DNA of 64,000 nucleotides from NCBI RefSeq assembly GCF_004944975.1, contig NZ_SPQG01000005.1, positions 14,245 to 78,244 on the forward strand, read 5' to 3'. The notes under the pieces are model-generated. The model was given only the letters and a program-made list of their open reading frames with translations, was not told the origin of the DNA and made no database searches. Of the stretch, positions 1 through 64,000 are shown piece by piece. Position numbers and translations under genes: made by a program. The stretch's first letter is position 1. Each line of letters begins with the position of its first letter. This DNA comes from Halorhabdus amylolytica. Lineage in GTDB: Archaea; Halobacteriota; Halobacteria; Halobacteriales; Haloarculaceae.

Positions 1-35
1 TCCCTCTATCGAGTATCAGTTCCAGGTTCGAGGGC

Positions 36-602
36 TCACTCCTCGAATACGTATATCGGGACCTTACAGTGCTGGCAGGCCAGCACTTTCGTGGGCCCTC
101 TGGGACCGTGTCCCCCACAGCAGGACTCGTTCATCGTGACCAGTTCGTTCGCACAGACGGGACACGAACTGAGAAACTGACGGAGTGATCTTGCGGCCAG
201 TCGGGCAGTTTCCGATGGGACACCGGTATCTTCCAGCGTCCGGACTGAGGCGACATCCGCGACCGCCAGTACGTGAGAGACCATCCTGTCGGCTTCGACG
301 CCACCCGTCCGTTCCTCGAGTGCGTAATAGGGCGTTCCGCGATACTCGGTTCGTTCCGCGTCGACGCCGGGATAGGTCTCTTCGATCTCGGCACTGAGTG
401 TCCGACCACGGAGGGCCGCCATCCGGTCGCGCCACTCACGGTGGAACTCCTCGGCAACCGTTACCTCTGCCTCGCCGAGGAGAACGTCGTTCTCGAGGAG
501 TATCTGGAGAATGCGTCTCCCCCGTCGTTCGGCCGGTTCCGTCCCGGCGATCCCCATGGAGACGGTCTCGTTCCCTCCGGTCGACGTGCTGTCTTCGCTC
601 AT
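36..602 (-). CDS. Hypothetical protein with C-terminal zinc-binding cysteines
   Basis: A 188-aa acidic protein that I cannot assign to a named family. The start at 602 is chosen because the downstream sequence (MSEDSTSTGG) has haloarchaeal composition, whereas the longer open frame to 944 is Arg-rich and looks non-coding. Residues about 30-145 look helical. The C-terminal 45 residues carry CPVC, then a CC pair in ESCCGGHG, then CQHC, which fits a treble-clef or ribbon zinc site. The stop is near the window edge, so no downstream partner is visible. It follows the GH31 gene in the same orientation with a 150-bp gap and may be independent. Function unknown. Confidence 0.75.
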   Translation of the reverse strand: MSEDSTSTGGNETVSMGIAGTEPAERRGRRILQILLENDVLLGEAEVTVAEEFHREWRDRMAALRGRTLSAEIEETYPGVDAERTEYRGTPYYALEERTGGVEADRMVSHVLAVADVASVRTLEDTGVPSETARLAARSLRQFLSSCPVCANELVTMNESCCGGHGPRGPTKVLACQHCKVPIYVFEE

Positions 603-754
603 CCCTAGCGGGGTCGGTTCAGCTCCCCTTAAATCTACTGACGGCGACCGGTGCGGACCGTGAACCGTCCGACGGGCGCCCCGTTCAGGATCGGTCGAAG
701 TCACGTGTGAGACGAGTTCGACAGTGAGCGAGCGGGCCGAACCCCGGCCGCCGT

Positions 755-3253
755 TCAGGGGCGGTCCAGATCGCGTTCGGTGTGGGAGCCGTCGTAGACG
801 GCCGTCGTCGGGTCCGTCGCCGGCTCGTGACCGACTGCATTCCCTTCGGAGACCACGGAGGCTTCGATCATCCGTTCCTCGCGGAGTTTGGGGAAGTCTC
901 CGTCGCGTTCCTCGACGACGAGCGTGTCGGTCGACTCGTCCCATCGAAGCGTCGTCCAGGCGTACTCGCCGTCCTCGTAGTCGTACCCGTCGCCCCGATC
1001 CTCGTAGACATCGAAGGACGCGTCAGCACCGGGATAGACCCGGATCTGCCACGGCGCGTCCGGGTTCTCCTCGGTGTGTTGCTTGACCGGCCCCATCGGC
1101 AGGATGCTTCCAGCCGGGACGAAGATTGGTACCTTTTCGAGAGGTGCGTCTGCCAGGATCGTCTGTCCACCGTCGTACCGCCGGCCGGTCCAGAAGTCGA
1201 ACCAGTCCGTCCCCTCCGGCAAGTACACTTCGCGGGCTTGGACTGTGCCGTCGAGCGGTTCGGACTCTGGTCCATAGTACATCGGTTCGGTCACAGGACA
1301 GACCATCAGCGACGGGCCGAACATGAACTGATCGACGATGTCGTGGACTGCCTCGTCCTCGCGGAAGTCGAAGGAAAGATGGCGGAACATCGTGTACTCG
1401 CGGTGGGTTTCCCACCCGGCCAGCGAGTAGATGTACGGCAACAATCGGTAACGTAGTTCGTCGAATTTCACGATCGTGTCGTAGGTTCGATCGCCCGGCT
1501 CGCCAAAGCGCCAGACCTCCCGCGGCGTGTCGGTCCCGTGAGAGCGCAACATCGGAAGGAAAGTCCCGAACTGGAACCACCGGGTGTACAGTTCCCGGTA
1601 GCCCTCGTCCTCGTGGCCATCCGGGTAGTTGCCGTCGATGAACCACTGCGGTGCGCTATCGACGAAGAACCCGCCGACATCCAGCGTCCACCTGGGATTC
1701 CCCGTCGCGGTGAATTGCAACCCATCGGCGATCTGTTTCTCGAGGCGGTCCCAGGTCGCCTCCACGTCGCCCGACCACGTAATCGCACCGTAACGGTGTT
1801 GGCCAGGATAGCCGCTACGTGTGAGATTCACGACCCGTTTGTCTTCGGTGGTTTCGCGTTGGCCCTCGTAGATCCCCTTCGAATGCAGGAGGGAATAGGC
1901 GTTGATGTATTCGGGATCGATGACCGTCTTGAGCGCGTTCGCATTGTGTCGCGTGCGCTCGAACGGCTGGAGTTCATCATCGAGGCTCCAGTCGGCGGCG
2001 TACGGTTCAGTCGAATCACACCACCAGGCGTCGACCCCGTGAGAGAACAGCCCGTCGTCGGCGTGCTTCCAGTACAGCGCCCGCGCGTTCGGGTCGAAGA
2101 CGTCGTAGTAACCCTGTTCGTTCTCCGGTCCGGGGACGATGTCCGTCTCGTCCATGATGAACCCGTTGTCCTCCATTTCCTTGCGGTCCCGACCGGAATG
2201 CATGTTCGGCCAGACGGAAATCATCAGCTTGACGCCGAGATCGTGGAGGTCCGCAGTCAATTGATCGGGATCGGGGAAGCGATCGGCGTCGAAGGACTTC
2301 TGTCCCCACTGGCCCCACTCGGCGTCCGGCTGGTTGTCCGGGGCGAAATTGGTCTCGCCCTCAGATGGCCAGTACTGCCAGTCCTGGACGATCACGTCGA
2401 GGGGGATCTCCCGATTCCGGTACTCCTCGACGACCGAGAGCAGTTCCGACTGGGTCTCGTAGCGTTCTTTCGACTGGACGAACCCATAAGCCCACTTCGG
2501 GAACAGCGTCGGATCACCGGTCAGGGCCCGGAACCCGGCGACGACATCGTCGAGGTCGGGGCCGGCGACGAAGTAGAACTCGAGCTGATCGTCACATTCC
2601 GACCAGAAGTACGAACCGTGTTGATCGTCGTGGAACGCGGCGAGGGAGTAAGTGTCCCAGAGGATACCGTACCCTCGCGTCGAGACGATCGCCGGCATCG
2701 CGACCTTCGTGTTCGTCTGGTAGAGGTGCTGCATGTGGTCGCGGTAATCGTCGATGCCCTCCTCGTGTTGTCCGAGGCCGTAGATCGCCTCGTCGTCCGC
2801 GAAGTCCAACGCTACTTTCGTCTCGTAAGCGGTTCTGGATAACGACGGTTCGGGCCCTGAGACGTCGTCCCCGACAGCCTTCTCCTCCGGGGACACTTCG
2901 GCGATGTGTTTGCCACCGCTGGTGGGCTCACCGACGTACCGGGTTCCATCGGCATCTCGCCAGGTGAACGCCGCCGTTTCACGGTCGACCGCCAGCGTCA
3001 CCTCGTCCGTCGAGACGGAACAGGTCTCACTTCCCGTTCGAACCGTCCAATCGACATCGTCGTCCGGAAGTGATTCCACAATGAAACTCCCGTCTGCGGG
3101 CGACACCGTTTCGCCCGTATAGACGACCCTGAAGACAGAATCGGTTACAGGCTCGACCCGCAGAACAGTAGCCGTCGATTCGGCTGCTGTCGAATCGGCA
3201 CCGACCGCGAACGTGACGCCGTCCGAGTCAGTACGCACAGTCTGTATACTCAT
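755..3253 (-). CDS. Glycoside hydrolase family 31 (alpha-glucosidase / alpha-xylosidase type)
   Basis: An 832-aa protein with the GH31 layout: an N-terminal beta-sandwich (about 15-215), a TIM barrel (about 235-620) and C-terminal beta domains. The nucleophile region reads WWCDSTEP, with Asp near residue 409. The acid/base region reads WSGDVEATW, with Asp near 493. GH31 enzymes cleave alpha-glucosidic or alpha-xylosidic bonds with retention; the exact substrate cannot be read from sequence. There is no signal peptide, so a cytoplasmic role on imported oligosaccharides is likely. Start: an upstream in-frame ATG at 3289 abuts the TATA-like box, so the ATG at 3253 (MSIQTVRT) is preferred. The IclR regulator and sugar kinase further along suggest a catabolic locus. 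Confidence 0.93.
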   Translation of the reverse strand: MSIQTVRTDSDGVTFAVGADSTAAESTATVLRVEPVTDSVFRVVYTGETVSPADGSFIVESLPDDDVDWTVRTGSETCSVSTDEVTLAVDRETAAFTWRDADGTRYVGEPTSGGKHIAEVSPEEKAVGDDVSGPEPSLSRTAYETKVALDFADDEAIYGLGQHEEGIDDYRDHMQHLYQTNTKVAMPAIVSTRGYGILWDTYSLAAFHDDQHGSYFWSECDDQLEFYFVAGPDLDDVVAGFRALTGDPTLFPKWAYGFVQSKERYETQSELLSVVEEYRNREIPLDVIVQDWQYWPSEGETNFAPDNQPDAEWGQWGQKSFDADRFPDPDQLTADLHDLGVKLMISVWPNMHSGRDRKEMEDNGFIMDETDIVPGPENEQGYYDVFDPNARALYWKHADDGLFSHGVDAWWCDSTEPYAADWSLDDELQPFERTRHNANALKTVIDPEYINAYSLLHSKGIYEGQRETTEDKRVVNLTRSGYPGQHRYGAITWSGDVEATWDRLEKQIADGLQFTATGNPRWTLDVGGFFVDSAPQWFIDGNYPDGHEDEGYRELYTRWFQFGTFLPMLRSHGTDTPREVWRFGEPGDRTYDTIVKFDELRYRLLPYIYSLAGWETHREYTMFRHLSFDFREDEAVHDIVDQFMFGPSLMVCPVTEPMYYGPESEPLDGTVQAREVYLPEGTDWFDFWTGRRYDGGQTILADAPLEKVPIFVPAGSILPMGPVKQHTEENPDAPWQIRVYPGADASFDVYEDRGDGYDYEDGEYAWTTLRWDESTDTLVVEERDGDFPKLREERMIEASVVSEGNAVGHEPATDPTTAVYDGSHTERDLDRP

Positions 3254-3287
3254 TGAAGCACCAACGTAGTTGGGTTCTCCACAAACC

Positions 3288-3297
3288 ATATTAAACC
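3288..3297 (-). promoter_or_regulatory. TATA-type promoter of the GH31 gene
   Basis: Read on the minus strand this is TTTAATA (3295-3289) preceded by a purine-rich BRE-like stretch. It would start transcription near 3266, giving a very short leader before the ATG at 3253 and arguing against the ATG at 3289. Assigned by position and composition only. Confidence 0.5.
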
Positions 3298-5127
3298 TTG
3301 TTCAATCATCCCCGGCGGTGGCCAACAGACGATCGCTGCTGTGAGAGATACCATACACCACGGGACCGGCGTGATCTTCGCTGGAACGCGAATTCCGTCC
3401 TCGACGACGTGTCACTCCAGGATAGATAGCTGGAACGAGCTACTGACACACCCTCAAATATGGTCAGAACCGATTCGGAAATGAACGAGCCCGAGTAGTT
3501 CGACTGCGTTCCTCAAAAAGGAACGGTGTCGTAAACGTTTGGGTGCCCGGACCCCGAATCCAGACGTTTGGGCTGAGGTCCCTCCCTATCGACGTTTACC
3601 GAACCGACCGCCGACACACGATACCAAATAACCCGAAAACGTCGATTCCGCTACTATACGGGGGCTGTCCTCAGCCCACTCGGGACGGATAGATAGTCCT
3701 CTTGAGGTGTGTAGTGAGGGAAATACGGACCGTTTGAGGCCGTGTTCCGCCCTCCCAGGACGTGAAATATGTTCCCCACAGAGGAACAGAGGTACAGAAA
3801 TGCCGAATTCGATCGTGTACGATGGCAACTACGTACAGTTGCGACGGTAGATCGAGACAGAAAACGACGTGGGAAGATGGGTCGTGAGTGGCCACAGCAC
3901 CAATATAATAACGACAGTACATCTGTTATGGGATGTAGGAACTGCACGTATCAGGAAGCCCCCGTTCGGGATTGTGGGCCTTCGGGTACGAAAACGACCA
4001 CGTGGGGTATCCGAAGAGAACAGTACTGGGCTCGATACTGGGGCGCCGATCGCGCCGGCCTATGGATCTGTGACAGCTCCGCAGAAGACTGGAACTCGTT
4101 GACTGGCTCCACTACGATCGACTCGACCGACTTTGGGGACGTTCCTCGAAGCACTCCCCAGCGGTGTTTCCCCTTCCGTACTCGGATCGAACCGCGAAGT
4201 CCGGTCGTTATCGTTTCGTCCCGAGACAGTCCTCTATCCGGCTATGGTGGTGGACCCAGGGCCGAAACCTCGAAACCACGATACTGTTGGGGTCCCCCCT
4301 AGACATATTAAATATCTCTGTTGGTTAAAGAATTGCAACAGAATAATTATATTTTTGCCGTCATCCCCATTCGCTGTTCGACAGGCCGAGAGCTGGTTTA
4401 GCTACGCTCTGTCCGAATCCACTGAATTCGGGCGATTTTGGGACGATATCTCCAATTTTCCGCGCGTGCTGTCTGAATCCCTAAATTGTCTCGAACATCG
4501 TATCACGTACCGATTGACGGTCGTCGTACCTCCTATATAGACAGTATTGGCCCCAATACTGGTGTTTGAGCTATTTCAAGTGATCTCTGGAACGTACCCG
4601 TTACCTTCCCAACCCCACTCATTGGTTATCTGATGGTTCCTCGATCTACCCGCCTTTATCACGAAGGGTTCCCCAGAACACTCAGATTAATTTTATATAT
4701 TCATATTTTATAAGTAGGAGGGAAAGACTAGTCACTGATCGATGCCAGCGTACCCCTCTCGGCAAAGAGTTGGTCAAACAGATGGAGTCGTCCCGTCAAG
4801 GAACGGAGCGGAATGAGTTTCCCGCCCCGTTCGACGACCCTGGGCGTGGTATTTCCCGGCCTCCGAAGTTCGAGACGTACGGGTCCGTGGCGGCGGACGA
4901 TGTGTCCGTCCGATCCACACACAGTTCCGTAGGGCTTCACGTCCGTTCCTCCTGAAGGAACAGGTTGAGACCTCCACGAGCGCGTGCATGTCCGAGAATC
5001 GTCACCTATACCATGTCTAATGTGCTCGAATGCCATACTATATCATAACGATTAATAACCTACTGAATCCGGATCTCGATTGAAAACTGGCGTCGCTGGA
5101 AACGACGTTCCCCAGAAGGGAATACCG
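3298..5127. other. Long AT-rich intergenic region without a supportable gene
   Basis: About 1.8 kb between the divergent GH31 and IclR genes. The short open frames here overlap on both strands and have no haloarchaeal acidic composition. There are repeated ACGTTTGGG words near 3535-3575, AT-rich patches at 4300-4350 and 4685-4712, and a GC-rich block at 4730-5000 whose minus-strand reading could be a decayed coding fragment. I see no rRNA, tRNA or intact transposase. It may hold decayed genes or regulatory RNA. Confidence 0.5.
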
Positions 5128-5137
5128 TTATTAAAAG
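5128..5137 (+). promoter_or_regulatory. TATA-type promoter of the IclR regulator
   Basis: TTATTAAAAG centred about 24 bp upstream of the ATG at 5156, which fits a leaderless transcript typical of haloarchaea. It also supports the chosen start. Confidence 0.55.
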
Positions 5138-5155
5138 CCGACGTGTACGCGGGGT

Positions 5156-5926
5156 ATGGGCAATCGTTCGGGTGCAGGTCCGCCGATCCAGTCGGTCGAC
5201 ATCACCTGTGATATCATCGACGTGATCGCGGAAGAAGGGCCGATCGGCGTCTCCAGATTGGCAGAAACTCTCGGCCGTTCGAAGAGCACGATCCACGACC
5301 ACGTGACGACGCTCGGTGAGAACGAGTTGATCGTCGAGCGCAATGGGGGGTACTGCCTCAGTCTGCGACTGGCGGGACTCTCCCGGCAGGCGAAGAAACA
5401 GCACTCTGATTTCTCGATCGTCCGAGAGGCCGTCGACGAACTATCGTCCAGAGTAGGAGAGCCTGCACACTTCGGCAGCGAGGACTTCGGTAACTTGGTC
5501 TACCTGTATCGTACTGATAACGACGCGGACGTCAGTCAGCCGTATCGGCCGGACGTCGAGGAACCACTCCACTGTACGGCTCTCGGGAAGGCCATCCTGG
5601 CATTCATGTCCGACGAACGAGTCGGGGAAATCATCGACACTCACGGACTCGAACGTCGGACGCCGAACACGATCGCGGATCGTGCCGAGCTCCTAGAGGA
5701 ATTGGAACGGATCCGGGCACAGAAATTCGCGACCGATGACGAAGAACTGGCCAACGGGATGCGTAGCGTCGCGGCGCCCATTATGGACGACGACGATCTG
5801 ATCGGTGCCATCGGCATCTTCGGTCCCGTCTCCAGGTTCGACGACGAGCGAATCGACAACGAACTCTCCGATCAGGTCAAGCGGGCCGCCAACCTGATCG
5901 AGATTAATTCCATGTTTTCCGAATGA
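5156..5926 (+). CDS. IclR family transcriptional regulator
   Basis: A 256-aa protein with a winged helix-turn-helix at about residues 12-65 (LAETLGRSKSTIHDHVTTL is the recognition region) followed by an IclR effector-binding domain at about 80-250. In that domain HCTALGKAILAFM and the late ANGMRSVAAPI / GAIGIFGP segments are the family signatures. IclR proteins bind sugar-acid or aromatic metabolites and control neighbouring catabolic operons. The convergent PfkB kinase and the divergent GH31 gene make sugar catabolism the likely target. The last 22 residues (RAANLIEINSMFSE) form the terminal helix. The effector is unknown. Confidence 0.93.
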   Translation: MGNRSGAGPPIQSVDITCDIIDVIAEEGPIGVSRLAETLGRSKSTIHDHVTTLGENELIVERNGGYCLSLRLAGLSRQAKKQHSDFSIVREAVDELSSRVGEPAHFGSEDFGNLVYLYRTDNDADVSQPYRPDVEEPLHCTALGKAILAFMSDERVGEIIDTHGLERRTPNTIADRAELLEELERIRAQKFATDDEELANGMRSVAAPIMDDDDLIGAIGIFGPVSRFDDERIDNELSDQVKRAANLIEINSMFSE

Positions 5927-6022
5927 GAAACAGTGGGCGAAAAGAGTAACCGATCAACGTCTTGAGCGAACAGGGAACGGCCGAACTGGCACGTAGCGGT
6001 CCGGATAGTCCATACGTCGACG

Positions 6023-7144
6023 TCACGTTCGCCAGTTCTCGATGGAATAGGAACGGAGGAAGCTATTGAGATCCTCGGTGGTCGGAATACTTCCCTGCCG
6101 GACGAAGTACCCGGCGATCGCGTTCCCGAGTGCAACTGTTTCGTGGGGAGGGAGTTCCAGGATCAGGCCCATGATGATTCCGGCGTTGAAGTAGTCGCCA
6201 ACGCCGGTAGTCGAAACCGGATTGTCGGTCTGGGGGACACCGATGCTGACTTGCTCCGAATCGGTTACTAACACGGATCGGGTCGCCCGATGGGTGACAA
6301 AGCGAGTGACACCCAGTTCCGCTCGTGCTTTGGCCGCCGTTTCCATCTGTGATCGATCACCTCCAGTCGAACCGGACAGCGCCGCGATGTCCTCAGTCTC
6401 GAACTGGTTCGCCGAGACGGTGACCGGGACCTGCTCGTCGAGTCGAGACAACATCTCACCACCTCGTTGAACGACCGAATTCGGTCGCTTACCGATGTTC
6501 CCCGGGTCGACGAGGACGTGTTTCGGCGGCGAATCGAGTGACGGGAGGAGTTCTTCATGTAATCCTTCGAGTATCGAATGCAAGTCACTGATTTCGGCCC
6601 AGTAGCCGATACTGAGCAGTGCGGCACCGTCTAAGTGCGTGGCGAGTCGATCGAATCCGACTTCCTCACTGAGTGTCGTCCAATCGAGAAACTGCATCCC
6701 TCCTGCCTCCGTCAGCATGAACTTCCAGTCGTCGAACTCGATCGCATCCGTGTACGCCGGATCGCCGAGGGATTCGAGTTCAGACCCACGAAAATCCTCG
6801 CGGAAAATCTCATTGGGCGGCTGTCCGAACATCCCGATCATTACCGGATCGTACGCCAATTGTTCGAGGACGCGCGAAATGTGACAGGTATGACCGCCGA
6901 CTCTCCTGTTTGGAGTTGTCCACTTCAGGAGTAGCGACCGCTCTGCTCGTGCTGCCGCCGAAATCTGCTCACCGAGCTCGGCGAGATGATGGACACGACG
7001 AGAGATCTCCTGATCAGGCCCGTCATTGACGATCTCCCGAATGCGATCGACGTACCCGTCGAACCCGAGAACGACCTTCTCACCCCCTAACTCCGCCGGG
7101 ATGTTCGCTATATCGGAGTCCCGAAGCCCGTCCATATGAGACAT
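6023..7144 (-). CDS. PfkB-family carbohydrate kinase
   Basis: A 373-aa ribokinase-fold kinase. The N-terminal VVLGFDGYVDRI segment is a substrate-side motif of a PfkB subclade. The C-terminal STTGVGDYFNAG motif holds the anion hole and the catalytic Asp. RRVGGHTCHISRVLEQL is the GG-containing sugar-binding motif. It would phosphorylate a sugar or sugar acid with ATP in the cytoplasm; the substrate is unknown. Starts at 7159 (GTG), 7144 (ATG) and 7135 (ATG) are all possible. A TATA-like ATATACG at about 7170-7176 favours 7144 with little or no leader. It is convergent with the IclR gene and probably shares its regulation, which is an inference from context. Confidence 0.9.
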   Translation of the reverse strand: MSHMDGLRDSDIANIPAELGGEKVVLGFDGYVDRIREIVNDGPDQEISRRVHHLAELGEQISAAARAERSLLLKWTTPNRRVGGHTCHISRVLEQLAYDPVMIGMFGQPPNEIFREDFRGSELESLGDPAYTDAIEFDDWKFMLTEAGGMQFLDWTTLSEEVGFDRLATHLDGAALLSIGYWAEISDLHSILEGLHEELLPSLDSPPKHVLVDPGNIGKRPNSVVQRGGEMLSRLDEQVPVTVSANQFETEDIAALSGSTGGDRSQMETAAKARAELGVTRFVTHRATRSVLVTDSEQVSIGVPQTDNPVSTTGVGDYFNAGIIMGLILELPPHETVALGNAIAGYFVRQGSIPTTEDLNSFLRSYSIENWRT

Positions 7145-7857
7145 GTCCCGTTGTTCCACTTCTAGATACGTATATGTTAGTACACCGAGCGAGTGATCGA
7201 TGTCTGTGGTGGATATCAGGCCGACCGAGGCGAGAGTATCCCCACTCTACCAATACATCAAGATAACATACAACATATTTAGATTATGTGTCTGCTGGAA
7301 AATTATCGCTGTAAGTCCAGCGCGGCTCGAACGGACGAAGTGATTGGTCGTCTGCAGTTACTATCGGATCGAGTCGGAGTAGACGAAGTTACGGCCAGCA
7401 ATTTCCCGTTCAGATCTCCTTTTGTCGGCTTTGGATCTATAGATGGACTGTCTCGATCGCAGATATCCTTATCGAAGCAAACTGCTGTCGATATTCGGTA
7501 TAACGTCGGTATCTGGCGCTTTAGCCCCCGTTCAGATAATCACCGTCGACGAATCTCCACAGAGACGTCAGAGTCATCTGAATAGGAGAGGCATGGACGC
7601 CGCCACAAGAAACGATCGATGACGAAATCATATATTACCCTATACCTCTAAGAAAATATAATTTTATTTACCAGAATCGGATGGCTTCGAACCCGGATTT
7701 CGATGTCACACGGTAGGATGACACCGCAGACGAACCGGAGACAGTCAAAAACTGAGATGAAGACGGGCGGACGAAAAGACGAACCGTGGTCGACAGGACG
7801 AGCCGTCCCGAACGTTTCCGGGTCCGCCGACGTGGCGTGGAGGGGCCTGCGAGGGAG
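7145..7857. other. Intergenic region, AT-rich
   Basis: About 0.7 kb between the divergently placed promoter of the kinase and the end of purK. It contains an AT-rich stretch at 7625-7675 that could be a promoter. The short open frames (for example 7286-7585) lack the acidic composition of real genes here. I see no RNA gene. Confidence 0.45.
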
Positions 7858-9048
7858 TCACTGGAACGTCAATTCGTCGCGAATCTCGCGAGTCTCTTCG
7901 AGCAACGCCGCTGGATCGCGATCGTCGTTCCCGACGGTCGTGACGTGGCCCATCTTCCGCAGGTGATAGACCTCCCGCTTGCCGTAGTAATGCATCGACG
8001 CGCCGTCGGCTTCGAGAACGCGATCGACGTTCCGAAGCGTCGCCTGTTGTCGCCCGTCGACATCCCCAAGGATGTTCGTCGTTACCGTCGGTGAGCGGCG
8101 GTCGGTTGCTCCCAGCGGCCAGCCGGCGACTGCCCGCAAGTGTTGTTCGAACTGTGAGGTCAGACTGCCTTCGATCGTCCAGTGCCCGGAATTGTGCGGC
8201 CGGGGTGCGATCTCGTTGAGCAGGATGTCACCGTTCGCTGTCTCGAAGAGTTCGATCCCGAAGACGCCCCGTCCGTCCAGCACGTCCAGGACGTCCATGG
8301 CGACTTCACGGGCGCGTTCTCGAACGGCGGGATCAGCCCGGGCCGGTGAGACTGTCTCCCGGAGGATCTCCTCGCGGTGGATCGTCTCGGTGACGGGGAA
8401 CGTATCGCGCTCGTCGTCACCCTGCACACCCATGACAGCGAGTTCACGCTCGAAGTCGACGAACCCCTCGACCATCGCCGCGCCGGACGGATCCCCCAGG
8501 TTCACGCCGGGAGCGGCCTCGACGATCGTCTCGAAAGCGCCCTCTAGGTCTTCCGGTGACTCGATCGGAACGTTCCCGCGACCGTCGTACCCGCCCTCGC
8601 GGGCCTTCAACATCGCGGGATAGCCCAGCTCATCGAGTGCGTCCCCCAGTTCGTCGACCGAGTCGACACCGCGAAACGGTGGCACCGGGACTCCCGCGTC
8701 TTCGAGGCGGCGCTTCTGGACGAGTTTGTCCTCGATCGTCCGGAGCGTGTCGGGATGCGGGTGAACCGGCGTCCCTGTCTCCTCGCTCACGGAATCGAGG
8801 ACGTCCGTCCCGGCGAGTTCGATCTCGTAGGTGAGGTAGTCCGACCGTTCGGCGAGTTCCGTCAACGCCTCGCGATCGTCGAAATCGGCGACGATCTGTT
8901 CGCGAACGACCGGCGAGGCCGGTGCCTCGGGCGTCGGGTCGACCACGAGCAGGTCCATCCCCAGCGGTGTTGCCGCCTCTCCGAGCATCCGGGCGAGTTG
9001 CCCGCCGCCGACGACGCCGACGGTCGGGCCGGGTAGCGTTCTGGCCAT
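7858..9048 (-). CDS. purK: N5-carboxyaminoimidazole ribonucleotide synthase
   Basis: A 396-aa ATP-grasp enzyme that converts AIR, ATP and bicarbonate to N5-CAIR in purine synthesis. It opens with the Rossmann-like TVGVVGGGQLARMLGEAA. The central ATP-grasp domain (about 105-300) includes PAMLKAREGGYDGRGN, the loop that positions ATP, and GVFGIELFETANGDILLNEIAPRPHNSGHWT, with the metal-binding Glu and Asn. The C-terminal domain ends the protein. The usual partner purE is not in this window, neither before nor after it. ATG at 9048 directly precedes the first strand, so the start is secure. Confidence 0.96.
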   Translation of the reverse strand: MARTLPGPTVGVVGGGQLARMLGEAATPLGMDLLVVDPTPEAPASPVVREQIVADFDDREALTELAERSDYLTYEIELAGTDVLDSVSEETGTPVHPHPDTLRTIEDKLVQKRRLEDAGVPVPPFRGVDSVDELGDALDELGYPAMLKAREGGYDGRGNVPIESPEDLEGAFETIVEAAPGVNLGDPSGAAMVEGFVDFERELAVMGVQGDDERDTFPVTETIHREEILRETVSPARADPAVRERAREVAMDVLDVLDGRGVFGIELFETANGDILLNEIAPRPHNSGHWTIEGSLTSQFEQHLRAVAGWPLGATDRRSPTVTTNILGDVDGRQQATLRNVDRVLEADGASMHYYGKREVYHLRKMGHVTTVGNDDRDPAALLEETREIRDELTFQ

Positions 9049-9097
9049 GGGTACCTCGCGGTTCCCCAGTCGTAGTCAAAAGGGTTGCCCTGGAGAT

Positions 9098-9192
9098 CGA
9101 CGACGAACTACGGCGAAAGAGCGTCCCTGAGAACGCCGCATCGAAGCGACGTCCGAATACGACCGACGACGAACCACGGTAGAGGAGCGTCC
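9098..9192. repeat. Imperfect 29-bp direct repeat upstream of purK
   Basis: Two copies (9098-9126 and 9164-9192) begin CGACGACGAAC and end GAGCGTCC, with about five mismatches. They lie in the 148-bp gap between agl23 and purK. Possibly a duplicated regulatory segment; no function is shown. Confidence 0.45.
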
Positions 9193-9196
9193 GGTG

Positions 9197-11032
9197 TCAG
9201 GTCTCGCGGTTCCAGAAGTCCTCGTGGACGTAAAACGTCGCTTCCGAGCCGTGCGTTCGGAGCTGGTAGGTGAGTGGGTGATAGTCCTCCGCGAGCTCGT
9301 CAGCCGGGACGGTGGGATCGGCGTCGCGAGTGATTACGACGGGGACGGGATCCTCGCCACTGGTCCGCTCGAGGAGAACTCCTGTGTCGTTCATGCAATC
9401 GGTCTCGGCATCGTAGGCGACGAAGTACCAGTTCAGCGGGAGCGTGTTGCCCCACTCCGTACAGACCGGCCTGAAATTGTAGTCGGCGCTTCCCGGATCG
9501 TCCCTGAGATAGCCGCCGTCGTCCGTAGACCCGTCGTAGACCAGCACGTCAGTCCCGTCGTGAGCGGGTGCGATCGACTGAATCTGATCCAGGACTGGAC
9601 GGAGGTTGTCACCCGGCTGGGCGTACTGGACGATCGGATTGTCGTCGGCACGGTCGTTCGGCGCGTAGGCCGTGGTCAGCGCCGTCGAGACGACCACCAG
9701 TCCAACCAGTCCGACGACGACCACTGATAGGCCGACGTCGATCCGATCCCTCGCTCGATAGGCGTCGAGTCCCCATCGACAGACCGTCCCGAGACCGGCA
9801 GCAGCCACGATCGCAAGCGGAACCAGTACGTGAGTCATCCCCCACGCCCAACCGGTATCGATCGACAGTGCCAGGGGATACCCGACCATCGACGCCACAC
9901 CGGCGTAAAACATGAACAACACCAGCGGTCGGCTCTCGGCGACGGCGTATCGCTCCCGGAAGAAGCCGACGACCGCAAACCCGACGAGCGGTCCTGCCTT
10001 GAGGGCCATGCCCTCGGCCATGCCGCCGATCCGCGTCAGATAGTCCCCGACCGTGAGTTTCTCGACACCCCCGCCCCAGGAGACGTACTCAGTGACGCCG
10101 TAGGTGAGCGTGTGACCCACCAGTTCGGGGAACTTCGTCGGGTTGCCGATGGCGTCCCAGAGCCCGACGTTCGCACTCGGATCCGCGGGCGGATAGGTGA
10201 GTCCGTCGAGTCCGGCACCACGCGGTGCGAAGAAGACCACGAACAGCCCGCCAAAGACCGCCCCGAGTGCGATGGCGTGGCCGACGTATCGCCCCATAGT
10301 CGATCGATTTACGGCGGCGACTCGTTCGCGTGCCGCCGCCAGCTTGCTCGTCGTGAATCCGATTCCACTCCGGTAGTTCCGCGGTCGGAACATCGTTGCG
10401 TCCAGCAACAATGCGCCCGCTCCGAGCCACGTCAAGACGTACAGAATCGCGTTTTCCTTCGAAGCGACACCGAATGCCAGGGTAACTGTCGCCGCGTAGA
10501 GGTACCGTGTCTTCCGGGAGGCGTGAAACCGCAGAAGGAAGCCGAACGTGGCGAACATGAACGTCGTGACCAGCAGATCGCTGCGCATGAACCGCGAGTA
10601 GTAAAGCAGGACGGGGTTGGCCGAGAGGAACGCGGCCAGAACGACCGTCTCGACGTCATCGAGATGGTCGCGGTACAGCAAGGCGGCCAGCGGTAGCAGG
10701 CCCCCGACGATGGCAACCGGGACGCGCGTGGCGAAGTCATTCGTCCCGAGAAGGTCGAAAAGCACGCGATCGGCGTGTTGGATGAACGGTCCATGAATGA
10801 TGTACCGATAGGCGAAGTGACCGGTCTCGCGGGTGTAATCGACCCAGTGCGCCACGCGGGCCTCGTCCCAGTGGGCGACGCGGAACCCCAGGAAGGCAAA
10901 GCGGGCGACCAGACCGGCGATCGTCAGCGCGACGACGGCGACGACGACCGGATGTGCGCGGACAAACGCAATGATCCGACCGACGGCGCCGCCAGTGGAG
11001 GGGGAGTCGGCAGCGTCTGCAGCCTCGGACAT
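9197..11032 (-). CDS. agl23: Agl23-type membrane protein (flippase activity-associated, PMT-like)
   Basis: A 611-aa integral membrane protein of the TIGR03663 type. It has about ten or more hydrophobic segments and an early HWDEARVAHW motif (about residue 55), like the lumenal Asp-Glu motif of GT-C glycosyltransferases. A soluble tail (about 470-611) follows the last helix. In the family it is associated with lipid-linked glycan handling during archaeal N-glycosylation. No other agl gene lies next to it here. A start before the first helix (MSEAADAADSPSTGG) gives a short cytoplasmic tail. The assignment rests on layout and motif; the exact reaction is not established. Confidence 0.85.
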   Translation of the reverse strand: MSEAADAADSPSTGGAVGRIIAFVRAHPVVVAVVALTIAGLVARFAFLGFRVAHWDEARVAHWVDYTRETGHFAYRYIIHGPFIQHADRVLFDLLGTNDFATRVPVAIVGGLLPLAALLYRDHLDDVETVVLAAFLSANPVLLYYSRFMRSDLLVTTFMFATFGFLLRFHASRKTRYLYAATVTLAFGVASKENAILYVLTWLGAGALLLDATMFRPRNYRSGIGFTTSKLAAARERVAAVNRSTMGRYVGHAIALGAVFGGLFVVFFAPRGAGLDGLTYPPADPSANVGLWDAIGNPTKFPELVGHTLTYGVTEYVSWGGGVEKLTVGDYLTRIGGMAEGMALKAGPLVGFAVVGFFRERYAVAESRPLVLFMFYAGVASMVGYPLALSIDTGWAWGMTHVLVPLAIVAAAGLGTVCRWGLDAYRARDRIDVGLSVVVVGLVGLVVVSTALTTAYAPNDRADDNPIVQYAQPGDNLRPVLDQIQSIAPAHDGTDVLVYDGSTDDGGYLRDDPGSADYNFRPVCTEWGNTLPLNWYFVAYDAETDCMNDTGVLLERTSGEDPVPVVITRDADPTVPADELAEDYHPLTYQLRTHGSEATFYVHEDFWNRET

Positions 11033-11217
11033 ATTGGCTTGCTGTGTGCCGGGGGGTTAGAATCCTTCTGGTATCGTGTCTCGCTGGCAACGACCGCGTT
11101 CGGGGCGTGGTCGCCCGCCGGAGCGGTACATCTATTAGCGCCGCGGAGTCAGGACAGATCACGACCGCGGATGTGCCGGTCCGCACACGATAGACTGGCG
11201 ATCCGTAAGGAGACACT

Positions 11218-12417
11218 ATGCATATGGACTTCGCCGAACGCGTCACGCGAGTCGAACCGAGCGCCACCATCGCGATCAGTAATCTCGCCGCCGAACTCGA
11301 GAGTGAGGGCGTCGACGTCGTCGACTTGAGCGTCGGCGAACCCGATTTCGACACGCCCGAAAACATCAAAGACGCCGCCAAAGCAGCGATGGACGCTGGA
11401 GCGACGGGCTACACTCCCTCCGACGGAATCCCCGAACTCAAGGACGCTATCGTCGAGAAACTGCAGGCCGACGGTCTCACACAGTACGGAACCGAGAACG
11501 TCCTCGTCACGCCGGGTGGTAAGCAAGCGCTGTACGAGGTGTTCCAGACGCTGATCGACGGTGCTGACGGGTGTGGCCCGTCAGCTAGCGGGAGTTCGTC
11601 CCGCTCTGGCGACGAGGTTGCCCTCCTCGATCCGGCGTGGGTCTCCTACGAGGCGATGGTCAAACTCGCCGGCGGCTCGCTGGCTCGCGTCGACACCGCT
11701 GCCCACGGGTTTGATCTCGAACCGGCCCTCGACGACCTCGCGGCGACCGTTTCCGACGATACGGAACTCCTTGTCGTCAACTCCCCGGGCAACCCCCACG
11801 GGTCGGTCTACTCCGACGCTGCCCTGGAGGGCGTCCGTGACCTGGCCGTCGAGCACGACATCACCGTGATCTCGGACGAGATCTACAAAGAGATCACCTA
11901 CGACGGCCGCGAGGCGACCAGTCTAGGTACCCTCGACGGGATGGCAGACCGGACGATCACGCTCAACGGCTTCTCGAAGGCCTACGCCATGACAGGCTGG
12001 CGGCTGGGCTACTTCGCCGGCCCCGAGGACCTCGTCGAGCAGGCCGGAAAACTCCATTCACACTCGGTGACGTGTGCGGTCAACTTCGTCCAGCACGCCG
12101 GCGTCGAAGCGCTGGAGAACACCGACGACAGCATCGCGGAGATGCGGGCAGCCTTCGAAGGACGGCGGGACATGCTGGTCGACCTCTTTGCCGAGCACGG
12201 CAAAGACGTACCCGAACCGGAAGGCGCCTTCTACATGATGTTGCCCGTCCGGGAGGATGATCAGGCCTGGGCCGAGGAGGCTGTCGAGGAGGCCGCCGTC
12301 GCCACGGTCCCGGGCAGCCCTTTCGGCACGCCAGGGTACGTTCGGCTCTCGTATGCGGCCAGCCAGGAACGCCTCCGGGAGGCCGTCGAGCGACTGGCCG
12401 ACGCTGACTTGCTGTAG
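11218..12417 (+). CDS. PLP-dependent class I/II aminotransferase
   Basis: A 399-aa fold-type I aminotransferase, probably acting on aspartate or aromatic amino acids. Visible motifs are DLSVGEPDFDTP, NSPGNPHG, ISDEIYKEI and the PLP lysine in LNGFSKAYAMTGWRLGY (Lys near 254). An Arg in FVRLSYA-type context (GYVRLSYAAS) binds the substrate carboxylate. Start: ATG at 11218 is followed by a second ATG at 11224; both are possible. Oddity: a Gly/Ser-rich insert at about residues 116-130 sits between two conserved segments. It is encoded by two adjacent perfect hairpins (11563-11605), so it looks like an in-frame insertion into a surface loop. Confidence 0.93.
   Translation: MHMDFAERVTRVEPSATIAISNLAAELESEGVDVVDLSVGEPDFDTPENIKDAAKAAMDAGATGYTPSDGIPELKDAIVEKLQADGLTQYGTENVLVTPGGKQALYEVFQTLIDGADGCGPSASGSSSRSGDEVALLDPAWVSYEAMVKLAGGSLARVDTAAHGFDLEPALDDLAATVSDDTELLVVNSPGNPHGSVYSDAALEGVRDLAVEHDITVISDEIYKEITYDGREATSLGTLDGMADRTITLNGFSKAYAMTGWRLGYFAGPEDLVEQAGKLHSHSVTCAVNFVQHAGVEALENTDDSIAEMRAAFEGRRDMLVDLFAEHGKDVPEPEGAFYMMLPVREDDQAWAEEAVEEAAVATVPGSPFGTPGYVRLSYAASQERLREAVERLADADLL
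11563..11605. repeat. Two adjacent perfect hairpins inside the aminotransferase gene
   Basis: The first hairpin has 9-bp arms GCTGACGGG (11563-11571) and CCCGTCAGC (11577-11585) with a 5-nt loop. The second has 7-bp arms AGCGGGA (11587-11593) and TCCCGCT (11599-11605) with loop GTTCG. The pair adds about 14-16 residues in frame (GADGCGPSASGSSSRSGDE). It resembles the hairpin array at 60629-60775 in style but not in exact sequence. Confidence 0.75.
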
Positions 12418-12475
12418 ATCTCCTGTTCGGTGTTTCATAGGAAAGTACTTACTACGTGACGTTTCAACGGTGGGT

Positions 12476-13144
12476 ATGTCCCCCACGCGCCGCCAGGTCC
12501 TCCGCGGAGCGGTGCCGGCAGTTCTCGGACTGACAGGGTGTGTGAGCAGCGACGGCCCCGACAACGACGGAGACGACGATTCCTCCCGTCGCGAGGACGA
12601 CCGTGCAGCCGTCGAAGACAGCGGACGCGTGTCGGATCCGTCGGTCGTGAAGCCCCGCAATCCCGACGGGCGGCGCGTCCTCGACCCGCCCGAGGACGAG
12701 TACGGTGTCGGCTTTCTGGTCGGATCGACAGAGACGGCGGAGGCCCTGCGATTCCAGCCGGGTGTGCCGTCGGCGGACGTGACCGCGACGCGGGAGTTCC
12801 TGGCCGCGACGGACTTCACGGAGGAGACAGTCTACGTCACACACATCCGGCCCAGGTCCTGCTACCAGTACCGGATCCACTCGGTGACCTGGCAGTACAG
12901 CGACGTCGAGTACGAGTACTGCCGTGAACTCCGGTCGCCCGACGAGCAGTGTGTGGCCGACACCCGGGTCGGCATGGCCCTTTGCTTTCGATTGCCGGCC
13001 GTCGTCGACATGGACGTACACTCCGGCGGCTCGAGTGGCCGCTTCCCGTGTGAGGGGAGCACCACTGACTATGCTGTCATCGAGAGCAACGCGACGGTGG
13101 GGGGTACCACGACGACCGAGGACACCGCGGGTGAGGACCGATGA
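12476..13144 (+). CDS. Secreted lipoprotein, hypothetical
   Basis: A 222-aa protein with a Tat-style signal (MSPTRRQVLRGAVPAVLGL) ending in a lipobox-like LTGC, followed by a Ser/Asp/Gly-rich linker (about 22-60). The mature domain (about 70-220) has several cysteines (SCYQYRIHS, YEYCRELRS, EQCVADT, LCFRLPA, FPCEG), which could form disulfides on the cell surface. No family recognised. The next gene starts inside its stop (ATGA at 13141-13144), so the two lipoproteins are translationally coupled. The upstream longer reading frame belongs to another frame of the aminotransferase and is discarded. Confidence 0.8.
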   Translation: MSPTRRQVLRGAVPAVLGLTGCVSSDGPDNDGDDDSSRREDDRAAVEDSGRVSDPSVVKPRNPDGRRVLDPPEDEYGVGFLVGSTETAEALRFQPGVPSADVTATREFLAATDFTEETVYVTHIRPRSCYQYRIHSVTWQYSDVEYEYCRELRSPDEQCVADTRVGMALCFRLPAVVDMDVHSGGSSGRFPCEGSTTDYAVIESNATVGGTTTTEDTAGEDR

Positions 13145-14457
13145 CCCGACTGTCTACGCGCAGAGGATTTCTCGCCCTCGCCGCCGCAGGGGCCACTGCG
13201 GGCTGTCTCGGTCGTGGTAACGGTTTCTGGGACGATCCGCCGGCTTTCGACCGCTCCGGGCTCGAGTCGGTCACCGACCGACCGGTCCCGGATCGGCCCG
13301 CCGTCATTCCGGTCACGCTGACCGAGGCCCAGCGTGGCACCCTCCGCGAGCGCGTCGAGAGCCGGCTGGCGACGATTCCCGACCCGCTCACCGCCGAAGT
13401 GCTCCCGAACGGAACGATTCGGGAGGCGATCGTCGACCACCGGGCCGAGGCGCGGTCGGCCCTCGGGAGGATGCGATCGGCGTCCACAACGGTGGAGACA
13501 GTCGAGGCGGCGGCCGACGCGGCGGCACACGCCGGGCGAGCGGCGGCCGCCTGGGCGGCCGTCCTCGTCGATCGGTCGCCGGCCGACGTCGTTCTCACGG
13601 ACGCCCAAGCGGACGAGAGGGTACAACGGGCTGAGAGGGCGTTACCGGGCCGGGCCGCCGACGCCCAGTCGGCGATCGTCGTCTACGGCGTCCTCGAGTC
13701 CTGGCTCTCAGAGGCGAGCCACCACAGGCTCGCCGGGGGCACCAGAAGTCCCCTCCGCGTCGGCCGGGACGCCGCAACCAACGAGCGCGCCTGGGCGTGG
13801 ACGACCGCAGCCCCATTCGTCCGGGCCCGCTACGAATCGAGCCTGGCGGATCCCGAGCCCTTCGGTGACGCCCTCGAGGACGCAGTCGCCACGCTGGCTG
13901 AACCCACCAGAGAACGGTTGGTCGAGTTCCGACGGTCCGAGTCCGCCGACATGCTGTACAGACAACCCGACAGGGACGCGCTCGTCGAACGGGACGTCCG
14001 GCGAGGCGAGCCGGGAATGGCGCTATTGGGGGAGAAGCTGGATGAAGTGTATCCTGACTACCACCTGCGGACAGTCGTCTGGTCCGAACAGCGATCCTAC
14101 CCGGCCTATCGACTTCGCGAAACCCACTGGGTGTACGCCGCCCTCGACGCCCTCGAGACGGTGATCGCCCGCATCGAGGACGGCGCGGACCTGTTCCCTT
14201 CCGACGCCGCGGCTGTCCGGAGTGTGCGACGTGAAGCGACCGACGCCGTCGATGTGCTCGCGGGATCGAACCGGCCGCTGGAACGGTTCGTCGCCTCGCG
14301 CCTCGCCCGAACGCTCACGGAAGCGGACGAGGCGCTGACGGACTCGGACTCCGACAAGCGGACGATCGCGAGTGTATACGGCGAGTACGTCTGGGCCCGG
14401 CTGGTCGCCGATGCGACGCCGGCCGCGACGGAGACGATCGCGTCGGCCCTCGAGTGA
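13141..14457 (+). CDS. Secreted lipoprotein, mostly alpha-helical, hypothetical
   Basis: A 438-aa protein with a Tat-type signal (MTRLSTRRGFLALAAAGATAGC) whose Cys-22 would be lipidated. The rest is strongly helical and rich in Ala, Arg and Glu, with long runs such as TVEAAADAAAHAGRAAAAWAA that suggest a helical bundle or coiled coils. I recognise no catalytic motif. It overlaps the preceding lipoprotein gene by 4 bp, so the pair probably acts together at the outer face of the membrane. High GC, as in its neighbours. Confidence 0.82.
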   Translation: MTRLSTRRGFLALAAAGATAGCLGRGNGFWDDPPAFDRSGLESVTDRPVPDRPAVIPVTLTEAQRGTLRERVESRLATIPDPLTAEVLPNGTIREAIVDHRAEARSALGRMRSASTTVETVEAAADAAAHAGRAAAAWAAVLVDRSPADVVLTDAQADERVQRAERALPGRAADAQSAIVVYGVLESWLSEASHHRLAGGTRSPLRVGRDAATNERAWAWTTAAPFVRARYESSLADPEPFGDALEDAVATLAEPTRERLVEFRRSESADMLYRQPDRDALVERDVRRGEPGMALLGEKLDEVYPDYHLRTVVWSEQRSYPAYRLRETHWVYAALDALETVIARIEDGADLFPSDAAAVRSVRREATDAVDVLAGSNRPLERFVASRLARTLTEADEALTDSDSDKRTIASVYGEYVWARLVADATPAATETIASALE

Positions 14458-14536
14458 GGGCGTCCTCGAGCGGGACCGGTCTCACAGGCGATTCGGCTCA
14501 GGAACGCTGTTCGTTCTGTCGTCCCGTCGGTCGCCC

Positions 14537-14992
14537 TCAGCCGGCCAACTTCACGACCCCGCCGGCGGCGATGGCGACTCCCGCGGCCAACGTCACCATA
14601 ATCCCGATACCCGGGTCCGTGAACGCGCCGACGAGTTCCCCTTCCACTCCACCGCCGAAGACCGAGCCGGGCGAGACGACGAATATCACCGCGATCAGCG
14701 CGATCACGACACCGGCCACGACCTCACCGATGCGAGCGAGGTCGTTGTCCGGGACGCCGAGGGTCAACACGACCGCGACGACTGCCAGTCCGATCGTCAG
14801 GATCGGGCTGAAAAGTGGAAACACTGCGTCCGAGATCATGTCGAAGCCGTTCGCGCTCCGTCCGTCGCCGAGGTCGCCGGTGATCGTCAGCCAGGGGAGG
14901 AATGCCCCGAGGATCGCGGCCAGCGCACCGACGCCGATCAGCCCCGTTCCGACGTCGAATCGTCTACGTTCGTCTCCTGACTGTATTGACAT
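14537..14992 (-). CDS. Small four-helix membrane protein
   Basis: A 151-aa protein with four hydrophobic segments at about 15-35, 55-80, 88-108 and 125-148 and a short Arg-rich N-terminus (GDERRRF). A glycine-rich loop SVFGGGVEGELVG lies before the last helix. No named family recognised. It is convergent with the lipoprotein operon and separate from ribL by about 80 bp. Probable single-gene transcript. Confidence 0.78.
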   Translation of the reverse strand: MSIQSGDERRRFDVGTGLIGVGALAAILGAFLPWLTITGDLGDGRSANGFDMISDAVFPLFSPILTIGLAVVAVVLTLGVPDNDLARIGEVVAGVVIALIAVIFVVSPGSVFGGGVEGELVGAFTDPGIGIMVTLAAGVAIAAGGVVKLAG

Positions 14993-15069
14993 GTGTAGAT
15001 AGCTTCACGAGCACGCTACCTAAACGTTGTGGCCCGCGTTTGGGTCTTCGAGTGGTGGCGAATCCGTAC

Positions 15070-15498
15070 TCACTCGCGCGTCGCGAGAATCCGTTCGACG
15101 ATCCGGCCGGTCGAGAGCACCGCGCCCTCGTAGTTCGGTTCGTACGCGCTCGCACGGCGGACCGTACAGTCGATCCCACGCTCGGTGAGCGCGTCGGCGA
15201 TGTCCTTCCGGTCGTGGTGCTGGTCGTAGCCCAGCACCAGCACGTCCGGGTCGATTCGCTCGACAGGGACGAAGATGTCCTCCGGGTGGCCGAGATGAAC
15301 CTCGTCGACAGGGTCCAGCGCGGCGACCATCTCCCGACGCTGGCGATCCGGAAGGATCGGCGACTGCTTGTGCGTGACGTTCTCGCCACGGGCGACGATG
15401 ACGTGCAGGCGATCGCCCATCGTCGCCGCCTCCCGGAGGTAGTGGAGGTGACCGGGGTGCAACAGGTCGAAGGTGCCCTGTGCGAGTACGTCGGTCAT
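15070..15498 (-). CDS. ribL: FAD synthetase (archaeal RibL type)
   Basis: A 142-aa cytidylyltransferase-fold protein that transfers AMP from ATP to FMN to make FAD in archaea. Motifs: [17 protein letters not shown] (HxGH nucleotide-binding site, about 8-24), [10 protein letters not shown] (about 90-99) and the late STGRI in place of the bacterial ISSTxIR. The length is typical of RibL. Its ATG overlaps the stop of a 19-aa ORF by 4 bp (ATGA), making it the last member of an overlapping chain that begins with the JAMM gene at 16145. That coupling is unusual. Confidence 0.92.
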
Positions 15499-15554
15499 CG
15501 ACTACCCTCCTCGTTGCCAGCGGCCATCGGTACCTCCTCGTTGCCAACGGTCAT
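15495..15554 (-). CDS. 19-aa micro-ORF coupled to ribL
   Basis: Encodes [10 protein letters not shown] followed by AAGNEEGSR. Its ATG overlaps the stop of the previous micro-ORF, and its stop overlaps the ribL ATG, both as ATGA. It contains two GAGGAGG motifs that could serve as internal ribosome sites. Whether the peptide has a role or only carries ribosomes to ribL is unknown. Confidence 0.4.
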
Positions 15555-15613
15555 TGGCGATCCCCCTCAATGTCAGCGGCCATCGGTACCTCCTCGTTGC
15601 CAGCGGCCGTCAT
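15503..15613. repeat. Tandem repeat, four copies of about 27-28 bp
   Basis: Copies start near 15503, 15530, 15560 (degenerate) and 15587. Read on the minus strand each unit contains AACGAGGAGG, a Shine-Dalgarno-like sequence, with an ATG close downstream in the better copies (GAGGAGGTACCGATG). The repeats fill the gap between the JAMM gene and ribL and encode the repeated peptide GNEEVPMAA. Confidence 0.85.
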
Positions 15614-15616
15614 CAT
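15551..15616 (-). CDS. 21-aa micro-ORF in the JAMM-ribL chain
   Basis: Encodes MMTAAGNEEVPM then AADIEGDRQ. It begins inside the stop of an 8-residue ORF (15613-15639, MSDYGEEK), which itself begins inside the stop of the JAMM gene. Every junction is a 4-bp ATGA overlap. Probably a translational-coupling relay created by repeat expansion. Confidence 0.4.
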   Translation of the reverse strand: MMTAAGNEEVPMAADIEGDRQ

Positions 15617-15635
15617 TTCTCTTCCCCGTAGTCGC

Positions 15636-16145
15636 TCATCGCCAGCCCTCCCGGCTGTCTCCCTCCTTGCGGAGTTCCCGGTCGATGTCCTCCTGGGTAA
15701 AGTCGAAGAAGGACTCCTCGGGTGGCTCGACGTCGAAGACATCCAGATCGATCGGCTCTCCCTGGCTGTCGAAGGCTTGCCAGTCGTCGCGTTCGTAGGG
15801 GGCGCCGACGATGATGTGGACATCGCCGCGCTGGAAGGTGGCCAGATCGGCGTCGCTGGGCTGGAGGACGCCGTTGGGGTGGGAGTGAATCGAGCCGACA
15901 CTCTGGATGTCGTTCGGGATCATGCTCGTCTTGACGGTCGCACTGACTGGGTTGGACTCGGTACCCGGGATGACCAACACGTCCGTGACGACCGTCCCAT
16001 CGCGGTCGAGACCGAGCGATCGGGCGTCCTCCCCGCGGAGCATGCCCATGTACTCGTGGGGGTGGCTGTCCCGACTCGCCGCCATCGCGAACGACAGAGC
16101 GGCCTCGGCGATGCCGATGACGCCTTCGGAGCGAAACAGCCGCAT
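15636..16145 (-). CDS. JAMM/MPN-domain metalloprotease (desampylase-like)
   Basis: A 169-aa protein with the JAMM zinc motif: Glu in HPHEYMGML (about 30), then SIHSHPNGVLQPSDADLATF (His-x-His-Pro, Ser, Asp, about 84-103). Such proteins cleave isopeptide or C-terminal links of ubiquitin-like SAMPs; haloarchaeal HvJAMM1 is the known model. This copy has an acidic C-terminal extension (about 120-169, EEDIDRELRKEGDSREGW type), longer than the minimal domain. It heads an overlapping ORF chain leading to ribL and is divergent from the DHH gene. Substrate unknown; metalloisopeptidase activity is inferred from intact ligands. Confidence 0.88.
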   Translation of the reverse strand: MRLFRSEGVIGIAEAALSFAMAASRDSHPHEYMGMLRGEDARSLGLDRDGTVVTDVLVIPGTESNPVSATVKTSMIPNDIQSVGSIHSHPNGVLQPSDADLATFQRGDVHIIVGAPYERDDWQAFDSQGEPIDLDVFDVEPPEESFFDFTQEDIDRELRKEGDSREGWR

Positions 16146-16269
16146 AGGCCACGATCCGGTCGGACGCCTTCTAAGGGTTCCGATGCGTGTAGACTGCCCA
16201 AGATCGGGTACGGGTGTCTACCGGCATTTCCAAAGCTTGAAACCGCGACGACGCCGAAAGAGAGCTATA

Positions 16270-18189
16270 ATGTCGATTTCGTCTGATTCCGAGGACGGCG
16301 AGGCCGAGGGTTCGGCCGACGACCGTCCAGTAGTGTACGACCTCGATCCGCGCTGTCCCTTCGAGGCTGTCGAGGAGGGCATGATGTATCACGCGACGGT
16401 CAACGGCGTCGTCGAGTACGGCGTCTTCGTCGACCTCTCGGAGGAGGTCTCCGGACTGGTCCACGAGTCGAACCTGCAGGCCTCCTACTCGACCGGCGAC
16501 AAACTGATCGTCGAACTCGAGTCCGTCCGTGATAACGGAGACCTCGCGTTCGCCGAGCGCCGTCCGGACGATTACCGGACTGTCGCCGTCGAGTACGACG
16601 ACAGCGTTGACGGCGACGACCTCGCGGAATCGATCGGCGAGTCCGTCAGCCTCGAAGGGGAAATCGTCCAGATCCGCCAGACCGGCGGTCCGACGGTCTT
16701 CCAGGTCCGGGACGGCGCCCGGATCGTTCCCTGTGCGGCCTTCGAGAAGGCAGGTGTCAGGGCGTATCCCGACATCGACGTCGAGGATCTGGTGACAGTC
16801 CGTGGCCGCGTCGAGGAGCGCGAGGACGCGTACCAGATCGAAGTCGAGTCCCTCGAAGTGCTCGAGGGCGAGCACGCCGAGGACGTCCGTGACCGTCTCG
16901 AATCCGCCAAGCGGGAGGCTGCCGAGCCACACGACGTCGAACCGCTCGTCGAGTGGGACGCGATGGAGCCCCTTCTGGAAGACTTAGAAAGCGTCGCCCG
17001 GCGACTGCTGGAAGCGGTCATCGAAGGGCGTCCCATCCGGATGCGCCATCACGCTGACGGGGACGGTATCTGTGCGAGTGTCCCGCTTTCGGTCGCCCTG
17101 GAGAACGTCGTCGAGGAGATCCACGCCGACGCCGACGCCGCACGTCACAACGTCAAGCGACTTCCGTCGAAGGCGCCGTACTACGAGATGGAGGACGTCA
17201 CCCGCGACCTCAATCACGCTCTGGAAAGCCGCGAGCGCCACGGGCAGAAACTCCCGCTGTTGCTCATGCTGGATAACGGTTCGACCGAAGAGGACACCCC
17301 GGCTTACCGTAACCTGGCACACTACGAGGTCCCGATCGTCGTCATCGACCACCACCACCCCGATCCCGACGCCGTCGAGGGACTGGTCGCCGAGCACGTC
17401 AATCCCTACCTCCAGGGCGAGGACTACCGGATCACGACGGGGATGCTCTGTGTGGAACTCGCCCGAATGCTCGACCCGTCGATCACCGACGATCTGGAAC
17501 ACGTTCCGGCGGTCGCCGGGCTCTCGGATCGCTCGGAAGCCGAGGCGATGGTCGAATACCTCGATCTCGCCGCGGATGCCGGCTACGGCCGCGACGATCT
17601 CGAGGACGTGGGCGAGGCGCTGGACTACGCCACTCACTGGCTGCGCTACGACGCCGGCGAACCGCTGATCCGGGACGTGCTGAACGTCGACTGTGACGAC
17701 CCCGATCGCCACAAGGAGATCGTCGACTTCCTCGCGAGTCGGGCCGAGCGCGACGTCGAGGAGCAACTCGACGCCGCAATGGACCACGTCGAACACGAAT
17801 CCTTAGAGAACGGCGCCGAACTCTACCGGATAGATGTCGAGAACGCGGCCCGCCGGTTCACCTATCCCGCCCCGGGAAAGACGACGGGCACCATCCACGA
17901 TCGGAAGGTCGAAGAGACCGGCGACCCAGTTATCACGATCGGCTACGGGCCGGACTTCGCCGTCCTTCGGAGTGACGGCGTCCGGCTGGACATCCCCGAG
18001 ATGGTCGAGGAGCTACGCGAGGAAATCCCCGGCGGCGGCGTCAGCGGCGGGGGCCACCTCGTCGTCGGCTCCATCAAGTTCGTCGAGGGACGGCGCGAAG
18101 ACGTCATCGACGCCCTCGTCGAGAAGATGACCGATGCCGAGATCGACGAGGAACTGCACAGCTCGGCGGCCTTCGCCGACGACGTCTGA
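16270..18189 (+). CDS. DHH-family phosphoesterase with S1 and OB domains (archaeal RecJ-like nuclease)
   Basis: A 639-aa protein. An S1 RNA-binding domain (about 35-95, GMMYHATVNGVVEYGVFVDL) is followed by an OB-fold (about 110-200, EGEIVQIRQTGG). A DHH catalytic domain follows, with MRHHADGDGICA (about 258) and IVVIDHHHPDPD (about 358), then a DHHA1 domain with GGGVSGGGHLVVGSIKF near 600. Metal-binding Asp and His residues are intact, so 5'-3' single-strand exonuclease or RNase activity is expected. The start at 16270 is chosen because the upstream extension is the antisense of the JAMM gene. Its TGA is the first base triplet of an 82-bp inverted-repeat element. Confidence 0.92.
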   Translation: MSISSDSEDGEAEGSADDRPVVYDLDPRCPFEAVEEGMMYHATVNGVVEYGVFVDLSEEVSGLVHESNLQASYSTGDKLIVELESVRDNGDLAFAERRPDDYRTVAVEYDDSVDGDDLAESIGESVSLEGEIVQIRQTGGPTVFQVRDGARIVPCAAFEKAGVRAYPDIDVEDLVTVRGRVEEREDAYQIEVESLEVLEGEHAEDVRDRLESAKREAAEPHDVEPLVEWDAMEPLLEDLESVARRLLEAVIEGRPIRMRHHADGDGICASVPLSVALENVVEEIHADADAARHNVKRLPSKAPYYEMEDVTRDLNHALESRERHGQKLPLLLMLDNGSTEEDTPAYRNLAHYEVPIVVIDHHHPDPDAVEGLVAEHVNPYLQGEDYRITTGMLCVELARMLDPSITDDLEHVPAVAGLSDRSEAEAMVEYLDLAADAGYGRDDLEDVGEALDYATHWLRYDAGEPLIRDVLNVDCDDPDRHKEIVDFLASRAERDVEEQLDAAMDHVEHESLENGAELYRIDVENAARRFTYPAPGKTTGTIHDRKVEETGDPVITIGYGPDFAVLRSDGVRLDIPEMVEELREEIPGGGVSGGGHLVVGSIKFVEGRREDVIDALVEKMTDAEIDEELHSSAAFADDV

Positions 18190-18270
18190 TACGGATTATT
18201 GTAGATTATTTCCGGATGACGCCGAGCCGGGGGTCGACGGATACCGGTACATCACGACAATAATCCGTAT
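18189..18270. repeat. 82-bp inverted-repeat element, copy 1 (MITE-like)
   Basis: Ends are ATACGGATTATTGT (18189-18202) and ACAATAATCCGTAT (18257-18270), a perfect 14-bp terminal inverted repeat. The second copy at 22728-22809 is about 98 percent identical (two substitutions). The first A is also the last base of the TGA stop of the DHH gene. No coding capacity. It could be a non-autonomous mobile element, a terminator or both. Confidence 0.85.
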
Positions 18271-18306
18271 GAAACGTAGATTCTCCCGTCGATCGGGCCA
18301 GTGACC

Positions 18307-19959
18307 TCAGAATCTGTCTTCGATAGCGGTACTCCCGTTCTCGACGGCGTCAACGCCGACGCTTCCGTCGAATTCGATCCGTCGACCGACCAGCGTCGCG
18401 CCCATGACCGTCAGGAGAACGACCGCGGCGAGTCCGATCGAAAGCCGCCAGATTGCGGCCCGCCAGTCGCCACGGAATACCCGCTCGTAGTAGCCCGCAG
18501 GCCCCTCGCCCTCCAGGACCACAACGACTTCCCGATTCTCCCGCGCGGAGTGATCGTTCCAGTTGAGACTCCCCAGAAGCACGATATCCCCGTCGATGAC
18601 GACGCCCTTGGCGTGGATCTTCCCGAATCGATCGCGAGGGCGGGCCAGCCTGACCGAAAGCGACGCGTCGGCGCGGTCGGCCCAGCGTTCGAGTTCCTCG
18701 GCCACCGCACGGTTGTCCTCCGCGGCGTACCACGCTCGCGACAGCAGGAGTCTTACATCGACGCCACGGTCGGCAGCGCGTTTCAGCGCCCTGACGAACG
18801 CCTGCTCTGGGCCGCCGACGCCGACCTGGACGACGCTGATCGACTCCTCGGCGCCGTCGAGCCGTTCGATCACGCCACTCTCCGCGTTGTCCGGGGCCAC
18901 CAGCAGCGCCGCGCCAGTTGCCCTGTGGGTCCGGGGCCGATACCGTCGCTGGAAACTCCCATTCGTCCGACCCCCTTCGCTGAACGCACGTCCGTCGCGG
19001 AACTGCTCCCAGTGAACGGCGTCACGCCACCCGATGTCCGCCCGGAACGTCGCGACGAGATCAGCGACTAGCTCCCGCTGGGTGAGGAGGACTCCCCAGC
19101 CACGGCTTGACGTCCCCCCAGTCCCCGCGGGTTTCCAGTTCTCCGTGAGCACCAGCGCCCGGTCGTCGACGACGGCGTACTTCGCGTGATGGTGATCGAA
19201 TCGGGCGTACGGTCCGTCGACGACCCGTACGGTGACGCCGTTCGCGACGAGTCGATCGAGCAGTTCCGCCTGACGTCTGCTCATCCCGCCGACTGGGCCG
19301 CCCTCCAGCAAGACACGTACCTCGACACCGCGCTCGCGGGCGGCGATCAACGTCTCAGTTGCCCGCCGTGACCGAAAGGTGTATCCGGCCAGTAGGATTC
19401 GGTCGTCCGCGCTCGCCAGTACGTCGCTCGGCAGGCCACCGGCATCGGGCAACACGAACGTCCGCACCCGTCCCGGTCCGGTAGTCCGGACGGGGACGTC
19501 AGTCCCGCCGAGAAGTTCCCACGAGATCCCGCCGTCCTTGACGCGTGCGACCTCGCCCTCGGGGGCGTCCCGGTACCCGAGACGGGCGACGACGCGGTTC
19601 CCGTCGCCCACTGTTAGGTTCTCGCCGCCGTTTGCGAGCGCGAGGTGTCCGTCGAGTTCGTACACTGTCGCGTCGGTCATGTTTCTCGCTCTGTCGGGAT
19701 CCGTCGAGAAGACGATCTGACCCGAGACGGTCACGTTCGGCAGGGCGACAGTTGCATCGTCGTCGGCCAGCGTCCAGCCCGCCAGGTTCGTCCCGTTCGG
19801 AACGGACAGCGCCACGTACTCGCCCGCGTCACCGTCGGCGACCGGATTGGGATAGACGGCGACGATTGCTGTCTCCCCCGGTCCCGGGACGCCGACAGTG
19901 GTCGCTACACCCCCAGCAAGGACTCCAGCGACCAGCAAGCCGACGACTATCCGACGCAC
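18307..19959 (-). CDS. Secreted, membrane-anchored phospholipase-D-like protein with lamin-tail domain
   Basis: A 550-aa protein starting with GTG. It has a signal peptide (about 1-25), a lamin-tail-like domain (about 30-115, EYVALSVPNGTNLAGWTLADDD) and two PLD catalytic modules: HHHAKYAVVDDRALVLTENW (about 268) and KIHAKGVVIDGDIVLLGSLNWNDHS (about 465), both with HxK and downstream Asp. A C-terminal helix (about 513-533) anchors it. The active site faces outside, which suggests a surface or released nuclease or phospholipase. A duplicated promoter-like repeat lies directly upstream (19973-20028). The gene is convergent with the DHH gene and separated from it by the 82-bp element. Confidence 0.88.
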   Translation of the reverse strand: MRRIVVGLLVAGVLAGGVATTVGVPGPGETAIVAVYPNPVADGDAGEYVALSVPNGTNLAGWTLADDDATVALPNVTVSGQIVFSTDPDRARNMTDATVYELDGHLALANGGENLTVGDGNRVVARLGYRDAPEGEVARVKDGGISWELLGGTDVPVRTTGPGRVRTFVLPDAGGLPSDVLASADDRILLAGYTFRSRRATETLIAARERGVEVRVLLEGGPVGGMSRRQAELLDRLVANGVTVRVVDGPYARFDHHHAKYAVVDDRALVLTENWKPAGTGGTSSRGWGVLLTQRELVADLVATFRADIGWRDAVHWEQFRDGRAFSEGGRTNGSFQRRYRPRTHRATGAALLVAPDNAESGVIERLDGAEESISVVQVGVGGPEQAFVRALKRAADRGVDVRLLLSRAWYAAEDNRAVAEELERWADRADASLSVRLARPRDRFGKIHAKGVVIDGDIVLLGSLNWNDHSARENREVVVVLEGEGPAGYYERVFRGDWRAAIWRLSIGLAAVVLLTVMGATLVGRRIEFDGSVGVDAVENGSTAIEDRF

Positions 19960-19972
19960 ACGGGTGTCTGGG

Positions 19973-20028
19973 TGCGGTCACGTACTTGAACCCGAGGTGC
20001 TGCGGTCACGTACTTGAACCCGAGGTGC
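19973..20028 (-). promoter_or_regulatory. Perfect 28-bp tandem duplication carrying the PLD-like gene promoter
   Basis: Two identical 28-bp units (19973-20000 and 20001-20028). On the minus strand each contains TTCAAGTA. The inner copy (19990-19983) lies about 27 bp upstream of the GTG at 19959, fitting a leaderless start. The outer copy would start 28 nt earlier. TATA-box assignment is by position only. Confidence 0.5.
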
Positions 20029-20056
20029 CCCGGAGCGAGAACGAAGCGAGGAGAAC

Positions 20057-21352
20057 TCAGACGCCTGCCGCCTTCTCTGCCTCGACCTGTACCACGTAGG
20101 AGCGATCGTCGGCGTATTCGCCGGCGATGTGCAGCGCTCGTTCGGTGCCGATCTGCCGCAGTGCCCAGGCCGCACTGGCCCGGACTTCGTCGACCTCGTC
20201 CCCGTCGAGGACGTCCGCGAGCGGGTCGATCGCCCGGGTGTCACCGAGCAGACCGAGCGCCCGGGCGGCCGCCGACCGGACCCCGTCGTTGTCGGCCGCC
20301 AGCCTGTCCGCGACCGCCTGCGTCGCCTCCTGGCTACCGATCTCACCCAACGCCTGCAGCGTGACACGCTGGAGCGCGGGGTCGCCGTCGCCGTCGATAA
20401 AGTCGACGAGGGTCTCGATCGCTCGCTCGTCGCCGATCTTCCCCAGCACGCGGACGGCCTGTTTGTCCCGACGACTCGCGCGCTGGGCGACCGGCTCGTA
20501 GGCCTCCGGCGGGGCGATCCGCTCGAATGTGTCGAGGATATTCTCCTCCATGAACTCCGAGTCCATGAGATCGAGCGCCAGCAGGATCGGCTCGACGTCT
20601 TCGGACTCGCGACTCTCCTTGTAGCGTTTCTCCCAGACGAGGACGGCGTTCAACTCCGGCGGGTAGTCCTTGCGGTGTTCGCCCTCGATGACCTCGTAGA
20701 ACCCCTCGTATTCGAGTTTCCGCCGGACTGAGAGATCGTCGTATCCTTCGGCGGCTTCCAGGTCGTCGGTTAGGGTCCCCGCCGCCTCAAGCAGGGTTGT
20801 GATGGCCTCGCTATCCTCGTCGGGATCGAGGTCCAGTTCGGCGATGGCCTCGCTCGCCTCGGTGAGTGCGTCGCTCGCCCCCTCGACAGTGTCGGCCCCG
20901 GCCACGTCGGCGTGATCGGCGACGGCTTCGCCGAACGTCGCGACGGCATCCAGTACCTGGGCCTCCCCGTCGTCCGTCCAGCGGGTGTCGGCGACCGTCC
21001 CCGCACCCGTCTGGACTTCCTCGGCCACGTCCTCGACGTAGGGACCGCGCTGGTCCTCGATACTGTCACGGAGATCGGACAGTCGCGACTCTAGTTCCTC
21101 CTTGGGGTCGCCCTCGTCTTCGTCCTCGGGTTCCGGCAGAGCAGCGTCCGCGACATGGGTCTCGATCTCGTCGAGGTTTGACTCGATCCCGTCGAGGTCG
21201 GCCTCGGTGTCGGCGTCCTCGAGTGCCCCCTCGGCGACGTTTAGGCGTTCCTCGAAGTACGCGACCGTCCCCGGCTCGGCTTCGATCTCAGGATCGGCCC
21301 CGTTTCCGGCAGTGGGTTCGGGTTCGGCGTCCTCGCTGTCCTCGTCGCTCAT
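20057..21352 (-). CDS. HEAT-repeat protein
   Basis: A 431-aa acidic protein. Residues 1-30 are disordered and acidic. About 30-200 is a helical, coiled-coil-prone region with several short heptad-like repeats (EDADTEADLDGIESNLDEIETH). About 235-430 holds five or six HEAT/PBS-lyase-like repeats, with RDKQAVRVLGKIGDERAIETLVDFI, LQRVTLQALGEIGSQEATQAVADRL and SAAARALGLLGDTRAIDPLADVL visible. Such scaffolds bind proteins; no enzyme motif is present. ATG at 21352 (MSDEDSEDAE) is preferred over 21379 because it begins the acidic tail. It shares direction with pssA upstream and the PLD gene downstream. Confidence 0.88.
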   Translation of the reverse strand: MSDEDSEDAEPEPTAGNGADPEIEAEPGTVAYFEERLNVAEGALEDADTEADLDGIESNLDEIETHVADAALPEPEDEDEGDPKEELESRLSDLRDSIEDQRGPYVEDVAEEVQTGAGTVADTRWTDDGEAQVLDAVATFGEAVADHADVAGADTVEGASDALTEASEAIAELDLDPDEDSEAITTLLEAAGTLTDDLEAAEGYDDLSVRRKLEYEGFYEVIEGEHRKDYPPELNAVLVWEKRYKESRESEDVEPILLALDLMDSEFMEENILDTFERIAPPEAYEPVAQRASRRDKQAVRVLGKIGDERAIETLVDFIDGDGDPALQRVTLQALGEIGSQEATQAVADRLAADNDGVRSAAARALGLLGDTRAIDPLADVLDGDEVDEVRASAAWALRQIGTERALHIAGEYADDRSYVVQVEAEKAAGV

Positions 21353-21455
21353 GCCCCGATCTGCGGCGCTCGCGGGCAAATGCGTTTCCCTTCCATGAAT
21401 GGATCACCGCGATCGGTACCGAACAGTTGCCGTTCGAGCGATCCCTCGACGAGCG

Positions 21456-22172
21456 CTACGACTCGACGCGGGGGTACAGCCACGGCGCGAGCAGGAGATA
21501 CGCGAGTGCAGCGACCAGCAGCACTCGTGGGAAGAGACGATGGAAAACGGCCGGCACGGCGACAGCACCGGTCTGAACGATCCCCATCGCGAGCGCGTCT
21601 CTCGCCCGAAGATCGGGGTAGGGGATGCGTGTGACCATCAGGTACGCGAGGACGAAACTCGCCAGCAGAATCCAGGCAACCCGGAGGTTTCCCGCGAGCG
21701 TCGCCGCCGCGAGGACGGTCGCGACGAGCGTTGTCTGGACGCCCTCGGTCGTCCGCGTGTCGATGTCGTAGGCGGTGTACATCGCCAGGCGGACGACCGC
21801 CGCGGCGACGACCAGCGCCGGAATGCCGACAGCCACAGTCAGGTGTAGCGAATCGGCGATCCCCAGGAGTTCACCCCCGTTGCCCCACTGGAGGCGGGCG
21901 AGACCGACCACCATCGCCGCCGGAGCGACACCGAAGGAGACGGCGTCCGCCAGCGAGTCGACGAACTCGCCGACGGGCGTCGAGCCGTACCGCCGCGCGA
22001 CGAGTCCGTCGAGCCCGTCCGCGATCGCCGCCAGCAGGATCAACCGGGCGGCCAGCCGGGGCTCGAAGGGTGCGAGGACGGCCGCCGCGAACCCGACGAG
22101 GGCGTTGACGACCGTCACGATGTCGGCGGGGCCCAGCCGACCCAGGAAGCGCGGCCGTAGGTCCATATCCAT
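21456..22172 (-). CDS. pssA: Archaetidylserine synthase (protein-sorting-linked PssA)
   Basis: A 238-aa membrane enzyme of the CDP-alcohol phosphatidyltransferase family. The signature lies at about 53-80: ADGLDGLVARRYGSTPVGE followed by FVDSLADAVSFGVAP, with all catalytic Asp residues. About seven hydrophobic helices. It forms archaetidylserine from CDP-archaeol and serine. In haloarchaea this enzyme and PssD provide lipid for archaeosortase-dependent anchoring of surface proteins. PssD and the archaeosortase are not in this window. Start ATG 22172 with a second ATG two codons later. Confidence 0.9.
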   Translation of the reverse strand: MDMDLRPRFLGRLGPADIVTVVNALVGFAAAVLAPFEPRLAARLILLAAIADGLDGLVARRYGSTPVGEFVDSLADAVSFGVAPAAMVVGLARLQWGNGGELLGIADSLHLTVAVGIPALVVAAAVVRLAMYTAYDIDTRTTEGVQTTLVATVLAAATLAGNLRVAWILLASFVLAYLMVTRIPYPDLRARDALAMGIVQTGAVAVPAVFHRLFPRVLLVAALAYLLLAPWLYPRVES

Positions 22173-22296
22173 GGCGTCGGCGAGGCCAGTCTTAGTCCGT
22201 TCGATCTACAGGTGTCCTCGATAAAGCCCTCGGATCGAGCCGGCGATCCCGACGGGAATCGGGGGACCTTTGTCGACATCGGCCCAAACCCGGACG

Positions 22297-22728
22297 ATGG
22301 ATCGACGTGCGTTCCTCGCGAGTGCGGGTGCGCTCACTGTCGGGCTGTCCGGCTGTCTCGCCTTCGGGAAGGACGAGGACTACGACGTAGGGATGTCGGA
22401 CTCGCGGTTCCTCCCGGCGGAGTACCGCGTCCCGTCGGGGACGACGGTCGTCTGGAAGAACACGAGTGCCCGCGCCCACACCGTCACGGCGTACGACGCT
22501 TCCCTACCGGACGGGGCCGACTACTTCGCCTCCGGTGGCTACGACGACGAGGACGCGGCACGGGACGCCTGGTTCGAGTCTGGCGGCGGTGCGATTTACT
22601 CCGGGGAGACCTACGCTCACACGTTCGAGCAACCCGGAACCTACCCCTACGTCTGTCTTCCCCACGAGTCGGACGGAATGGACGGCGTGATCGTCGTTGA
22701 ATCACGTGCTACAGTGACTGGGGAGTGA
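22297..22728 (+). CDS. Halocyanin-like blue copper lipoprotein
   Basis: A 143-aa protein with a signal and lipobox (MDRRAFLASAGALTVGLSGC). A cupredoxin domain follows, with copper ligands visible as His in ARAHTVTAYD (about 59) and Cys-His-Met in YVCLPHESDGM (about 121-132). It would carry single electrons at the outer membrane face. An insert rich in Asp (about 78-95, SGGYDDEDAARDAWF) lengthens the loop between strands. Start at 22297 places Met directly before the twin-basic residues; the earlier in-frame ATG at 22270 adds nine residues. Its TGA runs into the second copy of the 82-bp element. Confidence 0.9.
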   Translation: MDRRAFLASAGALTVGLSGCLAFGKDEDYDVGMSDSRFLPAEYRVPSGTTVVWKNTSARAHTVTAYDASLPDGADYFASGGYDDEDAARDAWFESGGGAIYSGETYAHTFEQPGTYPYVCLPHESDGMDGVIVVESRATVTGE

Positions 22729-22809
22729 TACGGATTATTGTCGATTATTTCCGGATGACGCCGACCCGGGGGTCGACGGATACCGGTACATCACGACAAT
22801 AATCCGTAT
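22728..22809. repeat. 82-bp inverted-repeat element, copy 2 (MITE-like)
   Basis: Same length, orientation and ends as the copy at 18189-18270; differences are A/C near position 16 and G/C near position 41. Here too the left end begins at the last base of a TGA stop codon, that of the halocyanin-like gene. Confidence 0.85.
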
Positions 22810-22890
22810 GAGCCTGCGTCCTAGAGGAGGGACACGTGTCACCTATCGGTGTAGCGACGGCGTTTACCGTCCTGGCCACCTTTCGGGCGT

Positions 22891-23508
22891 ATGGATCCGT
22901 CGCGGAACCGGCGAGAGTGGGCCGAGCGGACCGGCGAGTTCTCGCCCGCGTATTACGCAGATCTCGGCCCCAACAAGGTGAGCAACAGCCTCGTGACGTT
23001 GCTCGAGTACTACGTCGACCGGGAAGCGTCGATCCTCGAAGTCGGCTGTAGCTCCGGGCGACACCTGGCGCATCTCCAGGCGAACGGGTTCGAAAATCTC
23101 ACGGGGATCGACATCAATGACGACGCCTTCGCGGTGATGGCCGACGCCTATCCGACCCTCGCCGACGCGGGAACGTTCTACACGGGTGCGCTCGAAAACC
23201 TCGTCCCCGAGTTTCCGGACGACGCCTTCGATGTCGTCTACGCGGTCGAGACACTCCAGCACGTCCACCCCGACGACGAGTGGGTGTTCGGAGAACTCGT
23301 CAGGATCGCTGAAGACCTGCTCGTGACCGTCGAGAACGAAGGCCCTGATCCAGACGGGCGCGAGACGAGCGGGACGGTCGACTCCGTCGACGGCGAGTTT
23401 CCGATCTATCGCCGCCACTGGGGACGCGTCTTCACCGATCTCGGGCTCGAGGAAGTGCTCAGTAAGCCCGGCAAGCCCGATACGATCCGTGCGTTTGGAA
23501 CGCCGTGA
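22891..23508 (+). CDS. Class I SAM-dependent methyltransferase
   Basis: A 205-aa protein with the Rossmann-type motif I ILEVGCSSGRHLAHL (about 47-61), an acidic motif II (LTGIDINDDAFAVM, about 70-83) and a motif IV-like FDVVYAVETLQHVHPDDEW (about 113-131). The target is not evident; proteins of this type methylate small molecules or lipids. An N-terminal segment with RREWAERTGEFSPAYYADLGPN precedes the fold. It stands alone after the 82-bp element. ATG at 22891 is the first good start. Confidence 0.85.
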   Translation: MDPSRNRREWAERTGEFSPAYYADLGPNKVSNSLVTLLEYYVDREASILEVGCSSGRHLAHLQANGFENLTGIDINDDAFAVMADAYPTLADAGTFYTGALENLVPEFPDDAFDVVYAVETLQHVHPDDEWVFGELVRIAEDLLVTVENEGPDPDGRETSGTVDSVDGEFPIYRRHWGRVFTDLGLEEVLSKPGKPDTIRAFGTP

Positions 23509-23589
23509 GATCGGTTGCGAATTATCGCCCGAGGAACGTGTAGCGTCGCGGCCCCACCGCTTTTGGGACCCCGATCCCTGTCTGAGAGT

Positions 23590-23886
23590 GTGACAGCCTC
23601 TCCGATCGATACTGACGACGAGCGGCGGCGGGTCGTCGAGGAACTCCACGACCACCTGGCCGCGACAGCCGAACGACCCCTCGATCGGACGGCGAACCGA
23701 TGGATCGGCGAGGCCCAGGCGCTCGCGGCCGACCTCCGCACAGCACCGGACGACGCGGACCTCGTTCGCAAGCGGGCGGCCGACATCGCTTCGCTACTGG
23801 CGGAGGTCGACGATATCGACGATCCGACGGCGAACGACCACGTGGCGGCCGCAGCGGACCTCGCTGATCGACTCCAGGCAGACTGA
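23590..23886 (+). CDS. Small helical protein, hypothetical
   Basis: A 98-aa acidic helical protein (MTASPIDTDDERRRVVEEL onward) that looks like a four-helix bundle. No domain recognised. Start: GTG at 23590 is preferred to the ATG at 23515 because the residues between are not acidic and overlap the likely promoter. It sits in tandem between the methyltransferase and msrA, with about 80 and 130 bp gaps, so it may be separately transcribed. Confidence 0.65.
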   Translation: MTASPIDTDDERRRVVEELHDHLAATAERPLDRTANRWIGEAQALAADLRTAPDDADLVRKRAADIASLLAEVDDIDDPTANDHVAAAADLADRLQAD

Positions 23887-24015
23887 CCGCCGTTGGAGAT
23901 GGACGCGAGACCGCGACGCTCGTTTACCGCCACCCTGCGGCCCGGGAGCGGCCATGCCACGACTGCCGACCTGAAACGTCGACAAATCCATATCTCACCA
24001 TCTCCTGAAACGACT

Positions 24016-24681
24016 ATGTCACGGAGCGCATTGCCCACCGATCAGTCGACCACGCTGGCCCGTGATGCTGAAGCGTTGGAGCCCGCGGAAACGGAAACGG
24101 CGACGTTTGGCATGGGCTGTTTCTGGGGCCCTGACGCCCTGTTCGGAGCGAAGGATGGAATCGTCCGGACGCGAGTGGGCTATGCCGGCGGCACCGCGAA
24201 CGATCCGACCTATTATGCCCTGAGCGATCACACCGAAGTCGTCCAGCTCGAATACGATCCCGAGATCTGGACCTACGCCGAACTGCTGGACGTTGTGTGG
24301 GCAAATCACGACTGGACGACCTCCCAGAAGCGCCAGTACCGCGGTGTGATCCTCGCCCAGGACGACACACAGCGGGAGATCGCCGAGCGCTCACACACGG
24401 CGCTCGCGGACCGAACCGGACAGTCGGTCGCCACCACGGTTGAGACACTCGAGCGGTTCTATCCCGCCGAAGCCTACCACCAGAAGTACGAACTGCGGAC
24501 GCTGCCCGTAGTCGCCGACGAACTCGAAGACCTGTATGGCGATGCGTTCACTGCCTCGACGGTTGCCGCCCGCCTCAACGGCTTCGCCGCCGGCTACGGG
24601 ACTGAGGACCAGCGGCATGACCTACTGGCGACACTCGACCTGCCACCACCCGTCATCGACGAGGTTCGACGACGACTCTGA
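24016..24681 (+). CDS. msrA: Peptide methionine (S)-S-oxide reductase
   Basis: A 221-aa MsrA that reduces methionine-S-sulfoxide in oxidised proteins. The catalytic motif is GMGCFWGPDALF, with Cys near 36 (the usual GCFWG box). RVGYAGGTANDPTYYAL, HTEVVQLEYDP and FYPAEAYHQKYELR are further family motifs. The C-terminal extension (about 185-221) is a little longer than minimal MsrA. The recycling cysteine is not obvious, so regeneration may use thioredoxin in a single-Cys mode. The upstream in-frame Arg-rich stretch is not coding; ATG 24016 follows an AT-rich CATATCTC. Confidence 0.95.
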   Translation: MSRSALPTDQSTTLARDAEALEPAETETATFGMGCFWGPDALFGAKDGIVRTRVGYAGGTANDPTYYALSDHTEVVQLEYDPEIWTYAELLDVVWANHDWTTSQKRQYRGVILAQDDTQREIAERSHTALADRTGQSVATTVETLERFYPAEAYHQKYELRTLPVVADELEDLYGDAFTASTVAARLNGFAAGYGTEDQRHDLLATLDLPPPVIDEVRRRL

Positions 24682-24789
24682 AAGTTGTCGTGTCACGCCG
24701 ACCCATCGGGTCGGCATCGACGGCTGATTGTCCAGTCCAGGCCGAGCAACGAGGCAAATGCTTATTCGCGATCCACCCAACGACAGCCT

Positions 24790-25122
24790 ATGAACAGACG
24801 ACTCGCTATCGGGCTCCTCATGGGGGCTTTCCTGGGGATTTTCTGTATCTTCGGAGTCGGGCTCCGGATCGGGTTCGACGGCAACGAACTGTTTCTGTTC
24901 TCGATGTGGTACAACCGCGTCGTCATGGGGCTCGTGATCGGGCTGGCGGGCGGACTCCAGTTCGCCGATTCGAAATACAACGTGGTCGTGCGTGGGCTCG
25001 TCTTGGGGCTTGTCGTGACCGCGGCGATCACGTTCACGAGCGAGTTCCGTGACTGGCCGAGTTTCTTCGCCGGCGTGGCCTACGGTGTGATTATCGATTG
25101 GGTCGCGACCCGGTATAGCTGA
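24790..25122 (+). CDS. Small membrane protein, hypothetical
   Basis: A 110-aa protein with three to four hydrophobic segments (about 4-26, 38-58, 67-85, 92-105) rich in glycine (GLVIGLAGGLQFADSKYNVVVRGLVLGLVVTA). No family recognised. A TATA-like CTTATTC about 28 bp upstream supports ATG 24790 and a leaderless transcript. Function unknown. Confidence 0.75.
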   Translation: MNRRLAIGLLMGAFLGIFCIFGVGLRIGFDGNELFLFSMWYNRVVMGLVIGLAGGLQFADSKYNVVVRGLVLGLVVTAAITFTSEFRDWPSFFAGVAYGVIIDWVATRYS

Positions 25123-25467
25123 GCTGTCGTTGGAACTCGATAGTGCCGCGGTCGATCATCATCAAAATAATGATTATCTCGATAATGACCCTGTATTCCC
25201 CGGTCGGTGAACCCCTCGTTGCCCGTTCAGTCGTTTCCGTCGAAAGAGCCTGTCATAGAACGCTTCGGACGGTGTACCTCTCCAAGTCGTCTCAAGACTC
25301 GCGTGCAAGATACAGGGCGCGTATCTCACACAGGGCTTCGTCCGGTCCAATATTAGTAGACGACGGACACCGTTGTGCTCCCGAAGTTTCGAAGCTGATC
25401 CCTCGATTTTATATCCACCTGGTACCATCATAAAGAATTTTTATTATTAGGTATTTGAACATTATAT
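25123..25467. other. Intergenic region, AT-rich promoter zone
   Basis: About 345 bp with AT-rich words at 25160-25190 (AAAATAATGATTATC) and 25430-25460 (TTTTTATTATTAGG). The latter probably includes the promoter of the lipoprotein gene at 25468. No gene seen. Confidence 0.5.
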
Positions 25468-26958
25468 ATGGGTAATTCAGCGGATCGTGGAGTCACGCGA
25501 CGGGAGCTCTTGGCAACCGGTGCGACAGGCCTCGGGCCCTTACTGGCCGGTTGCCACACGTGCGCGACTAGTTTCAGATCGTGGGACGACCGGCTTCGTG
25601 TTGCCGTCGAGGATGTTCGGATCGGCCCGCCCCATCAGTACGTACTCCGAGTTACGCATCGGGGACCCGACGATTTACCGGACGAAAGTAATCGGGATTC
25701 GTTTGGCACTCGCTATGAAGGCGTGACAATATACGCATTCTCTCACGACCGTTTGCAGATTGCGTCGACCGATGTCGGTCGGATGGACCATGGAACGACT
25801 GAGCGTCGCCGGGTCGAATCCGACGCATTTCCATTCATCGTAACTGCGACCGCCGGGTCTTTCGAGGATGTTTCCGAGAATCCGTGCTATTTCGCTGACC
25901 GCGGTGCCCACATATTGGCGTATCTAGGCGAGTTCGATTCGTCGGTGTCGGTCGATAGGAGTCCCGAGACGTTCAAATCCGTCGCTGGGGACGGTGGCCA
26001 TAACTGGACCAAGATCGGTCGTCTCCGTCTCGACGACGGACTGCCGCCAAGAGAGTGGGTCTTCCAGCGGGCGAAATGCCTCCAACATGCGAGCATGCAG
26101 GTGGATTCCATCCCTACACCATCGATGGCTGCCTTGGAAGTAGATGACCCGTGGTACGACGAACGGATCGAGCAGCCGACGGTTCATCGAGAGCATGATG
26201 TCGGGGTGAAGCCGGCTGATACCTTTCGAGAGGGGCACGCCGAACAGTTCAAGACGGCGCACAGTACGCTCGACTACGAGGCGCTGCCGGGACAGATCAA
26301 GCAAGCGATCGTCGAGGAACGAGATCTGGGGTGGGTTAGCGAGGACGAGTTCTACCGCCTCATGAGCGATCTCGAGGGACACGAAATTGGCGACGTCGAC
26401 GCACTTCCCGATTGTGAGCGATCCTACGTCGTTTGCAATGACGACAGGGGCGTGAAGTGCAACGGGTCGAAAGCCGATTTTGGTGGCAACATAGGTCGCT
26501 ACTTCTGGTATCATACTACCTACCAGGGGAGATCCTTCGTCGTGGTCCCTGGCCAGGTCGAGAAGTGGCTCGAATCGGACGCGAGCACGCCGGAACCCTG
26601 TACGGGCAGCCGTGAAGAGTTGTTTCAGGTCACCATCTACGGCAAGGAAGAGCGATATCGGGGACTGGAGAGCGCGACCGTCGGTGCCGACGTACCCGAA
26701 TATCTCGCGGAGTGGGCCAGGTCCGATCCATCTAGTTACTCCCACCGGTCGGCATCTGAATCTCGGTGGGTGCGGCTGATCCAAATTCTGGAAAGTGACG
26801 AGTCGATCCGCCTCCCCCAGTGCCAGTGGGAGAACGTCCGGTGCGTCCGCAATGGCAACGAACGCTGCGGTTCCGGGCATCGAGAGGCGTTCTACGTCCT
26901 CGAGGTCGACGGTGAATCCTGGTGGTTCAACTTCGAGTACAAGTGGTCCGGAAGCTGA
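25468..26958 (+). CDS. Large secreted lipoprotein, hypothetical
   Basis: A 496-aa protein with a Tat-like signal (VTRRELLATGATGLGPLLAGC) and lipobox Cys-29, so it is exported and lipid-anchored. The first half of the mature protein (about 45-200) is beta-rich. The middle is acidic with paired Trp and Asp. The C-terminal part has several cysteines (CERSYVVCNDDRGVKC, CTGSREELF, QCQWENVRCVRNGNERCGSG), which could make disulfides. No family recognised. A long antisense open frame covers the same DNA, but its composition is not haloarchaeal. Stands alone. Confidence 0.78.
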   Translation: MGNSADRGVTRRELLATGATGLGPLLAGCHTCATSFRSWDDRLRVAVEDVRIGPPHQYVLRVTHRGPDDLPDESNRDSFGTRYEGVTIYAFSHDRLQIASTDVGRMDHGTTERRRVESDAFPFIVTATAGSFEDVSENPCYFADRGAHILAYLGEFDSSVSVDRSPETFKSVAGDGGHNWTKIGRLRLDDGLPPREWVFQRAKCLQHASMQVDSIPTPSMAALEVDDPWYDERIEQPTVHREHDVGVKPADTFREGHAEQFKTAHSTLDYEALPGQIKQAIVEERDLGWVSEDEFYRLMSDLEGHEIGDVDALPDCERSYVVCNDDRGVKCNGSKADFGGNIGRYFWYHTTYQGRSFVVVPGQVEKWLESDASTPEPCTGSREELFQVTIYGKEERYRGLESATVGADVPEYLAEWARSDPSSYSHRSASESRWVRLIQILESDESIRLPQCQWENVRCVRNGNERCGSGHREAFYVLEVDGESWWFNFEYKWSGS

Positions 26959-27259
26959 AGGCCCACTCAAATCCGGTCGGTAGAAAGGCAACACGCCGCA
27001 ACGTATACCCCGGTGGCTGAACGTCGATCACGACCAGGGATGGGAGTCACTGACTCCCCTCAAATCGATCGGTGGAATCGATTTATATCGGGCTACGGTG
27101 ACTCCCTCTCTGGTGATCTGACCGACCCAATCCGTGCTGAATAGAGTCTCTGTATCTTGCACTGCCTTCTGTAATCATATCCACATCGACATTTTTCTCT
27201 GAGTTGCAATGCTGCAAACCGGCTGTGAACGGTTCTATTCCACCCTGTGTAGGGGTAGA
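26959..27259. other. Intergenic region between convergent genes
   Basis: About 300 bp between the lipoprotein and the minus-strand regulator. It contains an ATCGATTTATATC block near 27075 and CACTGACTCCC repeats near 27048 and 27098. No gene supported; possibly bidirectional termination. Confidence 0.4.
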
Positions 27260-27664
27260 TCACGGCGTGGCTGCGTCGACGTTGCCACTCGATCCCGCAA
27301 AGGGAATGTCGATTTCGAGCCCGTCGTAGGCCAGCGTCGGCTTCTTCGCCTGTCCTGCTCCGTCGCCGTCGAATTCGATCACACCGATGTCTTCGAGTTC
27401 GGAGAGGTTCCGATGGACCTGTTTGTAGTCTCGATCCACCAGGTCGGCGGCTTCGCTGATACTCGCAGGGTCGTGTTGGGAAATCGTCTCAAGCAGTTCC
27501 AGATTCTTCGGACTGAGGAGTCGGCTGAGTTCAGCGTACGAGTCGAGATTGAGCACTGGCTGGGCGCCGTCGAGATTTTCACCCTCTTGGGCTGCCTTGA
27601 TGCGGCTACGCGTGTGCTGATCGAGGCGGTCGCGGTCGCCGACGGTGACTTTGAGCGAGGACAT
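27260..27664 (-). CDS. TumA/HVO_A0114-like winged-helix antitoxin or repressor
   Basis: A 134-aa protein with a winged helix-turn-helix at about 48-105: LLSPKNLELLETISQHDPASI, then EAADLVDRDYKQVHRNLSELEDIGVIEF. It ends in a beta strand LEIDIPF. It is a paralogue of the 56781-57230 protein, which lies directly after a TumE-type toxin gene. Here the toxin position is taken by only a 40-aa ORF. Upstream CTATGG/CCATAG boxes surround the TATA box, so autoregulation is likely. Probably an orphan antitoxin still working as a repressor; this is inference from the paralogue. Confidence 0.82.
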   Translation of the reverse strand: MSSLKVTVGDRDRLDQHTRSRIKAAQEGENLDGAQPVLNLDSYAELSRLLSPKNLELLETISQHDPASISEAADLVDRDYKQVHRNLSELEDIGVIEFDGDGAGQAKKPTLAYDGLEIDIPFAGSSGNVDAATP

Positions 27665-27685
27665 GGTGTCTCTCCTGGCGGCGTC

Positions 27686-27808
27686 CTACGTCGACCAGTT
27701 CCACGAGACGGGCGTCATCTTTTCAACTTTCGTCTGGCGGATGGTCACGTCGACGACGTAGCCGTTTTCGACAGCCTGCCAGTCTTCGGTGGTCGTGTCG
27801 GACGCCAT
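27686..27808 (-). pseudogene. 40-aa ORF, possible remnant of a TumE-type toxin
   Basis: Encodes MASDTTTEDWQAVENGYVVD then VTIRQTKVEKMTPVSWNWST. It stands where a TumE toxin gene (about 110 aa) would be expected, 21 bp before the antitoxin gene. The ENGYVVDVTIRQTKVEK part could match the N-terminal strand of such toxins (compare DGTLVRVFCMRTDRD in the intact copy at 57252-57596), but the similarity is weak. The conserved DNSH segment is missing. It may instead be a real small protein. Confidence 0.4.
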
Positions 27809-27815
27809 CCGTCAT

Positions 27816-27850
27816 CCTATGGTATTAGCTCCATAGAAATAAACCTATGG
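27816..27850 (-). promoter_or_regulatory. Operator triad around a TATA box
   Basis: Hexamers CTATGG (27817-27822), CCATAG (27831-27836) and CTATGG (27845-27850) alternate in orientation with exactly 8 bp between them. The second gap holds GTTTATTT on the minus strand, a good TATA box about 30 bp before the ATG at 27808. A repressor bound here would block TBP. It is likely the site of the downstream winged-helix protein. Confidence 0.6.
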
Positions 27851-27991
27851 ACTCAATAACATGGGGTTGGGAACTCCTGTTCAGGCAGTACACCGTTCCA
27901 GGCCCGTTCTCGTCTCCATCTCTGGATTGCACCGCAGCAAATCAGCTATAGATGCTTCTAAGACACGGAGTCCAAAAGGAAATGAGCGCGT

Positions 27992-28612
27992 CTATTCGTC
28001 GACTTCGACGCTGGTCTCCTCTTCCTCGGCGACTTCTTCGGGGTGGGCTTCCAGCGTCGCCTTCTGGATCTCGACGCGGCGCAGCGGGTAGATCGTCGAC
28101 GCTTCGTTGTAGATCGCACTCGAGAGGCGTCCCTCAACGATGCTGTCGATGAGGTCCTCGAATGTGCGCTCCTCGGCGGCCTCCTCGATCATGTCGACCA
28201 TCTGCTCGCGGATGGCCTGCTCCTGGCTCGCGTCGGCCTTCTTCGTCGTCAGCGCGACGGGCTGGATCTGGACGCGGTAGTCGTCCGTGGTCAGCACCGT
28301 CACGTAGGCCTCGACTTTCGAGGAGCCACGACGCACGAGACTCCGCAGGTAGTCCCGCGTGAGTTCGTGCTTGATGAACTCCGTGTAGGCCGTGTCGCTG
28401 CCGATATCCGTGATCCGGAAGGTCAGCTTGGTGTTGTTCTCGCCGGCGTCGTTCCGGAGGTCACCGAGGGTCGTCTCGATGGTCCGGTCGATCGCCTTCT
28501 GTGGTTCGTCCGCCAGTGTCTCACCGATCTCGGCCCGGTCGAACTCCTCGGGCGCGAGGACGGTGTACCACTGTTTCTCCTGTCGCTGTCGTGATACTGA
28601 TCGTTCACTCAT
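27992..28612 (-). CDS. rps3ae: Ribosomal protein eS1 (S3Ae)
   Basis: A 206-aa small-subunit ribosomal protein. MSERSVSRQRQEKQWYTVLA is followed by APEEFDRAEIGETLADEP, the eS1 N-terminus; central segments include KLTFRITDIGSDTAYTEFIKHELTRDYLRSLVRR and YNEASTIYPLRRVEIQK. The acidic tail EEVAEEEETSVEVDE is halophilic. Its start overlaps the pcc1 stop by 8 bp, so it is the last gene of the uS15 - RecJ-like - pcc1 - eS1 operon. The longer frame to 28675 is discarded because the family starts at MSER-type residues. Confidence 0.95.
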   Translation of the reverse strand: MSERSVSRQRQEKQWYTVLAPEEFDRAEIGETLADEPQKAIDRTIETTLGDLRNDAGENNTKLTFRITDIGSDTAYTEFIKHELTRDYLRSLVRRGSSKVEAYVTVLTTDDYRVQIQPVALTTKKADASQEQAIREQMVDMIEEAAEERTFEDLIDSIVEGRLSSAIYNEASTIYPLRRVEIQKATLEAHPEEVAEEEETSVEVDE

Positions 28613-28844
28613 GGGTATCGGTGTGTTGCTCTGTCGCAAGGTCGGCGGCAACCGCGAGGTTGACGACATAATCATCTACTGTTGCGGCCAGTCCGCCGGT
28701 CGTCTGTCGCTCGATCCGCGTCTCGACGGTCGCGCCGTGGGTCGTCGTCGCCATCTCCTCGGTGTTATCCGGTGCCAGTGCCGCGGCGATTCGCGCAGCC
28801 AGTTCCCCGTCGCCGTGGTCGGTCCTGATCGTCGCCTCACGCAT
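28605..28844 (-). CDS. pcc1: KEOPS complex subunit Pcc1
   Basis: A 79-aa protein with the Pcc1 fold. Features are the start REATIRTDHGDGELAARIAAAL, ALAPDNTEEM and the final helix TVDDYVVNLAVAADLATEQH. Pcc1 dimerises and bridges the Kae1 core of KEOPS, which makes the t6A tRNA modification. It overlaps both its neighbours by 8 bp (RecJ-like upstream, eS1 downstream), which strongly supports co-translation. Its placement among translation genes is typical of haloarchaea. Confidence 0.9.
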   Translation of the reverse strand: MREATIRTDHGDGELAARIAAALAPDNTEEMATTTHGATVETRIERQTTGGLAATVDDYVVNLAVAADLATEQHTDTHE

Positions 28845-29955
28845 CGCGGCTCACCTCACGGATCGCCGCGACGAGGCGATCAACGTCACCCGGATAGGGC
28901 TGGACCGCCAGATCGGCGTCACCTGTGACCCGTCCCGAGAGGTCGAAGGATTCCGTCGCCGTCTCGAGGACGGCTGCAGCCGCCTGATTCTCGGTTGCGG
29001 CCAGGGCGACCCGGCCGTCGCCGGCGACGAGCGCCAGTGGCTCTGGTGATCGGTAATCCCGAAGCAAGCGGGCGACGGTCTCGATCGGACCCTCGCTCTC
29101 GGCGACAACGAGCCCCGAATGACGCTGGATCGACACCGCTCGCAGTGCCTCGTGGGCGCTGCTGGCGTGCGATCGCCAGGCCGCGAGGGCGTCCTCGCGA
29201 GCGTCGTGGCCAAGCGCGAGCGCGACGGCTGTGCCGGGATCCTCCCGGACGGCCGCATCGAGGACGTCGCCGTATCCTTCGAGAGTTGCCAGTGGGCCAC
29301 CCGCATGGGGACGAAGTGCATCCGCAATGGACTCGGCCGCCCGTGCGGACGCGTCCTCGGCGTCGACGGTCCGCAGGGCGACCAGCGAGGCCAGTCGACG
29401 ACGCCCCTCGTCGTCTTGTGGCTCGGCCGTCGCGTCGGCAAGCGCGTTCCGGACGGCCTCCGGATCGCCCGAGAACGGCGCGTACAATCGCGTCGAGTGG
29501 GCCAGTCCGTCGACCGGGTCGTCGGTCGGGACGGCCACGCCAGGTCGGCGTTCGATGCCCGCGTCGGCGATCACCTCGGCGAGTTGTCCTGTCGGTTCCG
29601 TGCCGGCTGCGAGGACGCCTGCGGCGGCGACGACTGCGTTCGCCGACTGGTCGTCCAGCGATCGGGCGACCTCGAAGGCCACCGCGCTCGCAGGTTGATC
29701 TCCGCCGAGCGTCTCGTCGACATCGGGGCGCTCACGATCCAGCGCGAGCGTCACGTCGGCTTCCGTGCCGCGCGTGACCTCACCGGTCTCGACGCCGATC
29801 TGGTAGGGGATGTCGATCGCGTTCAGGCTCCGCGCGAGGACGCCAGCGGCCGCAACGCCGTCACCCGTCGCTGCCGGCGCGAGGCGGACGAGTCCGGCCT
29901 CTCGCAGGCCCGCGGCGAGGTCGGGGGCGGCTGTCTGGCGACCGGTCGCGGCCAT
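28837..29955 (-). CDS. RecJ/DHH-like protein, probably catalytically inactive
   Basis: A 372-aa protein in the position usually annotated as RecJ-like exonuclease between uS15 and pcc1. The family layout is visible, but the expected Asp-rich DHH motifs are replaced: APAATGDGVAAAGVLARSL in the first position and HSTRLYAPFSG later. No DHH triplet is present. It may be a structural or Cdc45-like partner of the replisome rather than a nuclease. The C-terminal DHHA1-like end is seen in AVSIQRHSGLVVAES and the final REVSRDA. It abuts uS15 and overlaps pcc1, so it belongs to the same operon. Confidence 0.75.
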   Translation of the reverse strand: MAATGRQTAAPDLAAGLREAGLVRLAPAATGDGVAAAGVLARSLNAIDIPYQIGVETGEVTRGTEADVTLALDRERPDVDETLGGDQPASAVAFEVARSLDDQSANAVVAAAGVLAAGTEPTGQLAEVIADAGIERRPGVAVPTDDPVDGLAHSTRLYAPFSGDPEAVRNALADATAEPQDDEGRRRLASLVALRTVDAEDASARAAESIADALRPHAGGPLATLEGYGDVLDAAVREDPGTAVALALGHDAREDALAAWRSHASSAHEALRAVSIQRHSGLVVAESEGPIETVARLLRDYRSPEPLALVAGDGRVALAATENQAAAAVLETATESFDLSGRVTGDADLAVQPYPGDVDRLVAAIREVSRDA

Positions 29956-30420
29956 CTATTCGAGGATCTCGACGGCGACGTCGTAGCTGTAGGTGAAGTC
30001 CTCGTCGAGTTCGTCGCCGTGGTAGTAATCGACGAGGCGGCGGATCTTCGCCTCCGTGTTCTGCAGGGCGCGTTTGTTCTGGTGGTCACCGGGATTCTCG
30101 TCCATGTGCTCCCGAAGACGCACGGCCCGCTCCATCAGGTTCCGGAGGTCCTCCGGAAGCTCGGGCTCGGCGTCGTTCTCTTCTAAGATCTCGGTCACTT
30201 TCTTGCCGGTGACCAGTGAGATATCCGGGACTGGCGTGCCCTGGACGCCCTCGTCGCGAAGCTTGATGCCGATCTCGCTCGGGCTGTGGCCCTGTTCGGC
30301 GAGTTCGACGACGTACTCCTCGACGGCGTCACTGTCTACGTCACTCCACTCCGGCGGTTCCGATGCCACCGGTTTGTCCGAATCGGACGAGCCGCGGCGG
30401 CGTGTGTGCATTCGTGCCAT
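29956..30420 (-). CDS. rps15: Ribosomal protein uS15
   Basis: A 154-aa archaeal uS15. The N-terminal extension starts MARMHTRRRGSSDSDKP. GHSPSEIGIKLRDEGVQGTPVP, LVTGKKVTEILEEND and the rRNA-binding helices KRALQNTEAKIRRLVDYYH follow. ATG 30420 is preferred; ATG 30411 (MHTRRRG) is also possible. It is the first gene of a four-gene operon reading away from the tRNA-Ala gene and directly precedes the RecJ-like start. Confidence 0.95.
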   Translation of the reverse strand: MARMHTRRRGSSDSDKPVASEPPEWSDVDSDAVEEYVVELAEQGHSPSEIGIKLRDEGVQGTPVPDISLVTGKKVTEILEENDAEPELPEDLRNLMERAVRLREHMDENPGDHQNKRALQNTEAKIRRLVDYYHGDELDEDFTYSYDVAVEILE

Positions 30421-30764
30421 AGTTGATGGTTGGAACGACACAGACCGCTACGTGTGGCCGCTCGCGGGTCCGAAAACCGGACGCCGAACGGCCGGACACG
30501 TCCGCAATCCCAAGTCGCGCACGGCGAAAGAGGCCTGGGGAGCCCCGACAGGTCGGGACGCCCGCGCGACGAGTCAGATTTGCGGTCGTGTGTTCCCAAC
30601 AGTTCAGTCGGTACTCGCGCACTAAACGGTTTCTACTCCGGATCGCATTGTCGTGGACGGAACAGCGACAGCTCCGCTCGAAGTGAACGTGGAGGCTGGC
30701 GCTCGCCGTCACCCTCGCTTCGATGGGTTTAAGAAATCGCGTCGGATATCCTTCGTTGCATCGC
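30421..30764. other. Intergenic region between uS15 and tRNA-Ala
   Basis: About 344 bp. Apart from the uS15 promoter (probably in 30440-30480) and the tRNA promoter (GGGTTTAAGAAATC near 30725-30738, about 30-37 bp before the tRNA) I see no gene. Confidence 0.5.
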
Positions 30765-30836
30765 GGGCTCGTAGATCAGCGGTAGATCATCCCCCTGGCA
30801 CGGGGAAGGCCGCGGGTTCAAATCCCGCCGAGTCCA
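30765..30836 (+). tRNA. tRNA-Ala (anticodon GGC)
   Basis: A 72-nt gene with acceptor stem GGGCTCG/CGAGTCC containing the G3-U70 pair that identifies tRNA-Ala. The anticodon stem TCCCC/GGGGA has loop CTGGCAC (anticodon GGC). T-arm GCGGG-TTCAAAT-CCCGC; discriminator A at 30836. CCA is not encoded. The 3' 13 nt are the left copy of the 14-bp attachment repeat, so the element inserted without destroying the tRNA. Confidence 0.96.
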
Positions 30837-30837
30837 T
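30824..30837 (+). repeat. Left attachment site (attL core), tRNA 3' end
   Basis: CCCGCCGAGTCCAT, the end of tRNA-Ala plus one base. Identical to 60389-60402 (attR). Confidence 0.9.
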
Positions 30838-31010
30838 CCGAAATTTACTGCCGTACCAAGGGACCGTCAGAGCGACGAATCCTCGTCATTAGAACCTCTC
30901 CGGGGCGATCCCAGAAAAACATATCACCCCTGTGAGAGAGGGATTCGTTCGGGGACGGAACGCGCCCCATCACGTCTGGCGATGCGCGCCAGGGAACAGG
31001 GGTGTTCGGC

Positions 31011-31127
31011 GTGAGTTCGATCGAGGTCGATCTCGACGCTGTCGAGATCTGCGAGTTCTGTGGAATGCCGATCCTCGACGAAGATCAGCGCTGCTCCGCC
31101 CTCGATGATGGGAGGTGCCAGCCATGA
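31011..31127 (+). CDS. Small zinc-finger protein (38 aa)
   Basis: Begins with GTG and reads MSSIEVDLDAVEICEFCGMP, then a region with three more Cys: CxxC at ICEFC, then C at about 28 and 36 (RCSALDDGRCQP). Likely one zinc site. It overlaps the next gene by ATGA. A 10-aa ORF (30982-31014) overlaps its GTG in the same way and may be a leader. A TATA-like AACATATC at about 30917-30924 could drive the left-arm operon. Confidence 0.6.
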   Translation: MSSIEVDLDAVEICEFCGMPILDEDQRCSALDDGRCQP

Positions 31128-31465
31128 GCGTCGACAGCGCCGACGTCGACGCCCCTGGTCGGGAGTGGACGCTCGCCTGCCCCACACAGTCGAAGAGAGA
31201 GCCCCAGCCCGTCGACGTCGACGACCCGCGCGTCACCGCCGACCGGCTCTGTGATCACTGCCTTCCCGACGGCGAGATCCCGGAGGACGTCGAGACCCTG
31301 TTGAAGATCGGACGCTACGACAAGGGGATCCACCTACCGCTGTCGTACGACGGCGAGCGGTGTAATTTCGGCCCCTACGACGACTACGTCTCCTACAAGC
31401 AGCTCCTCGAGGAGATGACCGTCGAGGAGTTCGACCGCCGTCTCGAAAACGGAGGGTCCGCGTGA
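31124..31465 (+). CDS. Hypothetical protein with Cys pair, left-arm operon
   Basis: A 113-aa acidic protein. An N-terminal Cys (WTLAC, about 19) and CDHC (about 46-49) suggest metal binding. The C-terminal half is helical (KQLLEEMTVEEFDRRLENGG). No family recognised. ATG at 31124 lies in the stop of the preceding gene. The in-frame ATG at 31115 is possible but would not give a 4-bp overlap. Confidence 0.65.
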   Translation: MSVDSADVDAPGREWTLACPTQSKREPQPVDVDDPRVTADRLCDHCLPDGEIPEDVETLLKIGRYDKGIHLPLSYDGERCNFGPYDDYVSYKQLLEEMTVEEFDRRLENGGSA

Positions 31466-31701
31466 TGTCGACCGACATCGATCACACCCCGGACCCTCAG
31501 GACCACGTCGACAATCTCGATCGCGTCGAGGTCCACATCGAACACTCTCCCGAGCAGACGCTCATCGCCGCCGAACTCGAGCACGGGAGTGTCGTCGCTG
31601 CCGTCGACGTCGGTGAGATTGCCGTCTCTGACACGGTCGAACTCGGGCGAGATCTCCGTGATCTCTTCGACGATGTCGTTTCGAACGGAGGGGATCGGTG
31701 A
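31462..31701 (+). CDS. Hypothetical small acidic protein, left-arm operon
   Basis: A 79-aa acidic protein. It starts with GTG at 31462 (overlapping the previous TGA) or ATG at 31465. LDRVEVHIEHSPEQTLIAAELEHGS and VAAVDVGEIAVSD look like a short beta domain. No family recognised. It runs into the Dam gene with another GTGA overlap. Confidence 0.6.
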   Translation: MMSTDIDHTPDPQDHVDNLDRVEVHIEHSPEQTLIAAELEHGSVVAAVDVGEIAVSDTVELGRDLRDLFDDVVSNGGDR

Positions 31702-33119
31702 TGTCGACGATCGCCGACGACATCTCTTGGAACCTCGAGGAGCAGCTGGTCGTCGACATCGACGAGCGGGCAACCGATCGAGCGATCGAGATCCTCGAAG
31801 AAAGCGGTCCCGACGAGCGCGTGAGCGTGCGTCGCGTACTGGAATACGCTCGCGAGGACCGGCCCGCTCGCGCCGTGCGAACCGGCGACTGGTCCCGGAT
31901 CCTCGAGCACAGTGACGGCCGGCTCGCGATCGTCTCCTGGACGTCCGCCGCGATCACTGAGATCGGGCTCCAGACCGACGACGAGGGTCGTCGTCCCTTC
32001 GAGATCTGGACATACTCCGGGCTTCGCGAGCGGACCGGCGGCTACGATCCCATCACGATCGAGGGTGCTTCCAAACGGAGCGTTCGCGATCTTCTCCAAG
32101 GAACGAGTCCCGCTCTGGTCCCCGTCTGGGAGAGTCACTTGCGGCCCAAGACAATCGCCGACGGTGGCACGTCCCTTGACGGGTTTGATCAAAAAGGTGC
32201 ATTCCCATATCCTGGCTCGAAAGGGCAACTCGCGAGTTGGATCATTGATCACTTCCCCTCTCACAACTGCTACGTCGAACCGTTCGGGGGAAGTGCCGCA
32301 GTTCTACTCCAGAAGCCAGAGAGCTCAGTAGAAGTTCTCAACGATACAGATGGTGATATTGTTCATTTCTTCGAAGTGCTTCGCGACCGAGAAGATGAAT
32401 TGATTGCGTGGCTTGAGAACACGCCATTCAGTCGGGATCTGCATCGGAAATACTCTCGGCAGTATTACGCCGGGTTTCGACCAGATAATGATATCGAGCG
32501 TGCTGGAAGGTGGTTCTATCTTCGAAACACCCAATTCGCACAGAAATACACGGGTGTGAGCGGATTTAGGCTCAGTCGGAGCCGGAACCACGCCAGTTCT
32601 TATCAGAACCGGTCGGAGGAACTCCACGCCGTCGCGGATCGTCTCCGCGACGTTCAAATTGCAAATCGTGATTACGGAGACCTTGTCGATCGAACTGATG
32701 GAGAGAAGACTCTCTACTATTTCGATCCTCCGTATATCGACGCTGGAGACGCTCTATATTCACATGAGAACGCCTTCGATCACGAACGCTTCACCGATAT
32801 TCTCGATTCGATCGAAGGGAGTTGGATCGTCTCGTACACAGAACTCCCGAAAGGGCTCGAAAGCGAATACAGGGTTGTTGAGAAGACCGCACGCGGGACG
32901 ATGCGCTCTGGTCAGGGTGACTGGCACCAAGAAAATACAGAGCGGCTGGTGATGAACTTCGATCCGGACCGGATTTCGAAGTTCGTCAATGAAACCACGT
33001 GCCAACAGACGCTACCTGTAGGTACAGACGAGGATTCTCATCAGTCGACAGATGACGGCTCAACGCTGCTGATACCGTCGTCTGCAGGCACAATTGCTGA
33101 TCAGGAGGGAGATCGATGA
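31698..33119 (+). CDS. Dam-type N6-adenine DNA methyltransferase with extra N-terminal domain
   Basis: A 473-aa protein. Residues about 1-160 form an unrecognised acidic domain. About 170-430 is a D12-class methyltransferase (PF02086 type): FPYPGSKGQLASWIIDHFP (AdoMet motif I, about 173), CYVEPFGGSAAVLL (about 194), EVLNDTDGDIVHFFEVLR (about 214) and the catalytic DPPY in LYYFDPPYIDAG (about 340). It would methylate adenine in a short site. The N-terminal domain has the GC-rich codon use of its neighbours while the methylase part is clearly lower in GC (from about 32160), so the gene looks like a fusion acquired by recombination. Start GTG 31698 or ATG 31701. Confidence 0.9.
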   Translation: MMSTIADDISWNLEEQLVVDIDERATDRAIEILEESGPDERVSVRRVLEYAREDRPARAVRTGDWSRILEHSDGRLAIVSWTSAAITEIGLQTDDEGRRPFEIWTYSGLRERTGGYDPITIEGASKRSVRDLLQGTSPALVPVWESHLRPKTIADGGTSLDGFDQKGAFPYPGSKGQLASWIIDHFPSHNCYVEPFGGSAAVLLQKPESSVEVLNDTDGDIVHFFEVLRDREDELIAWLENTPFSRDLHRKYSRQYYAGFRPDNDIERAGRWFYLRNTQFAQKYTGVSGFRLSRSRNHASSYQNRSEELHAVADRLRDVQIANRDYGDLVDRTDGEKTLYYFDPPYIDAGDALYSHENAFDHERFTDILDSIEGSWIVSYTELPKGLESEYRVVEKTARGTMRSGQGDWHQENTERLVMNFDPDRISKFVNETTCQQTLPVGTDEDSHQSTDDGSTLLIPSSAGTIADQEGDR

Positions 33120-33646
33120 GCCTCGCTATCGAGGGCTTGTCGATTCCACGGTCCACGCCGAAGGATCAAGGGACGACCCTCCAGGAGGAAGTCATCGGCG
33201 CCGTCGACGGGCTCGAGGCCGTCCCGGACGACGTCGTCGAGTGGTGCGACGCGATCGCCGTCGACGCGATCAGTCCATCCGAGCAGCTGCCCGCGCTTGG
33301 ACTCCCGGTTATCGAGCGAGGGACGCGCATCGAGATCAAAGGCGCGCAGATCGAGACCAGCAACGGCACTCACACAACGCCCGGCCGCTGGTACGTCAAG
33401 CGTGCCGCCCACGAGCGCCTGCTCGCACGACGGGGCGTGTACCTCCTGGTAGTCTATCAGCCTCTTCACGGCGTCGAGAGCGCGCTGCTGGCGGCCGCCA
33501 GTACGCTCGATACGATCCTCGACGAACACTGGTACTCGGTCGACTGTGAGCGATCTGAGGACACCGTCGCAAAGGTCAGCTGGCCGACGCTGATCGCTCG
33601 CGACGACGTCAACCCGGATGTGGGGGGTGGTTCCGGTGCCGAGTAA
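33116..33646 (+). CDS. Hypothetical protein with possible PD-(D/E)xK nuclease motif
   Basis: A 176-aa protein overlapping the Dam gene by ATGA. The central segment GTRIEIKGAQI (E-x-K at about 73-75), then GRWYVKRAAHERLLARRGVYLLVVYQP, has the order seen in PD-(D/E)xK restriction-like nucleases. The upstream acidic residue could be Asp or Glu in LPVIERG. Placed next to a DNA methylase, it may be the cutting partner of a restriction-modification pair, or a viral nuclease. This is inference from one motif and position; no family search was possible. Confidence 0.6.
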   Translation: MSLAIEGLSIPRSTPKDQGTTLQEEVIGAVDGLEAVPDDVVEWCDAIAVDAISPSEQLPALGLPVIERGTRIEIKGAQIETSNGTHTTPGRWYVKRAAHERLLARRGVYLLVVYQPLHGVESALLAAASTLDTILDEHWYSVDCERSEDTVAKVSWPTLIARDDVNPDVGGGSGAE

Positions 33647-34136
33647 ACACTCCCCTTCGTCGACACAGGATCGCATCGAGTGCCCGGATATCGCTGAGGA
33701 GATCGGCCACGATCCGGCCCGGTTTCTCGATCACGACCTCATGACGTCGGAGTACCAGCGTCTCGAGATCGAGCGAGACAGCTCGGGGTCAGTCGTCGAA
33801 GCCAGGACAGTGCCGGATCGATACTGCTCGACCGGCGCTGCGTTCGTGAAGTCGATCATCTCGGGTATCGATCGCCTCGAGGTCATCGACGCGTGGCTCG
33901 AGGTCGAAACGCAGCGCCTCGATCGAGGTCCCCGCAAAACCGTCGTCGCCGAACTCAACCAGCGACGCGCGGAACTCGAAGAGATCGGCGAGCGTCCCGA
34001 TCGTCTTCCCGAGGGACCGCGCCGTCCCCCCAAGTGGTACCACCAGGACGACGACGGTGACAGTGACGATGAGCAGCTGACTGCGATGGAGCAGCTGGAG
34101 AAGCGGGCCGCGACAGACGGGGGTGAGTCGCCGTGA
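33618..34136 (+). CDS. Hypothetical acidic protein, left-arm operon
   Basis: A 172-aa protein. IECPDIAEEIGHDPARFLDHD opens a helical domain. A motif ISGIDRLEVIDAWLEVETQRLDRG and a coiled-coil-like C-terminal part ELNQRRAELEEIGERP and EEQLTAMEQLEKRA-type residues follow. Unrecognised. Starts at ATG 33618, GTG 33627 or GTG 33636 (MPSKHSPSS) are all possible; 33636 would give the usual short overlap with the preceding stop (33646). Confidence 0.6.
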   Translation: MWGVVPVPSKHSPSSTQDRIECPDIAEEIGHDPARFLDHDLMTSEYQRLEIERDSSGSVVEARTVPDRYCSTGAAFVKSIISGIDRLEVIDAWLEVETQRLDRGPRKTVVAELNQRRAELEEIGERPDRLPEGPRRPPKWYHQDDDGDSDDEQLTAMEQLEKRAATDGGESP

Positions 34137-34432
34137 CGGCGAAGTACTCCGCCGACTCTAACGGCGACGCCAGCGAGTGGTACGACGATCGCGAGATCGT
34201 CCTCGCTCGATGGTCGGATACCCCGTTTGTCGGTCATCGACACCGTCACGAGACCGTCGAACAGCGTCTTGTCGTCGAGTACATCCACGAAATCGGCGTT
34301 GATATCCGACACGAAGTCCGATCCGACGATACTGAAAAGTTCAGCGACAACTGGAGTGCCGTTGAGACGATCGAAGTCCGGGAGTACGGCGCTCGTCACG
34401 ATCGCCGGCCGGAAGCGAGGTGGTTGGAGTGA
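34133..34432 (+). CDS. Hypothetical protein, left-arm operon
   Basis: A 99-aa acidic protein (MTAKYSADSNGDASEWYDD onward) with a predicted beta-rich stretch WSDTPFVGHRHRHETVEQRLVVEYIHEIGVDIRHEV. No family recognised. It overlaps the gene before and after by 4 bp. Confidence 0.6.
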   Translation: MTAKYSADSNGDASEWYDDREIVLARWSDTPFVGHRHRHETVEQRLVVEYIHEIGVDIRHEVRSDDTEKFSDNWSAVETIEVREYGARHDRRPEARWLE

Positions 34433-34773
34433 CGATATCGCAGTCCAGACCCCAGGATCTCCCTCGGGAAACCGTTCTCAGCCCCGATGTCGATCCGCAT
34501 ACCGGGATCATCCACTGTCCGCTCTGTGGGCAGACGCTCGAAGATGTCGGGACACCGCTCGTCCCTCGACGTTTCCTCGAGGCCGACATCGACGACGATC
34601 GCCAGGAGATCCCCGTGTTCGGGTTTCGCTGTGAGAACCACCGTCGCGAGGACGTGATTATCCCAGCACCGACCGACCGGGCTCCAGAGTCGTACACACG
34701 CGTCGACGCACGTCTTGACGATCGAGACGGTGCAGTGCCTGTTGCCGTCCCCAATCCGGTGATCGACGCATGA
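34429..34773 (+). CDS. Hypothetical protein with single zinc-binding CxxC
   Basis: A 114-aa protein starting with GTG inside the preceding stop. IIHCPLCGQTLEDVGTPLVP forms the first half of a zinc ribbon; FRCENHRRED may supply the second ligands (Cys and His). The C-terminal 30 residues are neutral to acidic. Role unknown, possibly nucleic-acid binding. Confidence 0.65.
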   Translation: MTISQSRPQDLPRETVLSPDVDPHTGIIHCPLCGQTLEDVGTPLVPRRFLEADIDDDRQEIPVFGFRCENHRREDVIIPAPTDRAPESYTRVDARLDDRDGAVPVAVPNPVIDA

Positions 34774-36530
34774 GTACGACTACTCCGGCCGCTGTTCAGG
34801 ACTTCCAGTCTCAGACGCCCAGCCTCGAGCCCGATCTCGATGACGATGATGACGCCAACGCCGCTGGCGAGTGGGAAACCCTTGACTATCCCGATCCGAT
34901 CACGCACGGGATCGGTGTCGAGTCGGTGATCAACGATCTCGATGACGACGATCGAGACGACTTCGCGTATCGCCGCCTCTGGCGCGCGTGGCGCGACGCT
35001 GTCGGTGACCCGTCCAACGAGCCATATGTCCTCATCGAGGATATCCACGAGCGTCTCTCGTGGCTCGATGACGACTTCCCAGCCCATCTCGTCCTCAAAT
35101 CGAAGGGCTGGAAGGTCGGAACCGATCTCGGTGAGGACGGTGTCGAGGGACAGCGCTACGAGTATAGTCTGCAGGTCGAGCGCTACGATCCTGAGATCGA
35201 CGCTGACGACCCGAAAGAGACGATCGAGCGCTCACGCAACAATCTCCGGACTCCGGTCTCGTACCAATGCTGGATCCAGCCACAGAACGAGGATCTGGTC
35301 TACCAGTCCGGCGATAATCTCATCTGCCAGTACGGTGAAGGGACGAAGTTCCGAACCCAGACTACCTACGCCGAGGCTGGCGAGGCGATCGCCCGGACGA
35401 TCGCCGTAGTCTCCCTCGCGTTCGACGCCCTCGAGATCGACCGCCCAGCTTGGGAGACGATGAACCGTGAGTCCTGGCGGCTCTGGAAGGGTGAGGTCCA
35501 TCATCGGATTCCGAAGACCATGATGTCCGCGGTCGTCGCGAAACTCCGTTCGATGCGAACATTAATCGAGTTCGGCGGCTCCGGTGATGCCGAGGGTGGC
35601 GGGCGCTACCGGAACGGAGCCAATGTTGAGGAGCGAGTCGTTAGTGACATGTGGGACCGGATCGGCTTCGCCGGCTTCGCCGCTAAAGATGGTATCCAGC
35701 TCGGCCAGAAGGTCTATCGAATCACAGGGAACCCTCGAGACTCCCGGCTGAAAGAACCGAAGCTCGAAGCCTTCTTCGCCGGGACTGACGACGATACGAG
35801 ACTGCCCCACGTTGACGACTGGAGTATGTTGCGAGGGACTCTCCGCCAGCTGGTCAGCGCGACTGCGATTCGCTCGGGTATCGAGCACTACTCGCTTCAG
35901 GAGGACGACTACTACAAGCCCGATGAGCGCGAGATGATCGACACGATCGTCCCGAAGGGCTGGCGACGCGCGATGCGCGAGGCCAACGAGGAGCGCGAGG
36001 AGAGTATTCTCCGAGTCTGTTACTCCTCGCTGACGAAGGCCCGCTGGGACATCCTGTATCTTGTCGGGACGCTGGACGGCGCTAAGTATGACCAGCTCGT
36101 CGATCTCTCTGGCTTCTCCCGCGACTACGTGCGGGAGATCGTGGCCGAGTTCGAGGAAGAAGACGTCCTCCGCCGAACGACGTACCCTCGGCTGGTCGTC
36201 TTCCACAATGAGGAGTTGCGGCTCAATTCGATCGAACGCCTCGAGGAGATCCATCCGGATCGGTCGCTCGACGATATCTGCGCCGACGCAGAGGAACGAG
36301 TCGAGCGCCGTCGCGAGCAGCGCGAGCAACGCGAGGAGACTGACGACCAGAACGACGACGTCGACGACGCCTGCGCCGACCAGGAGGACGTCGACGACGA
36401 TCGTCCCGAGTGGGTTCTCGTCGAGGACCTCCGATACTCGGCCGCCGATATCGGCAGGTACCTTGAGAGTGGCGAGATAGAGCCTGACGACGCCAAAATA
36501 CGCGCGAGCGCCTATAACTGGCTGGAATAG
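34770..36530 (+). CDS. 586-aa winged-helix protein, candidate replication or segregation protein
   Basis: The largest product of the left arm. An acidic N-terminus (DLDDDDDANAAGE) is followed by a central region of about 90-380 with mixed alpha/beta character (SYQCWIQPQNEDLVYQSGDN, GTKFRTQTTYAEAGEAIARTI). A winged helix occupies about 425-485 (LTKARWDILYLVGTLDGAKY then LVDLSGFSRDYVREIVAEFEEEDVLRR), and the C-terminus is a long acidic, Arg-rich coiled region. I cannot name the family. Position at the operon end suggests a DNA-binding role in replication or maintenance. A hairpin and T-run follow the stop. Confidence 0.75.
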   Translation: MSTTTPAAVQDFQSQTPSLEPDLDDDDDANAAGEWETLDYPDPITHGIGVESVINDLDDDDRDDFAYRRLWRAWRDAVGDPSNEPYVLIEDIHERLSWLDDDFPAHLVLKSKGWKVGTDLGEDGVEGQRYEYSLQVERYDPEIDADDPKETIERSRNNLRTPVSYQCWIQPQNEDLVYQSGDNLICQYGEGTKFRTQTTYAEAGEAIARTIAVVSLAFDALEIDRPAWETMNRESWRLWKGEVHHRIPKTMMSAVVAKLRSMRTLIEFGGSGDAEGGGRYRNGANVEERVVSDMWDRIGFAGFAAKDGIQLGQKVYRITGNPRDSRLKEPKLEAFFAGTDDDTRLPHVDDWSMLRGTLRQLVSATAIRSGIEHYSLQEDDYYKPDEREMIDTIVPKGWRRAMREANEEREESILRVCYSSLTKARWDILYLVGTLDGAKYDQLVDLSGFSRDYVREIVAEFEEEDVLRRTTYPRLVVFHNEELRLNSIERLEEIHPDRSLDDICADAEERVERRREQREQREETDDQNDDVDDACADQEDVDDDRPEWVLVEDLRYSAADIGRYLESGEIEPDDAKIRASAYNWLE

Positions 36531-36547
36531 CCTCCGGCGCTCGCCCT

Positions 36548-36598
36548 CGAGCCCACCTGGGCTCGGTAGCTGCAGCACTCTCTTTTTTCGGTGTTTTT
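36548..36598 (+). terminator. Hairpin with T-rich run after the left-arm operon
   Basis: CGAGCCC (36548-36554) and GGGCTCG (36559-36565) form a 7-bp hairpin with a 4-nt loop. A run of six T at 36583-36588 and a second T5 run follow within 30 bp. Position after the final gene and before a convergent gene supports a terminator. Confidence 0.6.
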
Positions 36599-36980
36599 CG
36601 TCGTTCTTGTCCCATCTATTTCTAATTATTCTCGATAGTATCTTGTTCCGTATGTTTTAGTAGGGCAAATATCGTCGCGCCTCGCGCCGATCGCCAGTTT
36701 TCCGCTCGATTCCGTTCCACGCCAGTACCCTGCTCCGCGTGTTCTCACTGTCTTCAATACTTCTTTCCGCAGATTTTGGTCTGTATCTGGTGCCGGGTCG
36801 CCCCAGGTACCCCTACGGTAATTGCCCCTAAGGGGCTGGTCCAATTGCGCGCCTCGCATACCGCTCGGCGCGCTCGTAATTTGGGTAATCGGCAGAAACT
36901 CCACGGAGAAAGGGTAAAGCGGGGGATGCGGCGTGTTAAGCAATCAGGGCAATCCTGTCCCGACTGCCCTTACGGTAGTG
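36599..36980. other. Intergenic region with palindromes, between convergent operons
   Basis: About 380 bp with no coding sequence that I can support. It includes the palindrome GCCCCTAAGGGGC (about 36825-36837) and AT-rich stretches at 36625-36665. It may hold part of a replication origin or merely two terminators. Confidence 0.45.
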
Positions 36981-37103
36981 TCATCCCTCGTCGACTCTGA
37001 ACCACTCACCACACTCCGGACAGTTCGTCGCGCGGAGGATCTCACCGTCCGCGATAGGATCCTGTTTCTTTTCAGCGCCACAGCTGGGACAGGTTGTAAT
37101 CAT
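36981..37103 (-). CDS. 40-aa zinc-ribbon protein
   Basis: Reads MITTCPSCGAEKKQDPIADG, then an end containing NCPECGEWFRVDEG. Two CxxC knuckles separated by 22 residues make a clear zinc ribbon. Its ATG lies in the stop of the recombinase (37100-37103), so it is co-translated with it. Possibly a DNA-binding accessory of the recombinase or a host-interaction peptide. Confidence 0.7.
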   Translation of the reverse strand: MITTCPSCGAEKKQDPIADGEILRATNCPECGEWFRVDEG

Positions 37104-37732
37104 ACGGCGTCGAAGTGATCGTACTTCTGCTCGGTCGTTTGTAGCCGCGAGTGGCGGAGTCGGTTCCGAACGTTGTAGAGTGTGAACCCATCGTAGACGG
37201 TCAGCATCCGATAGGCAACCGAGTGGCGTAGCGTATGAGCACTGACGTCTTCGACATCACCCTGACCAGCATGGGAGTGCGGTCGAACCTCAGCACGTCG
37301 AGCGCAACGCTGGACGACGTCGTTGATGCCCTTCCCAGTCATCCGGTCGGCCTTCCGCGACGTCACGAGCGCGTCCTGGTCGTCATCGCGGGTCGCCAGG
37401 TAGGAACGAAGCGTCCGGACCGTCCGGAGATCGCCTTCGGGGTCCAGCGTGATCGTCGCGGGATCGGGTGTGCCGTCGGTCGGGTAGTCCTTTTGGACGG
37501 CGGGACCGCCTGGGAGCCGGAGGACCTCGTCCTCGAGGTCAAGCATCCCGCGATCGACCCGTGAGAGTTCCGAGCGCCGGAGGCCCGTGTCGTAGAGTAG
37601 CGCCACGATCGCCTCGTCGCGGTGTCCGTGACGACCTTCGTGAGCTGCGTCGCGCATCGCTTCGACTTGATCTGGCTTCAGGAAGTGAATGTTCGAATCT
37701 ACTGATTCGGTGGTCCGCTCCCCAGTCGACAT
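37100..37732 (-). CDS. Tyrosine recombinase (XerC/D-like), second recombinase of the element
   Basis: A 210-aa short tyrosine recombinase. Box I Arg: ALLYDTGLRRSELSRVD (about 55). Lys/His region: AHTLRHSVAYRMLT (about 171; His-x-x-Arg-His). Final Tyr: RHSRLQTTEQKYDHFDAV (about 206). All catalytic residues appear present. It has no N-terminal SAM-like domain, so it may need a partner or act on a short site. Placed at the far end of the surface-protein operon, it is a candidate multimer resolvase or inverter. The inverted repeat at 37758-37796 lies just upstream. ATG 37732 is chosen over the GTG/ATG starts further up. Confidence 0.88.
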   Translation of the reverse strand: MSTGERTTESVDSNIHFLKPDQVEAMRDAAHEGRHGHRDEAIVALLYDTGLRRSELSRVDRGMLDLEDEVLRLPGGPAVQKDYPTDGTPDPATITLDPEGDLRTVRTLRSYLATRDDDQDALVTSRKADRMTGKGINDVVQRCARRAEVRPHSHAGQGDVEDVSAHTLRHSVAYRMLTVYDGFTLYNVRNRLRHSRLQTTEQKYDHFDAV

Positions 37733-37757
37733 ATAAAGAAGGGGTACCGCCAGGGGC

Positions 37758-37796
37758 TTGAATGTTCGTTTCTGTATAGGAGACTCGAACATTCAA
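37758..37796. repeat. 11-bp inverted repeat upstream of the recombinase
   Basis: TTGAATGTTCG (37758-37768) and CGAACATTCAA (37786-37796) with a 17-bp spacer. The core GAATGTTCG recurs at 37687-37695 inside the recombinase gene. Possible crossover or operator site for the recombinase. Xer core sites normally have a 6-8 bp spacer, so an operator is equally likely. Confidence 0.65.
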
Positions 37797-37814
37797 TAGA
37801 GCGGGTCCACGTAG

Positions 37815-38087
37815 TCACAGCGATCGCCACACCTGCTCGACGAGGGATTGGAGCCCAGACCAGATCGCTCCGGACAGCCCCTCGATCTGGACGACCAGAT
37901 CGAGCCCAGGGACGGCGAAGATGAACGCAACGAACAACCCGACTGCGACGATGCCGATCCAGACCATCGTTCCAATTCGAGACAGCAACATAGTCACATC
38001 TCGCAGATGGTAGAGACCGATCAGGACTGACGCCGCAACGACGACCTGCCCCGGCAGCCCCAACCAGTGCAGGATGTCAGCGATCAT
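37815..38087 (-). CDS. Small membrane protein (90 aa)
   Basis: Two hydrophobic helices at about 14-32 and 42-66, with a weakly amphipathic end (LSGAIWSGLQSLVEQVWRSL). Follows the 1408-aa gene by 2 bp, so it is part of the same operon. No family recognised. Confidence 0.7.
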   Translation of the reverse strand: MIADILHWLGLPGQVVVAASVLIGLYHLRDVTMLLSRIGTMVWIGIVAVGLFVAFIFAVPGLDLVVQIEGLSGAIWSGLQSLVEQVWRSL

Positions 38088-38089
38088 CG

Positions 38090-41000
38090 TTACTGGCTAT
38101 CGTTCCCGCCAGCCTCGATCTCGATTTTGTTCACCTCGTCGGGACCGCTCCGCTGGCGGTACCACAGGTACGCTCCGACACCTGCCAGGATGATCACCAA
38201 GCCCAGATAGTCCTGAAGTGCGGACACCAGCGAGTCGATCACACCTGGAGACAGCACTTCCATCACGCCGATCCCGAACAGGCCGATACTGACCGCGAAG
38301 ATCGACCAAGAGAAGAACCCGACCTGGCGCATCCCCCAGAAAGCCGCCAGTGGGACAGCTGCCGCAACGATCAGCACGACGATGTCCGAGGAGATCGGGA
38401 TCACGCCGGTCATGAGCCCGCCAACGACTGCGAGTGCTCCCAGTCCGGCCAGTGCTGTTCGGTTCGATGCGATCGACCGGCCGACCGACAGGCTCGTCTT
38501 TGTGATTGTCATGCTCGTACGGCCGATCCAGACCGCGACCGATCCTCCAAGTCCAGAACTCGATGTCGACGCTGTCCCGCCACGCATCCGGGTGATCGCG
38601 ATGCCGAGACCCGCTACAGTGACCAGGCCGGCCGCGATCCAGAGCCACGGGAGCCCAGAGGCCTCTTTCGGAACGGGGACCGGGCCGATACTGTTCCCGC
38701 CACCGGATCCGTCATCAGACACTTGCGCGTTATCCTCGAGGATCCGCCACGTCTCATCGCTGTCGTCGTCGACGAATGTCGCTGGCGAATTGGCAGTGTC
38801 CGAATCGAGGACGACATCCCGCGACAGCGAGTTTAAGATATATTCGATGCCAGACTGTGCCCGGTAGTACCGGACTTCGACCTGATCTCCCTGACCACCG
38901 GGTCCTGGTCCGATATCCAGTTTCGGATTCGTCCCGGGTTTGAGGACGTCTACTCGGACATCGCCGGTTTTCGGCTCGACCATCGTTTTCAGGTACTTGA
39001 CCCGGAACGTATCGCCATCTTTGCTCTCCGGGAGGTACAGCTTCTGATCTCCGTCCGCCTCGATCACCGCGTAGTCCGACGTCGGATAGTCGTCCGAATA
39101 CGCATAGTGAACGCGCCGCCCATCAGCCGTCGTTCCAACGTTCACGTGGAACTCATTCGTCCGGTTTTCGATTCGAAGTTCCGTGTCGAGAGATTCTCCT
39201 GGTTTTGACGGATCCGTAATCGTGACCTCGCCATGTGCGACCTCAATCTTCCGGCCGACTGCTTCGACATCGACCGTTGCGCCGCTGGGTAATTCTTCGC
39301 CGAACTCATCCGACAAGTACACGTCCACTGTCGTCCCATTAAACCGGAGATTCTCTGCCGCAACCGAACCCCATTCACCACCGTCAACGCGGTAGACAAC
39401 CGATTTGATTGCACTTACGCTGTCAGACTGGAATGGGATCGTCACGGCCGCGTCAGCGGTCGCATCTGCATACGTGTAGCTCAGGTTATATCGCTCTTCG
39501 AAGGCTGTCGTGTTGTACGAGACACTCACCTGATTCGAGGCGCGGTGACTGTACTCGAGATCGGCTCGCATCGCCGGCGCATCTGCCGAGACCGATCCCG
39601 TTGAGACAGTTACCGAGTTTGAGCCATTCGTGACCCAGGCTTTATCACCAGTCAGTTGAGTCGTTTCCCCATCATTGAGTTGCCCCGTCGTCCCCAGCGT
39701 GTTCCCATTGACCGATACAGAAACATCGTTCGGGACAGTCCGCTCCTCGATTGTGGCGCTGATATCAATTGGCCCATTCGCCGTCATGATCGTCCAGGAC
39801 TCATCTGACAGCGATGGATCGATATCACGAGTTACTGACTCGGACGGGCCCAGTTTTCCATTCACCGACGCTTCTGGGGATCCGTCCCCATCGATATCCA
39901 GCGCCGGATCCGAAGAGTACAGTCGCTCCGTGTACTCGACCGTCCAGTCCGGATGCGGCCCGCTTGCGACTGACAAGTCGATCGTTGTCGAACCAGCCGG
40001 CAAAGCCGAGATTTCTCGCGTGACCGTCTGGCCATCAGTAAGGACACCTGAATACGATGCGTCCGTCGATCCATCACCATTAACATCCACCGACGGAGAC
40101 TGGGTCGCTGTCCGCTCAGTGAACTCAAGCGACCAGTCGACAGTGTATCCGCCCGTCGATGGAGAAATCGTCCGCGAGCCTGGTGACAGCGAGACAGATC
40201 GCGTTACCGACTGTCCGCTATTCAATACTCCGCTATAACTCGCTTCTGAGTTGCCGTCGCCATCGACGTCCAAACCTGGGTTTTTGGTCGCCTGATGGGC
40301 GTCGTACGTGATCGTCCAATCTGGAAGCGGCCCTTTGTTTGTCGACGTGTCGATCGACGTTGATCCGACTGGGAGTGACGCGATCTCTTTGGTCGCTGTC
40401 TGACCGTTGTCGAGCGTTCCTGTGTATGTTGCATCCGCGGACCCGTCTCCGTCGACGTCGACACTGGGGTCCTCGGTGAGTTCGACGTCATCGTAATCGA
40501 CGGTGTAGTCGACCGATCCTGCGTCAAGAGACAGCGACAGCGATGAGGCTGACGCATCAATCGGGAGACCTGTCGATTTGGACTCCCCATCGGTGAAACT
40601 CCCGAAATTGTGAGAGTTTCCGTTTCCATCTGAGACAGATACGGTTGACGGCGGTGCTCCCACCATTTTGATTTGGGCTGTTTGAGAGGCGCTGCTCCAA
40701 CCGTCATAGTCATAGTTTATCAGCCCTGTCCCGCTCGCTGTTGTCGCCGGGCGGATATATCCAGGATTATAGAAATCATTTTGAGGGTCCGCAGGAACGA
40801 ACTGAATCGTGACTTGATTATATGCCGACGCGTCGAATTTCTGAATATCAACTGTTGTCGTTCCACTTGGCGATATTTGAGCCCCGCTCTTCACCATCGT
40901 CCCGTCTGTCGCGTCGTTGTCCGTTGAATCGCCCCCTTCAATGTAAATCTGTGCTGTTGAGGGGTTTGAATAATCGGACCCCCCGTCAGTTGTGATCGAT

Positions 41001-42316
41001 AATTTATCGATCGTATCCGGAGGATTGTTTAGTCGGATTTCCGACGAGACGTTGCCATTGTAATATCCAAATAGCATATAACTCCCTCCGCCGAAATCAG
41101 ATGCGGACAATCCGTCACTATATCGTGATATTCTCGACGCAGTGACCGACATCTCTGGGTTACCCGAGACCGGCCCCTCGTAGAGATGCCCGGATTGTGT
41201 AAGGGAGATCGACGTATCGCTCGATGTCGAACCCGTCTCTGTTCGGGACGTGACATCGCGGTTGCCCTCGAACGTGATTTCCGGCTTGTTGTTCGAGGAC
41301 GGTCCGTATGGAGCGAGTTGGCCGTTCACTGTAAGCGAGCCGTCTCCCGTTCCAGAGGGTGTATATCGCGATCCCGTTCCCTCGCGTCCCGTGAAGGTCA
41401 CCTGCGGGGACCCAGATGCGGGACCCGTCGGATCGAGATTCCCGTCAACATCGACTTGAATCGATCCGCCATCAGTCTGGGATACCAATCGGGATGTCGA
41501 CGACCCTCGTCCAGTGAACGAGATCGTCGGCTCGTTATTCGCGGACGGTCCGACTGGTGGTTCATCGCCAGTGATTGATACCGATCGGTCTCCTGTGCCA
41601 GTCAACGTTTGGTTCAAACCCGTGTAAACGCCGCCAGAGAACTCTACCATCGTCGACGGCGGATCGACGTTCCCCGCGATGGCGGCGTCGATTGTCTCTC
41701 CTGGGCCAACAGTCGTCCCTGTGACTGTGTCTGTATCGCTAGTCACTGTTCCAGTCACATTTGCGGCCGGGTTTGTGACCGAATCATAGGATTCGACCTC
41801 GTAGCTGGCCGTTGAATCGTCTTCGTAGGTTCCAGTCACGCGCACCTCTCCCGAGAACGTCACGGTGTTCGTCGAGAAGTGCGGAACCTCGAAAACTAGA
41901 TAGCCGTCTACGTAAGTCGCTGAGGCTGTCCAAGACGAGCCATCATCGTGAGTTCCGCGGATCGACTGCGGAGTATATCCCAGTGCGTCTTTCAACTCGC
42001 CAGCGTCGATCGCGACTCGGCGCCCATCGTCGTGGGACTGATCACGCAGGACGATCGCCATGCCATCGCCCTCGAGGACGGCGCCGTCTGCACTCATGAT
42101 TTCAGACGCTTGCGACCGCGTCGTGAGGATCACTTCCAACGAGTCTGCGTGATCGCTCGCAAGGACACCTCCAGATAGCTCGTCAGCTGACAGCGGGATC
42201 GACTCGTTGGAGGGAACGTCCGCGCTCACCTGCGAGTCCGCGAGCGTGACCATGCCCGCCGGCGCGGCCTGTGCGGACCCGACCGCGTACGGAGCGACCG
42301 CGCCCGTCACGAGCAT
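38090..42316 (-). CDS. Giant repeat-rich surface protein (1408 aa) with C-terminal membrane domain
   Basis: The predicted secreted part (about 20-1210) has three zones. About 20-190 is a beta domain. About 230-420 holds four repeats of about 45 residues ending GPSANNEPTISFTGRG-like. About 600-960 holds five repeats of about 60-65 residues, each opening with a calcium-loop-like DVDGDG, DVNGDG or DIDGDG motif and ending in a Trp-rich strand. The end (about 1215-1395) has five or more hydrophobic helices. It is probably an adhesin or particle spike with Ca-binding repeats. Start is doubtful: only the ATG at 42316 is in frame, and the likely signal helix (RVLAIAFAIMLVTGAVA) begins upstream, so a frameshift may have cut the N-terminus. 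The last residues overlap no gene. Confidence 0.85.
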   Translation of the reverse strand: MLVTGAVAPYAVGSAQAAPAGMVTLADSQVSADVPSNESIPLSADELSGGVLASDHADSLEVILTTRSQASEIMSADGAVLEGDGMAIVLRDQSHDDGRRVAIDAGELKDALGYTPQSIRGTHDDGSSWTASATYVDGYLVFEVPHFSTNTVTFSGEVRVTGTYEDDSTASYEVESYDSVTNPAANVTGTVTSDTDTVTGTTVGPGETIDAAIAGNVDPPSTMVEFSGGVYTGLNQTLTGTGDRSVSITGDEPPVGPSANNEPTISFTGRGSSTSRLVSQTDGGSIQVDVDGNLDPTGPASGSPQVTFTGREGTGSRYTPSGTGDGSLTVNGQLAPYGPSSNNKPEITFEGNRDVTSRTETGSTSSDTSISLTQSGHLYEGPVSGNPEMSVTASRISRYSDGLSASDFGGGSYMLFGYYNGNVSSEIRLNNPPDTIDKLSITTDGGSDYSNPSTAQIYIEGGDSTDNDATDGTMVKSGAQISPSGTTTVDIQKFDASAYNQVTIQFVPADPQNDFYNPGYIRPATTASGTGLINYDYDGWSSASQTAQIKMVGAPPSTVSVSDGNGNSHNFGSFTDGESKSTGLPIDASASSLSLSLDAGSVDYTVDYDDVELTEDPSVDVDGDGSADATYTGTLDNGQTATKEIASLPVGSTSIDTSTNKGPLPDWTITYDAHQATKNPGLDVDGDGNSEASYSGVLNSGQSVTRSVSLSPGSRTISPSTGGYTVDWSLEFTERTATQSPSVDVNGDGSTDASYSGVLTDGQTVTREISALPAGSTTIDLSVASGPHPDWTVEYTERLYSSDPALDIDGDGSPEASVNGKLGPSESVTRDIDPSLSDESWTIMTANGPIDISATIEERTVPNDVSVSVNGNTLGTTGQLNDGETTQLTGDKAWVTNGSNSVTVSTGSVSADAPAMRADLEYSHRASNQVSVSYNTTAFEERYNLSYTYADATADAAVTIPFQSDSVSAIKSVVYRVDGGEWGSVAAENLRFNGTTVDVYLSDEFGEELPSGATVDVEAVGRKIEVAHGEVTITDPSKPGESLDTELRIENRTNEFHVNVGTTADGRRVHYAYSDDYPTSDYAVIEADGDQKLYLPESKDGDTFRVKYLKTMVEPKTGDVRVDVLKPGTNPKLDIGPGPGGQGDQVEVRYYRAQSGIEYILNSLSRDVVLDSDTANSPATFVDDDSDETWRILEDNAQVSDDGSGGGNSIGPVPVPKEASGLPWLWIAAGLVTVAGLGIAITRMRGGTASTSSSGLGGSVAVWIGRTSMTITKTSLSVGRSIASNRTALAGLGALAVVGGLMTGVIPISSDIVVLIVAAAVPLAAFWGMRQVGFFSWSIFAVSIGLFGIGVMEVLSPGVIDSLVSALQDYLGLVIILAGVGAYLWYRQRSGPDEVNKIEIEAGGNDSQ

Positions 42317-42455
42317 GATCGCGAACGCAATCGCCAGGACGCGTGTAGTACCGCGGCCGGCCGCGCCAGCGAACGGAGGCGAGCGGGCACGCGGCCGGTC
42401 GAGCGGTCGCTCGTGTCCACGTGCGACTGCGCCTCTCTGCGCGCTCCCAACCGGA

Positions 42456-42767
42456 TCACGACATGCTCACCTCGCGCTTTTCGAGGTAGTAGTGAAAGAC
42501 GACTACCACGGCCATCCCGGCCAGGATCACGGGGTTCTGAACGGCCAGCGGCCACGTCAGTCCGATAACCGCGAGCATCCCCAGCGCGGTGACCATCGCG
42601 CCAGAGACGAGGATCGAGACGGTTCCACCGCCGGATGACTGTTGCATCCGGACGCTCGGGTCCTCGTCAGACCGGATTCGCCAGGCGACGACCAGCACGA
42701 GGTAGACCGCGATCGCGGTCGCGAGGGCGAATCGGATCGGCGTCTGGTGCGGGATCGCGTCGATCAT
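42456..42767 (-). CDS. Small membrane protein (103 aa)
   Basis: Three hydrophobic segments at about 12-30, 50-68 and 76-95, with a short basic end (YYLEKREVSMS). It begins inside the MCM stop. Its own stop (42456) is followed by a GTG in the overlapping frame that would be the natural start for the 1408-aa gene. No family recognised. Confidence 0.75.
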   Translation of the reverse strand: MIDAIPHQTPIRFALATAIAVYLVLVVAWRIRSDEDPSVRMQQSSGGGTVSILVSGAMVTALGMLAVIGLTWPLAVQNPVILAGMAVVVVFHYYLEKREVSMS

Positions 42768-44668
42768 AGACCAACCTCCTCTGCGGAGACGCCGGACGCA
42801 TCGCCGAGCGCCGCGTTCGATTTGGGTTCGATACCGATGTCAGCGAGTGAGCGTTCGATCATGGGAGTGACTGCGTCGACGTCCTCGATGGTAACCGTCG
42901 AGGCAAACCGGACCCGTGCGTGTGCTTCGGCGAGACGCTGGAGAGCGTCGAGTTTCCGCGCCGTCACGGGCAACGGCGGTCCCTCGTAGTCGCCGGACTG
43001 TTCGATCGCGTCGGAGTAGCGACTCGGCAGATCCGTCTTCAGATCGACGTACCAGTCTTGCATCCGCTCGCGAGCAGCCTCGGACGCGACCGGCCGCACG
43101 CGCTGCTGGGCGGCCGCGAGGTACGCCGCGAACGCGTCCGCGTCGATCTCGCGCGTTATATCGCGCGCGTCGACGTCGTCCCCGCGGTCGAGTGCGCCCG
43201 CGTTCTGTCGGGATTCGACGACCGTCTCCGCGACTTCACGTTGCTCGGACTCGTCGAGGTCCTGCCTGATCGTAAAGATCAGATCAAACCGTGACAGGAG
43301 CGGCGACTGGAGTTCGACCTCGTCGACGAAGTCCCGCGTCGGATCGAAGTGACCGCCGACCGGATTCCCCGCCGCGAGCAGCGCCGCCTGGGCTGGGAGT
43401 GTTGCGTTCTTCCCCGCTTTGCTGACGTGGACTTGCTGAGACTCGAGCGCCGTGTGGAGTGCGTCGAGGTCCTCCGTGTCACCCTTGTCCAGCTCGTCGA
43501 CGATCGCCAGCCCTTCGTGAGCGCGGACCAGCGTCCCTGCCTCGATCGACCATTGCTGATCGGAGAAGTCGTCTTTCGTCAATGACGCCGTCAAACCAGC
43601 CGCCGACGAGCCAGTACCGTCGGTCTTGACCGAGCGCGGAACGACGTCACTGATCGCCTCCAGGAGTAGCGTCTTGCCGACGCCAGGATCGCCGATCAGA
43701 TAGACGTGGCTGTCGCCTCGGTGGTAGTTCCCGTCCGGACCAGTGCGAGGGAACGATCCGATGACCTGGAGGACTAACGCTCGCTTGACCAGCGGATAGC
43801 CCTGAACCGAGGGAGCAAGCGAGTCTGCCAGCAGGCCCAGCGGATCCGGATGCTCTTTGATCCGCTGGATCGTCTCCGCGTACCCCTCGACATCGAGATC
43901 GTCAAGCGCGCGCTCTTCAGTCTCGATGCCGTGGGCGACGAGCATCCGCTCGTGGACAACGTTGCCCTTCCGGGTGATCGGGACGAGTTCTCCGACGACC
44001 GTCACTCGTCGGCCGCCTTCGATCGCACCGTGGCCCGGCAGGTCATCGTGGACGTGCGCGTCGATGTACTTCGTCTCGCCGGCTGCCTCCTCGGGCGGTT
44101 GCTGGATCCGGATCTTCTGGTAGTCTTGCCACTCGGACTGTGTCTCGTTGATCCGGAACGGGCCTTTCATCTCGCAGCCCTGGCACTCGTGGGGCTCGCG
44201 GATCAACCCGTAGTCGGGTTGGGAGAGTCGAGTGAGCGTCCCGCAACGGACACACTCGAACGCTGCCCGATCCAGTCGTGGCTCGACTTCTGTCCGCTTG
44301 GTGATTTGCCCGCGAACCGCGACAGATCGGCCGATGTACCGCGATGGGCTATACGTTCCGACGACGTGCGTGTGTTCGCCGGGCGCGTTCACGAACCGGA
44401 CGCGCGCCATGCCGAGTCGACGGACGTCGGCCTTGAGGTCGGCGTGCTCAGGATAGGCTGCCAACGCTTCTTCGGCCGCGTCAGTCGAGTCATCCGGACG
44501 TGAGATGACGTTCTCTGCGAGTCCTGGCGCAACCTTGTCCAGCGCGTCGAGATCCAGCACGAGCGTTCGCTCGTCCGGATAGGACTCCGCGAGATCCTGC
44601 ACCTCATCGTGGGCGATCTCCTCGATCGCATCGAGCCACTGCGTCGATGGATTAGTACCGACGCTCAC
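42764..44668 (-). CDS. mcm: MCM replicative helicase
   Basis: A 634-aa AAA+ MCM, GTG start inside the TGA of a 45-aa ORF. It has an N-terminal domain with a zinc finger (CVRCGTLTRLSQPDYGLIRE and HECQGC, about 137-164) and OB-fold. The AAA+ core has Walker A GDPGVGKTLLLEAIS (about 330), Walker B LAIVDELDKGD (about 388) and the arginine-finger region LLSRFDLIF (about 462). A C-terminal winged-helix region ends at about 634. Mobile-element MCM copies are known in archaea; this one would unwind the element's own origin, probably with the Orc1/Cdc6 at 55770. Its location within the membrane-protein operon is unusual. Confidence 0.95.
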   Translation of the reverse strand: MSVGTNPSTQWLDAIEEIAHDEVQDLAESYPDERTLVLDLDALDKVAPGLAENVISRPDDSTDAAEEALAAYPEHADLKADVRRLGMARVRFVNAPGEHTHVVGTYSPSRYIGRSVAVRGQITKRTEVEPRLDRAAFECVRCGTLTRLSQPDYGLIREPHECQGCEMKGPFRINETQSEWQDYQKIRIQQPPEEAAGETKYIDAHVHDDLPGHGAIEGGRRVTVVGELVPITRKGNVVHERMLVAHGIETEERALDDLDVEGYAETIQRIKEHPDPLGLLADSLAPSVQGYPLVKRALVLQVIGSFPRTGPDGNYHRGDSHVYLIGDPGVGKTLLLEAISDVVPRSVKTDGTGSSAAGLTASLTKDDFSDQQWSIEAGTLVRAHEGLAIVDELDKGDTEDLDALHTALESQQVHVSKAGKNATLPAQAALLAAGNPVGGHFDPTRDFVDEVELQSPLLSRFDLIFTIRQDLDESEQREVAETVVESRQNAGALDRGDDVDARDITREIDADAFAAYLAAAQQRVRPVASEAARERMQDWYVDLKTDLPSRYSDAIEQSGDYEGPPLPVTARKLDALQRLAEAHARVRFASTVTIEDVDAVTPMIERSLADIGIEPKSNAALGDASGVSAEEVGL

Positions 44669-44802
44669 CGTCGATCACCTCGGACGAGTCGGGGGTCGCC
44701 CCCAGATCGGGCGGCCGGGGGAGCGTTCGCAATCTGAGTCAGATACGCGCGCGTACAACTGACCTCGATTTTCCGAGATTTTCGGGCCGATTCCGGGCTC
44801 AC
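44665..44802 (-). CDS. 45-aa basic small protein
   Basis: Reads MSPESARKSRKIEVSCTRAY then LTQIANAPPAARSGGDPRLV and RGDRR. It starts with GTG inside the stop of the ATPase gene, and its TGA overlaps the MCM GTG. Both junctions are 4-bp overlaps, which favours a real ORF. Basic, unlike the neighbours, so possibly DNA binding. Confidence 0.5.
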   Translation of the reverse strand: MSPESARKSRKIEVSCTRAYLTQIANAPPAARSGGDPRLVRGDRR

Positions 44803-46322
44803 GCCGGCTCACCCCCGGATTCCGCCTCTGACTTAAAGCCCCGATCCGGTTTGGGAACTCGAGCGACCTCGATCTCTCGCTGGTCTGTCGTCGACCGCAT
44901 CTTCACCACTCGAACCCTACCCTGATCGGCGAGATCATCGACGAACTCCAGGTCTTCAACCGGAGATTCGAGGTCCTCGATCACCTCTGCTCGCGTCACG
45001 TCGATCTTCCCAGTGCCTGGCGCTTTGACGAACAGCCGATGATCCGACTGATTTTGCCACTCTCCGAAGATCGAGTCATCGAACTCGACGCTCGGGGTCG
45101 GTTCGTCGCTTGACTCGTCGGTTTCGACTGGTTCGACCAGCGTCACTCGGAGCCAGCGCTCGTCATCGACACCGTCGACGTCGATGTCCGACCAGCCGAA
45201 GCGCGTCCAGCTGTCGGTCTTGCCGTCCTGGTAGCAGAGGCCGAGACCGGGATCCTTGTCGGACATGAACTCGCTCTTCATACCGACCGTGCCGAACCCG
45301 AGCGGGATCGACGAGGCCCGTGACCGACGGGGGTTGGCCCGCCCAGGCATACAGATCCGCCACTCGAACTGCCGCCGGATCCGCGGCGCGATCGTCTCTT
45401 CGTGATGAGCGAACCAGACCATCGAGAGGAGCCGCTTCCTCGAGGACGCCCACAGCCCACGGAGGAGTTTGATCTTGTCGCGTAACCGATCGCCGGCGTC
45501 GTTGCTCGCCTCCCGCGGGAAGATGTCGTTCGACTCGTCGGAGATGAACGTCCACCACTCGAAGGGGCCGTATTCGGTCCGAGCGAGCAGGAACGCGAAC
45601 CACCAGTGCGTCTGTGGGGTCGAGACCTCGCCACCGTCGACGTCCGACTCCGACCGGAACGGGAGCGATCCCGGCACCCGGTTGGACCGTTGCGTCTCCT
45701 CTTCGCACCCGCTAAAACTCGGATCGGGATAGACGACGTTGAACGAGCCCTCGGGCTGATCGCCCAGCTGGTCGCAAAGATCGCGGACGTCCTCGTAGCG
45801 CTTGACGTCTCGGACAACATCCTCGAGGTCCTCGATCTCCTCCCGAAGCGTGTCCGCCTCCTCGTTCATCCAGACAGCATCGACGTCCGCGTTCTCTGGG
45901 AGGAACAGCGTTGTCCAGTCACGATACGGGAGCCATCCAGAGCGCTCGCGAGACCCGCGCCAGATGACCTTTTCCCCGCGTTCCATCTCGACGGCAGAGA
46001 TGTTGAGTGCGAGTGTCGTCTTGCCTGAGTCCTTCGGACCGGCTACGAGACAGTCCGCCCCCTTGCTCGAGGACGTGATCTCCGGGTCCCGCTCGTGGAT
46101 GAGCATGTCCGGATAGGTCATCCGATAGCCCTCTCGATCGCGGAACGTGTCCGGATCGAGGGGACTGATCCCGTAGCGCTCCCGGATCTCCTCAACGTCG
46201 GTTCCCCAGTACTGGGGCGGACGCTGTCCCTGCACCCGCTCCGCCTGGATCGTCCGCTCTCCGTAGTCGTAGCCGTCGGGCGGCCCGCGTTCGATACGCT
46301 CTGTATTGGTCGATTTGCTCAT
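44799..46322 (-). CDS. P-loop NTPase, packaging or DNA-transfer type
   Basis: A 507-aa protein with Walker A LVAGPKDSGKTTLALNIS (about 92), Walker B in EWWTFISDESNDIFP (about 262), and RKRLLSMVWFAHHEETIAPRI followed by RRQFEWRICMPGR (about 295-330), which resemble the sensor and arginine regions of HerA/FtsK/VirB4-type pumps. There is no transmembrane segment. A Trp-rich stretch TPQTHWWFAFLLARTEYGPF lies before Walker B. It probably drives DNA into particles or across the membrane. It overlaps the genes on both sides by 4 bp. Best guess: the motor of the particle operon. Confidence 0.8.
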   Translation of the reverse strand: MSKSTNTERIERGPPDGYDYGERTIQAERVQGQRPPQYWGTDVEEIRERYGISPLDPDTFRDREGYRMTYPDMLIHERDPEITSSSKGADCLVAGPKDSGKTTLALNISAVEMERGEKVIWRGSRERSGWLPYRDWTTLFLPENADVDAVWMNEEADTLREEIEDLEDVVRDVKRYEDVRDLCDQLGDQPEGSFNVVYPDPSFSGCEEETQRSNRVPGSLPFRSESDVDGGEVSTPQTHWWFAFLLARTEYGPFEWWTFISDESNDIFPREASNDAGDRLRDKIKLLRGLWASSRKRLLSMVWFAHHEETIAPRIRRQFEWRICMPGRANPRRSRASSIPLGFGTVGMKSEFMSDKDPGLGLCYQDGKTDSWTRFGWSDIDVDGVDDERWLRVTLVEPVETDESSDEPTPSVEFDDSIFGEWQNQSDHRLFVKAPGTGKIDVTRAEVIEDLESPVEDLEFVDDLADQGRVRVVKMRSTTDQREIEVARVPKPDRGFKSEAESGGEPA

Positions 46323-47152
46323 GTTCCTGGCGTGGCCTCCTGGAGACTGCCCTGATCGCTCAGTTCACCCGCGCGGAGTTCCCTGGCGGCCGTCGCGAAC
46401 GTCGGCAGCAGCTCCGCGATCGCGAACCGAAGTCGGTACATCTCTGCGTCCCGATCGTCACCGACCAACTGACCGACAGCGTATTCGTCGCTCATGATGT
46501 CATCCGCGTAGTCCTCCTCGAGTTCGCCGTACGTCGCCGGACTCAGCGAGTGTAACCACTGCGAGATCGCCGTCCGAGAACCGAACCCCTCAAACAGGGA
46601 TCCGAGAGCATCCGCCTGCTCGAGATCCAGCCGCACGAATGCCGGCCGCATCCCGACGTTCGCCTCTCGCTTCGGGTCGATCTGGCGCCAGTCCGGATCC
46701 GACTCGGCCGGGCCAGTGGCTCGCTCCGACGCGCGATCTCGGAGATGGTTGTACGCTCGCTGGCAGGCGGGCGCGACGATATGATCGACCAGCTGCGAGC
46801 GGTACGCTCGCGACTTGTCGAGATCGCCCAGCAGTCCGGATAGGAGCGTCCGGTCTCGCTCCAAGTCGATCGCCGGCCACTCCTCAGCGACGTATCCGAA
46901 CGTGCGGACGGCGATCGCCTGCCACCACATCACCGCCGTCGTCCGAGTTTCGATCCCCTCGATCAGCGCTGGGAGGCGCTGGGTCGATCCCGAGGGCAAC
47001 GTCCGAGAGTGCCCGCCACGATACACCAGCTGTCGCTGCTGGAACTGGAGGACGTCCAAGGCCGCACGAGTCGTCCGGCGGACGCGATCGCCATCCTTCT
47101 GATCGTGACTGGGAGGGGACCCCCCGGATGCGGGTGGGGTGTCAGTCGCCAT
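46319..47152 (-). CDS. Hypothetical helical protein upstream of the ATPase
   Basis: A 277-aa soluble, helical protein. Features are a Gln-rich helix LDVLQFQQRQLVYRG, LLSGLLGDLDKSRAYRSQLVDHIV, and FGSRTAISQWLHSLSPATYGEL. No family recognised. It overlaps the gene upstream by 11 bp and the ATPase by 4 bp, so it is likely a partner of the ATPase in the same complex. Confidence 0.7.
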   Translation of the reverse strand: MATDTPPASGGSPPSHDQKDGDRVRRTTRAALDVLQFQQRQLVYRGGHSRTLPSGSTQRLPALIEGIETRTTAVMWWQAIAVRTFGYVAEEWPAIDLERDRTLLSGLLGDLDKSRAYRSQLVDHIVAPACQRAYNHLRDRASERATGPAESDPDWRQIDPKREANVGMRPAFVRLDLEQADALGSLFEGFGSRTAISQWLHSLSPATYGELEEDYADDIMSDEYAVGQLVGDDRDAEMYRLRFAIAELLPTFATAARELRAGELSDQGSLQEATPGT

Positions 47153-49121
47153 GACCTACCCCCTCGTCGACGTCCGGATTGTCGACATCAGCGCCGGCAT
47201 CGCGACGGTCGTCACGGAACGCCCCACGATCGACTCCCGTGATCCGTTCGTTCATCCGCTCAGTGACCGTCGCGTCGCGCTTCTCGGCCGCATCGAGGAT
47301 CTCCTTTTGCGTCTTCGCCCGCTCGTCGTACTTCGCCTGCCGCTCTTCCTCGAGCGCCATCGCGTCCGCGTAGCCGACCTGGCGAGCCGTCAGCATCCCC
47401 TCGACATCGGACCAGTGCTTCGGTGCGACATCGAAGTCAATGACCGCGTCGCGAGCACGGATCGACATGAGCAGCGTTGGGAGCAAACCCAGACCGATTG
47501 CGAGTGGCTGGATTCCAACGAGCCCCATCACGGTCGCGAACAAGACACCGAACCCGAGCGCACTCTTCGCGAAGAACAGCCAGTTCGGCGTCTTCAGAGC
47601 CTGAACAATCGGATGGGCGTCTTCGTCGGGCTCGGTCGTCAACGGCGGGTCGAACGATAGAGTCGCTGGCTGGAAGTGGACCAGTTGTTCGCTGTCCGGA
47701 TCCAGATCCAGAAACAGATCGATATCACTGCCGTCCTTGCCCTTCTCCGTCATCCGCATCTTGTCGACCGGAATCGTCGCCGGCTCTGCCCAGACCCGGG
47801 CAATCGCTGCCTGAAGTCCCCGCGGGACGATCTTCCACCGGCCGCCCTCCCGGACGATCGGTAGTACCTTCTGGTACCGGTACAGCGACTCCTGGAAGTC
47901 CTTGAAGACGCCACGAGGCGAGGAGTGCTTGCGGACCTCAACTTCCGCGTCAGCCGGCATGTCGTTGTCCGACCAAGGTTTGATCGGAGCGACAGACGAC
48001 CGAACTGTCTCGATCAGTCCGCTCTTCGGATCATCTGCTTCCCCGTCAGCGCCTCCGTTGCCACCGATACGGGACCCTCCGTCGGCCCCCAGGTCCACCA
48101 GCAGATCGTCAGCATCCGGCACCAGATCTTCTGCCGCCCACTCGCCGATCGGATTGTAATCGCTGTTCCGGAGGCGATCCGCGTCCGAGAGGTAGTACTT
48201 CGTGAACGCGAGCGACTGCACGCGTCCGCTCGCGGTTGCTATCCGACCGACGAACGCAAGCACGCCCAGCCACGCGCCCATGATCCACGGCAAACGAGCG
48301 AGGATCACGACGATGTAGTTGAGCCAGGCCGTGAGAACGATCAGCCCGCCGATGCCGAGAACGATCGCCCAGATCACCCACGGGTATCGCGGCCCGCGTC
48401 CGATCCGATCGAGCGTTTTCTTCCCGCCGATCAGTCCAGCCGGAATTACGATCAAGCCCGGGATCAGCGCCGCTTGCGCCGTAAACCACCACGCGTCGCC
48501 CAGAGAGTCGATCGACGTCCCTTGCATCGCCGGCAACGAGTCGTGAGTGAACCGCCACTGGGCACCGTCGACCCGCTGCCCGTCGATCTCCAGCCACATC
48601 GTTGCCTCCCAGTCACCGTTGTAGTGCGGCTTGAGGTCGATCTCCGTGAGACCGCGGCCACGCGGTAGGTCGATCGTCTTCGTCTGGACTGACTGGTTGG
48701 CGGCCACCGAGACCGATCGAGTGCCCGACTCGGACTGTATCTGTTGTGACCCCTCTTGCCAGTAGACGATCTTGAGCGTCGCCTCCTCTGTGTCGACATC
48801 ACGGCCGAACCGGACGGAATACAAGTCGATCTGATTCGTCCGTAGCTCGGCTCCCGGATCGAGGTACTGCCAGCTGGTCTCGAACGGATGGGCCGGCGTG
48901 TACCGGACCGCAACCTGCCCCTCCCAGCCGAGTGAACGGACCGATGCAGGTGTCTGATCCGACTCCGGGGCGGCGCCGTACGATCGGAGTTGCTCGAGAT
49001 CGTACTGGCCCGTCGTCGTATTCGCCGTCTGGGTCTGGGACTGCCCGCTCGCGACCGGCACGATCACCGCGGCGACCGCCAGACCGACGAGTGCAACCAC
49101 GAGGATGCGACGCTCGTCCAT
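47142..49121 (-). CDS. Large membrane protein with secreted beta domain (659 aa)
   Basis: Signal peptide (about 1-27, MDERRILVVALVGLAVAAVIVP). An extracellular beta domain (about 30-205) includes VRYTPAHPFETSWQYLDPGAEL and WRFTHDSLPAMQGT. Three helices follow (about 213-235, 245-270, 272-295), then a cytoplasmic region (about 300-535), two more helices (about 540-580) and a coiled, charged C-terminus (LEEERQAKYDERAKTQKEIL then DAAEKRDATVTERMNERITG). The order outside-domain, membrane, cytoplasmic domain suits a scaffold that links surface and motor. No family recognised. Confidence 0.8.
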   Translation of the reverse strand: MDERRILVVALVGLAVAAVIVPVASGQSQTQTANTTTGQYDLEQLRSYGAAPESDQTPASVRSLGWEGQVAVRYTPAHPFETSWQYLDPGAELRTNQIDLYSVRFGRDVDTEEATLKIVYWQEGSQQIQSESGTRSVSVAANQSVQTKTIDLPRGRGLTEIDLKPHYNGDWEATMWLEIDGQRVDGAQWRFTHDSLPAMQGTSIDSLGDAWWFTAQAALIPGLIVIPAGLIGGKKTLDRIGRGPRYPWVIWAIVLGIGGLIVLTAWLNYIVVILARLPWIMGAWLGVLAFVGRIATASGRVQSLAFTKYYLSDADRLRNSDYNPIGEWAAEDLVPDADDLLVDLGADGGSRIGGNGGADGEADDPKSGLIETVRSSVAPIKPWSDNDMPADAEVEVRKHSSPRGVFKDFQESLYRYQKVLPIVREGGRWKIVPRGLQAAIARVWAEPATIPVDKMRMTEKGKDGSDIDLFLDLDPDSEQLVHFQPATLSFDPPLTTEPDEDAHPIVQALKTPNWLFFAKSALGFGVLFATVMGLVGIQPLAIGLGLLPTLLMSIRARDAVIDFDVAPKHWSDVEGMLTARQVGYADAMALEEERQAKYDERAKTQKEILDAAEKRDATVTERMNERITGVDRGAFRDDRRDAGADVDNPDVDEGVGHGD

Positions 49122-49280
49122 CTAAATGGGCACCCCCAGAGACTCGGCCGTCTCGGCCGTTCCCTCGACGACGATATCGATAGCCGACAAGATCAAGGCC
49201 GGCCGCAACACCGCGAGCGCGATCACCGCGCTGGCGAGGAGCAACAGCGCGATCGCTTCCGGGTCGATCTTGACGAACAT
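49122..49280 (-). CDS. 52-aa single-helix membrane peptide
   Basis: Reads MFVKIDPEAIALLLLASAVI, then ALAVLRPALILSAIDIVVEG and an acidic end ETAESLGVPI. One long hydrophobic helix. It is placed exactly between the 659-aa and 160-aa genes, with its stop adjacent to the next start. An in-frame GTG at 49286 is an alternative start. Confidence 0.6.
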   Translation of the reverse strand: MFVKIDPEAIALLLLASAVIALAVLRPALILSAIDIVVEGTAETAESLGVPI

Positions 49281-49287
49281 CGCCACG

Positions 49288-49770
49288 TCAGAGCACCTCC
49301 GGGAGTCGATCGATGAGCAGGATCACGACGACGACCAGAGCGATGCCGGCGACATCCGACACCGATAGCGGCCACGCCAAAGCCGTGCAGAGGAGGCCAG
49401 TCCAGGCCATCGCCCACAGCGGGACCATCCCGGGGATGAGATGCCGAGAGATCCCAGACCGGTATCGGATCTCGTCGTCGATCTCCTCGAGACTCCGGAC
49501 GCTCGGATGGATTCGCTCGAGGCCGTCAAGCCACCACGGGAGGCCCGACAGGACGACCCAGACAGAGATCAGGACACGCGGGACCAGCGAGAACTCCCCA
49601 CTGTATCCAGGGCGGAGCGTGTATATCGCACCCGCGAGGGTTAATGCGCCGATCAGAATCGGCATTTTCACGTCCCACAGATCTCGCAGGGAGATACCTC
49701 CGTCCTTGCGGGACTCGTACGCCAGCCGGTCGACAGCCGACTCTCCTGGGGCTTCGATCGATTCAGGCAT
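49288..49770 (-). CDS. Membrane protein (160 aa)
   Basis: Four hydrophobic helices at about 36-54, 63-82, 113-132 and 137-154. The loop at about 85-110 is acidic (SLEEIDDEIRYRSGISRHL). No family recognised. It overlaps the upstream gene by 8 bp, so the whole block is one operon. Confidence 0.75.
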   Translation of the reverse strand: MPESIEAPGESAVDRLAYESRKDGGISLRDLWDVKMPILIGALTLAGAIYTLRPGYSGEFSLVPRVLISVWVVLSGLPWWLDGLERIHPSVRSLEEIDDEIRYRSGISRHLIPGMVPLWAMAWTGLLCTALAWPLSVSDVAGIALVVVVILLIDRLPEVL

Positions 49771-50188
49771 ACTCGATCACCACTCCGAGGCCGACGACGA
49801 TCAGCGCGCCCACGAGGAACGACGAGGCCGTCACCGCCAGTTGGCCGGAGAGCCCGAAATAGCCTAATCCCGTGACGACGAACGAACTGGCCAACACCGG
49901 GGCTTCCGTCACTAAGCCACCCCAGACCTCGCCGCCGAGCTGGGCGAGTTCGCCCATGAACTGGACGACGATGCCCAAGAGGACAACGACAAACACCCGC
50001 ATCGTCGAGAGGATCCCGCCGGACACCTCCTGAACCCGATCGCCCGCGCGTTCGGCCGTCCGATCAACTGACTCTCCCTCACGACGGTCCCGTAGCGCAC
50101 CGTACAGCGAGTAAGCCAGTATCGGGAGCGACAGCACGACGACGCCGACGATGATCAGTGTTCTGGGGGTTGTCGGGACCTCAAGCAC
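49763..50188 (-). CDS. Membrane protein (141 aa)
   Basis: Three or four hydrophobic helices at about 9-31, 62-82 and 95-138, with the charged loop RDRREGESVDRTAERAGDRV in between. Starts with GTG. No family recognised. It overlaps the 24-aa ORF upstream by 8 bp. Confidence 0.75.
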   Translation of the reverse strand: MLEVPTTPRTLIIVGVVVLSLPILAYSLYGALRDRREGESVDRTAERAGDRVQEVSGGILSTMRVFVVVLLGIVVQFMGELAQLGGEVWGGLVTEAPVLASSFVVTGLGYFGLSGQLAVTASSFLVGALIVVGLGVVIEYA

Positions 50189-50255
50189 GGTTCCTCACCC
50201 CCGTTCGGAGTCGATACAACTGCTCGGATCGGTACGTCGAAATCGAATGTGTCAT
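50181..50255 (-). CDS. 24-aa micro-ORF between two membrane-protein genes
   Basis: Reads MTHSISTYRSEQLYRLRTGV then RNRA. It begins 2 bp after a TAA and is preceded by GAGAGG, a plausible ribosome site. Its stop overlaps the next gene. May only couple translation. Confidence 0.35.
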   Translation of the reverse strand: MTHSISTYRSEQLYRLRTGVRNRA

Positions 50256-50257
50256 GG

Positions 50258-50551
50258 TTATAACCTCTCTTGGACGCCGTCTATCAATCGATTCAACCGG
50301 AGGACGCCGTACAGCGTGGCTGCACCGACCAAGACCGCCGTGCCGATATGCGTCGGAATCCAGGGCACGTTCGGCGCGATCGTCGCACCGAAAATGCTCG
50401 ACAAGGAGAACCAACTGCCCGCGTAAGCGGACAGGTACCCGATCAACGGATCCCAGATTCCGCCGAGATAGCTCATCGCCAGCGACAAGGCTGCGAACGG
50501 GTGGACGGCCAGCCACAGCAGGCTCTTCGAGTCGTCTCTCTCAGTGCTCAC
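50258..50551 (-). CDS. Membrane protein (97 aa)
   Basis: Starts with GTG (MSTERDDSKSLLWLAVHP) inside the preceding stop, so the longer frame to 50668 is discarded. Hydrophobic helices at about 12-30, 40-58 and 66-84. No family recognised. Confidence 0.72.
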   Translation of the reverse strand: MSTERDDSKSLLWLAVHPFAALSLAMSYLGGIWDPLIGYLSAYAGSWFSLSSIFGATIAPNVPWIPTHIGTAVLVGAATLYGVLRLNRLIDGVQERL

Positions 50552-51189
50552 ACGAACCACCCCTTGATCTTCGACAACGGCGACCCCAGCGAGCGGAGAG
50601 CCATCGGGGCCAGCGACCCGATCGTGATGACCAGGCCGTATCCCACTGCGAAGATCGCGGCCGCCCACAAGAGGACAACCACGATCGGACCGAGTGGGCC
50701 GGCTGCCTCAGCCGCCTGCTGGGTGAGTGCCAGGTAGCCCTCGACGAGGCTCAAGATCGGGATCATGATCGCATTGAGCAGCGACATCTCCGGGACCTGT
50801 GGGGCGTTCGAGCCCGGTACCGAGGCGAGCGGGCCGACGATCACTCCCGCAAGATACCCCGGGATATCCACGAGCGAGAACAAATCCCACGTCTGGCCGC
50901 CGAACAGTGGTACGTCGCTGTCAGGCGTGTACTCGAAGCCCGCCATGATCATGATCGCCGCGAACAGCATCCGGTTCGCCGAGAGGAACCAGCCTGCCGC
51001 CGTGCTCAGGAACAACCCAGCGACTGCGCCGGATGGGTTCCTGAAGAACGCCTCTGCCGTCGAGAGCCAGTCGGGTTTGTTGAAAATGCTGAACCAGCTA
51101 GTCCCGCCTCCGCCACCACTTGGATCTGGAGGAGACGGCACACCAGTATCCGAACCTGGGTCACCATCTCCTGGAGACGTGTTCGCCAC
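50548..51189 (-). CDS. Membrane protein with Gly/Pro-rich N-terminus (213 aa)
   Basis: Disordered start (PGDGDPGSDTGVPSPPDPSGGG), then about four hydrophobic segments at about 53-85, 108-128, 140-160 and 167-195. The loop FEYTPDSDVPLFGGQTWDLF may be exposed. No family recognised. It has 1 bp to the next gene and a 4-bp overlap with the 97-aa gene. Confidence 0.75.
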   Translation of the reverse strand: MANTSPGDGDPGSDTGVPSPPDPSGGGGGTSWFSIFNKPDWLSTAEAFFRNPSGAVAGLFLSTAAGWFLSANRMLFAAIMIMAGFEYTPDSDVPLFGGQTWDLFSLVDIPGYLAGVIVGPLASVPGSNAPQVPEMSLLNAIMIPILSLVEGYLALTQQAAEAAGPLGPIVVVLLWAAAIFAVGYGLVITIGSLAPMALRSLGSPLSKIKGWFV

Positions 51190-51190
51190 G

Positions 51191-51577
51191 TCAGAGCACC
51201 TCCCCGATCGCGTACCAGACGGCCCAGCCGCCGACGAAGACGACTGCCATCATCCCAAGTGCGACGTATCCGGGCTGATCAGCCATCCAGGCGGTCGTGT
51301 TGTGGACTGCGATCCCGTAGATCGAGCCCATGTCGTAGCCATCTCCATCGGAGAAGAACGACACGAACAGACCGATCCAGTCCAATGGCGCGGCAACGAG
51401 ATCGGCGAACGCTATTGCCTGTCGGCGGAGGAACCCGAGGACCCCCGTGACGACCGCGGCGATCCCGCCGAACGTCGTGATCTTGAACATATCCCCGAAG
51501 GCTGGGCGAGGGTTGTCCTTTTCTTCGAGGCTATCAAGGCCGTCCCAGTCTTTGACGAGGTCATCACTGTCTACCAT
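51191..51577 (-). CDS. Membrane protein (128 aa)
   Basis: Begins MVDSDDLVKDWDGLDSLEEK. Three hydrophobic helices at about 30-48, 55-78 and 103-126. The C-terminal helix reads YVALGMMAVVFVGGWAVWYA. The longer frame to 52141 reads antisense through the next gene and is discarded. A 19-aa ORF (51571-51630, MLTTPSQRRACGTGVRQPW) ends inside its start region and may be a coupling ORF. Confidence 0.75.
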   Translation of the reverse strand: MVDSDDLVKDWDGLDSLEEKDNPRPAFGDMFKITTFGGIAAVVTGVLGFLRRQAIAFADLVAAPLDWIGLFVSFFSDGDGYDMGSIYGIAVHNTTAWMADQPGYVALGMMAVVFVGGWAVWYAIGEVL

Positions 51578-51632
51578 GGCTGACGCACCCCCGTACCGCA
51601 CGCGCGCCGTTGGCTGGGGGTCGTCAGCATGG

Positions 51633-52076
51633 CTACTCGTCCTCCCCACCACCCCAGAACGGGATGATGTCACCGACGAACGGTGCGTCAGAGTCAGTGA
51701 CGTTCTGGCCCAGCTGGAACAAGTACCAAGCGATCCAGACCAGAGCGATCGCGATGATCGCGCCTGCGATCCCTTCATTGCCGACTGCATCGGCTGACGC
51801 CTGGAAGCCACTATCAACGACCTCAGCAATGCCCGCGGGCAGGGCAGCCAGCAAATCCCCGATCGCCGATGTGACCTGCGAGACGATGTACCCGAATCCG
51901 ACACCGAGCGCACGGATCGGATTATTGAGCAGGTACGTGAGGGCGATATAGATGCTTCCGACCATCGCACCCAGGAACGACGTGATCGACCCGTAAGTCC
52001 GGGCTTTAGAGATGAACGCGCTTGTCTGTGGCACGTTCGTGTTCTGGTCGCTCCAGTCGCCACCACTACTGGACAT
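51633..52076 (-). CDS. Membrane protein (147 aa)
   Basis: Polar N-terminus (MSSSGGDWSDQNTNVPQTSA), three hydrophobic stretches at about 33-50, 55-92 and 105-122, and an acidic tail (FVGDIIPFWGGGEDE). The order (polar head, membrane core, acidic tail) is repeated in several neighbours. No family recognised. Located directly after the spike-like gene. Confidence 0.75.
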   Translation of the reverse strand: MSSSGGDWSDQNTNVPQTSAFISKARTYGSITSFLGAMVGSIYIALTYLLNNPIRALGVGFGYIVSQVTSAIGDLLAALPAGIAEVVDSGFQASADAVGNEGIAGAIIAIALVWIAWYLFQLGQNVTDSDAPFVGDIIPFWGGGEDE

Positions 52077-52082
52077 GAGGAG

Positions 52083-53561
52083 TCACCCCACCAGATTACG
52101 GAGACGAGTGACCACGATACCGATCGCGCCGACGATACCACCGATGATTGCCCCGAACGTCGCGGAGATGCCGCCGTCCTGCTGGGGCATCACCGCGCCA
52201 CCGCCACCGGCCTCCTGCATGTTCGTTTTGATCTCGTCCCACTTGTCCTGCGTGTAGCGATGCTCTTCGTGAACGACGATCGTCTGGCCGGGCTGGATCG
52301 TATCGTCGAGGACGACCCGCTGTCCCTCACTGTCGAACTGGGCAGTCCGGCCGACCATCGATCCTAGATTGTCGAACTCAGTATCACCCGCGCCCTCGAT
52401 GTACTCGACAGCCACGTAGCGGTCGCTCGGGTGCTGCTGGGTCTGGGTTAGCTCGAGATCAGCGTGCGAGAGGTCGTACGCCGTCGGCACTTCGAGCCGA
52501 TACCAGTAATCCACGGAGACATCGTAGCCGGGATACTTGTCCGTCTCCGTCGCGTTGATCTCGATGTCTTCTGCCGGGAGGTCAGCCGCTTCGTGCTGCA
52601 CCGGGATCGATAATCCATGCACGATCGCGCTTGAGAACGCATCCCCGAACGTCGACAGCGAGTGGACGTCGTACGGTCCCGTTGGCTCTTCGATGACTTC
52701 GGTTTCGAGTTCGTCATCATCGTCTGAGTCGACCCGTTTCTCACCGAACGTGTACGGTGACATCGCTTCGGCGTTGATCAACGGCATCTGCGTCACGACG
52801 TCACCGTCACTAATCCGGACCTCCAGCGCCTGGATCTCGCTCAGCGTCCCGTCACCGCTACCCTCGACAGTCCGCTGACCCAGTTGGACCTGGAGGACGT
52901 TCCCCTCTCCGGTCGCGTTCGCGAGAACGCCATCGTCCGTCTCCTGCTTGCTCGTATCCAGTAGATCGACAGCGACGTAATCGCCGTCAGCGTCTTCGAC
53001 GCGTATCTCCGCACTCGCCCCGCTGGCGGCTGTCGTCACGTCCGACGCGATCGATAGGTACCGTTTCTCAGCGTCGCTCGTGATCGAGACATTCGAGTAG
53101 CGGAAGATAGCCGTGTCCCCGCTGGTCATGCCCGTCGCCGAGACCTCGACTGCGTCGACGTTCGATGCTGTCGACGAGTCAGAGATGGATGCTGTTACTC
53201 CGGACGGTTGCTGGCTGACCGTCCACTCGCTTCCATCGAGCGCCGAGGCCGAGTTTTCCGTTTCGTCGCTCTTGCGCGGGAACTTGTTGAAGTCATCGAC
53301 AGCGAGATCAGTCGCCGTTACACCATACGGATTGTCGACCGACTCGTTGACGTCCGCGTTCGGAGCCAAGAGATCCCCCTGGTTCCCCTCGTACGTCAGC
53401 GGATCGTCCCAAGAGAGATTGTACTTCTGGATCGTGTACGACCCCTCGTTGATCGTCGGATTCGCCGCACCGGAGTCAGCAGCGAAGACCGCTGTTGCCG
53501 CGCCAGCCATCGACGAGAGAACGACGACAGCAGCCGCCAGAACAACGAACGATCGTCTCAT
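52083..53561 (-). CDS. Spike-like surface protein (492 aa)
   Basis: Signal peptide (about 1-28, MRRSFVVLAAAVVVLSSMAG then AATAVFAADS), a long acidic beta-rich ectodomain (about 30-440), and a C-terminal transmembrane helix (about 464-484) with the short tail TRLRNLVG. This is the layout of haloarchaeal pleolipovirus spikes of about 500 aa. I cannot show homology. A Gly-rich hinge (EAGGGGAVMPQQDGG) precedes the membrane helix. It is the first large gene of the particle operon, which fits a major surface protein. Confidence 0.78.
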   Translation of the reverse strand: MRRSFVVLAAAVVVLSSMAGAATAVFAADSGAANPTINEGSYTIQKYNLSWDDPLTYEGNQGDLLAPNADVNESVDNPYGVTATDLAVDDFNKFPRKSDETENSASALDGSEWTVSQQPSGVTASISDSSTASNVDAVEVSATGMTSGDTAIFRYSNVSITSDAEKRYLSIASDVTTAASGASAEIRVEDADGDYVAVDLLDTSKQETDDGVLANATGEGNVLQVQLGQRTVEGSGDGTLSEIQALEVRISDGDVVTQMPLINAEAMSPYTFGEKRVDSDDDDELETEVIEEPTGPYDVHSLSTFGDAFSSAIVHGLSIPVQHEAADLPAEDIEINATETDKYPGYDVSVDYWYRLEVPTAYDLSHADLELTQTQQHPSDRYVAVEYIEGAGDTEFDNLGSMVGRTAQFDSEGQRVVLDDTIQPGQTIVVHEEHRYTQDKWDEIKTNMQEAGGGGAVMPQQDGGISATFGAIIGGIVGAIGIVVTRLRNLVG

Positions 53562-53707
53562 CGATCGCCTCCCTTGTGCGTGGTTGTGGATTCAGTACGC
53601 GATTCGTGAGTTGTGGAATACATCGGTGAACTGTCTGAAAATCCCCGTTTGCCGGCTGGAGAATGCCGTGTTTGATACTGCCGAGACTCCCGAGATCGAC
53701 CAGTCAC
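53558..53707 (-). CDS. 49-aa basic ORF upstream of the spike-like gene
   Basis: Starts with GTG inside the stop of the preceding ORF, and its TGA overlaps the spike ATG. The product (MTGRSRESRQYQTRHSPAGK and so on) is polar and basic with no helix-breaking pattern. The double 4-bp overlap favours a translated ORF. Confidence 0.45.
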   Translation of the reverse strand: MTGRSRESRQYQTRHSPAGKRGFSDSSPMYSTTHESRTESTTTHKGGDR

Positions 53708-53901
53708 GAGTGAACCAACTCCCGAATCCCGTCGCCGAGCGTCGCGATCGTGATCAGTGTCGCGCGGCCCGCCTCTGATCGCGGCTCACGGGAGACGCCA
53801 CGCAACTCGCTCGCGGACATCTCGTCAGCATCGATACGACCGATATCGTGCCCGTTTTCAGGGTAGTCCGGCCCTGGAAGGCCAGTTCTCGATTGACCCA
53901 T
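53704..53901 (-). CDS. Small protein heading the particle operon (65 aa)
   Basis: Begins MGQSRTGLPGPDYPENGHDI. The end reads AGRATLITIATLGDGIRELV, a weak amphipathic helix. The start at 53901 is preferred because a perfect palindrome (53909-53925) lies just before it. It is probably the first gene of the minus-strand operon. Unrecognised. Confidence 0.55.
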   Translation of the reverse strand: MGQSRTGLPGPDYPENGHDIGRIDADEMSASELRGVSREPRSEAGRATLITIATLGDGIRELVHS

Positions 53902-53908
53902 TGTTGCC

Positions 53909-53925
53909 CCGCGCATTATGCGCGG
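53909..53925. promoter_or_regulatory. Palindrome before the particle operon
   Basis: CCGCGCAT and ATGCGCGG flank a single T. It lies 8 bp upstream of the start at 53901, where a bound repressor would block initiation. Candidate operator. Confidence 0.5.
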
Positions 53926-53972
53926 ACGCGAGGCCATGCCGGACAGATGGTAATAAATCCGAGAAAAATAGC

Positions 53973-54020
53973 TATTGTATACCTATTGTATAGTTATTGA
54001 ATAGGTATTGTATACCTATT
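53973..54020. repeat. 11-bp iteron array
   Basis: Four consecutive 11-bp units at 53973, 53984, 53995 and 54006 (TATTGTATACC, TATTGTATAGT, TATTGAATAGG, TATTGTATACC) and a half unit. Embedded are two inverted repeats, AATAGGTAT/ATACCTATT (54000-54020, perfect) and a one-mismatch version at 53967-53987. AT-rich, helically phased. Either the operator of the particle operon and the AbrB-like gene, or a replication-origin iteron set. Confidence 0.8.
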
Positions 54021-54084
54021 TCCTACCAATATGGATAGGTGTTCACAGGCAATTCTTAATATCAAGGCTACAGATGGATGCACT

Positions 54085-54249
54085 ATGCCACATAAAAACG
54101 CCCTTGCTCGATCCGTGTCCTCTTCAGGAGACAGCTACTCGATTACTCTCCCGAAGGCGTGGGCACGAGATCACGACGTCGACGAAGACTCCGAATTGAA
54201 GATCGCCGAGATGGAGGATGGACGAATCACCTTTGAGATTTTCGAATGA
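54085..54249 (+). CDS. AbrB/SpoVT-type DNA-binding protein
   Basis: A 54-aa protein (MPHKNALARSVSSSGDSYSI then TLPKAWARDHDVDEDSELKI) with the swapped-hairpin AbrB fold expected from the pattern SYSITLPKAWAR. Such small proteins repress their own and neighbouring promoters or act as antitoxins. A TATA-like CTTAATATC lies about 25 bp before the ATG. The 11-bp iterons are further upstream and may be its target. It overlaps the lipoprotein gene by ATGA. Confidence 0.85.
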   Translation: MPHKNALARSVSSSGDSYSITLPKAWARDHDVDEDSELKIAEMEDGRITFEIFE

Positions 54250-54935
54250 ACCGACGAACGTTTCTCTCAACGTCTCTTGTAGGTATTTCTGTCCCAGGAT
54301 GTCTCGAAACAAATAAGAACACAAATAGTAGAACTAGTCAAACTTCTTCGAAAGGATCACCAGTTCAAACAACCAACCATATCTCAGAATCAGACACCGA
54401 ACAAATTGGATCTGGTGAACCAACAGTTCAACCTACGAACTCGGCGACAAATGCAAGATCAGTCCTTAATTTCGGTGAATGGGCTCAAATACGTACTGTT
54501 GGGGTAAGGGTGACATCAGTGAATGAACGTAAAAAAATCCCACTCAATACGACCCGGGAAGATATTGACATCTGGTATGAAGCAGAAGGGAAGTTCATAC
54601 TTGTAGAGTACGTGGTGAAAAGATTAGTTTCTGGGTACTTTGAACCTCCAAATAATTATTTCGGTGTGGTTTATGATGGTCAGAAATGGCAGAATAAACT
54701 CCCTAGTGACGAAGACGCTCAATATGAGAAAAAAGGCACTGTGTCAAATGTCGATTACTATAGTTCCGGATTGAAACGACAGCAGACCATAGCTGACGAA
54801 CTTGACAAAGGGGAAAAAGCAAAAACCTGGTCATGGGTGGCAGTACCGGAATACGTTGATCCGAAATCATGTTCAATCGGATGGTGGTGGTCAGAAGCTG
54901 ACGGCGGGAAATGGCAGGCACTTTGGACTCAGTGA
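54246..54935 (+). CDS. AT-rich lipoprotein gene (foreign composition)
   Basis: A 229-aa protein with signal and lipobox-like MNRRTFLSTSLVGISVPGC. The mature part has a Ser/Thr/Asn-rich linker (about 22-75), then a beta-rich domain (about 80-225) with VEYVVKRLVSGYFEPPNNYF and GWWWSEADGGKWQALWTQ. Basic and polar residues are much commoner than in its neighbours, and GC is clearly lower. No family recognised. A surface lipoprotein carried by a prophage could block superinfection; that is inference. Confidence 0.8.
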   Translation: MNRRTFLSTSLVGISVPGCLETNKNTNSRTSQTSSKGSPVQTTNHISESDTEQIGSGEPTVQPTNSATNARSVLNFGEWAQIRTVGVRVTSVNERKKIPLNTTREDIDIWYEAEGKFILVEYVVKRLVSGYFEPPNNYFGVVYDGQKWQNKLPSDEDAQYEKKGTVSNVDYYSSGLKRQQTIADELDKGEKAKTWSWVAVPEYVDPKSCSIGWWWSEADGGKWQALWTQ

Positions 54936-54936
54936 T

Positions 54937-55371
54937 TCACTTTCCCAGCAACTTCTTGAGAACATAGAACGGCAGTACGATCAGCCACACCAAGAACTTC
55001 AGTCCGACTATCAGAAGCCAAATCATAAATCGAAACGGCATGAGGATCAACGCGCCGATTGGTCCTGTAGAGCCGATTGTGGACGGCCAGCCCGTAGCGA
55101 CTTTCGTCGCGGAGGGGAGGCTATTGACTGCACTTGCAGGCGTGAATTCCGTTGAATTCCCGCTACTTGTACTCTGACCGCTTGACGAGAGATCCCCATT
55201 CAGCGAGTCGGCATCGACTTTGTGCTCGAACTGGTTGCGGACATCGCTGACGTACTGTGGACTACAGTCCAAGCGGTCGGCGATCTCCTCGTTCGTTAAA
55301 TCCGGGTCTTCTACCGCCAGCGTCAGGATGTCCTCCTGGAGGCCGGTCAGATCGACTTCGACGTTCGGCAT
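54937..55371 (-). CDS. Helix-turn-helix protein with C-terminal membrane helix
   Basis: A 144-aa protein. The N-terminal 50 residues form a HTH (LQEDILTLAVEDPDLTNEEI then ADRLDCSPQYVSDVRNQFE). A Ser-rich linker follows, and a hydrophobic C-terminus (about 105-140) reads MPFRFMIWLLIVGLKFLVWL and LPFYVLKKLLGK. Membrane-attached DNA binding is the simplest reading. It lies after the DUF2188-like gene with a 3-bp gap. Confidence 0.8.
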   Translation of the reverse strand: MPNVEVDLTGLQEDILTLAVEDPDLTNEEIADRLDCSPQYVSDVRNQFEHKVDADSLNGDLSSSGQSTSSGNSTEFTPASAVNSLPSATKVATGWPSTIGSTGPIGALILMPFRFMIWLLIVGLKFLVWLIVLPFYVLKKLLGK

Positions 55372-55374
55372 CGA

Positions 55375-55560
55375 TCAATAATTCCGACGGTCTTGAACAG
55401 TCCCGTCAGCTTTGTGGATGACAAGCGTGTCACCACTGCCCGCCTCACGTTGCCCCGCAGACACGGCCGGACTCTTCTTCCGGTGATTCGAGATGACTGA
55501 GCCCCCTTTCTTCTGGAGTCGCCACTGATTGCCACTTGGAACGACATGGTATTCCGTCAT
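55375..55560 (-). CDS. DUF2188-like small protein
   Basis: A 61-aa protein starting MTEYHVVPSGNQWRLQKKGG. The pattern YHVVPSGNQWRLQKKG, later DTLVIHKADGTVQDRRNY, matches the DUF2188 layout. The usual helical residues between are short of the typical length. The start at 55560 fits a TATA-like ACTTTATG about 30 bp upstream. Possibly stress related or a phage accessory gene. Confidence 0.7.
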   Translation of the reverse strand: MTEYHVVPSGNQWRLQKKGGSVISNHRKKSPAVSAGQREAGSGDTLVIHKADGTVQDRRNY

Positions 55561-55769
55561 ACCCGGCCATCTCACCCGGATTCAACATAAAGTTCTAGGT
55601 TTTACTGAGTTTGTAGAATTCCTCGGATTCACCGCCCATTACGGCAGTTTAGAACTATTTGGTATTCAATATGTTCCGTACCGCCTGTGTTAGCTACGCG
55701 CTGGGACCAATTTCACTTTCATGCTGGTATTCACTCACGGTTTTATATCCCGGCGATGGACGAGAAATC

Positions 55770-56780
55770 GTGATCACAGACGCTCGTGCTTTACGACCGG
55801 AGTTCGTCCCTCAGGACCTGCACCATCGCGACGGTCAGATCGATCATCTCTCGTCGATTCTTGACCCGGTCACCTACGGAGAGCGAGCCGAGGACATCTG
55901 TATCTACGGTCCTTCTGGCTCGGGCAAGACGACGATCGCGAAGTTCGTCCTCAGACTTCTCGAGGCCGAGACGCTCGGCGTGCGCTGGGGCTACGTCAAC
56001 TGCATGGGCGACACCAGTGGCGCGGCCGTCCTGTACGAACTCGCTCGTGAGCTTGGACTCGGTGCTGATCTCCGTCGCGAGGGGTTTTACAGCGGTGTTG
56101 CTCTCGATCGCATCCGCGAGAGCGATGACCAAATCATCGCCGTCTTGGACGAGGTGGACGTCCTCGACGATTCCCAGACGCTCCTCTCTCTATACGAAAT
56201 CCCGAACCTCTCGATCATCACGATCACGATCGACGAATCCGACTGGCTGGCCGAGCTGGACCCGCGCGCTGAATCGCGCTTCCAAAGTGCAGAGTCCGTC
56301 CACTTGGAGTCGTACAGTTTCACCGAGTTAGTCGACATCCTGGAGAGTCGCGTCGAACACGGGCTGATCTCATCTCGCGTCGACGACTCGGCGATCGAAC
56401 GGATTGCCGATCTCGCCGCGGGCGACGCTCGGCACGGGATCGCGTTGCTCCGACGCGCAGCTCGGCACGTCGAAGAGCAGGACATGCGCTCGCTCACGCC
56501 CGCGGTCGTCGACGCGATCGTGGACGAGGCCGAGATGGACATGCGCGAGCGTCGCGTCCGCTCGCTTGGGACCCACCAGCGGATCCTCTTCGAGATCATC
56601 GAAAGCGCTGGCGAGATAAAGAGTGGCGAGCTACACGAGGAGTACGAACGGGAAGCCCAGCACCCGAAAGCGAAGAGTACCCGTCGGAAGTACCTCGCCA
56701 GCCTCCAACGCTACGGGTTGATCGAATCCGAGGGATTCGGCCGCGGGACGGTCTACTGTGCGACATCCACGACGGCGTGA
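55770..56780 (+). CDS. orc: Orc1/Cdc6 replication initiator
   Basis: A 336-aa AAA+ protein. Walker A CIYGPSGSGKTTIAKFVLRL (about 49), Walker B IIAVLDEVDVLDD (about 124), sensor and lid regions, and a C-terminal winged helix (about 260-336, IKSGELHEEYEREAQHPK). The start at GTG 55770 fits a TATA box TTTTATAT at 55741-55748, whereas the longer open frame begins with non-acidic residues. It would bind an origin on the element and load the element's MCM. The 190-bp AT-rich gap upstream is a candidate origin. Confidence 0.93.
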   Translation: MITDARALRPEFVPQDLHHRDGQIDHLSSILDPVTYGERAEDICIYGPSGSGKTTIAKFVLRLLEAETLGVRWGYVNCMGDTSGAAVLYELARELGLGADLRREGFYSGVALDRIRESDDQIIAVLDEVDVLDDSQTLLSLYEIPNLSIITITIDESDWLAELDPRAESRFQSAESVHLESYSFTELVDILESRVEHGLISSRVDDSAIERIADLAAGDARHGIALLRRAARHVEEQDMRSLTPAVVDAIVDEAEMDMRERRVRSLGTHQRILFEIIESAGEIKSGELHEEYEREAQHPKAKSTRRKYLASLQRYGLIESEGFGRGTVYCATSTTA

Positions 56781-57230
56781 TCACGGCGCAGCGGTCGCCG
56801 TATCGCCAGCCTCTGGATCGAACGGGAGGTTGATAGTAAGCTCATCGAACCAGACGACTGGACGCTTGCTCTGGCCGTCTTCCTCGAAGAAGATGATACC
56901 CAGCTGGGCGAGTCGAGTGAGTTCCTCGTGGACGTTCTTCACGTCTCGATCGACGACACGAGCTGCTTCGTTGATACTGGTTGGCTCTTCCCGACGGATC
57001 GCTTCGATGAGATCCAGGACGCGCGGGGTCAGGGTCTCCAGGAGATCGTCGTAGCTGGTGAACGAGAGAGTCGGCGCGGAATCGACCGCATCATCCTGGG
57101 CGAGTGCCTCAAGATCCTCCGTGACGTCATCATGGAACTCACTCGACGATTTCACAGTCACGACGAGCGTTGATTCCGCCCGAAGCTGTTCGCGTTCCAT
57201 CGGGTGCAACGGCGGCGTAGTATCGTTCAT
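56781..57230 (-). CDS. TumA-like winged-helix antitoxin (HVO_A0114 type)
   Basis: A 149-aa protein with a winged helix (about 65-125: TPRVLDLIEAIRREEPTSIN and EAARVVDRDVKNVHEELTRLAQLGI) ending in LTINLPFDP. It is the paralogue of the 27260-27664 protein. It sits 21 bp after the TumE-like toxin gene, so the pair is toxin first, antitoxin second. Antitoxin of the TumE/TumA type is inferred from partner and fold. ATG 57230 preferred over GTG 57239. It abuts orc with a 0-bp gap, convergent. Confidence 0.85.
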   Translation of the reverse strand: MNDTTPPLHPMEREQLRAESTLVVTVKSSSEFHDDVTEDLEALAQDDAVDSAPTLSFTSYDDLLETLTPRVLDLIEAIRREEPTSINEAARVVDRDVKNVHEELTRLAQLGIIFFEEDGQSKRPVVWFDELTINLPFDPEAGDTATAAP

Positions 57231-57251
57231 GGGTATCACCGTATCGTGGTC

Positions 57252-57596
57252 TCAATCGACCTCGAACTCGGATTTCGGGATCTCGCTCCAGAACCGTTCC
57301 CAGAGTTCGACCATCCCGGGGAATTCGATGATCTCTGGATCAGGGTCCGGTGCGACGTGCAGTTCGTGTCCTTTCGTATCCTCGTGTGAGTTGTCGTACC
57401 GACGGATCGTGCCGTCGGCGAGCGTCCGGGGTGGGTCCGGCTCCGTCGCACCGTAGTGGAGCTTATAGGCCCACCCGGACGAGTACGTGTCCCGATCGGT
57501 CCGCATGCAGAACACACGGACGAGCGTTCCATCGGGATACTTCTCCACCTTGCTCACACCATCGAGATCATCGCCGGTCCACGAGACCATCCTCAT
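57252..57596 (-). CDS. TumE-type (DUF6516) toxin
   Basis: A 114-aa protein with DGTIRRYDNSHEDTKGHELHV (about 66-86), containing the conserved RYDNSH motif of the TumE family. TumE toxins are thought to act on RNA, and the partner is a winged-helix antitoxin, which lies directly downstream. The N-terminal half (YPDGTLVRVFCMRTDRDTYS) is the beta scaffold. Start ATG 57596 lies right after two operator boxes that flank a TATA box. It probably stabilises the element or acts in phage defence. Confidence 0.82.
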   Translation of the reverse strand: MRMVSWTGDDLDGVSKVEKYPDGTLVRVFCMRTDRDTYSSGWAYKLHYGATEPDPPRTLADGTIRRYDNSHEDTKGHELHVAPDPDPEIIEFPGMVELWERFWSEIPKSEFEVD

Positions 57597-57599
57597 CTA

Positions 57600-57644
57600 T
57601 TGGTCTATGGGCCAACGGTATAATACTATTGGTCAGTAAGCCAA
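57600..57644 (-). promoter_or_regulatory. Operator pair flanking the TumE/TumA promoter
   Basis: TTGGTCTATGGGCCAA (57600-57615) and TTGGTCAGTAAGCCAA (57629-57644), each 16 bp with TTGG/CCAA ends. Between them on the minus strand lies TAGTATTATACC, a TATA box about 25 bp before the ATG at 57596. Architecture fits toxin-antitoxin autoregulation. Confidence 0.65.
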
Positions 57645-57920
57645 CGGCGAAAACAACTCAGACGGTTCGGTCGAGACGTTCGACGCCGGGTCGATGCCCA
57701 GCTCTTCGAGATCATCCTGGCTCGGAGGGGTTCCCTCGCCGTCGATCCCGGCCAAGGCTTCGTCGAGGTTTTCGAGTGCTGCTTCTCGGGTCGAGCCCTG
57801 CGACGTGACGCCGGTCGAGACCTCTTCGGCGATCCAGACGTCCGCGTCTTCACCCCGGCGAAGCGTGATCTCGACGGGGGTGTTGTGATTGCCACCCCGT
57901 CGATCGACGTCCGAACTCAT
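57633..57920 (-). CDS. hicB: HicB-family antitoxin without a visible HicA
   Basis: A 95-aa protein. The partial RNase-H-like HicB fold is seen in VEITLRRGEDADVWIAEEVS and TGVTSQGSTREAALENLDEA. A tail of 25 residues follows. HicB usually pairs with a HicA toxin of about 60-80 aa; none is adjacent here on either side. Start at 57920 is favoured by the operator palindrome between it and an AT-rich box; ATG 57947 is an alternative. The stop lies inside the TumE operator region. Confidence 0.82.
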   Translation of the reverse strand: MSSDVDRRGGNHNTPVEITLRRGEDADVWIAEEVSTGVTSQGSTREAALENLDEALAGIDGEGTPPSQDDLEELGIDPASNVSTEPSELFSPLAY

Positions 57921-57925
57921 AGCTA

Positions 57926-57940
57926 AACCAATAGTTGGTT
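57926..57940. promoter_or_regulatory. Palindrome before the HicB gene
   Basis: AACCAATAGTTGGTT: AACCAA and TTGGTT around TAG, a 6-bp perfect inverted repeat. It lies between a TATA-like CTTATG (minus strand, 57950-57945) and the start at 57920. It shares the CCAA/TTGG core with the TumE operators, which hints at a common or related repressor. Confidence 0.6.
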
Positions 57941-57995
57941 GACGCATAAGGTTTGTCCGCCTGCGTCGTCGCGTCGCGAACCCAGATATTCGCGT

Positions 57996-58147
57996 TTCCG
58001 TTCGCTTTCCGTTCGCGAGAAAACCGCCAGACGGCAGTACTTCCGTTCACTTCCGTTCGTCTTCCGTTCATTCGGTGATTTCGAGAGTTTCAGACGGATC
58101 TCGCTGTCGATTCTGACCGCAAAATCGGCCGTCTTTGACTTCCGTTC
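57996..58147. repeat. TTCCGTTC direct-repeat array
   Basis: Six exact copies of TTCCGTTC at 57996, 58007, 58041, 58051, 58062 and 58140. Spacing is 11, 34, 10, 11 and 78 bp, so two clusters are helically phased. They lie in the gap between HicB and the 91-aa gene, upstream of the latter. Candidate operator or iteron set. Confidence 0.75.
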
Positions 58148-58193
58148 GCGGGGGTGCATTAGCGCCTTTACAAGACGCTGTCTCCCTCCGCGT

Positions 58194-58469
58194 ATGCAGC
58201 GCTCGACGAAGCGACCTGACCGTATCGAGACCGAGAAAGTCGCTGGCGAGAAGACGAAACTCCGGATCTGGCACTCGGATCCCGAGTATCAAGCCCGGAT
58301 CGAGGTCGAGCGCGAGGAGAAATGGCAGTTCGGGATCGACGAGGAGAGCGTCGCGACGCTCCTCTCATCGACTACCGAGAGAGATGACCTTGCTGGCGAG
58401 CCGGAGATCCCCGATTGGCTCTCCCAATCGCTCGCTGAGATGGGTATCCAGGGGGTCGAATCGGCGTGA
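58194..58469 (+). CDS. Hypothetical protein (91 aa)
   Basis: MQRSTKRPDRIETEKVAGEK followed by TKLRIWHSDPEYQARIEVER, then the helix EESVATLLSSTTERDDLAGE. Charged and mostly helical. The upstream longer frame is built from the repeat array and is discarded. A role in element control is possible because of the repeats upstream; no family recognised. Confidence 0.62.
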   Translation: MQRSTKRPDRIETEKVAGEKTKLRIWHSDPEYQARIEVEREEKWQFGIDEESVATLLSSTTERDDLAGEPEIPDWLSQSLAEMGIQGVESA

Positions 58470-58495
58470 TCGTCACGAACACTCGCCAAAATATC

Positions 58496-58804
58496 TCAGG
58501 ACGAGAGTTCGTCTTCCAGAAACTCGCCGAAATCGTCGACAGAATCGTATTTATCCCGGTACTCAACAGCAAGTCGGCCGAGATCAGTGATCTCATAGAG
58601 GCCCGAGTTCTCGGCCGGCCCGACTTTGCGAACCAAGTCGTAGTCCTCAAGCTGAGGCAGTCTCACGTTCACATGCGATCGGCTTTTGTCGATTTCCTTC
58701 CCAATGTTTACGGCCACGTTTCGGCCGTCTTGGAGGCATTCGAGGATGAGGAAATCAGTAGGGCGCTGAAGCTTCACGTCTGTGGTCTTATCGGTCACAG
58801 TCAC
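58496..58804 (-). CDS. PhiH1-repressor-like winged-helix protein
   Basis: A 102-aa protein. The winged helix is at about 12-78: PTDFLILECLQDGRNVAVNI and GKEIDKSRSHVNVRLPQLED then YDLVRKVGPAENSGLYEITD, the layout of halophage phiH1-type repressors. The tail is acidic. It is divergent from the integrase operon and would control lysogeny or integration. GTG start (58804); GTG 58798 is also possible. The TATA-like AAGTATGAAG is about 20-25 bp upstream on the minus strand. Confidence 0.8.
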   Translation of the reverse strand: MTVTDKTTDVKLQRPTDFLILECLQDGRNVAVNIGKEIDKSRSHVNVRLPQLEDYDLVRKVGPAENSGLYEITDLGRLAVEYRDKYDSVDDFGEFLEDELSS

Positions 58805-58837
58805 AGCCTCCGTCCTTCATACTTCTTACAAGAGATG

Positions 58838-58881
58838 GTAATTACTAAAAGTTGCATGGTATGGCTGTTACCAGCGGTAAC
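58838..58881. promoter_or_regulatory. Palindromes in the divergent control region
   Basis: GTAATTAC (58838-58845, perfect) and GTTACC/GGTAAC with a 3-nt spacer (58867-58881). Both lie between the repressor and the integrase operon, so they are candidate repressor sites. Confidence 0.5.
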
Positions 58882-58914
58882 TATTTGTGGTTGGAGTAAG
58901 CATCGGCTAGGCGA

Positions 58915-58999
58915 GACCGACGCGGCACTCGAAGGGTGTCCCTACCCGGCTGAAAAGCAGGGTGCGACACCGTGGATCCAGCACGGTGCCGCGTCGGTC
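58915..58999. repeat. Structured inverted repeat upstream of the integrase operon
   Basis: Outer 14-bp perfect arms GACCGACGCGGCAC (58915-58928) and GTGCCGCGTCGGTC (58986-58999) enclose a 57-nt loop with a second pair GGTGTC/GACACC. The whole 85-nt block ends 11 bp before the first gene of the operon. Could fold as an RNA leader, or be an integrase arm-binding or excision site. Confidence 0.65.
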
Positions 59000-59010
59000 A
59001 CCAACGACCT

Positions 59011-59202
59011 ATGCAAGCCAACGAACCCCGACCTCAAAAACGCTGCCGTCAGGACGCGTCGCCAGTCAACCAGCCGACCGAGTGCCCGCGCTGCGGGACG
59101 CCGCTCGTCGCGATCACGACGCGCGGCCCGTCGACTCACGAGGCCCAGCCGTGCGGGTGTCTCGTCGGATCCAGTCAACTGCTGCTCAACGACCAGTCAT
59201 GA
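59011..59202 (+). CDS. Small zinc-ribbon protein before the integrase
   Basis: A 63-aa protein, MQANEPRPQKRCRQDASPVN onward. Cysteine pair CPRCG (about 28-31) and CGC later (about 51-53) suggest a ribbon of the type found in small phage proteins. It overlaps the next ORF by ATGA. It stands in the place of an excision or directionality factor. Confidence 0.65.
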   Translation: MQANEPRPQKRCRQDASPVNQPTECPRCGTPLVAITTRGPSTHEAQPCGCLVGSSQLLLNDQS

Positions 59203-59303
59203 CTGCAATTTCGTCCGATCACGACCGCGATCGGCACGACGACCCGAGTATCGACTTCGAACTCAAACGTTCCAGCGAGACGGAGGCGATCGGGCGTGAG
59301 TGA
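59199..59303 (+). CDS. 34-aa acidic ORF coupled to integrase
   Basis: MTAISSDHDRDRHDDPSIDF then ELKRSSETEAIGRE. It starts inside the stop of the zinc-ribbon gene and overlaps the integrase GTG by 8 bp. The integrase operon thus has two small ORFs before int, as small accessory genes accompany SNJ2-type integrases; that parallel is inference. Confidence 0.5.
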   Translation: MTAISSDHDRDRHDDPSIDFELKRSSETEAIGRE

Positions 59304-60321
59304 CCTCCAACCGATGGGTCCCCAGGAGGCCGTTGAACTGTATCTGGATGCTCGTGAGCCCGAACTCTCCGAGAAGTCGCTCCAGAACCAGATGTACCGG
59401 CTTCGGAGCTTCGTCGAGTGGTGTGAGTCTGAGGATATCGGGAACTTGAACGACCTCACTGGTCGCGATCTCCATCGGTTCCGCGTCTGGCGAGCGAACG
59501 GAGAGAGTGACCGATACGAGGAGGTCAGCGCGGTTACACTGGTCGGCATTCTCCAGACGCTACGGAAGTTCTTGGAGTTTTGCGCCAGCGTCGATGCCGT
59601 CGAGCAGGGGCTTCGCGAACGCGTGTTGATCCCCGAGATCGATCCGGAAGACGAGTCCAGCGACGAGAAGCTGTCGACTGACCAAGCGAAGAATCTCTTG
59701 GAGTATCTCAACCGATTCCAGTACGCCAGCCGGGATCACGTCATCATCGCGATCCTCTGGCATACTGGGATTCGGCTGGGCAGCCTTCGAGCGTTCGATC
59801 TCAAGGACTTCGATGCCGAGGAGCAATACCTTCAGCTCCGGCATCGTCCGGAAACTGGTACGCCGCTGAAGAATGGAACAGCTGCGGAACGGAAGATCGC
59901 TGTCGGCGAGCACTACGCTCAGGTGATTGACGACTATATCCACCATCATCGGTACGACGTCGTCGAGTCGTCTGGACGGGAGCCGCTGATCGCGAGCCGA
60001 CAGGGTCGGCTGACTGAGGCCCCGATTCGACTGACTGTGTATCGTTGGACACGCCCTTGCATGATCGCTGATTGTCCCCACGACAAGAGTCCAGAGAGTT
60101 GTGACTGGATGCGTGATAACGCAAGGGCGAGCCGTTGCCCCAGTTCGCAATCCCCTCACGGTGTGCGCCGTGGGGCGATCACTCAGCATCTTCGTGACGG
60201 CGTCCCCGAGGAAGTCGTCACCGATCGGATGAACGTCTCGTCGGACGTTCTGGATCAGCACTACGACCAGCGTTCCGAGCGCGAGCGCATGGAAATGAGA
60301 CGCGAATTCCTTGACAACTGA
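59296..60321 (+). CDS. int: Tyrosine integrase of the element
   Basis: A 341-aa tyrosine recombinase. An N-terminal SAM-like domain (about 8-110, EAVELYLDAREPELSEKSLQ onward) is followed by the catalytic domain: Arg in IRLGSLRAFDLK (about 158), Lys near the beta-hairpin, His-x-x-Arg in SPHGVRRGAITQHL (about 290) and Tyr in DQHYDQ (about 325). It sits with its stop 68 bp from the 14-bp attR core, an arrangement in which int lies next to attP in the circular form. It is thus the enzyme expected to act on tRNA-Ala. Start GTG 59296. Confidence 0.93.
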   Translation: MSDLQPMGPQEAVELYLDAREPELSEKSLQNQMYRLRSFVEWCESEDIGNLNDLTGRDLHRFRVWRANGESDRYEEVSAVTLVGILQTLRKFLEFCASVDAVEQGLRERVLIPEIDPEDESSDEKLSTDQAKNLLEYLNRFQYASRDHVIIAILWHTGIRLGSLRAFDLKDFDAEEQYLQLRHRPETGTPLKNGTAAERKIAVGEHYAQVIDDYIHHHRYDVVESSGREPLIASRQGRLTEAPIRLTVYRWTRPCMIADCPHDKSPESCDWMRDNARASRCPSSQSPHGVRRGAITQHLRDGVPEEVVTDRMNVSSDVLDQHYDQRSERERMEMRREFLDN

Positions 60322-60388
60322 AACATGATCAACTCATTCCCGCCCACGAACGACATGCGGACCGCAGCGAATACAAGGGCATTCGCAC

Positions 60389-60402
60389 CCCGCCGAGTCC
60401 AT
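60389..60402 (+). repeat. Right attachment site (attR core)
   Basis: CCCGCCGAGTCCAT, exact copy of 30824-30837. The 7 bases before it (TTCGCAC) keep only part of the tRNA T-loop TTCAAAT, so the element carries its own attP flank here. Confidence 0.9.
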
Positions 60403-60408
60403 TGTTCT

Positions 60409-60431
60409 GTCGCTCGCAAATCGCGAGCGAC
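60409..60431. repeat. Hairpin directly after attR
   Basis: GTCGCTCGC (60409-60417) and GCGAGCGAC (60423-60431) with a 5-nt loop AAATC. First of several short hairpins beyond attR. Confidence 0.6.
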
Positions 60432-60449
60432 GCGCTTCTGAATGTCCGA

Positions 60450-60524
60450 GGCGGGATTTGAAGTAGAGAAGACGCAGCGTCGAGCGTAGCGAGACGACCG
60501 TCTTCACGTGGTTCAAATCCCGCC
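60450..60524. repeat. Large imperfect hairpin carrying a tRNA T-arm-like sequence
   Basis: GGCGGGATTTGAA (60450-60462) pairs with TTCAAATCCCGCC (60512-60524), and GAAGACG/CGTCTTC extends the stem inward. TTCAAATCCCGCC is the T-loop and 3' strand of the tRNA-Ala T-arm, followed here by GTCCTCGC instead of the acceptor. Likely debris of an older tRNA-targeted integration. Confidence 0.7.
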
Positions 60525-60628
60525 GTCCTCGCGAGCAAGTCGAGCGAGGGCTCGGAAGACGAACGGAGTGAGTCTTCCGGTGAGTCCACTCGACCCACTT
60601 CGTTCGTCTCGTTCCCTCGGCGACCCTC

Positions 60629-60775
60629 GCGAATCCTTCGGATTCGCTCAGTCCTGAGGGACGCTCTGCGTCTCTCAACCTTCGCGGCGACAATGTCGCC
60701 GCTCAGTCCCGCTATCTTCGTGAATAGCGAGGGAGCTTGCTCCCTCGAACCATTCGCGCGACATTGCCGCGCGAA
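60629..60775. repeat. Array of six short hairpins
   Basis: Arms: GCGAATCC/GGATTCGC (60629-60647), GACGC/GCGTC (60660-60672), GCGGCGAC/GTCGCCGC (60684-60702), GCTAT/ATAGC (60711-60728), CGAGGGAGC/GCTCCCTCG (60728-60747) and TTCGCGCG/CGCGCGAA (60753-60775). Spaced about 20-30 bp, with linkers of the CTCAGTCC / CTCAACC kind. Non-coding. The same style of hairpin occurs in the aminotransferase gene. Confidence 0.8.
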
Positions 60776-60865
60776 TACGAGTCGAACGAAGGCTCGGAAG
60801 GCGCTCTCCGTTCACAGGGCCACATTCCCAGTAGTAAAGACGGTTGCCACACTGCGAAACGACAC

Positions 60866-61138
60866 TCACAACGAAACGAGCTGTGCCAGAAATATCACGG
60901 TTAGCGCGACGGACAGCGCGGCCATTCCGTACGTGAAAAGCCCCCACTCCGCCGGGTTTTGCGTCCCTTCTTCCGGATATCGTACCCCAACGAGTCCGCC
61001 GGCCAGGATCGATAGTGCGACGCCCAACTGGCCCAGCGCGGTCACGTCCAGTCGGAACTGGGAGACGACCACGTACTGGGCCAGGAGAACCAGCCCGCTA
61101 TAGACGAAACAGAGCGTGACGAACCGCGCGGATCGCAT
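60866..61138 (-). CDS. Small membrane protein (90 aa)
   Basis: MRSARFVTLCFVYSGLVLLA onward, three hydrophobic helices at about 6-26, 37-52 and 68-86. ATG 61138 fits a TATA-like ATATACGG about 30 bp upstream; the earlier TTG at 61159 is unlikely. No family recognised. First chromosomal gene after the element. Confidence 0.72.
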   Translation of the reverse strand: MRSARFVTLCFVYSGLVLLAQYVVVSQFRLDVTALGQLGVALSILAGGLVGVRYPEEGTQNPAEWGLFTYGMAALSVALTVIFLAQLVSL

Positions 61139-61237
61139 ATGAGTGAAACTCACAACCAAGCCGTATATTCGTGACGCAATATACGAACGCCGCCGAAACG
61201 CCGTTCGCGTCGTAGACAGCGAGATCGGTCGTTTCCG

Positions 61238-62467
61238 TCACCCGCCGAAGACCTGCGTCTCGGGCAGTTCGAGTTTCAGGAATCGCGGGAGAGCCACGAC
61301 GACGATCCCGGCTTCCAGTACACCGACAGTCAGGAACGCGGGGGCGTACCCGATCGCGGTGGTGAGGACACTCCCGACGACCATGCCGGCGAGAAAACCC
61401 AGGTTACCAAAGAGGTTGAACCCGCCCATGGCGACGCCGCGATCGGTTGGCCCCGCCAAGTCGCCCACCAACGCCATCGTCGCCGGGGAGATGAGTGCAC
61501 CGAAGATCCCGAGGACAACCATCAATCCGCCGGCCATCAGCGGTGTCGGTGCAAAATACACCGCCAGGATGGCGATCCCATATGAGAACGACCCGAGTAC
61601 GATCGGACGTTTCCGACCCACAGTGTCCGAAAACACACCCAGGGGGTACTGCAGCAGGGCGAAGGGGGCGAAAAAGAGACCAAGCATGATCCCCGCTGCA
61701 GGGGCGTCTAGCCCGAACGTGTCCCGGAAGTACGCCGTCCCGATCAACGCGAAAAAGCCCGCCGTGAGTCGGTCGACGAATCCGAAGGCGAAGGGATACC
61801 CGAGTGCCGGGCTGGCACGTACTCGCTCGACAACCGACCGCAAGCTCAACTCGTGACCCGATGGTCCCCGGTCTTCGAGCCCCAGCGCGAGGAGTCCTGC
61901 GAGCAACAGGCCGCCACTGGCCACCCACAGTGGGAGGACGGTTCCGATGGCGGACAGCCCACCGCCGACGGGCGCGCCAAGCGCCGTCCCCAGGCCGATA
62001 GCGATCCCGGCCGCCCCCATGTTCCGGCCGTGTCCCCCGTCCAGATCCGTCAACATCGTCATCGCCAGCGAAAAGGCAGCCACTGTCAGTGTTCCCTGGA
62101 GGAACCGGAGAACGAGGACACCCTCGAAAGAAAGCAGGCTGTTGCCACCCAGGACGGCGATCGCTGCGTAGCCGATCGCGCTACCGATCGCCCCGAAGAC
62201 GACGAACGGGGCGCGACGACCGACGCGGTCACTCAAAGCGCCCCACAGCCCGGCAAAGACGACGAACGCGAGGAACTCGACGGCCAAGAACCAGGTGCTT
62301 GCGTCGAGCCCACGCGTTGCGCCGAGTCGCTCGACAAGGTCAGCAACGCCCGGATAGAGGAGAACTTGCGCGAACAGTACGACGAAGATGACGAGCGCCA
62401 ACACGGTCCGGTCCGGGTGAAGTGACGGTACGTGGAGCCGATCGCGGAAAGGATCCAGGCCGGCCAT
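61238..62467 (-). CDS. MFS transporter
   Basis: A 409-aa permease with 12 hydrophobic helices. The MFS loop 2-3 motif is seen as GLWGALSDRVGRRAPFVVFG (about 70), and the second half has the repeat LGVFSDTVGRKRPIVLGSFS (about 260). Drug/proton antiport or sugar export are typical. ATG 62467 (MAGLDPFRDR) is chosen over the in-frame start at 62545 because it precedes the first helix. Stands alone between a small membrane protein and a histidine kinase. Confidence 0.92.
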   Translation of the reverse strand: MAGLDPFRDRLHVPSLHPDRTVLALVIFVVLFAQVLLYPGVADLVERLGATRGLDASTWFLAVEFLAFVVFAGLWGALSDRVGRRAPFVVFGAIGSAIGYAAIAVLGGNSLLSFEGVLVLRFLQGTLTVAAFSLAMTMLTDLDGGHGRNMGAAGIAIGLGTALGAPVGGGLSAIGTVLPLWVASGGLLLAGLLALGLEDRGPSGHELSLRSVVERVRASPALGYPFAFGFVDRLTAGFFALIGTAYFRDTFGLDAPAAGIMLGLFFAPFALLQYPLGVFSDTVGRKRPIVLGSFSYGIAILAVYFAPTPLMAGGLMVVLGIFGALISPATMALVGDLAGPTDRGVAMGGFNLFGNLGFLAGMVVGSVLTTAIGYAPAFLTVGVLEAGIVVVALPRFLKLELPETQVFGG

Positions 62468-62603
62468 CACTCGATCTTTGGTGATCGGTCCGAAAATAGG
62501 CGTCGCTCGCGGGAGTGGCGATTGTCGACGGTCCGCGGATGTCACGGTCGTTCTTCGGACGCCTGACCGTCGTCGACGTGCCGTCTCACTGGGATGGCGG
62601 GGC

Positions 62604-64000
62604 TCAGGTCACGTTGACGTCAGTGAACTCGAATCGCGCGCCGCCGGACTCGCTGTCGGTCACGGTCACGTCCCATCCGTGGGCGTCGGCGATCTCCGCG
62701 ACGATACTGAGACCGAACCCTGTCCCCTCGTCGGTCGTCGAGTAGCCGGCCTCGAAGACAGTCTCCCTGTCCTCCGGCGCGATTCCGGGACCGTCGTCGG
62801 CCACGAAAAAGCCGCTTCCCTCGTCGACGTCGCCGACGGTGATCGTCACGGTCGAGCCGCCGTGTGTGACGGCGTTGTCGATCAGATTTTCGAGTAATTG
62901 GGCGAGTCGGTCGGGGGCCGCCCGGATCGTGACGTCCGTCTCGACCCGCAGGTTCGCTTCTTCCGTCGGGAGAACTCGCCAGCGTTCTTCGAAAACAGGG
63001 CGGAGCGCGACGGGTTCTACCGCCTCGACCGGCTGGCCTTCCCGAGCGAACGTGAGGAGGTCCTCGATCAGTGCCTCCATACGATCGAGCGCGTCCGAGA
63101 CGTTCGCGAGGTGGTCGCTGTCACATTCCTCGGCCGCCAGGGTCAACCGTCCCGTCGCGACGTTCAGGGGGTTTCGGAGGTCGTGGGCGACGAAGCTGGC
63201 AAACTGATCGAGACGCTCGTTCTGTCGCTGTAGCGTCCGCTCGCGCTCCTTCAACTCGGTGATCTCGTGGGTGACGCCGACGACACCCTCTATCTCGCCG
63301 TCGATCCGGAACGGCGTCAGCCGGTACTCCAGGGCCTCGTGGCCGTGACCGGGGAACTCTCCGTCGACTTCCCCGTGGACCTCCTCGCGTTCGCCCGCGA
63401 GCAGTTCGGCGAAGGGATCGTCCGTGTACTGTGCCCGCACCTTCGGGAGGAGATTGCTCTCCCTCCCTTCTAGTCTCTCGCGGGTGGTACCGTAAAAGTC
63501 GGCCAGGTACTCGTTGACGAGCGCGAAACGGCCGTCCGCGTCGTAGATACAGGCGGCCTCCTGCATGGTGTTGACCATCCGCTCGTAGCGCCGAAGTTCA
63601 CGTTTGCGTTCCACCTCTTCCGTCACGTCCCGCGCTGAGGCGACGAACGCGACGACCGACCCCGACTCGTCGGTAACCGGCCTGACGGTCCCCGAGAGGA
63701 CATACCGGTCCCGGCCCGGCGGCGATCGTTCGATCTCGAACTCGACGTACTCGCCGTCCGCCACGCGCTGGGTGAGTTCCCTCGCCTCGGAGCGTTCGAC
63801 CTCGCTCCACCACGGCGTCTCCCAGAAGGGCTCGTCGATCACGTCCTCGCGATCGGCGTCGACGTAGGTCATCGTCGTATCGTTGATCTGTCGAATTCGG
63901 CCGTCCGGGGTGACCACGGAGATGAGTTTGTCCGGATCGTCGAAGATAGCTCGGAAGCGACGCTCGGCCTGTCGCTGTCGGACCCGTGCACGCCGTCGTT
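62604..64000 (-). CDS. PAS/PAS sensor histidine kinase, 5' end beyond the window
   Basis: At least 465 residues in the window; the frame is open to the edge and no start is seen. The part visible begins with RRFRAIFDDPDKLISVVTPDG, a PAS domain, then a second PAS (RYERMVNTMQEAACIYDADG onward). A HisKA box FASFVAHDLRNPLNVATG with the phospho-His follows, then HATPase with LLENLIDNAV (N box), FFVADDGPGI (G1) and GTGFGLSIVAEI. No transmembrane segment in the visible part. It probably senses redox, light or small ligands. Partial. Confidence 0.92.
   Translation of the reverse strand, partial: RRRARVRQRQAERRFRAIFDDPDKLISVVTPDGRIRQINDTTMTYVDADREDVIDEPFWETPWWSEVERSEARELTQRVADGEYVEFEIERSPPGRDRYVLSGTVRPVTDESGSVVAFVASARDVTEEVERKRELRRYERMVNTMQEAACIYDADGRFALVNEYLADFYGTTRERLEGRESNLLPKVRAQYTDDPFAELLAGEREEVHGEVDGEFPGHGHEALEYRLTPFRIDGEIEGVVGVTHEITELKERERTLQRQNERLDQFASFVAHDLRNPLNVATGRLTLAAEECDSDHLANVSDALDRMEALIEDLLTFAREGQPVEAVEPVALRPVFEERWRVLPTEEANLRVETDVTIRAAPDRLAQLLENLIDNAVTHGGSTVTITVGDVDEGSGFFVADDGPGIAPEDRETVFEAGYSTTDEGTGFGLSIVAEIADAHGWDVTVTDSESGGARFEFTDVNVT

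Follow-up and report, generated by a model that had tools for sequence, protein, structure and literature searches.

What is made by a long run of membrane-protein genes on the minus strand of the Halorhabdus amylolytica genome, and does it move DNA between cells? The window, that is the whole stretch of 64,000 nucleotides that was analysed, contains at positions 42764-53901 a block that the original prediction regarded as a candidate operon for an undescribed particle or vesicle. ORF listing, Pfam and hydropathy confirm that a co-directional minus-strand run is present there, but it does not stop at the MCM gene as had been proposed, and the same strand goes on with M, N (1408 aa), O (90 aa) and INT2. 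Nor are all junctions overlaps of 4-8 bp: overlaps of 4, 8, 11, 4 and 4 bp were found along with gaps of 55, 69, 130 and 139 bp, the 130-bp gap being that between the ATPase K and the MCM gene. The gene content fits a mobile, DNA-handling, membrane-and-surface module. Throughout, membrane helices and signal peptides were called by a simple hydropathy scan and not by a dedicated predictor.

Integration of the element at tRNA-Ala

The operon forms the core of a 29.6-kb element that is integrated in the tRNA-Ala(GGC) gene of the Halorhabdus genome and occupies positions 30824-60402 of the window. The target tRNA gene (30765-30836, plus strand, identified by ARAGORN) is retained as an intact copy at the left end, where its 3' end constitutes attL (30824-30837), and the same sequence, CCCGCCGAGTCCAT, is repeated exactly as attR at 60389-60402. 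This repeat is 14 bases long and extends one base past the annotated tRNA. A tyrosine integrase, INT1 (59296-60321, plus strand; PF00589, PF02899), adjoins attR at the right end.

Within the genus, the operon is also carried by Halorhabdus salina FL145. The sibling genome G069 possesses a related element in the same tRNA, in which 13 of the 14 att bases are repeated 28.3 kb apart, a closely related integrase takes the position of INT1 (9.5e-212), and A, B, D, E, F, M, I, J, K and N are all located between the repeats. In G070, by comparison, the tRNA is joined directly to the host sequence that is found to the right of the element in the window. Three further genomes (G071, G072 and G073) have about 80-190 bp between the tRNA end and the host flank, and additional copies of the tRNA end in these genomes look like scars of earlier insertions, while a gap of 2.5 kb is present at the corresponding site in G068. 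The att repeats, the integrase and the empty site in relatives, all of which define a tRNA-integrating element, were thus found, and integration at tRNA-Ala is strongly supported. Judged by genome comparison, the element is mobile, because it has att repeats and an integrase, its site is occupied in a sibling and the site is empty in relatives.

Gene content and conservation of the module

Iterated profile searches of about 65 loci identified A in 47, B in 57 (119 hits), D in 31, E in 50, F in 45, I in 58, J in 62, N in 46 and Q in 43, these locus counts not being independent, as some genomes contribute more than one locus. Of 146 genomes from the host family, 32 carry K, as do 38 of 170 from a second family, and a genome collection yielded 41 named loci with it. 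Conservation of the gene order in other elements had been put forward as a check on the prediction, and the order (A)-B-I-J-K, in which the surface protein is followed by tandem two-helix membrane proteins, the membrane scaffold, a helical protein and the ATPase, is indeed kept in 35 of the 36 named loci that have B, I, J and K, distributed amongst at least five haloarchaeal families. One relative is carried by Haloferax gibbonsii ATCC 33959. Such recurrence places the module beyond chance. When 393 genomes evenly sampled from the phylum were searched with the I profile, 20 (about 1 in 20) were positive, one of them marginally (6.3e-4), and all belong to the order of the host. The K tree mixes host families, needing 14 label changes where 5 would be the minimum, a pattern that suggests transfer between families. 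It is strongly supported that the module is a conserved unit moving among haloarchaeal families.

Several genes outside the core block accompany it. On the plus strand are a D12-class adenine DNA methyltransferase (31698-33119; PF02086, 1.4e-23), which has a homolog at the equivalent place in the sibling element, Q (34770-36530; phrog_15150, 7.7e-199), a predicted transcriptional regulator of 586 aa that is co-conserved with the module, and an Orc1/Cdc6-type replication protein (55659-56780; PF22703, PF13401). On the minus strand, INT2 (37100-37792; PF00589, 5.1e-20) is a small tyrosine recombinase, also co-conserved (24 loci), O (37815-38087) is a 90-aa membrane protein with two helices by hydropathy (9 loci), and M (42456-42767), identified by hydropathy and locus comparison, is a membrane protein of 103 aa that lies upstream of I in most relatives having it. 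A TumE-type toxin and a MazE-type antitoxin are also encoded in the element, and a small ORF upstream of the A gene (53704-53937) was assigned to none of the conserved families.

A (52083-53561, minus strand), with 492 aa and hydrophobic N- and C-terminal helices by hydropathy, corresponds to the secreted, spike-like protein with a C-terminal helix of the original prediction. Its AlphaFold model (pLDDT 85.7, pTM 0.80) shows an N-terminal helix, a beta-rich ectodomain that includes a carbohydrate-binding-like domain, and a membrane helix at the C-terminus; confidence is low for the two terminal helices. Using Foldseek, part of A was found to match CBM11, CBM61, phage tailspike domains and the HFTV1 turret, a match claimed at the domain level only, as whole-chain TM scores against the PDB are low. 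Matches to viral structures are partial and mostly to tail-fibre and tailspike proteins. The simplest reading of the model is that A may be a lectin-like receptor-binding protein. The second surface protein, N (38090-42316, minus strand), is predicted by hydropathy to possess a repetitive ectodomain followed by five membrane helices at its C-terminus. In four loci of a single type A gives way to two smaller proteins, and other loci carry a short multi-helix protein followed by one of 720-800 aa in place of N; owing to these replacements, the recognition parts look exchangeable on a stable membrane-motor core.

The seven consecutive small or medium membrane proteins of the original prediction are borne out from 52076 down to 49122, each having one to three predicted helices and all encoded on the minus strand. 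B (51633-52076), with 147 aa and two helices, is present in at least two copies in 34 of 41 named loci and is a candidate for the main coat or fibre subunit. Its duplication, and its inheritance together with A, I, J and K, support a membrane assembly. A single PHROGs match between B and viral major head proteins (E 0.28) is absent from the other members of the B family and was rejected as chance. C (51191-51577), a membrane protein of 128 aa by hydropathy, lies at the position of the second B copy and does not match the B profile. It is followed by the membrane proteins D (50548-51189, 213 aa), E (50258-50551, 97 aa from a GTG start at 50551 that was chosen by overlap) and F (49763-50188, 141 aa), and by two proteins identified by hydropathy, G (49288-49770, 160 aa, membrane) and H (49122-49286, 54 aa, single helix), neither of which has a homolog in the iterated profile searches of about 65 loci. 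The large membrane protein taken for a scaffold is borne out too: I (47142-49121, minus strand) has 659 aa, a hydrophobic N-terminus and four helices predicted by hydropathy. The helical partner of the original prediction is J (46319-47152, minus strand), a soluble protein of 277 aa with no predicted membrane helix, encoded just upstream of K. Profile searches of the PDB gave no convincing match for B or I, and J has no PDB match either, PAV1-137 (4HR1) included.

The predicted P-loop motor is K (44799-46322, minus strand), a Walker-motif ATPase of the PAV1-ORF375/pTN2 family. All 20 K members scanned match phrog_22963 (best 1.9e-18), and K aligns with the ATPase of plasmid pTN2 at an HHalign probability of 98.7%. 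We infer that phrog_22963 represents the PAV1-ORF375 family because of its length and the link to pTN2, whose protein has been grouped with PAV1 ORF375 and a gene of a Methanococcus voltae provirus, its function being called obscure (PMC3543421). The AlphaFold model of K (pLDDT 80.5, pTM 0.76, from an alignment of 39 sequences) has a HerA/B204-like fold, and its closest PDB match by Foldseek is the genome-packaging ATPase B204 of STIV2 (4.8e-6, TM 0.61 on target), after which come HerA translocases, the N-terminal domain of Zot, TcpA (a conjugation protein) and TrwK, from a VirB4-type complex. Nearness to the conjugation ATPases TcpA and TrwK tells against a particle. The modelled fold supports K as a putative DNA or polymer translocase and leaves packaging and conjugation unseparated. 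Kinship with ABC transporters, suggested in a 2013 paper, was rejected, as fold comparison pointed to HerA/B204 instead. K is not specific to the module, since it occurs without it on some Haloarcula plasmids (pNG100 and others).

An MCM helicase, L (42764-44668, minus strand; PF00493, 4.8e-69), is present as predicted; its membership in the core does not hold. It is an occasional replication passenger: of about 65 loci only 13 contain it, some before K and others after.

Proposed function and alternatives

The reading we favour, to which we give slightly less than an even chance, is that the block serves an integrative element as its dissemination module and yields membrane-enveloped particles or plasmid vesicles that are released from the cell. 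A and the very large N would be displayed on the membrane and bind the S-layer surface glycans of the recipient, while the tandem B proteins would assemble in the membrane with D, E, F and I. K, with J as its partner, would be placed under this membrane assembly and pump the excised circular DNA of the element through or into it, so that the element would leave in the released particle or vesicle. Export in particles is inferred to be a more probable route than contact transfer, because the anchored and probably receptor-binding A and N lie on one strand in one gene run, there is no sign of a relaxase or coupling protein, the gene set joins a duplicated small membrane protein and a scaffold to a B204-like motor, and pR1SE, which has a similar layout, exports itself in plasmid vesicles (PMC10818511). 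It is proposed more tentatively that the module represents a separate and widespread archaeal lineage of membrane-enveloped viruses or plasmid vesicles, with no kinship to pleolipoviruses or pR1SE, in which A would be the spike, B a coat-like protein and I the scaffold, driven by a PAV1-type motor.

Contact-dependent DNA transfer, similar to archaeal conjugation or DNA import, would assign the same proteins otherwise: B would be two-helix pilins, F and I a channel, K a motor of the VirB4/HerA type, and A and N mating-pair adhesins. This is a serious alternative, of somewhat lower probability than the favoured reading. The matches of the K model to HerA, TcpA and the VirB4-type TrwK agree with it, as do the small two-helix proteins in tandem and the Haloarcula plasmid pHsi55, where a pilin and a DNA-binding protein annotated as type IV secretion are encoded near a relative of K. 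Weighing against it, Pfam and NCBIfam scans of the main ORFs revealed no relaxase, coupling protein or VirB/Tra domain, and the PDB profile searches matched neither B nor I convincingly, searches that divergent pilins or channels could escape.

A cell-surface or secretion complex for adhesion, competition or defence, which would benefit host or element and move no DNA, could account for the large and variable N, the lectin-like A and the many membrane proteins, and K does weakly resemble the defence protein Mad8 (PADLOC, 2e-5). No other PADLOC defence model convincingly matches the core, however, K belongs to a DNA-translocase fold group and its family has members on plasmids and in a virus (PMC3543421), and the module travels with integrase and replication genes, so that such a complex is improbable. 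Least probable by far is a provirus, from a known group such as pleolipoviruses or spindle-shaped viruses, that has decayed or diverged. Its layout of spike, membrane proteins and ATPase would be of the same type, and the lone weak match between B and viral head proteins could be quoted for it; the rest of the B family, however, does not share that match, profile similarity to HRPV-1 and His1 amounts to a weak P-loop signal at most, and the core ORFs are intact. If the favoured particles or vesicles are made, haloarchaea would have a route of gene transfer that has been overlooked, and the PAV1-ORF375 ATPases a function that can be tested.

Comparison with known systems

None of the core membrane and surface proteins is named by Pfam, NCBIfam, PHROGs, PADLOC or PDB profile searches, and none of the core proteins shows detectable homology to a known virion protein. 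Homology to conjugation, S-layer or secretion families, named in the original prediction as telling against it, was not found in Pfam, NCBIfam, PHROGs and PDB profile searches; for type IV secretion and conjugation, no sequence homologs of VirB4/VirD4, relaxase, VirB6 or VirB2 were found using Pfam, NCBIfam and PDB profiles. Profile comparison of A, B, D, E, F, I, J, M, O and Q with proteins of HRPV-1, His1, pTN2, pR1SE and pMEFER01 detected no homology, nor did that of N with HRPV-1, His1 and pTN2, the targets being mostly single sequences or pairs from which very distant kinship could escape. Only K, among the core proteins, has a detectable relative in the tested systems (pTN2).

The original prediction also likened the block to pleolipoviruses and plasmid-vesicle elements. 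The likeness of layout stands, whereas kinship was not borne out, as profile comparison of the tested core families with HRPV-1, His1 and pR1SE proteins detected no homology. Like the module, Pleolipoviridae (HRPV-1) have an anchored spike, small membrane proteins and an ATPase; in the module, by contrast, the spike gene comes first, membrane proteins are far more numerous and profile similarity is lacking. A shows no HHalign similarity to HRPV-1 VP4, the pleolipovirus spike is absent among the best 50 PDB fold matches listed for A, and the best probabilities of the core families were 3.2% against VP8 and 1.1% against VP3. The two-helix major capsid protein of the His1 type, a kind of protein that diverges quickly, gave no HHalign similarity.

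pR1SE and the apHPV elements (PMC10818511) share more with the module: they are haloarchaeal, encode secreted proteins, tandem small membrane proteins and further membrane proteins, have a HerA/B204-like ATPase last, integrate, and often have MCM or Orc near. They differ in having two gene clusters rather than one run, and no homology is detectable, the ATPase included; 11 module families compared with 21 pR1SE proteins, N left out, gave at most 13.3% over 19 residues. The apHPV marker set (at least five of ORF6, 8, 17, 21, 23 and 24) was not found in the module by this comparison, and no S8 family serine peptidase (apHPV ORF7) was found in Pfam scans of the main ORFs of the element. Members of the pT26-2 family (PMC6972569) also combine large anchored proteins, small membrane proteins and an ATPase in last position, and have a carbohydrate-binding domain in one protein, while their core of seven proteins, including the ATPase t26-14p, is not found in the module when compared through pMEFER01 (top 4.8%).

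The ATPase family of K is common to the ORF137/ORF375 cassette of PAV1, the pTN2-like Thermococcus plasmids and the Methanococcus voltae A3 VLP (PMC3543421), in which, as in the module, the ATPase gene is directly preceded by one for a small helical protein; pTN2 differs in having no detectable homolog of A, B, I, J or N. Halfvol2 (CP001956, nt 329565-341853), a 12.3-kb provirus of Haloferax volcanii with ten membrane-protein genes, is integrated at tRNA-Ala; after induction its circular DNA was obtained from a virus stock free of cells, and it has been called a novel, unassigned group (PMC7911831). Compared by description, it resembles the element in its tRNA-Ala site and many membrane-protein genes but is far shorter. 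A pattern scan of IMG/VR viral contigs with K, A and Q found no relatives, and phage records contain no relative of K or Q. This viral-contig result speaks little against particles, because pR1SE-like elements are likewise missing from that collection (PMC10818511).

A literature search, with most subscription journals outside its range, found no description of the gene set, and the module as a whole appears to be undescribed, individual relatives of K being already known. It works like known kinds of elements and shares only an ATPase family with them. A DNA motor together with surface proteins and small membrane proteins is already known from three unrelated archaeal types, namely pR1SE, pT26-2 and the pleolipoviruses, and the module, with membrane proteins of no detectable homology, would be a further such type.

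Integration site and regulatory genes of the element

The site at which the element is integrated is adjoined by several partial copies of the tRNA-Ala 3' end, which lie at window positions 60450-60525 and in the Halorhabdus loci L132-L136, and such partial copies are present also in genomes without the element. The pattern suggests a scarred hotspot of integration. Within the element, an HVO_A0114-type regulator (56781-57596) adjoins a TumE-type toxin, and the two probably form a toxin-antitoxin pair belonging to the element. Between the divergent operon headed by A, the 492-amino-acid surface protein, and the MazE-like gene at 54031 are four AT-rich repeats with a spacing of 11 bp (53967-54020), a possible operator. 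The predicted transcriptional regulator Q (34770-36530) matches a PHROGs family at 7.7e-199; despite this family match, no match to Q was found among the phage records or viral contigs searched.

Relatives on plasmids and on a contig labelled Rhizobium

The 163-kb plasmid NZ_CP119803.1 of Halosegnis marinus carries two genes for K, the ATPase of the membrane module, with similar scores and located near 16.7 kb and 132.1 kb, which possibly represent two copies of the element. On pHsi55 (19349-25881), a K relative is found near a type IV pilin gene and a gene annotated as encoding a type IV secretion DNA-binding protein. A near-identical copy of a Halobaculum litoreum element is present on NZ_JAUDRZ010000015.1, a contig labelled Rhizobium sp. 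S152; this is most likely a contaminating or mislabelled contig rather than a case of transfer of the element to a bacterium.

ATPase K and the defence protein Mad8

Residues 87-328 of K (44799-46322) match the Mad8 defence protein model in PADLOC at 2e-5. The match points to a possible kinship between this defence ATPase and the motors of the PAV1/pTN2 type.
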